NCBI GenBank assembly: GCA_000827205.1
Contig: KN832555.1
Location: 86,307 to 127,413, forward strand
Direction of reading: 5' to 3'
Origin: Plicaturopsis crispa FD-325 SS-3
Taxonomy: Eukaryota > Basidiomycota > Agaricomycetes > Amylocorticiales > Amylocorticiaceae
DNA length: 41,107 nucleotides
The position numbers were made by a program, and so were the translations under genes. Under the pieces are notes generated by a model, which saw only the letters and a list, made by a program, of their open reading frames with translations, was not told the origin of the DNA and did not search any database. Of this stretch, positions 1-41,107 are shown one piece after another. The stretch's first letter is position 1. The number at the start of each line of letters is the position of its first letter.

Positions 1-55
1 CTCCTTGTTCAACGTGATGACCCTCGCCCATGATGCGCACGATTTGTTCGATCAG

Positions 56-468
56 TGGGTGACTTCCCGTAAGGATTAACAGACGAAATTTCTCTAAAAT
101 CGTCTCTAAACTGCCCTCGGCATCTCGGCCAACAAAATATTTGATCCAAATCGTCAGGGAGTGTATTTTTAAGTCGTTCTAAACCTGCAAGTTTACGAGG
201 GGGTCAAGACCCTCTCGTAGACTTGAAGTTATCGGAAATGATGGCAAAAACCTCGATTGGGCGTGTTAACCACGCGTTTTTGCCCGATCCTCCTCTAGCG
301 GATCTCAAAAGTCACTGCCGAAGCGATGCCGTTGCCCTCCAGATGGCTGATAATTTAGAGATTTTGGGCGTTACGGTTTACAGATCTGCTCGTCACTTTG
401 CTCTAAATTTCCTTGGAAACCATTTAGAGAAACGAGACTTTCTCTAAATCCTTACGGGAAGTCACCCA
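56..468. mobile_element. MITE-like element with 22-bp terminal inverted repeats
   Basis: Bases 56-77 (TGGGTGACTTCCCGT...) are the exact reverse complement of 447-468, giving 22-bp perfect terminal inverted repeats around a 413-bp body. Sequence just inside both ends is also related (runs of TTTCTCTAAA). A second inverted repeat lies inside at 188-205 and 208-225 (16 of 18 pairs). The only long internal frame (223-447) resembles no protein I know, so a non-autonomous DNA element is the best reading. I could not identify a clear target-site duplication and cannot assign a superfamily. Confidence 0.6.
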
Positions 469-881
469 GTTAAATCTGTGGTTGGAGGCTACTGTAAGTG
501 CTTGACAACGCTACGGATGATGATGATGATGAAATCTGCATTTATTAGCCGCAACAAGCTATCTACGAGCTAAGACGCGGCCACTACATACTCTAATTAC
601 AAGTACATAGTGATATCACGATTATCTGGGTCAGCGAAAAGGGTATTAGAGTGTTTTCAAAATCTCCTGGTGAAAAGTAGGGTATCGTTGTGAGTGGAGA
701 GCGTGCGCTTTGGCGTATGCGCGTCGCGCGAATGCGTCCCATACGAGCATAACCCAGAGCATAAATGCATATTATAAACATAAGAAAAGAAAAGAAAAGG
801 AAAGGAAAAAGGAAACGGTGTCTTCTCGCGGACAACGCTACGGAAATTCAAACAGTTCGCTGTCGCTAATAGCCCCATCAG
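469..881. other. Intergenic, no gene seen; GAT repeat and purine tract
   Basis: No convincing exon. It holds a short GAT microsatellite near 517-531 and a polypurine run (AAGAAAAG...) near 782-817. The last bases before 882 contain CTAAT and CAG, which read as the branch site and acceptor of a lost intron in front of the HNH-type tail exon. Confidence 0.5.
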
Positions 882-1205
882 GACACTCCGAATTGCTACC
901 GCGTCCGGGTGTCCAAAGCGATTTTTGAAGATCCAGGGAGAGAACTGGTGACGTTTACGACATCCGATCCAGAGCTCCTTCCACTGCCGTCTGCGGAACT
1001 CCTCGCTCTGCATGCAACCTGTGCAAATGTTGCCCATCTATCGGGTGCATCCGAATACCTGAACAAGTTCGAACGCGATGTGGAGAGCGTGAAAGTAATG
1101 GCGTTTGATGGGAGTTCATTCGAAACATTGAATTATGCGTTGGCAGGCGTGGCGGAAGCAGCGGTCGATGTCGGGGCGTCACCGTTTTCATCTGTTGTAG
1201 TATAG
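882..1205 (+). pseudogene. Orphan C-terminal exon of an HNH-endonuclease-family protein
   Basis: The frame from 882 to the TAG at 1203-1205 reads D-T-P-N-C-Y-R-V... and continues with LLALHATCANVAHLSGASEY and an FDGSS block. In agaricomycete HNH-domain proteins (HNH_2 type) I recall this pattern as the C-terminal, post-HNH part. It begins at an apparent splice acceptor (CTAAT at 865-869, CAG at 879-881), and an in-frame TAG lies at 870-872, so it cannot start upstream by itself. No HNH core or earlier exon is recognisable between the MITE-like element and this exon. The simplest view is a truncated relic of about 107 codons. A missed short upstream exon cannot be fully excluded. Family call is from memory, moderately sure. 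Confidence 0.5.
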
Positions 1206-1632
1206 TGCTACTTAGTACTGTATGCTCTCAATAGTAGGATGTCCCTCGAATGTCGATTATCTGTTGCAGAGTATCTATCCTCAGGCTCTAGCCTGTCTTA
1301 CGGTGATACTCGTGAAGCTCGAAGTCTTGCTACCAAGAAGTCTCAATTGCATTGACTTCTGGGTCGCACGGCCTATGTAGAAGATAATGGATAAAGGACA
1401 TCGACGTTGGCGATGTTAGTATACTGCGATCTGTGACATTCACCGCCACACGGTTTTGGAAGCGCGAATGAGTGGGCCACCCGCCGCATTTCATAAATAA
1501 AGACAACAATATACGAAGTGCCTGCTACAGTACATGGAGACATAGAAAGGAAGCATTATCCTGTTCGTATTCGCAGGGCCTCGGGAGCGCCCCACTGAAC
1601 TTGAACAGAACTGGAACCAGTTCCCGGCTTCG
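1206..1632. other. Intergenic, nothing recognised
   Basis: About 430 bp between the HNH relic and the end of the next F-box gene, which runs toward it. No exon, RNA gene or repeat stands out; it probably holds the 3' UTR of the F-box gene. Confidence 0.5.
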
Positions 1633-3216
1633 TTAGTCGCTGGATGTATCATCCTCGTCACTGGAGCTCGAAGCAGACGCATCGTCGGCCCAATAACTGT
1701 CATCGTCCCACACCGAGAAAACGATTCTCCCGTAGCCATGGGCCCTAGTCCATAGTCCGTCAAATGCGTAATTCACCCCGTTGTAAACGTCTTCCATCAG
1801 ATACGCCATGTCCGGGCGATAGAGCCGCTGGTCTCTGTGACAGATATGCACACCAGGAAAAACCCAGTCAAAGTTGCCATTATCGTGCTTGCTGTTGCCC
1901 TGTGGAGCCTCCGACGGCGGAATGATGTACGGGAGATCTGGTAGGTAGTTCAGCGACCCATCGAGCACGCGCACTTTCGTTAAGGACGGCAGGTTGCGCG
2001 CGATGAAGGCGTCGAAAAAAGACCGGTACGTGGGTATTGTGTGCTGTGGGCTCGAAGGGAGCACTACGACGTCGACCCACTTGATGGTGCGATGTGTGAT
2101 GGGCATGCGATAGTTTGGCTCGATTACGAGGTGCTTTAGCGCTGGGCAGACGTCCAGGAGGGGTTGGACGTCCAAGGATTTGTGACTCGAAATCGACAAA
2201 CGGAGATAATCCAAGCGCTGACAATGTGTGCGGCAGAACTGTCCCAGGACATCCCATAGTGACTGCAATAGGCCCGAGGTATGGTGTCCGTCTTCATTAA
2301 CAGTCAGCCGCCTGAGACGCGGCATAGTCCAGTGAGGGACCATTGTCTTGAGGGCGGCATGCTCAAAAGACGTCTGCGTGTACTTCATGCGCAGGGTTTC
2401 GAGAATTTCCAGGTCAGCTTGAAAAAGTTGCGTCCTGTGGGCATCGAGACCGAGGTCCGTCGGGAGAATGAAAGCTAAGAATCGCAGAGTGCGTGAGACG
2501 GCGCGCAACCCCGAAACGAGGTCACGAAAATTGACTGTATCCCCGCATTCTAAGTGCGTAAGACCTGCGGGGCATGTCAGTATGCGCACTGGCCTGGCAA
2601 GCAGGCCCGCCCAGTAGCAAGGGTCCCAAGTGAGGCTCCTAAGATGGGGGCAGCGACCAAGAATTCCGCGAAGATCGCGAATAACGGTACCCCCTGCCGG
2701 AAGAAAGCAAAGAAACCCGACGCTACGAACGGATGATTCCACGTCGAAAGTAGAGGAGTCCAGCGCATAGATGAAGGCGGTAATTTGCTCTGGGCGACGA
2801 AACATGACTTCCTCATAGAGAGTGTCCATCGCGACAGGCCACCAGGCTTTGCATACGAGTACGAGTGCTTTCTTGACGCGTAAAGCCATGCACCACGGTG
2901 AGTGGCGTCCGCCGGCGTGGAGGGTAGGATCGAGGAGGCTTGCAGGAGGAAGTGCGCACAAGAATATCATGCGCAGGATCTCAAGCGGCAGCTGTAGCAC
3001 AGGCCGCCGTAGCCTCGACTAGATATGGTTTTGCATCAAGTCTTGTACGATTTATGTGCATAAATTGTATACGCACCCGGTGCCACTCGCTCTGGTCTTG
3101 CGGAATTCCTTTGTCTTTTGCGGCGCGGTCGCGGTCGTTGTCAATCTATGTGCCGTGTAGTCAGCAGCAGCAAACATAATCGATGGCATACTTACCTGAG
3201 TGGGATTCATATCCAT
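1633..3216 (-). CDS. F-box protein, family 1 member (491 aa predicted)
   Basis: Three exons fit in phase 0: 3216-3196 (MDMNPTQ), 3145-3077 and 3018-1633. Introns are 3195-3146 (GTAAGT...CATAG), 3076-3019 (GTGCGT...CTAG). The product begins with a short charged N-terminus, then R-R-P-V-L-Q-L-P-L-E-I, an F-box-like motif (residues about 32-80) where an adaptor of the Skp1 type would bind in an SCF ubiquitin ligase. A long body without clear repeats follows, with the family motif FPGVHICHRDQRLYR near the end and an acidic-serine tail. Its paralogues are at 5467-7102 and 24504-26095, but its first exons do not match theirs, so the start is less certain than the main exon. It diverges from the F-box pseudogene at 3558. 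Target unknown; the F-box is inferred from sequence pattern only. Confidence 0.75.
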
Positions 3217-3557
3217 AGTATCCTTTACTGTCAGTGTTAGTAGAGTCAAGTTCAAGACGGAAGTCAGGTTCAAACGTTCACAACTTGTAAACCGGTAATA
3301 CGCCGCGGCGCGCCATCAGTGGCGGTGCTACTGACCGGGTTCCTAAGACTTCCCTTTCTACTTCGTTCAATGTGCCATGGTACAGGTCTACGATCCATAC
3401 TTATCATTACGATTTTGCAAAGGTCGCCAAGATCCTTTAACCGGACTAAACACTGCCTTGTGTAGGAGGGTGAGTCGTTATCTATCTACTCATTATAGCA
3501 TGAGTGTCCATTGAGTGCGCTCAGACTATCTCCGTGAAACAGGCTCTCGTTATCGCC
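3217..3557. promoter_or_regulatory. Shared divergent upstream region of two F-box genes
   Basis: 341 bp separate the start codons of two F-box loci pointing away from each other, so both promoters must lie here or overlap the genes. No TATA box or other defined motif is clear to me; a GC-rich stretch lies near 3301-3325. Confidence 0.35.
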
Positions 3558-5206
3558 ATGGACCCTGGCAGTGTCCTCTTTGTGGACGAGATCCTGAGGC
3601 TCATTGTTGCCGATATATACAAATCCGAAGCATATGCAAGCCTCGTCAATCTGGCCACTGCTTGCAAATCGTTCCAGGAGCCTGCCTTGGACCAGCTGTG
3701 GCATTACCAAATTTCGCTTGTTCCATTCATCAAGTGCATGCCCGATGACTTGTGGAGACTGCAAGCCATCGATGACTTTCAAGACACTTTCCAGACAGCG
3801 GAAGAGGATACGAGGAGTAATCCGGGAATACGATATGAGCTGGTATATTCTGGTGTTGCCTGGAATCAGTTGCGATACTGACGGCATATCTACAGGTGTT
3901 TACGAGACCAATACAGCCATCGGATTGACTGGTCCCTAGCCAATATCTTCGGCGTGTCAAGGAATTCGACTCCTCGAATGTCCTGCGCATCATCCGATAT
4001 CATGATGAGCTACCCTGGCTATCGTCCGCGACTATGACCACGTTGAAAGACAGCGCGCCTACTCTCCCGCTTTGTCAGAATCTTCAACGGCTTACCCTGG
4101 ACAACGAGCACCTAGAGTACCTTGAGCAGCCCGAGCATATGTCAGCACTGCTTCTGGTCCCTCGATTGACGTCCTGCGCACTGACGCTGGCCCCTCAAGC
4201 ACTACTGTCGCCCCCGTCTCTAAATTCTCTACGATCCACGCGTGCCTCGCTGTCTACTCTGAAGATTGACATTGCTCATACGTACGGGGACACGCGCCTT
4301 GTTCGCGACGTCAGGTTCTCCACGCGATCGGGAATCGCCGCTGTTCTAGACGGCTGGCATTCTCTCCACACTTTGACTATACACGGGCTCGACGCGGACG
4401 GAATGTCTACCGTTTCATCTCTGCCCTCTCTTGAACGCCTCATCATCGACGAAATCGCATTAACGGATCTTCCGCTCGGATCGCGCAACACTTCCCCTGC
4501 CCTTCGCCATCTCGATCTCACGTCCCCCGAATTGTTGGTTTTTCCTTCGTTCCTCCGACTTCTCACCCCCCACCACCCGCTCGAAGCTATCAGCATCCAC
4601 GAAATCTGCAACGCGGATGCCGTGCCCCATCAATGGCGCGAGCTTACGGAAGCCCTACGCGACCACGTAGCGGCCGCCTCCCTCACTAAGATCGCAATAT
4701 CGTCGGGTAGGAGTGCTTCACCGGACTATGAGGCCAGCACACCGGATGATCTCCGGAGTCTGCTGCATTTTCACGCATTGCGGCACCTTATATTTCCCTG
4801 TATCGAATGGCATTCGGGGCTGAGCGATGAGCTGCTCGATGCCATGTCGATTTCGTGGCCGTTGCTGCAGGACCTCGATCTGTTAGGATATCGTCGACTC
4901 TCATCGAGTGTCACATGGGGCGGGGTCGCTCATATGATCCTATCGTGCCGACACCTGGAGACGCTGAGGTTGCCCGTCGAGTTTACCGTCCACCTGCCTA
5001 TCATAGCATCGGACGACCTCCCCAATACGACACTCTCTGTTCTTCAGGTGGCGGGAGAGGAGCAACTGATTTCAGTCTACCCACCTAACTTACACGAAGG
5101 GTCAAAGTTGCGTCGATTTCTCAATCGGCTCTGTCCGAATGCTGTCCTATCCCTTCAATACGGATATCCAATATGGCCTCAACAAACTGAATATCCACTT
5201 CTATAA
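3558..5206 (+). pseudogene. F-box/leucine-rich-repeat-like gene with one in-frame TGA
   Basis: Exon 1 is 3558-3842, from an ATG in strong context (CGCCATGG). Intron 3843-3895 has GTATAT, CTGAC and CTACAG. Exon 2 is 3896-5206. The two exons join in phase 0 and would give 531 residues, except that codon 106 (3926-3928) is TGA. The frame is open on both sides of it for hundreds of codons. The N-terminus (VDEILRLIV... EEPALDQLW-like pattern) is the F-box of a common agaricomycete family, followed by leucine-rich segments (LPSLERLIIDEI, LRHLDLTS, LQDLDLLGYRRL) typical of the LRR-like substrate part. The TGA falls right after R-P-I-Q-P-S-D, where this family normally has Asp-Trp, so a TGG to TGA change is the simplest cause. 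Alternatives are a sequencing error, readthrough or an allele still working elsewhere. Confidence 0.7.
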
Positions 5207-5244
5207 CTTATGTTTAGTGGCTTTCATTATTTGACACTCCTTAC

Positions 5245-5274
5245 CACAGCTACACGCGCTCGCGCGAAGCTGTG
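5245..5274. repeat. Short inverted repeat between convergent F-box genes
   Basis: CACAGCT (5245-5251) and AGCTGTG (5268-5274) flank a CG-rich loop. It sits 39 bp past the stop of the plus-strand F-box locus, in the 260-bp gap before the converging gene. It could affect 3'-end formation, but that is inference. Confidence 0.3.
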
Positions 5275-5466
5275 TCGCTACTTCCGAAAACACGTTTCTT
5301 TTTTACTTGATTCCCTTCATGTAAGCATGCCATCGTATACAGGGTACATGCATCCATCATAACAATCGCCGGAACGCAGCCCAACCCAGAAGAGTTACCA
5401 CCATCCTTCCCCAGCGTCCGTATTGGTCACCGGTCATCAGGCTTCAAGCGGTCCTAGTCGCCTACC

Positions 5467-7102
5467 TTACTCGTCGCCAGACGCGGGACCATCCTCCTCA
5501 CCGGACTCGGTATCGTCCTCGTCATCCGAGCTCGAACCTCCGTCGACCCATGGACTGTCTTCGTCCCATTCTGTGAGCGTCTTATGCTTGATGGGCCTGT
5601 ACGCCCGATCATACAGTCCGTCGAATGCGCCGTCCAGCCCATCGAAACATGCCATGTCCGCGCGGTATAGCCGCTCGTCCCTGTAGCATATATGCACACC
5701 AGGGAATTTCCATTCGAACTTGCATTCATTGTCCTCGTTCTCGTCCAGCGGGGGCTCCAGCGGCCGAATGATGTACGGGAGATCCGGGAGGCTTCGCAAC
5801 GCCTTGTCGAGCACGCGTATATCCTTCACGGATGGAAGGAGCTCTTCGTCATGAAGTGCAGAGTAGATAGTCTCGTATGCCTCCATGTCGTCCGGATCTG
5901 CCAAGGGCACCTCGACATCGACATATTCGAGCGTGGGGTGCGAGATTGGCATGTGGTAATCCATGGTAATAACAAGGTGCTTCAGGAGGGGACAGGCGTC
6001 AAGGACGGGCTGGATGTTATGGGGATCGTACGAGCCGCTCGTCAGCAACGTCACGCGTAGGTATTCTAGGCGGCCGAAAATAAGTCTGCAGAAATCCGAA
6101 AGCTTTGTCCAAAACCACGGCAGCACGTCATCAGAAAAGTGCGCGGTATTGTTCACGGTGAGGCGCTTCAGCCGTGGCGTAGTCCAGCTCGGTGGCAAGA
6201 TGTCCCAACAGTACCAGTCCCCGCTGGGCGCATATGTGACACGAACGTTTTCCAGTTGCTCTAGATCCACATCTTGCTGTATGCCCTGCTCCTCGTCGGG
6301 CTGGTATCCGGCGCTGAGAACGAAAGTCAAAGAGCGCAAGGTGTGGCGAACGCTGTGTAATCCCGAGCAAAGGTTGGCGTAGTCGATGGTCTCTCCGCAT
6401 TCCAAGTGTGTAAGACCCACGGGGCAGATGATCGCGCAGATGGAGATGGGAACTTCTATCTCTGACCGCGCAGACGACGGCGTAGATGGAGATCGGTCTG
6501 CTATGTTATCCAGGTCGAAGGGGTTCCAGGTGAGGCCCTCGATACGCTTGCAGCGGTCCAAGACCTCGGTTACACCGCTGACGACGGAGGCAATCGACTC
6601 TTCCGTAACAACGCACAGAAAGCCTAGTCTACGAACACAGAACCCTAGGTCGAGGACAGAAGAATTTAACGTGTTGATGAAGGCTGGGATTTGGGCCGGG
6701 CGACGGAATACGACCTCCTCGTAGAGTATCTTGGTCGCCACATCCCGCCAGAGTTTGCATACGAGCACGAGCGCCTTCTTCGTCCGTAAAGTCATGCACC
6801 AGGATGAGTTCTGTCCGCCAGCTCGAAGGGAAGGATCGAGGAAGCTTGCGGGAGGAAGGGCGTACGTGAAAACGATCTCCAAGACTTCCACGGGCAGCAG
6901 AAGCACGGGTCGCCGGAGGATCGACTATTTCGCAGTTACAGTCAGCCGGCTGTGGCGTTGTATAGACGGTACGCACCTGTAGCGTATCGGTTTGGCCTTG
7001 CAATAGCTGCCTGTCTTCCTCAGGGGACCGGATTCTTGTCGACAGCTCCTCGCTTGACAGCCTCAGAGCTGCTGGGAGCTCCAGATTAGAGGGAGCAGCC
7101 AT
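5467..7102 (-). CDS. F-box protein, family 1 member (527 aa predicted)
   Basis: Exon 1 is 7102-6977 (42 codons, MAAPSNLELPAALRLS...), the intron is 6976-6925 (52 bp, GTGCGT...ATAG) and exon 2 is 6924-5467. The exon 1 length and position match the plus-strand paralogue at 24504 exactly, which supports this start. The N-terminus is a predicted helix rich in Glu, Arg and Leu. The F-box-like motif follows at the start of exon 2 (S-I-L-R-R-P-V-L-L-L-P-V-E-V, residues 43-90). The shared block FPGVHICYRDERLYR comes late, and the tail is acidic-serine (SSSDDEDDTESGEEDG). The likely role is a substrate-recruiting subunit of an SCF ubiquitin ligase; the target is unknown. Copy C of the 230-bp element lies 491 bp upstream in the same orientation. 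Confidence 0.8.
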
Positions 7103-7515
7103 ATCCTAGCGATCGCCGATGACCGATGATTTCTGACACCGTTCTATACCCCGTAAATAAGTATCAGCGTTGACAAAAGCATATGTTTTCGAAATCGTAC
7201 GCACTTGAATATTTGCGCTATCCTTGGTAACTCGTAAATGCAGAATTGAGAGGGAGAGAGAGGAGCACGCATGCGGTGGCAATCTCTCGCGCACAGACGA
7301 AACAAAGACCTTTGCCCAAGAACTGCCACCTTGATTTTGTAATCCCGCCGTGGACGGTACTCAGCGTCATATGAAAAAGACACTCTTTTCGCGATTGTTG
7401 CATCTTGCATGCGAAAGGGCATGTTGCGAGCGCCATTTCATGGTGGCCACAAGGTAAATGGCCGACGAAATGTATACGGTAGAGAGCCGGTGAGATACGG
7501 GAGCCTACAGCAACA
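7103..7515. promoter_or_regulatory. Upstream region of the F-box gene at 5467-7102
   Basis: No exon is supported here. This stretch, together with the 230-bp element further out, must hold the promoter of the minus-strand F-box gene. The open frames seen (7106-7436, minus) look random. Confidence 0.35.
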
Positions 7516-7555
7516 CTAGTCCTCCGCTCAATGAGCTAGTCCTCCGCTCAATGAG
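7516..7555. repeat. Perfect 20-bp tandem duplication
   Basis: CTAGTCCTCCGCTCAATGAG occurs twice head to tail (7516-7535 and 7536-7555) just beyond the 3' end of copy C of the 230-bp element. Confidence 0.9.
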
Positions 7556-7592
7556 AAAGCCACGTGAAAAAAAGGAACATAAAAAGGGGAAA

Positions 7593-7824
7593 ATGTCTGT
7601 CTCCAAACTAAGAGCGCGTCTGCAAGCGATATCGTAGAAGACGTCAAAAGACGCGCTCAACTCTGCGGTGACGTTCCAAGCCCAACCCCGCGGAAACCTG
7701 CAGGACTTCATAACGAGGTCCCCCAGCACGGAAAAGTCGAGGTGGGTCCTTCTCCCACGAACGTAACAGGCCCCCCGATGTGAGAGATCCATAAAGGGGA
7801 TGAGGGCCTTGACTTGGTTCGTGG
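7593..7824 (-). repeat. Conserved ~230-bp element, copy C
   Basis: Read on the minus strand this begins CCACGAACCAAGTCAAGG and ends GTTTGGAGACAGACAT. It aligns along its whole length with 23720-23952 and 26549-26774. The outer stem CCACGAAC/GTTCGTGG is unchanged and the inner stem GGCCCTC/GGGGGCC keeps pairing through one U-G pair. Here an open frame of 140 codons spans the element (7505-7927), but the other copies do not keep that frame throughout, so I do not call a protein. It lies 491 bp upstream of the F-box start codon at 7102, same orientation. Confidence 0.75.
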
Positions 7825-8575
7825 AATGGCAAATGGACGGAAAGAAACTGGTTGGGGGTGCACTTGCGATCAGGTTCGCAAGATCCATGAAAGATAGATG
7901 CACGGTGAGCCAGTGCAGATAGAACACTGCACGATCGGTGTGCGCCGTATGCTTGCATCAGAGCAATCATGAGGGAGTGCAGCGGCGAAGGTAAATCGAT
8001 AAGAAAACAGAAGGCATGCGAGCATAAGACGAAGAACTCAGCATGGCAAGAAGAGCCCAGTGTAGCCGGAGATGAGCTCTCGTCTGCGCAGTGGCGTAAT
8101 CCTTGCGCGTAGTGCCTGAGTTCCCCGTGCAGGGCAGTGTGATGTGCCGTTTGACAGCGCTCGTTTGCACCGTGATACTCAGAGCAAATGCATCAGGGAC
8201 GATGACGGCCAAATAACGTGAAAGTCGCGCAGGCTCTTGATTCTCTCGGTTTCGCAGGGAGAAATGGGGAGCCGCTTACGGCGAGGATGAGGGTACACGT
8301 ATTTACGCATAAGATGGTAATGGCAGGGAGACAAGAGGTCGAGAAAAAGAGTCGATGCGAAGCCAGCAGGAATATCCGTTTGTGCGTTCCCACGGCCGAA
8401 TTCGGAAGGTGTAGTGGTTCGACACGGCGCGGCACGTCCCGCCGCACTCATACTGTGAAGGACGGCGACTTGTGATACTTAGAACCAGCTACTCGAATGA
8501 TATCGCGAAAGTAACGGAAGCTGTCGCAATAATACACAATCTTGTACAGCTATCAGGCAAGTAAGTACGCGATGA
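7825..8575. other. Intergenic, nothing recognised
   Basis: About 750 bp between copy C and the end of the amidohydrolase gene. The overlapping open frames on both strands look random. I see no exon, RNA gene or repeat. Confidence 0.45.
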
Positions 8576-10295
8576 TTACACCAACGATTTTCCGTCCGAC
8601 TTGTACACCCGGCCAGCCTTCATCACGAACGAAATACTATCGGCAGACACAGCGGCGTCAAAATCCGCATCAAAGTCCCCCGTCGTGGCAATAATATCGG
8701 CCGCAAATCCTTTCCGGATTGCACCGAACGGCACCTCATTGTCGCCCACCACACGGCGGTCCTCCCGGAGCTCGTGGATCTTCTCCAGCCGCGCCTTCCC
8801 AGCCAGCCCCTCCCAGCGCATGGAGCGCACGCACTCCCAGCCACCCAGCGTCGCCCACCGCAGCACGTCGCGCCAGCCCGCGCCGAGCCGCACCATCAGT
8901 TTCATCTCCCGCGCGTTCTCCCCGTGCGCGAACGTCCCCGTGTCGCCGCCGCACGCGACGCGCAACGCCGGGCCCTCGACGACAAGCTTCTGGAAAGTGC
9001 GCGCGAGGGTATTCCAGGTGTCGCTCCCGGGTGCCTCGGTGTCGTAGACAGCGAGCGTTGGTACCCATATGGATTGCGTGCCGGGCACGGCAAGCTCGTC
9101 TCCTCGGTTAACGCCATGCTCGATGGAGTCGACGCCGTAGCTCTCGAGGAGAGCGATGGTGCTCCGATTGGTGGCGTGCGCAGCAACTTTGACACCGTAC
9201 CTGTGTGCTGTGTCGATCATGGCCTTGAGTTCCTCCGGACTGAACGTCTCTGTAGACTCGTTCATCGCCGCAGTTGCAACGTTCCCCAATCGAGAACGGA
9301 ATCGATAATCTGGCCAGAAACGGAGAGAGTCCGTGAGCATTAGCCTGTGGACGGTTGCTTTGGAAATATCTACTTACTCGCGTATATCTGCAATACGTAT
9401 ACTGTGAGTCCTCAACGACCGACAAAGGTGCAAATGTTTACCTTTATCCAGTCTGCACCAGCACCAATCTGCCTCCGCACAGCTTTGATGCACCCGTCGA
9501 CCCCATCTGCGAATTCTGCGCCGGTGATGCCTTCGACGCCGTTCTGACTAAGGTTTAGAGAGCCTTTCGGGCCTGGTATGGAAAGTTAGGAACGCAGAGC
9601 AAGCAAAGTGACATTTATCGTGGGGTTCAGTGCTCACCGTAACTACCCGTGCACGCGATAGCGCGGTTCGCACAGAAGTAGCGTGGTCCGGGGATGAGCG
9701 CGTCGGGACCAGACAGGCATTTCCGGAGATGGAGGTCCGCGTCGCCCGCGCCCTCCGTGCCTAGGTCACTGCATCGCAGCGTAAACACGAAACGAAGGTA
9801 ATACTGCAATAGGCACGCACCGTACAGTCGTGTACCCCGCCAAAAGCGTGTTCTTGGCGTGAACCGTCGCGCGGACCGTGCGCTCGACGACGTTCTCCTT
9901 CGTGACCTGGTCTGTCCACGGCGTCTCGGAGTAGGGATGTAGAAAGACTGTTTAGCGCTCAGCTACGCATGTTGGGAGGAGGAACAAGAGACGGAAGACA
10001 TACAGTGTACATGGACATCCACGAGCCCCGGCAACACGGTCGCATGCCTCAGATCGATGACATCCTTGGCAACGTTGATATCGTATTCTTCGTGCGAGAT
10101 GGGTTGAACGTCCTCGATAAGACCTGACTCTGGGTTAACCGTTATTTCCTGAAACCCTACCAAGTTGCCCGTGTAAGGGTCAAACAGTGACCCGGCTAAG
10201 ATTGTGAGCTTGTGCGCCGGGGTGGTCTTGAGCGAGTCCGGACTGCTTGACGTGCTAGTAGTGGTATCTACATTTGCGGGCTCCGGCAGCTGCAT
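8576..10295 (-). CDS. Metal-dependent amidohydrolase (474 aa)
   Basis: Six exons join with consistent phase: 10295-10004, 9947-9821, 9768-9638, 9572-9442, a 10-nt microexon 9387-9378, and 9309-8576. Introns are 52-68 bp with GTATGT, GTGCGT, GTGAGC, GTAAAC and GTAAGT donors. The product is an amidohydrolase of the imidazolonepropionase/prolidase-like group. It shows the metal-binding HVH (His95, His97) after the first beta domain, Lys227 in DWIK as candidate carboxylated metal bridge, His275 (AAHATN), His295 (SIEHG) and catalytic Asp353 (GGDTG). The C-terminal FAADIIATTGD...VMKAGRVYK segment is the returning beta domain. It would hydrolyse an amide or cyclic imide-like bond; the substrate cannot be read from sequence. 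No signal peptide is seen, so it is probably cytosolic. The start at 10295 precedes a low-complexity Ser/Thr stretch; an upstream 5' exon is possible. Confidence 0.88.
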
Positions 10296-11161
10296 AGCGG
10301 ATAGCGAGCGTAGGGCGTAGAGGTGAATTCCAATTTGTTTAACGTTTGATTTCCATGACTTGCAGTATGTACTCACGGAAGGAGCACGCCCATGTGTGAA
10401 GCTCTGACTCAGACAGACATAGACGAAGTTGAATTCTCAACCTTTCCTTGTCTTCAGACATCGGGTCATTTCATGCTCAACGGCTCTGCTTCCTGATTCA
10501 CTGGGTTTAGAGATGTTTAGCAAAAAAAAACGAGTCGCCATTTGTCCATTGCGAGACACCGAGAACAGACGAGATCAACAAAAAAAAATCCATAGATGAG
10601 TGCATGAAAAGATAGCTATAGAGCGTGCATATGCGAAGAGCGTCCGTTCCTATGTACCAGTGCGTAGAGAGTACATATGTTGTGCATTCCAGATCGAGAA
10701 AAAGGGAAAGGGTATAAGTATGAGTGCACACGCCATGGGTGGGCGTGATTTTGGAGTATATATGTACAGCGTCGATAGCAGTGTGGGACCGTCCGAGATG
10801 GATGCTTAGATGTGTATACAAGAGTCAGTGGGGCAAGGTAGACAGACAGACGAAGATGGACGAAGATGGATGGATGCCTGGGGAAACCGAGGAAGGCCGA
10901 GGGAATTGCGCGGTCGACGGAGAACGCGGTGTGATGGTGCGAAATGAACAATGAACATTAATGAATGCGCGGGACCGAGAGATGGCGTGGAGGTCCGAGG
11001 GCGCGAGGTATGGCGCCGGAGCCGAGAGTTGGATGAGATGAAATGAAATAAAACCAGAAGAGGACGGAAACCGGAAGAGGACGCGTCTGTGCAAGACAAT
11101 CAGTATGTATGCGGCATGCAATCAACCCATCGACCCAGCGCAGGACAGGACTCACCGAAAT
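10296..11161. other. Intergenic between amidohydrolase and large F-box gene
   Basis: No exon is supported. It holds A-runs near 10521 and 10579 and a GA-rich stretch (10840-10960). It should contain the promoter of the amidohydrolase and the 3' end of the 722-residue F-box gene. Confidence 0.45.
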
Positions 11162-13617
11162 CTAATCCTCCTCATCCCGCTTGCTAACAACGAACCCGCC
11201 CTCCCATCCCGGGATGTTCGACGCCTCCGCGCGCCACGTCCCCGTGAAATTCCGCCCGCCGGTGATATACCCAGTGAACACCCACTTGCCCATGCCCACT
11301 AAATTCAGATTTTGTGCGCGCTACACCCTGCGTGTCAGCCTTCGAATTCCCAATACACCGCACGACGAGAGCGACGTACCGGCACCCTCACGAGGCACAC
11401 AAGCCCGTCCCACGCGCGCACACGCCCATGGAACGTATAATGCCCCCACGCCTGCCCATGCTTCCAGTCCGTCTGCAAAGAGTCAGTATCCACTGCAGGC
11501 GCGCAGGTCAACGAAACGCTCGGACGCACCTCGCCGGTAATGATAATATCCTGTATGCCGTCGCACGGCTGGCGCAGGTACGCGTGCTGCACCGCATCGA
11601 GGTCATCCTCCTCCTCCGCGCAAGAGCCGCCGCACGACCCCGTGCTCGACGGCGGGCGCGCGAGGCCCGCTGCGGCGAATATCTCCTCGTTATCATCGTC
11701 CTCGGAGCCATTGTCGTCCTCGTCCATGGCGGAGGAGCTGTCGAGGCTGGAGAATGCGGACTCGGACTCGGTGTCCATGGCGTCTGTGTCGTCCTGGGCT
11801 TCGGTGGCTTCGAGTTCGTGGTACGAGGCGAGGGCCTCGCGCTTGTGGATGCAGGTGGGGCACGTGTCTGCGTTGTGCGAGCTGGGCTTGCCGGGTGCCC
11901 AGGTCTCGTACACGGAGACGTTGCCGTTCATGTCTTCGAATTTAAGATGCTCCTGCATGATCCCCGTCAGCTCTAAGCATACTCGTGTGAGTAGAAGAGT
12001 ACCTACCCCATCCTCGACACACGACCGAGCAGGTGGGAGCCACCCCTCGGACATGCCCTCGTCTACGCCATTAGCTTCGTGGCCCACCGCATCGCTCCCG
12101 CCGACAGCAACAGGTCGAGCATCACCGATGCAGTGGTGTTCCCGGAAACGCATGTACAGCGGGACGGTCGAGAGGAACGGGTTCCTCTCGGAGAACGACG
12201 CGGGGAAACCGCGCGTGGTGATGAGCTGGGTGTACAGCAATTCATGCGGGACCTACAACAACAACATCATCAGCACATAACTCCACCGCAGCTCAGGGCC
12301 AAGAAGCCGCACTCACGATCATACGACCGACCCACAGCCCAACGAGCGTCCCCGGCGTGTACATCGCCTTGCGCAACGGCGTATCCGCCCACGGATCCCA
12401 ACAAAACCGCCAGCGCCCCCAATCCACATCCCACCTCTCGCTCTCCGGGCCCTCCCCATCCACCTTCCTTGGGGACACAGCACCGGGCGACGCAGACTTT
12501 CCCCCGGGCAGCACAACCCCGCCGCCGCCGTTAAAATCGCGCACGTCCGCCTGCGTGATGCACACGCGGTCCATGCCGCGGCGCAGCGCGTCCGCGCGGT
12601 CGATAGGCAAATGCGGCGGCACGGCCACCGGCACGCGCTGCTTGCGCGCGAAGTACAGCAGCCGCGCGGCGGGCGCCAGGGGCGGGGGCGCGAGCCGGAG
12701 CGGGGAGAGGTGGTAGTGCGTGTGTGTGGGGACGGGGGTGCGCGTGCGGGAGGGCGGGAGGGTGGAGGGGTAGAGGGAGGGGAAGAAGACGGAGGGCGGG
12801 CGGTAGAGCGGGTAGGGTCCGTGCGCGGTTTGGAGGGAGTGTGGGTAGGGCTGGGTGGGGTTCAGGGAGAAGGGGACGTTGAAGTGGTTGGGCGGCGCGT
12901 AGGTGTGGGGGTAGCGGCATGCGAGGACGACGTAGGGGAGGATGGAGGCGATGAGTGAGGAGCGTTCCTCCTCGGTTTCGTTGGCTAGTTTCTCTGCGCG
13001 CGGACGGTTAGAAAATGAGGGAAGGCGGAGTGTAGAGCGGGCGCACCTTCTGTGGTGAGCATCCACATGAGCCAGAGCACGAGCGAGTTATACTGGTTCT
13101 CCTCGAGCCAGCCCTCGTGCCAGCTGCGCCGGACGCTGAGCCGCGTGCGCACATACCTGCCCACCCACGCATCGACGCCGGCCCACTCGAGCTGCGCCCT
13201 ATTCCGCCCATCGTCCTCGCTCATCATGATGAATGCGGGCCAGAGCATCCGGTCGAGCTGCTGGGTGTCGTGCACGGGGTCGGATACGCTATCGTTCTCG
13301 AGATCGGCGGTCATTTCGCGGAACTCGCCGAGGACGGTGCAGTACGTGCGCAGCTGCTGTGCGAGGGTGGTCGTGTACGTCGCTGCTGGCCCGAGCCGTC
13401 GCCGTGGGGCAGAAGAGTCGAATTTCGCGAGGAATATGCGCGCGTACAGCGAGGGGCAGGCGGTAAAGCCGAGGGCGGCGTATATGCGGCTGCATGTCGA
13501 GAGCAGCGGCGTGAGATGCAATGGTAAGCCGACCTCTGTGGACAATGCGAGAGCGAGTGCGATGTGCTCGAGTACTTCCTGGGGTAAATTGCACAGTACG
13601 GACGCCTGCTGCGCCAT
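11162..13617 (-). CDS. Large F-box protein (722 aa, six exons)
   Basis: Exons 13617-13047, 12993-12317, 12252-12007, 11952-11530, 11472-11380 and 11320-11162 keep one frame. Introns are 53-64 bp, several with clear GCTGAC or ACTGAC branch sites. The N-terminus carries an F-box (VLCNLPQEVLEHIALALAL, residues about 7-55). A middle part describes WLMWMLTTE and a proline/histidine-rich stretch (YPHTYAPPNHFNVPFSLNP). A conserved PHELLYTQL block follows, then a long acidic region (exon 4, EDDDNEEIF, about residues 540-590) with a CxxC-like TCPTCIHK. The C-terminus GKWVFTGYITGGRNFTGTWR is the strongest family match and resembles the closing domain of fungal F-box proteins of this size. Likely a ubiquitin-ligase adaptor; target unknown. 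It is unrelated in its body to the three smaller F-box genes. Confidence 0.82.
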
Positions 13618-15327
13618 TTTCTGCGATTTTTCGTCGTGGGGGATGTGGTGGAAGAGGTATCCTTGCGTTCTGTCGTGTTATTTTGTAGGTTTTGAGCAGG
13701 AAAGGGAGCGGGAAAGGGTCCAGACGAAAGGGGAGGGAAGGAGTAGAAAGTTGGACATCGCCGTGTAAAGTTGTGATGCTTTTGGGTGCGGCGGCGTGTT
13801 CTTGTGCCTCTCTGCCCGCACCGGACGCTGTAGAATTACGACGACAGCTCGTTTTTATCAAATTCGCCGCGTTATAACGTTATCCAGAGAACTAAATCCC
13901 CGGTTCTCCATGAGAAACGTAGCCGTAATTTACCTAGGGACCGGCCTGCTTGCCAGCTCAGTTTGATGAAATTCCAATGTTGCGAGCCAGGTGCGAGCTG
14001 GCGTTGTGGGTGCTGCTCTATAGCACTTTGAACGATATACGACGTCGCCACTGGAATGCCTCGACGTCGATTGTCCGTCGTCGATAATTGAAAGTTGTGA
14101 TCCCCGCGTTCGCATCAGACGGAAAGCACCGTTCGCGTAGGACGGAAAGTTAACGACGACGCTCAGCCTGCAAGACTAGAAAGTCAAGACCAGCAACGCG
14201 GCTACGCTCAAAGCGCCGTTTCAATCAAAACCTAACCACCCAACTCCGATGCCATTCGGATTTTTATTCTCGTTTCCCCTGCGCCGCTGCAGGTCCTGTT
14301 TATCGTGAACGAGGTGTGTGTGTGTGCCCCGTACATTTCTCGCACTGACACCCGACCAGACTTGGGGTCCAATACTGACTACTTTGTAAAATGACAGTAC
14401 AGTCAAGTGTCCCCGATCGCTCTCACACCTCGGGGGCTCTCGCGTCCTCTGCCCTCCTTATCACGTCCTGGAGGCAGTGGGGACGTCACCCATCGCTTCC
14501 CTTTCGGACCTATAGTTCCCAATTAAAGCCTCGCCACCTGCAACCTGCGCGTTCGTTCGTCCCATCGGCGGCGTTGGGTCCTTGGATCTCCCCCGCGCGG
14601 TGGCATCTCGCACGCCGCCGCGCCCATCTGCCGGTGTCCGGGGTAATAGCACACAATTTTCGATACGGCACACAAGGCCCCGAGGGCTCGAGGACCCACA
14701 CTAGATGCATCGGTTATGGTATGTGGTAACTCGCTCTCGCGTATGTCGGGCTGAGATGTTGTACCGTCAAGCGATCCAATATCTCTTTTGCAGTGCTGAG
14801 CTATCATGATGGATGGCCTGCCTGTTCACCGCCGTCTATGGTTGCGCGAGCTGGATCTTCGCTCGCGTTAACTTCGCGCTTCTGTCCAGGTGTGTGATGT
14901 GATATTCTGTGGGCTTACCATGCCTTGCACGAGGACGCGTTGCAAATTTCGCGATATCGCCTCGCACGCCCCCTCTTCCTCTGCCGTGAAAAATCTTGGT
15001 CATTATCACCCGTCCCGAATCCTCGTGCCCGTCCGAGATCCCCTTGTCCCGTATCCCTCATGTTCGTTCGTATCCCTCGTGGCCGTCCGAATCCCCCATG
15101 GTTGCTGGAGTTTGGCCCCAAGCCGTCCGAACGCCCCCGCAAACCGCCACGCCCGGGTCGTTCGTCGAATCGTTCGGTTTCCGCACTCTCGAAAATACCG
15201 ACTCGCCGATTTATCTCTACGCCGCAAAAGTCCCCCGTCGACTGCCCCGCTCGTCCATGGTGCTTACTGCCCTTTAGCCGTTAGCCGTTAACGTGCTACC
15301 CGGTAGGTGGTGTTCGTCCATGGTGCT

Positions 15328-15394
15328 TCCCCTCTCCCCTCACAGATCTCTCCTCTCCCCTCACAGATCTCCCCTTCTCCTCCTCACCGATCTC
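15328..15394. repeat. Tandem repeat, ~21-bp pyrimidine-rich unit, three copies
   Basis: The unit CCTCTCCCCTCACAGATCTC is repeated with small changes three times (the third copy reads ...CTCACCGATCTC). Confidence 0.75.
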
Positions 15395-15540
15395 TCCTTG
15401 AGCACGGTCGACGAGAAATTCCGGTAAGCGGGGAGCACGCGTAGATCTTCCCACTTATCTGACGCTTAACCCCTCTGCGACGATTCCTCCCAGGCTGCCC
15501 GAAGTAGGCGTGTTCCTCGACGGACGCGGGCTTGGCGGGC

Positions 15541-15609
15541 GCCAGCGATGCACTGATGCAGCCGCCAGCGATGCACTGGTGCCGCTGCCAGCGATACATT
15601 GATGCCGCC
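15541..15609. repeat. Tandem repeat, 23-bp unit, three copies
   Basis: Units starting GCCAGCGATGCACTG at 15541, 15564 and 15587; the third has GCCAGCGATACATTG. Confidence 0.85.
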
Positions 15610-18257
15610 GCACCACCGCCCGTGCGTCCCTCTCATTCGGATTTGCGTCGCGTCTGGATTGGACGCGTTTTTCTACTGTTGCCGCCCGAGTATCGCTGTG
15701 AACTTCCAGCGCGAGCGTCTCTACGAGTGAGCCCGAGCGTCGCTGCAAAACCGAAACGCTGGCATACATCCAATTTCGACAATGTATGACATACGCCGTA
15801 CCGAGTCACCGAGTCACCGACGACCCCCCGCTTCTCGCCCTCCGGCGGCTCCCCGCGATGCAGTGCGACCCTTCCAAGTTCCAACCTCCCCTCTGTGTGA
15901 CGACCGGTGAGCTCTGTCGTCGTCGAACACACCCGCTGGCCATTCATCTCGGCACAACAGTATACACAGCACTCTCTTCCATCACCCTCGTCCATCACGC
16001 ACCCTGAGTCCTACATCCTGCGTCCCGAGCTTCCAGATCCGATTCATTTGGGACGGACGCTCGCTGGCCTTGGCCCTTCGTCGAGGCGGGGAGCCGCCGC
16101 TCCCGGTTACGTAAATCGCGCGCCCACCGTGTACGCAGGACGCCGCAAAGTCTGCCCCTCGAGAAACGTCTACGTGGTATGTACACAGCGTCACGACTAT
16201 GCCACCTTTGCGCGCGTCGAGATATCCGCTGCGGCAGGTACTCAGTCCAGCCACCATATCACCGCTGAACATCCTAGACGTACAAAACACTGCTGCTGCT
16301 TTCGATTGACATGGAACCAAGAACACAGCACTCGAAGCCTAGTTATTAATCCAAACTCTGGACGAACGTGCGTCGGGGGCATACCACTCTACACTCTACA
16401 TGCCGCCGTACGTGCCTAGGACGTCTCAGATCTCTGAATCTGAACTGCCAGCACTAGTGTTTTGCGGACCCTTTGGATGTTTATATTTATCTAGCGCTGC
16501 ACTGGCAAGCCGTTGAGCATTGACCAATTGCAGAGGTATCATTGCGCCGCGATGCATGCAGTACGCAAATTCGGAGACTTATACGGATCTTGGGTGCGTG
16601 GTGTGTCAGTCGATGGCATGCTAAGCCTCGCGCGAGGCAAAAGTCAGACGATAGTTTGTGGGGTGATATACACCGAGTGCTCAATCCTTTCAGTAGTTAT
16701 CGTACTATTCTCGACGACTACTTTTAGGGTTTGCCCAACATCCCGTTGAAGCCTACATGAATACGGCGTTAGCATACTTAGCCACGCCTCATTGCGCCAT
16801 GTTCATGACTTCGGCGAGCTGCCTCCCCGCAACCGCGCGCCCGGCTGCACTTTGACGTCCATATTGTGGCATTGTCCAACGTCATAACGTATGTACGCCA
16901 TCTCCGAAGATTTATTTTTTCATTTCATTTATTGAAAACTGATCCACCGACTGGCGACAATTTACGGTCGCGTTCCTGGGACATAATCCGTCGTCTTCTA
17001 AGCTTCGGCAACTCATCGCCAAGCATCGACCGACCTGCTTGCTCTTCGAGTCAAGCGGTTTCCAGGCCGATTCGTGTAGGTATTTCCTATTCGACGAGCC
17101 ACTCGCCTGCCAGTGCGCAGTTCAGCTCCAACACACCGCGTCGCGTCGGCTACTTTCCACCACACTGGAACGGCACGCCCATCGTCGCCCCCACACGCAG
17201 ACCTGCACACGACACGACGTACGGTCTCCCAAGCCTCCCCGACTCGGACGGATGCACCCTCGCCTACCATCGCCCACCGCGCCCGAGATGCGCCCCGCAG
17301 ATTGCCCAGCGCCACCATCAAAGTTCGCCCGATCGCGATGCCATCCATTCATTGCCCAGCCCTGCCTGCTGCCTCCGTGCGCCGCGGACCCGCGCTTTGC
17401 GATGTGCGGTGTGCGCATTGACACCTATCGACACGTACTCTGCTGCGAATATGTACCGTACTTTGGCGCATTCATACTTTGGCGCGATCGAGTGTGCATG
17501 GGAGGTGTTGCGGTAACGACGAGGCTAGAAGCTGGATGGCTGCTGCTGCGCACTATATGTTGTCGTCTCGACGACGATAGTTAGCGCTGCTCAGCGCTCA
17601 GAGTCAGAGTCATAGTGGACCTGGGGGTTGGTACCGGTGAGCGCACTGGCAGCGTGTTGAGTTTTCTTGTCTTCGTTTCTCATCATGATCACCTATGTCG
17701 AAGGCAGCGTCCAAGCCGAGTCGGAGTCGGACTGCGAACATCGCCATTCTTTGTTGCGCGCCTCTGAGCACCCTGGGATGGACGCCCCCACGCACAGCTG
17801 GAAGGCCCTATCTGCATATACACCCCACCAGATTGCCAATTCGCATCCGCGGCACTCGTATGTTCTGCTCTCGCCTCATGTCTCTCCTGTGCCCCTTACG
17901 CTAACGGGTGTACTCCACGGATTAGTGGCGGCACGGAACTTGAACTATGCGACACTTCACATCTGCATGCGATGCAATATGTCCTCACAACCTGCAATAT
18001 GTCCTGAAGACGATCGACGCAGCCCTCGGCGCTGATAGTGGTGTACCCACACTAGTACTCTCGTCACGCGCGCCCATACTCCCAAGGCCAGTTTCGTGCT
18101 GTGAGCTCCGACCGCCTCGTTGCACTGTGCAGCCTGTGGCAGCATCAGTGCCCACTGGATGACTGTCCAGGGCTAGACGCACGATACTGGCATGATCTGT
18201 GAGTTTATCTGGCTCCTGTTCGAATTCCAATCCTGCTGCTATTCTTACTTTGAATCT

Positions 18258-18340
18258 GATTATGCATGGGCGAACAGCTTGATAATGCACGAGCGAACAG
18301 CATGATCATGCACGGTCTTACTTTGATTGTGCATGGTCGA
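18258..18340. repeat. Imperfect tandem repeat around TGATNATGCACG...GCGAAC
   Basis: Four related units of about 20-27 bp (TGATTATGCATGGGCGAAC, TGATAATGCACGAGCGAAC, TGATCATGCACGGTC, TTGATTGTGCATGGTCGAAC). Confidence 0.65.
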
Positions 18341-18490
18341 ACCCTGCGAGCTCTCCGCAGCCGCGGTGTCTGTGCCACTGCGTCATGGCCAGTGAGCACT
18401 GAGCAACGGCGTTAGTCCGTGCGAGAACGGACGCTCGGACTGGGGCTTTCGACGGCGCAGTGATGATCATGGATGCTGCGCTTCTTGATT

Positions 18491-18547
18491 TCCCTCGCAC
18501 CCACAAACTTCCCTCACACCCACAAACTTCCCTCGCACCCAGAAACG
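18491..18547. repeat. Tandem repeat, 19-bp unit, three copies
   Basis: TCCCTCGCACCCACAAACT is followed by two near-identical copies. Confidence 0.85.
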
Positions 18548-19585
18548 TCTCGAGACGGACGTTCTTCTCTCCCTCGGTGGCGCTGGTGCGCATTATACAA
18601 ATGGTTTTGCGGCGCTGACATGTGTCTTTCCACGCGTTCTTTGTTAGCAGGTCTGCGCTTCGGCTGAGCGCGCGCTCGTCTGCTTCGACCCGTACTCCAT
18701 CTGGCCCAGTCTTCTACTCAGTGATCGACTTATCGTCTTGGCCATTTTCTCTCATACATGGATGCTGTATAACGAATATAATCCTGCTACCCGCCGTTTC
18801 TCACAAGAGCCTCGCTTCCGTACCCAGCCGTGGAACTCTTCGCGATCATTATGCTGGCCTCTCTGGTTCTTTGCTTTCTCACCAGCGCCGCACGCTTCCT
18901 CTTGCCGTAACCCATCTCGAAGTCTGTGCGAATATCTGTGGTTCTCCTGCGCTGTACACTTCACACGTCTCTCTGATCTGATTACGAAGAAGAGACGTCT
19001 GTTGGTCTTTGCATAAGCCCAAGCTCTGGCGCGTTATCCCTGTGCCGTACGTCGCTATTTCGCTGGAATGCGATCCTTGCGCCCAAAGTCTATGTGATGG
19101 ATTCGCTTGCGCTACTTCATCAAATCGTTAATTTTGCGGTTCTTTGTCGAATTTGCGGCACGGCTTCCGACTTGTCCTCTCTGTCGCCTGTCCTGGTCGC
19201 TCTACGCGTCTCGCTTTTCTCACAGACATGACTCTTGCAATGCTACTGCGAGCTGTCGAGACTGAAAAATAACATCTCTTTTGACGATACACTGAGGCCT
19301 ATTTCCTCGAATACTGGACGACGGACACGAATTTAAGCGATACCGGAGAGACCTCTGCCCGCCAGTGCGCTGGAAATCAGTGGTATTTCACGTACCTTCA
19401 CGCGGTTTCACTCAGAAAACCTATTCTGTGCTTCGACGGTAGACAGAAATCGATGTGAAAACGCTGGACGGATGATTGGTAGCGCGTGTCTTTCCTTTCC
19501 GGGACCAAATTGAGCGAATCCTTCACGAACCCGACCTCGTCATGGAATGCATCTTCTGTGAAATCGCTAATTGGACGCCTCAGAG

Positions 19586-19670
19586 TATAAAGTCTGTCGT
19601 TATTTTATTCTCGCTCTTTCTTCCCCCCTCCATCTCCCTCCCCCCGCTCTCTCCTCACCTCACACAAAAA
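19586..19670 (+). promoter_or_regulatory. Probable core promoter and leader of the PUF gene
   Basis: TATAAA at 19586-19591 lies 80 bp upstream of the PUF start codon and is followed by a long CT-rich stretch (19605-19660), the usual look of a fungal core promoter with pyrimidine tract near the transcription start. The leader ends CACACAAAAA just before ATG. Confidence 0.5.
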
Positions 19671-22485
19671 ATGCAGTCGTCGGACGGGTCTCATCCTTTC
19701 TTGGGCTTTTACCGCGAGCCAGAGGTTCCGCGCTCGCGCCAGTCGTCGGCCTCGTCCATCTGGGCGCCCCAGCCCCAGCCGTCGGAGACGACGTGGCCGA
19801 AAGCCATCAGCTCGTTCGCCCGTGATGCCGAGAGGCAGCTCGAGCGCCTGCCTGCTCTCGGGCCAGAGGCTCTCCGCTTGACCCCGCTTCCGCCCGTGAG
19901 CAGGGAAGACGTGTTCGGACCCGTCGGATACGTCGAACGCGTCGAGCAAAAACCGATCGTCGGCGCTATCGGAGACGGCAGGAAGAAAAACAGCCCCGAG
20001 CTGGAGGAACTGGTAGGCTTTCTGTTTCGCCCTCTTACGCGTTCTTTCGCGTTTTTTTGACGCGTTTGTTTTTTGCCGTGCAGCATGTCGAGTCGCTCCT
20101 TCGCACGCTCAACCTCAACTCTCCAACGCCCTACGAACAGCCTTCCGCCCGCCAGCTCAGCCTCGACACATCGCACCCGTCCCCGGGCTCTCCTGATTTC
20201 TCCCCTCTATCTACTACGTCTTCCCTCCTTACGCCCAAAGATGCTTCACCTGCCTGCTCATTTGACTCAAAGTACAATAATAACTCTCCTTACGAATACA
20301 CCCGCGCACTGCCCCAGCACGCCCAGCCCGGCCTGCTCTTCCAGCCTAGCTCCCCAGACGAGCAACACGACATTCTTTCCTTCCAACCATCTACCGCTCA
20401 GAACTACCGCAACTACCCCCAGCAGCCGTCCTTCCTATCTGCTCCTCCCCTACCTTCGGTACCGTTCCCGTTCTTCGAGCCGGCGACGCCCGCACCGGCG
20501 CCGCCCCCGACGCTGTACGCTACCGCTCCGTCGCCCGCGCGTCTGCAGCGTGCGCCTCCGGGTGTGTGGCGCCAGGCCCCGCCTCAGTCTCAGCCTTCCG
20601 CTGCTGACTGGCTCAGGGCCGAGGAGCGCCCCGCGATGCTAGACAGCTCCGCGTACAGCTCGGGCGTTGTCGTCAGCGACGACCGCCTGCGCTCGTCGCC
20701 GCCGCGCCACTCCTTCGAGCACCGCGGGAGCGGAGCGAGCCCCGACCGTTCGCATTCTCAGCACGAGGTTAGTCTTTTCTTGTTTTCTTTCCGACCAATA
20801 TATAAATGTATGCACATATACCGCGCTCGACACAGCCTATCAACTTCCTGTCGCTCCTCCACCCGTCGTCGTCGCCGCCGTACCAGGTGTTCGTCGCGCG
20901 TATCATCAAGTCGTCCGACCAGCAGGCGTCGATCTTCTTGCAGCAGAAGCTCAAGGTCGCCGACGTGGAGGAGCGCGCGAAGATCGTCGAAGCGATCTGC
21001 GCAAGGGGGTTCGAGATGATGGCGCACCGGTAACTTTTGGCTGTCTGCATCTCATACGCTACGCAGCACGCTCACTGTATTTGTAACATTTTAGGTTCGG
21101 GAACTGGGCGGTTCAGCGGTGCCTCGAGGCTGCTGCGACGCCTAAAGAGCGCCGCCAGATCGTCGGTTGCATGAGGTCGGGCATTCTCACTTACTTACCA
21201 AAAGTCAATGCGCGCGTACTCATATGATATATGGTGCCTTGTGCAGCGGACGCATCGTGGAGCTTGCGACGAACTGCTATGGGTGCCACGTTCTGCAGAA
21301 GGCGCTCGACTGCGAGGAGGATGTGAGGCTGATGATCGTTTCGGAGCTGCTGCTCGGCGACCCCGCGCAGACGCTGGTTAACAAGCACGCGTCGCATGTT
21401 TGGAGTAAAGTACGTTGGCCGCTTCGTATCTGGGCGATACGGCAAATTTATGGGGGCGGCTAGATTATGGAGTTGACATGGAGCGCGCCTGCGCCGCCGA
21501 TTTTTGCATAGTACGTCTTCGTCGCTTTTCCCTCGTTCTCTTGGTGCTCATATAATGGATAGCGTCAACAAGTCCTTGAAGGGGAAATGGGCGTCTCTCG
21601 CCTGCCATGAGACGGGTTCTCTTGTTGTTCAGGTTCGGGAACTATCATCCGTATCGTCGTTCTGTGATTTACGACGGTATCAACAGCACGCGTTCGAAAA
21701 TCTTGAAGAGTCTGCTAAGGACGGGATCGTAGATGAGCTATTAGACCAAGGCCCCGCCGTCTTTGGCGAGGTCGCGAAGAACCAGTGGGGGTCCTACTGC
21801 ATCCAGCACAGTCAGTCCTTCCCCCTCCTCCTCCTCCTCCTCCTCCAGAAACGCGTTATGTAATGATATACTGACATTTACCCCGTACCGTGACGCGCGT
21901 ATAGTCCTAGAGCATGGATCGGACAAGCACCGCGCGATGACGCTGGAGCATCTCGTGTCCGGGCTTCTTGATTACTCGACTAACGAACAAGGCGCGAAGT
22001 CGGTCACGAAGGCGCTGAAGGAGGGCGGGAAGGGGACGCTCGACCGGATCGTCACGCGTATGTGCGAGCCGGCTAAAAGGTGCGTTTTTTTCACCGAATG
22101 TCCCCAGCCATGTCCTTCATCTACTAATTATGGCCGTAGCGCTCGGAGGGCTATGATCGTCGATCTCGCACTCTCTGTTACCGGAAGCCAGCTCATTGCG
22201 AGCGTGCTGCCGAGCGTGAGTCCATTAGTCCCTTATATCCTCGTATATCTTTCTGACGGCACACCTGCGCAGGCCGACAAGGACCAGCGCGCTCTGCTCT
22301 ACGACTGCATCCGCGGGCACATCGTCACCCTCCGCGGCTGCAAGACCGGCTCCAAGGTCATCTGGTTGTTGTCAGTCCCTTCTCCCCTCCACCTGCTTCT
22401 GTGTACGGTGTCGCTGACTGGCGGGTGCTAAAGTGATAGAATGGTTCGGCCCTCGGATCCTGTGGATAGCCGGGCGCGACGCTGA
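19671..22485 (+). CDS. PUF (Pumilio-family) RNA-binding protein (701 aa)
   Basis: Twelve exons close in one frame: 19671-20012, 20084-20767, 20836-21029, 21095-21175, 21247-21409, 21464-21510, 21563-21632, 21687-21810, 21905-22079, 22140-22215, 22273-22370, 22434-22485. The first 342 residues are low-complexity, rich in Pro, Ser, Gln. The rest is a PUF repeat domain: NWAVQR, CYGCHVLQ, QWGSYCIQ are the RNA-facing helices of successive repeats, and the ending GSKVIWLFDRM is typical of the last one. PUF proteins bind 3' UTRs of mRNAs in the cytoplasm and repress or destabilise them. Some helices (ASHVWSK, TGSLVVQ, EQGAKSV, GSQLIAS) deviate from the usual N/S-Y-Q pattern, so the target motif may be unusual. 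The donor after exon 4 (GTCGGG) is weak. The in-frame extension upstream to 19476 overlaps the TATA box, so ATG 19671 is preferred. Confidence 0.9.
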
Positions 22486-23719
22486 TTATTATTTAGCGCG
22501 CATATTACGGCTACTGAACGGCCTGCTCGCTCACGATTTTGACTTTCTGGCCACAAGTTACGCCCCGCTCGATCTCTCGCCCTCGCATCTCCACGAAAAA
22601 GCTCGAAACAACCAACTGCATCATCCACTTCACGACCCAGACACAACCACGTACTTTAACGCCTCCAGCCTTTTCACGCATCATTAATCGGAACACCCAC
22701 CGCACTCGCACTCGACCTACGTATAATCATCATCGCTCATTCCCGTCGCATCTGCTCGTACTCCATTTCAAAAGGCGCCGTCGCACTTCATTTCAAAAGG
22801 CGCTGCCGCCATAGGCCGCCATCCATTTTCGAGAGGCGCCGCTGCCATCCATTTTTCACATGGCGCCGTCGCCATCCATCCATATTTTCTCAGGACCAAC
22901 CATTTTACAAGCGCAGCGTCACGGTCATTTCGCCGCCTGCACGCCCCCATCTTCGCATGTGTCTCCGCCATTTAGTTCTCCCGCCCTGCCGTGCTTGCAG
23001 TCGATATACTTCTCCGGACCCGCTTCCTCTACGTCTGCGTCCTCCTTACTTCGAGGGCGTCCGTCAATTTTTCGTCACGATCTTCGTCAAGGTTTTCAAC
23101 CACCACCCACCCTCTTTTGGCTGTTTGTCCTTCTACTTGGCTGTTTGTCTTTCTACTGCTATATCATCACCACCACCATCGTCAACAACGCTCTGCATTG
23201 CATTATTTCTTATTCCTCATTTCCACTCCACGGACTAAAGCCTGAATCTGATTTTTTCCTGCATGCATGGCATCCCACTGTAGTCATACTATCTCACTGT
23301 CTTTCTGTAGTAACACCGTGTCCTGTCGCGACGGTCGAATGATATCTTTTTCGTATCGTCTGTTCGTCACCGAAATATTTCTGTCGCTCTTGGTACTAGT
23401 ACTGGCAGTGGCAAGAATGGACGACGACTACCTTCTATATTGGGGACCGTGGGAACCTCGCCTGCGTTGGGTATAAAGACGAAAAATCTTCCGGCATTTC
23501 TTTCCGTTCACTGTACGCGTCAAGCTGATTTCTTTCATGGACTTTTGCATTTGCTGTGCTGGCTGAATGCAAGATTACTCTCAGAGCGCTCTGCATCTTG
23601 TTCCCTCCCAATGATTCAGTCAGACCAAGCTTGCTCACGGCAACACTCTGTAGGCAACACCGCAGTCTTCTTCCCTCTGCGCCTTCGTCTCGCGATATGT
23701 AGTTGTCCTTGTGCTCACT
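22486..23719. other. Intergenic, no gene seen
   Basis: About 1.2 kb after the PUF gene. It holds a GGCGCC-containing repeat cluster (22762-22890) and pyrimidine-rich sequence; open frames such as 22860-23342 look random. No exon or RNA gene is supported. Confidence 0.45.
22762..22890. repeat. Degenerate tandem repeat, CCATTTN...GGCGCCG unit
   Basis: Four units of roughly 26-36 bp share CATCCATTTT or CATTTCAAAA followed by AGGCGCCG or TGGCGCCG and GCCAT. Confidence 0.7.
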
Positions 23720-23952
23720 CCACGAACCAAGTCAAGGCCCCCATCCCCTGCTCCTGCTGGACCTCCCACATCGGGGGCCTGTTACGTTCGTGGAAGATCG
23801 ACCGGCATGCCTTTCTGCGCTGCGGGGCTTCGTTATGAGGTCCTGCAGGTTCCCGTGGAGCCGTGCGCGGAACGTCGCCGCAGAGTTGAGTGTGTTCTTC
23901 GTCGTCCTTAGAGACGGCGCCTGTAGACGCGCTCTTAGTTTGGGGACAGACA
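23720..23952 (+). repeat. Conserved ~230-bp element, copy A
   Basis: Begins CCACGAACC and ends GGGGACAGACAT. The outer stem pairs 23720-23727 with 23786-23793; the inner stem pairs GGCCCCC (23736-23742) with GGGGGCC (23773-23779). A further small hairpin GGGCTTC-GTTAT-GAGGTCC lies just downstream. Similarity to copy B extends at least 50 bp upstream (CGCCTTCGTCTCGC). It lies 551 bp upstream of the F-box start codon at 24504, same orientation. Confidence 0.75.
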
Positions 23953-24503
23953 TTCATCTTCGAGATTCATCCTATCTTGTTCGAACGGATTCATCATAGT
24001 AATCGTCCCTCTTGCTGCAGTTCGTTGCCTCTCATTTATCTGTCGCCTGTCCAGCCTGAACATTGCGTGTCGTTTATCAATGCATAGTGAGTGACCCGAT
24101 CCTGGTGTTCTTTCAGATTGACTTCAATTCATATGCGCGTGCGATGGGTGGCCTGTACGACCCTGACCCTCCGCGTTGAAAGGGTGGCCACGTCTCCAAA
24201 TTCTCAAATGGACGTTTCCTCACTGTGGCGCGAACATGTCGAGGTGGCCACGCTTGGATCAAGGCGTTTATGCTCAAGAGTCTTTGTTTCGTCTGGGGAG
24301 GATGCCCTGCTTTATAATGCCTCACTATCCCTCCCCCTTTCTCATTTCATATAGATCGCCCACTTGCAGACCACGAGAAATAACGAATATCAATTGAGTA
24401 CGTATAATTCTACGGACTTGGAAATTCTGGTGTTGCTTACCGTTGCACGCATTACTTACAGATCATCTAGGATCGCTCACACTGCAATATCCTCATAGAA
24501 AGT
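23953..24503. promoter_or_regulatory. Upstream region of the plus-strand F-box gene
   Basis: Between copy A and the F-box start. No exon is supported; it should hold the core promoter, though no clear TATA box is placed. A repeated GGTGGCCACG core occurs at about 24185 and 24242. Confidence 0.35.
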
Positions 24504-26095
24504 ATGGTTAGTCAACCTATGCTAGATCTCTCGAACGTCCAGAGGCTGTCAACTGGAGAACTGTCGAGGACGATCCGATCTCTAGAAAAGAACCGAGAGC
24601 TGCTGCAAACCCAAATTAATACCCTTCATGTGCGTACAATCTATCTTATACCACAGTCTGGCAGATGCTGACCACTACTGTCGCACAGTCGATTCTCCGG
24701 CGACCCGTGGTTCGCTTGCCTGTGGAAGTCCTGCGGACGATATTCACGTACGCCCTTCCTCCTGCGTGCTTTCTCGACCCTTCCCTACGCGCCGGCGGAC
24801 ACAACTCCTCCTGGTGTATGACTCTCCGGACCAAGAAGGCGCTTGTGCTCGTGTGTAAACTCTGGCGGAATACCGCGACCAATATCCTCTACGAGGAGGT
24901 CATGTTTCGGCGCCCGGAACAAATTGTGGCCTTCCTACGCGCGTTGGATTCCTCTCGTTTGGATTTGCGGACTCGCGTTCGGAGAGTGGGTTTTCTTTGC
25001 GCTGTGCCGGAAGAGTCGGCTACTTCCATTCTCGATGGCTTGTCCGAGGTCCTGGATCGCTGCGACCGTGTCGAGAGCCTTACATGGGATCCGTGCTACC
25101 TGGAGGAGACGCCTGGGGACACAAGACATATAAGCCCAGCGCGGCCACTCATCTGCCCTGCGGATCTCACGCACCTTGAATGCGGTGAGAGCGTCAACTT
25201 CGAGGATCTTTGCGCTGGACTACACCACGTTTGCGACACTTTGCGATCTCTGGCCTTCGTTCTCCCTGTCTTCGCTCGCGGCATCCAAAGGATCAACACA
25301 ATTCCCCTGCTCGTAGACCTGGACCAGCTGGAGAGCCTGCGCGTCACATACGTAGTTGAGCCGTTGCGTACGCATGGCGCTCTCCAATTCATGATATCCT
25401 ACTGGACAATGCCCTGCCTGAAGCGTCTTACTGTGGATACCGGCCCCGGCTTCTCCAAATACGACATGCAACAGTCCTTCTGGGACGTCCTCACGGCGTT
25501 CTGCGGACAGCACTGCGAGCGCGTAGAGTACCTCCGCGTGACCGCCCGCTGGGACGACGAGCGCGACCTCCAGCCCGTCTTGCTCGCCTGCCCCGTGCTC
25601 AAGCACCTCGTCATCAACCTCGGGTACACCGTGCCCCTCGCGCACCCGACGCTCGAGTGGGTGGACGTCGAGGTGCCTGCGGCGCGCCCGCAGGACACGC
25701 ACGCGTGCGCGGCGTACTACAGCGCGCTCAAGGACACGGGGCGCCTCCCGCGCCTGCGGGACGTGCGCCTGCTAGACCAGGCGCTGAGCGCGCTCCCGGA
25801 CCTCCCGTACGTCGTGCGGCCGTGGGAAGGGGAGGAGGACTGCGCGTTCGAGTGGCGGTTCCCTGGGGTGCATGTGTGCTATAGGGACGAAAGGCTGTTC
25901 CGCGCGGACATGGCGTGTTTCGATGGGCTGGACGGCGCGTTTGCGGGGCTGTATGACCGGGCGCATAAGGTTGTGAAGCGGAAGACGTTTACGCAGTGGG
26001 ATGATGATAGTCCTTGGGTCGATAATGGTTCAAGCTCGGACGACACAGAAGGCAGCGACGACGAATGCTTAAGTGCTGACGATGAGGAATGCTAG
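24504..26095 (+). CDS. F-box protein, family 1 member (510 aa)
   Basis: Exon 1 24504-24629 (42 codons), intron 24630-24688 (GTGCGT...CGCACAG), exon 2 24689-26095. The first exon (MVSQPMLDLSNVQRLSTGEL...) aligns with that of the gene at 5467-7102 and both splice to S-I-L-R-R-P-V, which fixes the start. The F-box-like motif covers residues about 47-95 (LPVEVLRTIFTYALPPACFL, then LVLVCKLWR). A long substrate-side body follows, with the late motif FPGVHVCYRDERLFRADMAC and an acidic-serine tail. The second half is markedly GC-rich in third positions (from about 25550), more than the start. It is probably an SCF adaptor of unknown target. Copies A and B of the 230-bp element flank the gene. Confidence 0.83.
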
Positions 26096-26548
26096 GTGGG
26101 TATTTCTTATGCTCTGTATACCGTACCTTGTGTACCTTGTGTACCACCTGTACAACTTTTGTATACTGCGCGATGTCATGTTGCTCAAGCCACTGTCAAA
26201 TATATGCCGATGCAGAGATGTACAGTCGACCTGAGGGACTCGGATTCGGTGCAGAAATGTGAGGAGACCGTGGTCGACCATCGTGCACGTGGGAACTTTG
26301 CTGTCCATAAAGATGGAAATCAAATATTTTTCCCGCTTTTCTTCGTCCACCATCTCGAGCTCTCTTTGCAATGGACTGGTTATACCGTGCTCACTGAATC
26401 AAATCTAGTCTCCTGCAGTGCCATGTATCATGTCCATGAACGCCGTCAGTTGCTTGCGACGAGGACTCTACAAATGACAGCGCATTTTCTGCCGCCTTCG
26501 TCTCGCAATACTCACTAGTCGTCGTCTTGCATTCGGCATGCGCCCCCT
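26096..26548. other. Intergenic after the plus-strand F-box gene
   Basis: No gene seen. Contains a short GTAC-rich imperfect repeat (GTACCTTGTGTACCTTGTGT at 26121-26140). The part before copy B resembles the sequence before copy A (GCCTTCGTCTCGC). Confidence 0.45.
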
Positions 26549-26774
26549 CCACGAACCAAGTCAAGGCCCCCATCTCCTTGTTGGACCTCCCACATCGGGG
26601 GCCTGTTACGTTCGTGGAAGATTGACCGGCATAACTTTCCGCGCTGCGGGGCCTCGTTATGAGGTCCTGCAGGTTCCCGTGGAGTCGTGCTCGGACCGTC
26701 GCCGCAGAGTTGAGCGTGTCCTTCGTCGTCTTCAGAGACGGCGCCTGTAGACGCGTTCTTAGTTTGGGGACACA
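26549..26774 (+). repeat. Conserved ~230-bp element, copy B
   Basis: Aligns with copies A and C from CCACGAACC to GGGGACACAT; it lacks about six bases in the loop of the first stem. Both nested stems are perfect and the small hairpin reads GGGCCTC-GTTAT-GAGGTCC. It ends 611 bp before the start codon at 27385 of the next plus-strand gene, so it holds the same relative place as copies A and C although that gene is not an F-box gene. Confidence 0.75.
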
Positions 26775-27384
26775 TATACTCGAGTATTTTGCTTGCTTGC
26801 GCCTATGGCTATCAGGGACCCAATCATTGATCATATCGTATGTTTGCCACTCCTGTTCTGTGTATCCGGTTCACCTTCGAAATGCAATCATTCTAGTTCC
26901 AGGATCGTTTCACAGCGCATCTCGTCGTCGTTTGCTTTCTATTTCACGCTGCAAAGGATTTTCTGGACGCGAGAGAGCAACCAAACAAGTGCAAATCTGC
27001 CCAGCTTCAAGTTGGTTTCTCGTCGCGTCTGTCCTCGACGCTCTACTTTCTGTGTCGTCCAGTGTTTCCTCTGTCTCCTGTCGTTTTCACGCTGTTTTCA
27101 CTCGCAATCGCGCTATCCCTTCCAGCTGGCGGACCATGTTTCGCAACACGCTACGTATCCTGAACCTCATCGTAAATCCCCATCCAGTGAGCGCAGACGC
27201 GACTTTATTCTGCCATTCGTGTTGTTCGCGGTGCTCACGCTGTCTGGGCAGTCCTTTGATATCCCGCCATCGTTTTCAGAGCCTTTCTATTATTTCAATC
27301 TCTACAGCTCTGGTAAGTCGCGTAATAAACAGTCTCAGCGACTTAAAACCAACATACGCGCGCCGGCCGACAGGGAGCGCGAAC
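26775..27384. promoter_or_regulatory. Upstream region of the gene at 27385
   Basis: A frame in phase with 27385 stays open back to 26659, so a longer N-terminus or upstream exon is conceivable, but its sequence has no recognisable feature. The rest looks non-coding. Confidence 0.3.
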
Positions 27385-29148
27385 ATGTCGTGTTCGCCCT
27401 CGCACGCGTCCCATGCCGCATCGTCATTTACCTCGCTGCTGTCCGCGGGCTCGCTTGCTGCTACACAGTGGGCGGGCCGGCAGATCGTGCGGCGGCTCAC
27501 GCCCAGCAAATCGCCCTCGACAGAATCGGTGCGCTCGATTCACGCGTTTAGTCACCGAAATTGGACTTATTCAATGTTCTGAAACTCATAGTTCTTCTCC
27601 GCAATGGTCACCCCGACAAAAGCGACGCCGAGGAATGTTGGGGATAAGATGGTATACGAATCGCGTCGCTTTTGACAGTTGTGAACTGATATATCTATCC
27701 CTCATCAGCTCCATGGCTCATCTTCCGGCCACTCTACGAGCCCACATATGAACAGTCTTCGGAAGCGGAAAGGCAACTCCTCCATCGGCGCGTTTGAGAC
27801 GCCGTCAAACTCTCCCTGGAAACTTCCCCTTCCTTCACAGCAGCAACCCACTGTGGTAGAAGAACCTGTCTACACGGCGCTTGACCAGGTGAGACGCTCG
27901 CCCATACGAGCCTCAGGTTTTGTTCATTGACGCAAACGCACTGCAGACGGACATGAGTTCTTTTCGGCCCTCCGTCGAGCTCTCGCCCATCACTGAGGAT
28001 GCAGATTCTGAGGACAGCTCATCCCCACAATCGACAGGCTCGAGCTACTCCGAACAGGAAGAGTCCGATGAGGCCTACGACAGTCAGGTATGGCCACATC
28101 TTCGCGAGGACAGTTCAACCTCACGCACCCTCACTAATAAATTTGCATCCAGCAGGACTCCGACAGCTCAACATCATCCGGTTACGGGACATTCATCCCC
28201 GCCCCCGCCCAACGCTCATCCCACGGCCTCGCACCGCCCCCGCCCTCGCTCATGCTCACCTACCCCACTCCCGAGCTTGCGCACTCCCCCATCTTCGCGC
28301 CGCCCTCCCCCTTCACCGTGCAAAAGTACAAGTTCGCCAGCGCGTTGGCCGCGCCCGGAGAAGCGCCCGCGGCGCCGAAGTGCTGCGACGCGTCCCGCCC
28401 GTGCCGCGCGTGCGAGGCCCGCTGGATGGCGTGCCGCGTGTGGTACCACGCGCGCGGCGGTGCGCTCGTGCAGCCCCTCGTCGCGCCGGGCGAGGTCACC
28501 GCGCGGACGCGTGCGCTCGCGTGCGGGCTCGGGCTGCCGGTCGGGAGCGTGCGCGGGCTGGGCGTCGCGGGGCTTGGGCTGGGTCTCGCTGCGGAGGCGT
28601 CGGACCCGGCACTGCAGCTTAGGCGGGCGCCGGCGCGGTCGAGGTTTGCTTTTAGGATGCGGGAGAGGACGAGGAGGCCGGCGGGCGCTGTTTCGGACGT
28701 GGGCATTAGGGCGACGGCTGGTGTGTTCGCGTCGGGCACGCTGGCGGCATTCAAGGTTGGACCGCGGCTCAGGACGTTCTGGAGGAAGGCGACGGCGCTC
28801 TTTGGCTCTGACATGGAATCGGCTCGGGACGTGGACGCTCGCGTGGACGACACTGGTCACTGGGATGACTTGGGCAACAGCTACCGGGCGGTTATTGGTA
28901 GCATCCAGGAAGACTCTGGCGACATGCAGGAAGATTTTGGCGACAGTCAGGAAAACTCTGGCAACATCCAAGAAGACTCTGGCGACCTATCTGTGCAACT
29001 GTCTGATTCTAGGCAACTATCCGATTCTGGGACACCTGCGCTTCTGGACACTCTGGGATACGAGGACCACCGGCGATCGCTCAGCTCGATGGATTTCCGG
29101 CCCCGCTCGATCTTCGTGGAACATCTCGAGTGCTCTGAGTCTGAGTGA
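27385..29148 (+). CDS. Unrecognised Ser/Pro- and acid-rich protein (506 aa predicted)
   Basis: Five exons, all joined in phase 0: 27385-27528, 27592-27651, 27709-27888, 27947-28087, 28153-29148. Introns are 57-65 bp (GTGCGC, GTATAC, GTGAGA, GTATGG donors). I do not recognise the protein. The N-terminal half is Ser/Thr/Pro-rich with acidic serine clusters (TEDADSEDSSSPQ, SEQEESDEAYDS), which suggests a disordered phosphorylated region. Around residues 250-300 lies a cysteine-containing block (CCDASRPCRACEARW, then CRVWYHARGG) that may be a small ordered domain. Late residues carry four 7-residue repeats (I/M/S-Q-E-D/N-S/F-G-D/N, bases 28903-28986). There is no membrane segment or signal peptide. 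The alternative start ATG at 27604 would drop 52 residues. Copy B of the 230-bp element lies upstream. Confidence 0.65.
28903..28986 (+). repeat. 21-bp coding tandem repeat, four copies
   Basis: Each unit encodes xQExxGx: IQEDSGD, MQEDFGD, SQENSGN, IQEDSGD. It is in frame in the gene at 27385-29148 and is the part most likely to vary in length between strains. Confidence 0.85.
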
Positions 29149-29585
29149 GAAGGAGGAGGAAGGTGTGCGTCGTTGTTGTTTGTTATGTTGTCGACGTGTT
29201 GTCGCTCTCTCGTTTGTGACTGCTGTTTCATGGGTGGACTATACTCTCGCTCTCTCGTTCGTTATAGGATTCCTGTAAATTTACCTATACCCTGTTTGGA
29301 GATATACCCTTTCGAGAGCCAGACAACTTGGATGACCATCGCTTGAACATCGAGCACAGGCAAGCGCAACTAAGTTGCAGGAACGAGAACTTGCAATAAT
29401 GATAATGAGATTCGTCAATTTGGTGGAAGACATTACTAGCCCTAGAATATATGTACCCCTCGTGAATTCGTAGACCCTTCTTCATTGCTTCTTCAAGTTG
29501 TTAGAATGCATGCACAAGCACTCGCAAGTGATTGATATGCTCACCAAAGTCTCGAAAAGTCGTGGCTACTACCCCACCGCCGTCG
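29149..29585. other. Intergenic between two convergent genes
   Basis: No exon seen. It must hold the 3' ends of the plus-strand gene before it and of kinase-like copy 1. Confidence 0.45.
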
Positions 29586-30918
29586 CTACTGCCCTACGAG
29601 GCGCATGATACTGTTGATCCCACCCCTCGCTACCGCCACTGTGTCGCGCACGACCCGCTCTGGCACGGTCTCGTTCACAGGGCGAAGCCGCCACCGCGCA
29701 CTCGCGGGATCCAGTTGCTCGTGTATATGGCGAAACTGCATAAACGCCTTCGCAGCGGGCGGGCGGCGGCTGGGCTCCTGATCCGTCATGGCCGATATGA
29801 GCGGCAAGAGAAAATCGAGCCCGGAGAATTTCTGCGATGCCGACCATGTCAGCGCATCGGCGACTCAGTCTGTACAGCGGGGGCTTACTTGGTGGAGCTC
29901 TCTGCGGTACACGCAGCCGAGGATGAATATATCGACCTTGTAGGCGTCGTACGGGGCGTCGACCGCCAGCTCGGGGACGGTTTTTTCTCTGCCGATCTCT
30001 CCGCGCGTGGAGATGAATGGCGAGTCCCCGGCGCGAAATCGAACCGCGAGCCCAAAGTCGATGAAGTAATATCGAACGGGGTGGTCGATTCGCGACAAGG
30101 GTGTCGCCTCGGAGATTGCATCGGGCGCGTACTCCAGTCGCAGGGGATGCCATCCTTGCGGGTATATTGACGTAGCATCCATCATTATGTTCAGAGCGGC
30201 GCAGTCTCTGTGTGTTGTTACTCAAACGGAAAGATACAGTATGAGATACAACTTACCGGTGAGCTACTTTTTGCTCGTGCATAAACGCTAGACCCTAGCA
30301 TATATGAGCATGCAATGTTACGATTTTGCTGGCGGTTCGACGTACCTGCAAGGTTTGTCCGATGAAATCGAGGATCTCACCTACGAACATGAAATTCGGG
30401 CTGTCGAATGGCCGTAGGAGAGGCATAACAACATATTGCCTGTTTGGCGTTACTGGGTCCAAGAACGCATCGAGAACCGGCACGCAATGGTTGAAGGGAT
30501 TCCAACGGAGCTCCGAGGAAGAAAGAAACTGTGCGATCTCGACCTCGCGCGTAGCGCCGTCGACGCGTTTAATGGCAACCACCAGTCCATCATCACGAGT
30601 GGCGTCAATGATGTTGTATTCCTGAAGTTGAAGCATGAGAAATGTACGATAATTGGGGACGAAGCACCTACTAACATCGGGAGAAAGAGAGTCTTCACAC
30701 CAAAACGGGTCGATATTAGTACCCAGCCACGAAGGTTTCCAACCGTCTTCGTACCGAGGCCGAAGACGATATCCGCGCTGTCGAAGAGTCGGGTGTAGGT
30801 CCTTCCACACCTTTTCTGCTGCCCTCAATTCGAAGCGGCCACTCTTGGTGTCCTTTGCATAGCGTTCCGCCTGCTCCGGTGAAACTCTCGTCCACAAAGG
30901 CGATTTGATTTCATTCAT
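29586..30918 (-). CDS. Kinase-like protein, copy 1 (373 aa, HRD kept)
   Basis: Exons 30918-30676, 30621-30346, 30294-30257, 30207-29889, 29831-29586; introns 49-57 bp. The product is a small kinase-fold protein of an agaricomycete-expanded family. It has VVAIK (Lys99), an E-V-E-I helix C glutamate, hinge VVMPLLRPF, catalytic loop HRDCAALN (185-192), an insertion of about 40 residues with IYPQGWHPL, then DFG (236-238), a PE-like TVPEL, KVDIFILGCVY for the helix F aspartate, and EPSRRP near the end. All residues needed for catalysis are present except a classical glycine loop; exon 1 instead has GTNIDPFWCED. It could phosphorylate proteins, but activity is not proven for the family as far as I know. 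The intron after the first exon has no stop, so retention would add 18 residues in frame. Confidence 0.85.
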
Positions 30919-31597
30919 CTAGTAGCCCACGCCAATATGGGCCCTATCGTAAAATACCGCGTGAGACAGGCAGTTTCTTTCCAATGTGTAGAGTGAATGA
31001 GAGGGCGTTGATGGTATAACGAGAGCTAACAAGAGAGCCGTCCAATATTATTTCGGTCGAGATAATCGCACATTGAAACTCCGCGAAAGTGCGCTTCTTC
31101 GTTGGCTGCTCGCACTCGAGAGCAACTGGAGTCCTTCAGCGCGCTCTCTGTTCACTTCCAGTACTCACTCTTTGAAAGGCTTCAACTTGTCATGGATAGC
31201 GCTGGCGCTCAGCGATGTTGCCCACGCGTACATCAACGATTTGCAGTCTAGACTCATTTGTACTGGTCACCCCGTCATCCCCAAGATACACGCTCAACCC
31301 ACGTTTCGTGCACTAAACGCGTGTTCTCCTGTGTTATAAAGAAGTGACATGCACAGGATGGGAGTGAGATCGTCCTATACCTGCGCCCGGGTCATCCCTA
31401 CGTTTTTCTCTTCTCCAGGATATTGAGCTTCATAGAAAGGCTTGCCTCGTCTTTGTGAGCCAAGCTATCACTGCGATCTCCATAAACTAACGAGAGAACA
31501 CATCCAGGTAGAATTTCGGACAGCTTAATCGTCGTCAGTGAGTGATCATGATGGCTCACAAGCAGCCTGTGAATGTTCACAGCAATATGCTTAGGAG
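30919..31597. promoter_or_regulatory. Shared upstream region, kinase copy 1 and membrane protein gene
   Basis: 679 bp between two divergent start codons. A plus-strand frame at 31073-31339 has no recognisable feature. Promoters for both genes are expected here; I cannot place motifs. Confidence 0.35.
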
Positions 31598-32737
31598 ATG
31601 GGACTGGGACCAGACATCTTTGGATACATTGCAGGGGCCGTGGGTATCATTGGCGCTCTCTACGCAGCACTCTACAGTCAATTACCCAAAAACAAAATCG
31701 CCGAGCTTGTCGAAGTCTTTGAGGAGACCGAAACCTTGTTTTATCGCTCCGCAGAGGAGGGTCTTTTGACCAGCCAAGACTACGTATATAACTTGGAAAA
31801 GGCGCTGTTCGAGTAAGTCATTCGTGGCGATTGCCCTGCTCGACGCTGACGCACATACTAGCTGGCGTCTTAGGGTAGAATATCTTCGAGCCACTGCGCT
31901 ATGCTCGACCTCATTTGCCGAACAATGCGTACTCGTCATCCAAGGGTTGACGAGATCGATTACAGCAGCTTATGCCAAGATCACCCAAATTCGTGCGAGT
32001 GTATTGGTGAGTACCCTTTGAGACCCTCTATTTGCGAAGGGCTGACACTCTTTCGCAAGACAAAGAGTCAATACGAGAGAGAAAGACTCTTGAGCGTAGG
32101 GCAATTACAGCATTCCCAAGCGCGTTATGGACGCACGCCCCCCACCGTATCAGAGCGGGTACATTGCGGGGTCACATATGATCGTAATTATCTGCCATTC
32201 GCTTGCCTATGTTGTGTGCTCATACCTCCACAGCGAGTAATCATCCACCTTCTGATCCCGAAACTAAGTGGGCACCTCGGCCTCGACTCGTCGTGGAACT
32301 GGATCGCAGAGACCTCAAGCTTCAGGCTCGAATTCGTCGGGGTCTACGTCGTTCGCACTCTTGTCCAGCACCGGACTCGGAGGATCTTTTCATCGCCGAA
32401 TCGGTGCCCGAGAAATGTACGTCTCAGCAGTCATACAAAGCTTTCTCCTTCCATCATTGTATTCACGCGAGTCACAGCAACGTTCCTGAAACGGAACACC
32501 CACACTCGCGCAGACTCCGGTGCATCCTCCGTGGAGACACTCGTCTCCGAAGAATCCCTCTCCGCGCCCTCCATAGCAGAAGAGAATCCCTATCGTTGCT
32601 CCTCACCCCTCCCGTTCCCCGACTGCACGCCGGAGCTGCTCAAGGATACCTTGCTCGGAGGTCAATCGCTGCCTGTCTATGGGCCGCAAATGCGTTCTTC
32701 GTACATGCCCCGCGTCGTCCCCCATCCTGCCCTTTAG
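31598..32737 (+). CDS. Small membrane-anchored protein of unknown function (308 aa)
   Basis: Exons 31598-31812, 31862-32006, 32060-32183, 32234-32416 and 32478-32737 close in one frame; introns 49-61 bp, two with GCTGAC branch sites. The N-terminus has one hydrophobic helix (FGYIAGAVGIIGALYAALYS, residues 8-27), so it probably inserts in a membrane with a short outer end. A helical region follows (LRVEYLRATALCSTSFAEQ, then ITQIRASVLTKSQYERERL), which agrees with a Basidiomycota-only family I recall with a TM helix and a predicted coiled region. The C-terminus is proline- and acid-rich. The donor at 32184 (GTAATT) was chosen because it alone keeps the frame and gives a 50-bp intron; the third exon end is the weakest part. 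An acceptor at 31873 is an alternative for exon 2. It is inserted, on the opposite strand, in the kinase-like array. Confidence 0.62.
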
Positions 32738-33220
32738 AGGCAGTCACTACAGCCTTACCTTTGCTCTGAACACATTACATTTTGGATTTCTTGTCAAGGA
32801 CGAAGTCCTTGTCCATCGTCTGCCGTAACTTATCTGGTCTCTCCACTGAACGCTGTCGAAACTTGTATCTATAGGGCAGCGTGGAGAGTCCGTCTGCTGT
32901 ATATATCTACGATATGAAACTTGGGCAGCGACGTTTAAAATTGTGTAGTGGGAACCACGCGAGGCTCAGGACGAGAATTTCGCAATCAGCCGGCGTACCT
33001 CAGCAAGCGCTAGCAAGCCCTAGATCAAAGCGTCCGACGTTTAACGGTGACGCCAAAACATCCTTCACTCAAGAGGCAGAGTGGGTACATAAGTCGACCT
33101 AGTGAGCATCGGGACAGATAGATTGAACACAGACGCGGGAAAACGTTCAGACTAAGCATTGCAAAGCGCATCCACTAAGCATCGCACACTCACGAAGTCG
33201 ATACGTTACACATCTCTCTG
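32738..33220. other. Intergenic between convergent genes
   Basis: No gene seen. The plus-strand frame at 32881-33102 looks random. It should contain the 3' UTRs of the membrane protein gene and of kinase-like copy 2. Confidence 0.45.
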
Positions 33221-34559
33221 TTACTGCTGCCCCACGAAGCGCATGATGCTGTTCACCGCCGCCATCGTGTCGCGCACGACGCGCTCCGGCATGGTCTCGT
33301 CCACCGGGTGCAGCCGCCACCGCGCATTGGCGGAGTCCAGCTGCTCGTATAGGCGGCGGAACTGCACGACCGCATCTGAGGCGGACGGCCGTCGGCTGGG
33401 CTCTTGATCTGTCATGGCGGAGATAAGGGGTGCGAGGAAGTCGAGCCCCGAGAATTTCTGGGGACGGCGGCCTCGTGAGCTTCGGAGAAACCAGTTATAC
33501 AGGTAGGGGTCTTACTTGGTACAGATCTTTGCGGTAGACGCAGCCGAGTATGTATATGTCGACCTTGTAGGCGTCGTATGGAGCGGCGAGCGCAAGTTCG
33601 GGGACAGTTTTTTCCTGGGGTATACGTCCGCGGGTGGATATGAAGGATGACTCGCCCGCACGGAATCGCACAGAAAGCCCAAAGTCGATGAAATAATACC
33701 GGACTGGACGATCTGTTCGCGATGGCGGCGTCAGAAGCTGGGTGAACGCATCAGGCGCATATTCGCGCCTCAGCGGATGCCAGCCCTGGGGGAATAGAGG
33801 GGTGGCATCCATCATTATGTTGAAAGCGGCACAATCGCTAGTACACCAGTGAACGTTAGCGAAGCCGCGCAGTTTCGTATAATCTCTACGCACAGATGAG
33901 CTACGAGGTGGTCGTGCATAAACGATAATCCCTAACAAAGCGTGAGTGTACGGACAGCAAAGATGGTTAGTGGACATACCTGTAATGTTTGACCGACAAA
34001 GTCAAGTACTTCACCAAAGAACATGAATTCTGGGTCATTGAATGGCCGAAGATTAGGCATGACTATATATGTCCTATCTGGTGTAACTGGATCGGAGAAG
34101 ACGTCTAGGATGGGGACGCAGTGATTATAGGGATCCCCACGGAGTGCGGGAGATGATAGAAATTTTGCAATTTCGACCTCATGAGGTGCACGGTCAACGC
34201 GCTTAATCGCAACCACCAGCCGATCGCTTTCGCGCGTCGCATCGATGATGTTATACGCCTGTAGAGAGCCGGTAAGAAACTAGATAAGTTCAGATCCTGT
34301 GCATACTGACACGGGGTGTAATGGAATCTTCACACCAGAGTGGGTTGACGTCCGTCCCCAGCCAGGACGGTGTCCAATCTACCTCGTAGCGAGGGCGGAG
34401 GCGGAAGCCGCGTCGTCGAAGGGTAGGATGTAGATCTCGCCAGACTTTCTCGGTGTCCCTCAACTCATAACGGCCCTTCCTAGTGTCTTCTGTGTACCGT
34501 GCTGCCTTCTCTGAAGAGACTCGCGTCCAGGAAGGCCGTCGTGCGGTCTCTCCATTCAT
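33221..34559 (-). CDS. Kinase-like protein, copy 2 (374 aa, HLD variant)
   Basis: Exons 34559-34311, 34258-33980, 33931-33894, 33837-33516 and 33457-33221, with the same phases as copy 1. The VVAIK lysine (Lys102), DFG and the IYILGCVYR helix F segment are kept. The catalytic loop, which is assembled across the third intron (CAT CT | C GAT), reads His188-Leu-Asp190-C-A-A-F-Asn: the HRD arginine is Leu. That loss is compatible with catalysis in principle (non-RD kinases exist) but changes control by the activation segment. Exon 2 is one codon longer than in the other copies (ESDRL). Its 5' flank (34560-34805) resembles that of copy 5. Confidence 0.84.
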
Positions 34560-35333
34560 CTAGAGTCTTCCCGCGACACCGCAAGCGGCCGTGCTGGATC
34601 CTGATAACAATTGAGTAGGAAAATTCTGGGTAGCAGACGGAATTTGCGAGGACACGACAGTGTATTAGACGAAGACCGTTGCACTAGTAATGACTTTTAG
34701 GGCGCTGCGAGTACAAGGCAGCCAGTCCTGGGCAGCGTTGTAGGTGAAAGTTGGTCCATAGATTTGAATCCGTCCACGTAGATCGCTGAAGAAACCGCGT
34801 CTTGTTCAAAATCGCCGTGTCTCGCTTGCTTCCTGCCGATGAAGAAGACACGACGGACAAGGTAGTTTCACAAGGCGATCTTGTATTTCGCGCGACGTGG
34901 CTCTCTGCAGACCGCACGGCTGGCGTTGTTCTCCCGTCGTCCTCAACGTTGTCCCCATATCCACAGGCAAGCGGAGTTGCTTCGGTCTTCGAGGTAAAAA
35001 ATTGGGCTGTGCAGTCGATTAATATCTGGTCCGAGGAGTATTATACAGAATTTCGTTCAGAAACAGGGCTATCCCTCCAATTTGCAAGTCAGATCTAGCG
35101 AGTCGATTCGATACAATTCCTGGCACGATAAAGTCCGTGAGAAAAGCATCAGCATAATCCATGGTTGACGGTGGGCGAGAGTTGCTCACCACAATCAAGA
35201 CATCCAATAATAATGATTAGTTAAGGTAGAAAGCTGCAACGCAGAATACGTTCTCGGACTGCCGGCTCATGTCAAGACGTGCACCAAGAGCGTTATACAA
35301 TGGACTTGCCAAGAAAGAGCGTCGCACAGTTTA
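34560..35333. other. Duplicated intergenic block, copy 1
   Basis: From about 34840 to 35333 it is near-identical to 38590-39080, and in both places it lies directly behind the last exon of a kinase-like gene (copies 3 and 5). Partial frames exist on both strands (plus 34802-35098, minus 35019-35207), each broken by a different stop or 1-nt shift in the other copy. Substitutions between the copies show no codon-position bias in the part I compared (34861-35000), so I do not call a gene. Bases 34560-34805 match the 5' flank of copy 5 (AAAATTCTGGG, GGACGGAATTTGCGAGG-like stretches). Confidence 0.65.
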
Positions 35334-36686
35334 TCACTGCTGCCCGACGAAGCGGATGATGCTGTTGATCCCGCCCTTCGCCGCCGCCACAGTGTCGCGC
35401 ACGACGCGTACAGGTAAGATCTCGTCAATAGGGTGGAGCGGCCATTGCAAACTTGCGGGGCCCAGCTGCGCCTGTATGCGGCGAAAGTGTTCCAGCGCCT
35501 CCGCGGCGGTTGGGCGGCGGCTGGGCTCCTGGTCCGCCATGGCGGAGATGAGCGGCAGTAGGGAGTCAAGACCTGTGAATTTCTAGCGGTTGTGTCAGAT
35601 TGGTAGATTTTGGTGATACAGATAGAGGAATGCTTACCTCGTATAGCTCCTTTCGATATACGCAGCCGAGGATGTAGATGTCCGTCTTGTAGGCGTCATA
35701 CGGGGCGTCGACTAGTAGCTCGGGGACAGTTTTCTCCTGTGGCATCCCCCCGCGAGTGCGTATGATGTGGGACTCGCCCTCGGAGAAACGGATGGAGAGT
35801 CCGTAATCAATGAAGTAATATCGGACATGGTGGTCAATCCGCGATAGCGGTGCTGGGAGTTTAGTAAACCCATCTCGCGCATAACTGCGCCTCAGCGGAT
35901 GCCATCCTTGTGGGTAGATATCAGTGGCATCCATCATGATATTGAATGTGGCGCAGTCGCTGAGGGTGTAGATTTGACTCAGAGAGGTCATTTGAATCAA
36001 GACAGTTCGACTCACAGATGCGCCACGCGATGCTCGTGCATGAAACATAAGCCCTGTGAGAACGCTAGTCAAAGTAGTTCGTAGCAGCCACTCAAAGTGT
36101 GTACGAGCCTACCTCCAACGTCTGACGAACGAAGTCGACAGCTTCACCAACAGAGGTGAACTCTGGGTCGTTGAATTGCCGCAGAAGTGGCATGACGAGA
36201 TACGACCTGCCTGGTTTAACCGGATCAGGAAACGTGTCCAAGATGGGCACACAGTGGTTGTAAAGATTAGACCGCAGTGCTGGCGAAGAGAGAAATTTCG
36301 CTATCTCAGCTTCATCTGACGCGCGATCGAGACGTTTAATCGTGACGTGTAAGCCGTCGTCTCGGGTAGCATCTATCACGTTGGAGACCTATACGACCGC
36401 GGTCAGAAACACAGTATACACGTGTACCATTGCAGTTACTGACGTAGGGTTTAATGTAATCTTCGCACCAAAATGGATCGATATTGGTACCTAGCCACGA
36501 AGGCTTCCACCCTACGTCGTAACGAGGACGGAGACGGTACCCACGCTGTCGAAGGGTAGGCTGGAGATCTCGCCAGATCTTTTCTACGGGCATTAAATCG
36601 AATTGCCCCTTCAGAGTTTGCTCTAGATATTGCTGTTCCCATTCTGGAGAAAGTCGTGTCCACCAAGGCCTTCGGACGGTGTTCAT
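35334..36686 (-). CDS. Kinase-like protein, copy 3 (375 aa, HLD variant)
   Basis: Exons 36686-36444, 36388-36113, 36053-36016, 35959-35638 and 35582-35334. The start is the ATG of M-N-T-V-R-R-P-W-W; the frame stays open further upstream to 36896 but that extension has no family support. VAIK is VTIK (Lys99), the loop is His185-Leu-Asp187-C-A-T-F-Asn, DYG replaces DFG (YYFIDYGLSIRF), and the helix F segment KTDIYILGCVYRKELYE is kept. It is closest to copy 5 in exons 2-5 and in the 3' flank. With HLD and DYG together it is the most altered intact copy, so it may be a weak kinase or a pseudokinase. Confidence 0.83.
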
Positions 36687-37173
36687 CTTGTAGTCTCCGT
36701 GCTCGAATGGTGCAGGACAACAACTGCGTAGGACTATTATAATACGAGATCGAAATGGGAGGTAGGCAATATTGGAGGGGGTGCAGCAGTTATTTTCAAG
36801 GGGCACGCTGCTCGTTGAAATTTGGCCGCCGCCTTTATGTCGTTCTAGGTGCAACAAGGCGTCAGCGGTGGGCAGAATACAAGGTAAATATAACATCTTA
36901 GCCGATGTTGTACTTGAATGACACGCTACAAGTCATCTCTTGTAATGCCATTTGTTGTCATGGCGAGTGAGAAGTAGCCTTAGGTAGCACAAAGAACTTG
37001 AACATCGACTTAGCACAAGCCGCAGCAAACAGGACCTGACAACGGCTCACCAAGAAGAAGACGTCCAATAACGATAACTAGAGACAGTACACTAGAGCAT
37101 GGTGCGTGCCTGCAAGTGTCAAAACGTGCGCACAGAACATCCAAGAACCAGAGACACATACTTCTCCGTTTCA
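36687..37173. other. Intergenic between kinase-like copies 3 and 4
   Basis: No gene seen. The first ~45 bp resemble the 5' flank of copy 5 (GGACAACAA..TGCGTAG). Near 37048-37080 it keeps the GCTCACCA...GTCCAATAACGAT motif that also follows copies 3 and 5, so this is a diverged member of the same duplicated 3' flank. Confidence 0.5.
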
Positions 37174-38392
37174 CTACTGCCCGACAAAGCTCATGATGCT
37201 GCTGATCCCGCCCTTCGCCGCCGCCACCGTGTCTCGCATCACCCTCACGGGGAGGGTCTCGTCAACCGGGTGCAGCGGCCACCGCGCGCTCCTGGGGTCT
37301 AGCTGTGCCTGTATACGGCGGAAATGCGCGAGCGCCTCCGCAGCGGTAGGACGTTGACAGGGTTTATGGTCCGTCATGGCGGAGAGGAGCGGCAGCAGGA
37401 AATCGAGGCCCGTGAATTTCTGCATAGTCGCCGCGTCAGCGTATTGGAGCATGAATCGAGAGCCCGAAGTCGATGAAGAAATAACGAACGGAACGATCGA
37501 TTCGTGACGACGCTGGCGACACTTCGGATATGGCATCCGGTGCGCAGTTGAGCCTCCAAGGATGCCATCCCTGGGGATAGAGTGCAGTAGCATCCATCAT
37601 GATATTCAACGCGCCACAGTCACTACGCACTTTCAGAATGAGTAACACCAAATGAGGGGAGGGCTGGGACACACCGGTGAGCCACATGATGCTCGTGCAT
37701 AAACCATAGTCCCTAAATCATAAATGAGGGTCGTGATACAAGAGTTGACAGTTGAGACCTACTTGCAGGGTCTGGTTCACGAAATCGACAACTTCACCAT
37801 GAAGTTGGAATGCAGGCTCGTCGAATGGTCGAAGGATTGGCATGACGAGGTACATCCTTGTCTTTATGATAGGATCCGGAAAGAAATCTAGGAGGGGTAC
37901 GCAGTGATTGAGGGGATTCGAGCTGAGACCCGGAGAGGAGAAGAGACGGGCAATTTCAACTTCCTGAAGATTATGGTCGACGCGTTTGATCGCGACTACT
38001 TTGCCATCGTCGCGAGTGGCATCCATGATGTTGTACACCTGGCTCGAGGAGTCCGAGAAGGTGAGAAAAGGAATAGACGCGCGAAGACTACAGTCACTCA
38101 CTTCGGGTCCAATGGAGTCTTCGCACCAGTGCGGATCGATGTCCGTACCCAGCCACGAAGGTCTCCAGTCCTCTTCATAGCGAGGGCGTAGACGGTAACC
38201 ACGTCGTCTAAGGGTGGGATGTAGATCTCGCCATTTCAATTCGACGTCCTTAAGATCGAAGCGCCCATTCTTGGTATCCTGCAGATATTTCTCCGCCCAT
38301 TCGGCAGAGACTCTCGTCCACCGAGGCCAGCGCCGACTTGAGACGGCGTCTACGATCATCGGATGGTTCTGGGTGCTCGAGTCAGTCATCAT
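37174..38392 (-). pseudogene. Kinase-like copy 4, internally deleted (HRD kept)
   Basis: Exons 38392-38102, 38038-37763 and 37712-37675 are normal, and exon 4 starts normally at 37622 with the loop His201-Arg-Asp203-C-G-A-L-Asn. After DFGLSI the sequence jumps to CATGCTCCAATACGCTGAC, which matches the 3' end of the next intron in copy 5, and then to the normal last exon 37419-37174. About 170-180 bp are therefore missing: the activation segment, the PE motif, helix F and the intron donor. Translation would stop at the TGA 37436-37438, giving about 263 residues without the C-lobe core. The last exon itself is still open. The first intron is 63 bp and stop-free. Confidence 0.8.
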
Positions 38393-39080
38393 TCACGCTT
38401 CTATGAGAGGAGAAAAACCAGACGAAGTGACTGCGCAATGCGCATCCCGAGCAGCAGATCCAAGATATAGGGCACGATGAACAAGGCAGTGCATTTTGAA
38501 CAAAGCGTTCTTGTAATTGGTGGTCGATTTCTTCCCAGCGCAGTCGTCTGAGCAGAGAACTTCACAATGTATCATCAGCGTCAAGAACGATGGAAAAAAC
38601 ACGCCGGAAAGGCAGTCTCACAAGGAGTTCTTGTATTCTACGCGACGTCGTTCTCTGCAGACCGCACGGCTGGCATTGTTTTCCTGTGGTCCTCCGCGTT
38701 GTCCCCATATCCACAGGCGAGCGGCGTTGCTTTGGTCTTCAAGGTAAAAAGTGGGCTTTGCAGTCGAGTAATATCTGGTCCGAGTAGTACTATACAAAAT
38801 TTCGTTCAGAAACAGGACTATTCCTCCAATTGGCAAGTCAGGTCTAGCGAGTCAATTCAATGCAATTCCTAGCACGATGACGTCCGCGAAAAACGTATCA
38901 GCGTAATTCATGGTTGACGGTGGGCAAGAGTTGCTCACCATGATCAAGACATCCAATAATAATGATTAGTTAAGGTAGAAAGCTACAACCCAGGAAACGT
39001 TCTCGGCTGCCGGCGTATGTCAAGACGTGCAACAAAAGCGTAATACAATGGACTCACCAAAAAGGGCGTCACGCAGTTTA
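38393..39080. other. Duplicated intergenic block, copy 2
   Basis: From about 38590 onward this matches 34840-35333. Against the first copy it lacks one base in an A-run (near 38745) and has an in-frame stop in each of the two partial frames. It also carries the conserved CATCCAATAATAATGATTAG motif seen behind copy 3. Confidence 0.6.
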
Positions 39081-40432
39081 TCACTGCTGCCCGACGAAGC
39101 GGATGATGCTGTTGATCCCGCCCTTCGCCGCCGCCACAGTGTCGCGCACGACGCGTACAGGTAAGATCTCGTCGATAGGGTGGAGCGGCCATTGCAAACT
39201 TGCGGGGCCCAGCTGCGCCTGTATGCGGCGAAAGTGTTCCAGCGCCTCCGCGGCGGTCGGGCGGCGGCTAGGCTCCTGGTCCGCCATGGGGGGGGAGATG
39301 AGCGGCAGTAGGAAATCAAGACCCGTAAATTTCTGCATAGTTGCAGTGTCAGGCCAATGGAATCGAGGATACACGAGAAAGGCTTACTTCGTATAGCTCT
39401 TTGCGATATACGCAGCCGAGGATGTAGATGTCCGTCTTGTAAGCGTCATACGGAGCGTCGACCAGCAGCTCAGGGACAGTTTTTTCCTGCGGCATCCCCC
39501 CGCTAGTGCGTATAATGTGGGATTCACCCTCAGAAAAACGGATGGATAGTCCAAAGTCAATAAAGTAATATCGAATAAGATTGTCCGTCCGCGACGGCGG
39601 CGCTGAAAGTTGGGTGAATGCATCCGGCTCGCAGTCGCGCCTCAGCGGATGCCATCCCTGCGGATAAAGCCTCGTAGCGTCCATCATGATGTTGTACGTG
39701 GCACAGTCCCTGAGAGAGTTCATTAGCTACCCGTTTTTCGATCGAGAAACTCATCTTACAGATGCGCTACGCGATGCTCGTGCATGAACCATAAGCCCTG
39801 GGACATCGTGAGTAATTTATACGGGTTATACAAGGTGAGCGAATACACACTTCCAACGTCTGGCCCATGAAATCAACGGCCTCACCGACAGAGGTAAACT
39901 CCGGCTCATTGAAGTGTCGAAGGCTAGGCATGACGAGATACGACCTTTCTGGCTTGACTGGATCGGGGAACGCGTCCAGGATGGGGACACAATGATTCGA
40001 GGGATCGCATCGCAGTGCAGGCGATGATAGAAACTTCGCTATTTTGATTTCGTCGGGCGTGTGATCAAGACGTTTAATCGCGACGCGTAAGCCGTCGTCA
40101 CGAACGGCATCGATAACATTGAAAACCTATGCTAAAGGGTCAGAAACACAGGAAGCGCGTGTGATTACTGCACAGATACTGACACGGGGTGTGATGGAGT
40201 CTTCGCACCAGAACGGTTCGATATTAGTGCCCAGCCACGAAGGTCTCCAATCCGCGTCGTAACGCGGACGGAGGCGGTAGCCGCGGCGTCGAAGAGTAGG
40301 CCCCAAATCTCGCCATATCTCTTCTATGGGCATCAAGTCATAGCGACCGTTCTTGGTTTCCTCTGAAATCTGCTGTGCCGTTTCCTGAGAGACTCGTGTA
40401 TACCAAGGCCATCGAACGGTGTCTTTATCCAT
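39081..40432 (-). CDS. Kinase-like protein, copy 5 (378 aa, HLD variant)
   Basis: Exons 40432-40184, 40126-39851, 39797-39760, 39709-39388 and 39332-39081; introns 50-57 bp. Lysine 101 in RVAIK, loop His187-Leu-Asp189-C-A-T-Y-Asn, DFG and KTDIYILGCVYRKELYE are all present. Exon 2 lacks a usable internal start, so it is easily missed. A run of seven G (CCC CCC on the coding strand) adds a proline codon before M-A-D-Q-E-P relative to copy 3; it keeps the frame, but a homopolymer error there should be considered. The exon 1 ending SITPR and the 5' flank match copy 2, while exons 2-5 and the 3' flank match copy 3, so the gene looks mosaic. Confidence 0.83.
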
Positions 40433-41107
40433 TTAGTCGTTTCCGTGCTTGATGGGCGAGGACAACAATTGCGTAGAAAAATTCTGGGAAGTGGACGGAA
40501 TTTGCGAGGACACGATGGGGCTTTAGACAGACGCCGTTCGATTCGCGCTGAGTTCTTAGGGCGTTGCGAGTACAAGGACCACCGGTTGTAGGCAACGTTG
40601 TAGGCGACAGTAGGTCCATAAATTTCGTTCTCGTGGTGGTAGTCAAAGAAACCGCGTCTTGTTCACCTGGGTGACACGTAACGTATGGCTAACTAGCCTG
40701 CCATTCCCCCCCCCCAATGGCAGGCTTATTAGCCTAGAATATTCCTATACCTCACATGCCCCAATAAATGCTGGATAATTGTCAGTAGCTACCAAACGAG
40801 AAAGACCCTTGATGCATGTAATTGATATGGGCTCAAGTCCTTACATACCGGCTACCGGGGACAACAACCGTCGCCGCGTCAATCAGTCTGAGCCACAACT
40901 TGGCTTCAACGCGTCCCGCGCGCGTCGGCTTCGGCGTCATCGTTCCGACGCGTCGTGCTCGTCGTCGCCGACGATGAGCTCGACTATTTCATCAATTCTT
41001 CATCTTTCTCTTAGGTTTCTTCTGTAGCCCACTAATATACATGTATTCTAATGCCTTCTATGTAGTCAATTCGCTTTCAAACGGATTTATTGAGTCACTA
41101 TAGACAT
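40433..41107. other. 5' flank of kinase-like copy 5 and end of window
   Basis: The first ~240 bp resemble the upstream flank of copy 2 and stop matching after CCGCGTCTTGTTCA at about 40665. Beyond that no gene is recognisable; the frame 40779-41027 (plus) has no known feature but is cut close to the window edge, so a partial gene cannot be excluded. Confidence 0.45.
40687..40734. repeat. Inverted repeat with a poly-C loop
   Basis: GGCTAACTAGCCTGCCATT (40687-40705) pairs with AATGGCAGGCTTATTAGCC (40716-40734) at 17 of 19 positions around a loop of ten C. It begins about 20 bp after the copy 5 flank stops matching that of copy 2. Confidence 0.75.

Follow-up and report, generated by a model that had tools for sequence, protein, structure and literature searches.

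A conserved element of about 230 bp occurs three times in a stretch of 41,107 nucleotides from the genome of Plicaturopsis crispa FD-325 SS-3 (contig KN832555.1, positions 86,307 to 127,413; the whole of this stretch is hereafter called the window), each time ahead of a presumed gene and in the orientation of that gene, which raises the question of whether the element serves the gene that follows it or is itself a gene. A first-pass annotation of the sequence had proposed three possibilities, a promoter or leader module, an RNA gene and an unknown mobile repeat, and of these the RNA gene is the best supported, by full-length matches to one clan of small nucleolar RNAs and by the guide sequences that the copies carry. 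The element is very probably an H/ACA guide snoRNA of the U19/snR191 type, with three gene copies inside 19 kb whose RNA production and function are predicted, and the locus is best read as a triplicated, free-standing guide snoRNA that lies outside NOG2. On this reading, the puzzling conserved element would belong to an established class of guide RNAs and was missed here by the Rfam cut-offs.

Copy number and homology of the conserved element

The three copies, designated c1, c2 and c3, align end to end as had been reported, with best alignment ends a few bases wider than those first given. Copy c1 is located at 7591..7826 on the minus strand, c2 at 23718..23955 on the plus strand and c3 at 26547..26778 on the plus strand, and each is predicted to be a guide RNA of the snR191/U19 type. 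The distances from the copies to the downstream ATGs at 7102 (-), 24504 (+) and 27385 (+), which are presumed starts, are 491, 552 and 611 bases, respectively, within one base of the earlier values. Identity is highest between c2 and c3 (214/232 aligned bases, 92.2%), followed by c1 and c3 (188/232, 81.0%) and c1 and c2 (186/233, 79.8%), and 179 of the 242 columns of the three-copy alignment are invariant. The blastn E-values for these pairs (2.3e-88 for c2-c3, 1.2e-54 for c1-c3 and 2.5e-45 for c2-c1) are far beyond chance, and the copies are 80-92% alike, whereas their flanks scarcely align.

Searches of the whole genome (33.2 Mb in 49 contigs) with c2 and with c1 as DNA queries returned no place beyond c1-c3, all of which lie inside 19 kb. 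Viral contigs gave no match. Two patterns describing the guide pockets matched 5 and 8 places in the whole genome, and both patterns together were found only at c1-c3. Model R1, run on the window with filters off, detected the three copies at 242-279 bits, every other match of at least 5.4 bits overlapping c1-c3 on the opposite strand, and its application with default filters and E <= 1 to ten further loci (seven non-copy loci of the pocket patterns together with L013, L014 and L017) revealed no fourth, diverged copy.

A comparison of the window with Rfam yielded no family at the gathering score. With a relaxed threshold, a search of the three loci jointly (9,688 bases) against 4227 families listed c1-c3 only at E <= 1. 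The snR191 family (RF01263) was matched over its full length (1-273/273) by c3, with 38.4 bits and E 4.9e-6, and by c2, with 34.2 bits and E 6.3e-5; in a smaller search with c2 the latter match reached E 3e-6, and the two other matches up to E 10 lay at E 2 and 5.5. Copy c1 matched SNORA74 (RF00090), likewise over its full length (1-201/201), with 34.2 bits and E 7.7e-6. Full-length matches of all three copies, among 4227 families, are thus to the single clan CL00043 (U19/snR191). The curated gathering cut-offs are missed in each case (38.4 and 34.2 bits vs 46 for snR191; 34.2 vs 71 for SNORA74), and the copies are outside curated Rfam membership and are described here by homology and guides. 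A search of the whole genome with RF01263 gave c3 as its single match (28 of 517 candidates scored) and is weak by itself, because the same family also matched 7 of 14 prokaryote controls below the cut-off. The likeness of c1 to the animal family, whose name SNORA74 is taken here as a synonym of U19, consists of the full-length match and the common clan; c1 differs from it in its score below the gathering value and in the lack of convincing indications that it is hosted by an intron.

Guide pockets, predicted target and folds

In every copy, the predicted first hairpin begins with the outer stem CCACGAAC/GTTCGTGG and continues through an internal loop, which holds the guide pair AGTCA...GTTAC, to its inner stem; in the last hairpin AGAGT...TAGTT flank the inner stem. 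The four guide pieces, in the order AGTCA, GTTAC, AGAGT and TAGTT, occupy 7810-7814, 7763-7767, 7660-7664 and 7606-7610 on the minus strand in c1; 23730-23734, 23781-23785, 23882-23886 and 23936-23940 on the plus strand in c2; and 26559-26563, 26605-26609, 26706-26710 and 26760-26764 on the plus strand in c3, and all 20 guide bases are identical among the copies. In each of the three, the first guide pair is complementary (5+5 bases) to GUAAC-[UA]-UGACU and the second (5+5) to AACUA-[UG]-ACUCU of helix 69 of the large subunit (LSU) rRNA. This helix 69 segment is assumed here to be the guide target, complementarity being scored against the LSU sequence of other organisms and not that of the host; a search of the assembly for host LSU rDNA, with helix 69 patterns and the 5.8S family, gave no match. 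The segment is present in 15 genome-contig loci, archaeal ones included, and both of the two loci checked among these 15 are eukaryotic LSU rRNA according to Rfam.

The target uridines predicted from the guides are two bases apart, as are Psi2258 and Psi2260, which the available text of PMC8476143 gives as the targets of snR191 in yeast. Helix 69 is written as AmC-Psi-A-Psi-GAC in the accessible portion of PMC7277114, and the pair of pseudouridines noted there corresponds to the two uridines predicted here. Copies c2 and c3 thus resemble snR191 of Saccharomyces cerevisiae and other fungi in their full-length covariance match and in guides directed at the same pair of LSU uridines; they differ from it in their scores below the gathering value, their presence in three copies, their location outside NOG2 and their hinge motif AGANNG.

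This hinge is found as AGAAGG at 7748-7753 (-) in c1, AGATCG at 23795-23800 (+) in c2 and AGATTG at 26619-26624 (+) in c3. The form AGANNG is thereby present in all three copies and the strict ANANNA in none, two of the three fixed H-box letters being satisfied; a published snoRNA finder, as described in the available part of PMC5249026, rates H boxes by means of a weight matrix. An ACA near the presumed 3' end is present in each copy, at 7594-7596 (-) in c1, at 23950-23952 (+) in c2 and at 26772-26774, or alternatively 26770-26772, (+) in c3. The first pocket is separated from the hinge motif by 14 bases in all three copies and the second pocket from the ACA by 14 bases in c1 and c2 and by 12 (or 10) in c3, in which the ACA is 2 bases nearer to the pocket. 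Within the window, a pattern of the four guide pieces followed by ACA picks out c1 and c2, and it has no match in 100 shuffled windows; c3 misses this strict pattern because of its shorter tail.

Folds were predicted for the free RNA, with neither proteins nor target. Under these terms the first pocket is open in all three copies and the second is partly paired in all three as well as in the consensus, with four of the five AGAGT bases and three of the five TAGTT bases paired in the folds of c3 and the consensus, and three TAGTT bases inside a small tail hairpin in those of c1 and c2. Of the nine base pairs in the first outer stem, eight are shared by every copy. The fold energy of c2 is well below that of its shuffles (z -3.1) and that of c1 only modestly better (z -1.5), c3 having been folded without shuffles. 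The covariation score, computed from three sequences, was reached by 67 of 500 shuffles and is not significant; pairing cells amount to 96.4% vs 36-50% in slid controls, for a structure derived from the same sequences.

H/ACA snoRNAs have Cbf5/dyskerin and others as protein partners. An RNA made from such a copy would have a middle hairpin flanked on either side by a guide hairpin and would bind these proteins; its two guide pairs would base-pair with helix 69 of the LSU rRNA, and the first base of each bracket, [UA] and [UG], would be converted to pseudouridine, corresponding to Psi2258 and Psi2260 of yeast.

Upstream motif, expression and the relation to NOG2

The 9-mer CGTGGGAAC occurs three times in the window when both strands are counted, once upstream of each copy and on the strand of that copy, compared with an expected count of 0.22; none of 100 shuffles reached three. 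In 20 sampled 10-kb stretches, the 9-mer was found once, its reversed form once and six permuted words 0-3 times each; in 14 of 20 sampled 10-kb stretches, Rfam at the gathering score gave no match. A candidate promoter of c2 at 23448..23478 (+) consists of CGTGGGAAC, 270 bases upstream of the copy, and TATAAAG 15 bases further on, and that of c3 at 26288..26312 (+) of the 9-mer, 259 bases upstream, and ATAAAG 10 bases further on. For c1, the candidate promoter element is the 9-mer at 8386..8394 (-), 568 bases upstream, with neither TATAAAG nor ATAAAG beside it. Free-standing transcription of the copies may proceed from these CGTGGGAAC promoters, which in c2 and c3 include a TATA-like box 10-15 bases on. 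The GTGGGAA part of the motif presumably resembles a CSL/RBP-J site; for the motif as such a site, no supporting paper was found in the open-licence literature.

It is possible, though less likely than not, that one or more of the copies are pseudogenes derived by duplication, so that not all three yield a working RNA. The tail of c3, 2 bases shorter ahead of the ACA, the lack of a TATA-like box beside the 9-mer of c1 and the poorer fold of c1 relative to c2 (only these two being compared with shuffles) are consistent with such decay, whereas the identity of all guide bases and of eight of the nine pairs of the first outer stem in copies whose flanks have diverged, together with the best Rfam score being that of c3, argues against it.

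An origin of the RNAs from introns in the 5' leaders of the downstream genes, whereby the position and orientation of the copies would be functional, is unlikely. It agrees with the placement of all three copies 5' of a gene and in its orientation, and human U19 is reportedly intron-encoded in a host transcript said to have little coding potential (according to the title of a cited reference). In S. cerevisiae, snR191 resides in an intron of NOG2 (PMC8476143, available text). However, none of the three copies is preceded by a GTRNGT 5' splice site in the 300 bases upstream, and intron processing is therefore not favoured; with an estimated chance expectation of about 0.6 such sites per 300 bases, this absence is only moderately informative. 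The relaxed form GTRNG is seen in the interval from 9-mer to copy in c2 alone, the 9-mer of c1 lying beyond the scanned 300 bases, and the candidate promoter motifs upstream of the copies also speak against an intron host.

The intron position in NOG2 is kept by 72% of the fungi examined, according to the available text of PMC8476143, a figure that refers to the position of the intron and not to the presence of the snoRNA. As given in the accessible parts of PMC5033589, the NOG2 intron likewise harbours snR191 in Candida albicans and Lodderomyces elongisporus, whereas C. parapsilosis and C. orthopsilosis have NOG2 introns too short to contain it and carry snR191 as a monocistronic gene. The NOG2 gene of P. 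crispa was located via its N-terminal domain. Those of its introns that can be read by eye are short, and its 5-kb locus gave 2.4 bits as the best score of model R1 and no match to Rfam snR191. Hence in this genome, too, snR191 is outside NOG2, which adds a further case to those reported in Candida species. The free-standing state predicted for the copies described here is that of the monocistronic genes of C. parapsilosis and C. orthopsilosis; the P. crispa copies differ in being three in number and in lying beside F-box-like genes, multiplication being unmentioned in the available text of PMC5033589. The additions over the Candida case are this multiplication and an upstream motif in common with NOG2.

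The latter follows from the observation that CGTGGGAAC and a TATA box also precede the NOG2 gene of the host. The 9-mer alone had been fixed ahead of the inspection of NOG2, and the TATA extension was defined after c2 and NOG2 had been inspected. The extended pattern CGTGGGAACN{8,22}ATAAAG has four matches in the genome, where chance alone is estimated to give about one: those of c2, c3, the region upstream of NOG2 and one before another reading frame; the reversed control has none. A narrower pattern, CCGTGGGAACNNYGC, matches c2, NOG2 and one other locus, with one match for its control. At the two pattern loci other than c2 and c3 (L013, and L014 with NOG2), Rfam gave no RNA match up to E 2. 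The common motif would be expected both from the descent of the snoRNA genes from a NOG2 duplicate that carried its promoter along and from a promoter type common to genes of ribosome biogenesis, the two being indistinguishable here, and it provides a testable link between the relocated snoRNA and the gene that usually hosts it.

Neighbouring genes and probable local duplication

The genes downstream of c1 and c2 are paralogues, in agreement with the first-pass annotation. Gene B at 5467..7102 (-), downstream of c1 (open frame 5467-6924), and gene C at 24504..26095 (+), downstream of c2 (open frame 24620-26095), are F-box-like with E-values of 0.0059 and 0.00083, respectively, both below the Pfam cut-off. 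A further paralogue, A, at 1633..3018 (-), has no detectable snoRNA copy. The protein identities (B-C 56.8%, A-C 48.1%, A-B 45.3%) identify B and C as sisters, and the regions downstream of c1 and c2 have a 16-base stretch of the leader in common and coding starts that align. Because of these three features, it is most likely, judging from the sequence comparison, that snoRNA and F-box-like gene were duplicated as one unit in the case of c1 and c2. Copies c2 and c3 stand in tandem around gene C and have in common an upstream stretch of 23 bases (91%, E 4e-4); the 54-aa frame after c3 has no Pfam match. Local duplication of DNA would account for the spread of the copies, on one occasion with an F-box-like gene included.

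The constancy of side, orientation and spacing had been taken as meaningful for the downstream gene, with the qualification that copies lying only where the neighbouring gene was duplicated along with them would point the other way. The latter arrangement is found for two of the three copies (c1 and c2), and c3, which precedes a different gene, is the closest relative of c2 and its tandem neighbour. Few events underlie the constancy of side, orientation and spacing, and the position of the element before its neighbouring genes most likely results from local duplication and not from regulation. A promoter or leader module regulating the downstream gene, suggested by the constant side and orientation and by the distances of 491, 552 and 611 bases, is therefore disfavoured to the point of being very improbable, with three copies found in the genome, two of them duplicated along with the gene, and with conservation that is explained by the full-length snoRNA match and the guides complementary to rRNA. 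Few co-duplicated copies, as a caution, are poor evidence for a regulatory module. Hardly more credible is a mobile repeat such as a retrotransposed snoRNA or a SINE-like element, for which a copy number above one and the mammalian precedent of snoRNA copies arising by retrotransposition (PMC8178906, available text) can be cited, since the three places are clustered inside 19 kb and not dispersed, the first-pass annotation saw no poly-A tail and the copies have the upstream 9-mer in common, which one derived from a mature RNA would lack.

For the guide snoRNA genes, a speculative and, taken as a whole, rather improbable history can be outlined, in which snR191 left NOG2 by a duplication that included the promoter, the coding part of the host decayed, and the snoRNA became free-standing under CGTGGGAAC and TATAAAG, co-regulated with NOG2; it would then have been triplicated beside an expanding F-box-like family, c3 possibly being specialised through its ACA spacing. 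Within this family, paralogue A matches the LRR model of F-box proteins in Pfam with an E-value of 0.0008, below the cut-off.

Upstream sequences of the snoRNA copies and NOG2

Each of the three snR191/U19-type H/ACA snoRNA copies (c1, c2 and c3) is preceded by a rare 9-mer, CGTGGGAAC, which also precedes NOG2, the host gene of intronic snR191 in Saccharomyces cerevisiae, and is accompanied by a TATA-like box at three of these four sites. The 9-mer lies at window positions 8386-8394 (-) upstream of c1 and at 4499-4507 (-) of the NOG2 locus (L010), the sites upstream of c2 and c3 spanning window 23448-23478 (+) and 26288-26312 (+), respectively; its sequence is similar to a CSL/RBP-J site. The interval of about 470 bases between the NOG2 TATA box and the ATG (L010 about 4012-4480, (-)) is long enough for a further small RNA, and none was found there by Rfam or by R1, the search model of the snoRNA element. 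In c3 (window 26760-26774) the stretch that separates the second guide from the ACA is 2 bases shorter than in c1 and c2.

Database loci carrying the predicted target

L035 and L040, which contain the LSU helix 69 segment targeted by the predicted guides, are contigs listed under bacterial genomes. The match to eukaryotic LSU rRNA extends over the length of these contigs, and the public assemblies holding them are likely to be contaminated.

Other features of the window

A gene-sized unit occurs in up to five copies, spaced about 1.6-3.8 kb apart, at window 29563-40538; two of its frames gave no match in a Pfam search. Between the F-box-like paralogues A and B, on the strand opposite to theirs, a 425-aa open frame (window 3929-5206 (+)) shows a weak LRR likeness, below the cut-off. 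Upstream of c1 lies an amidohydrolase reading frame (window 8576-9373 (-); PF01979, E 2.2e-10).
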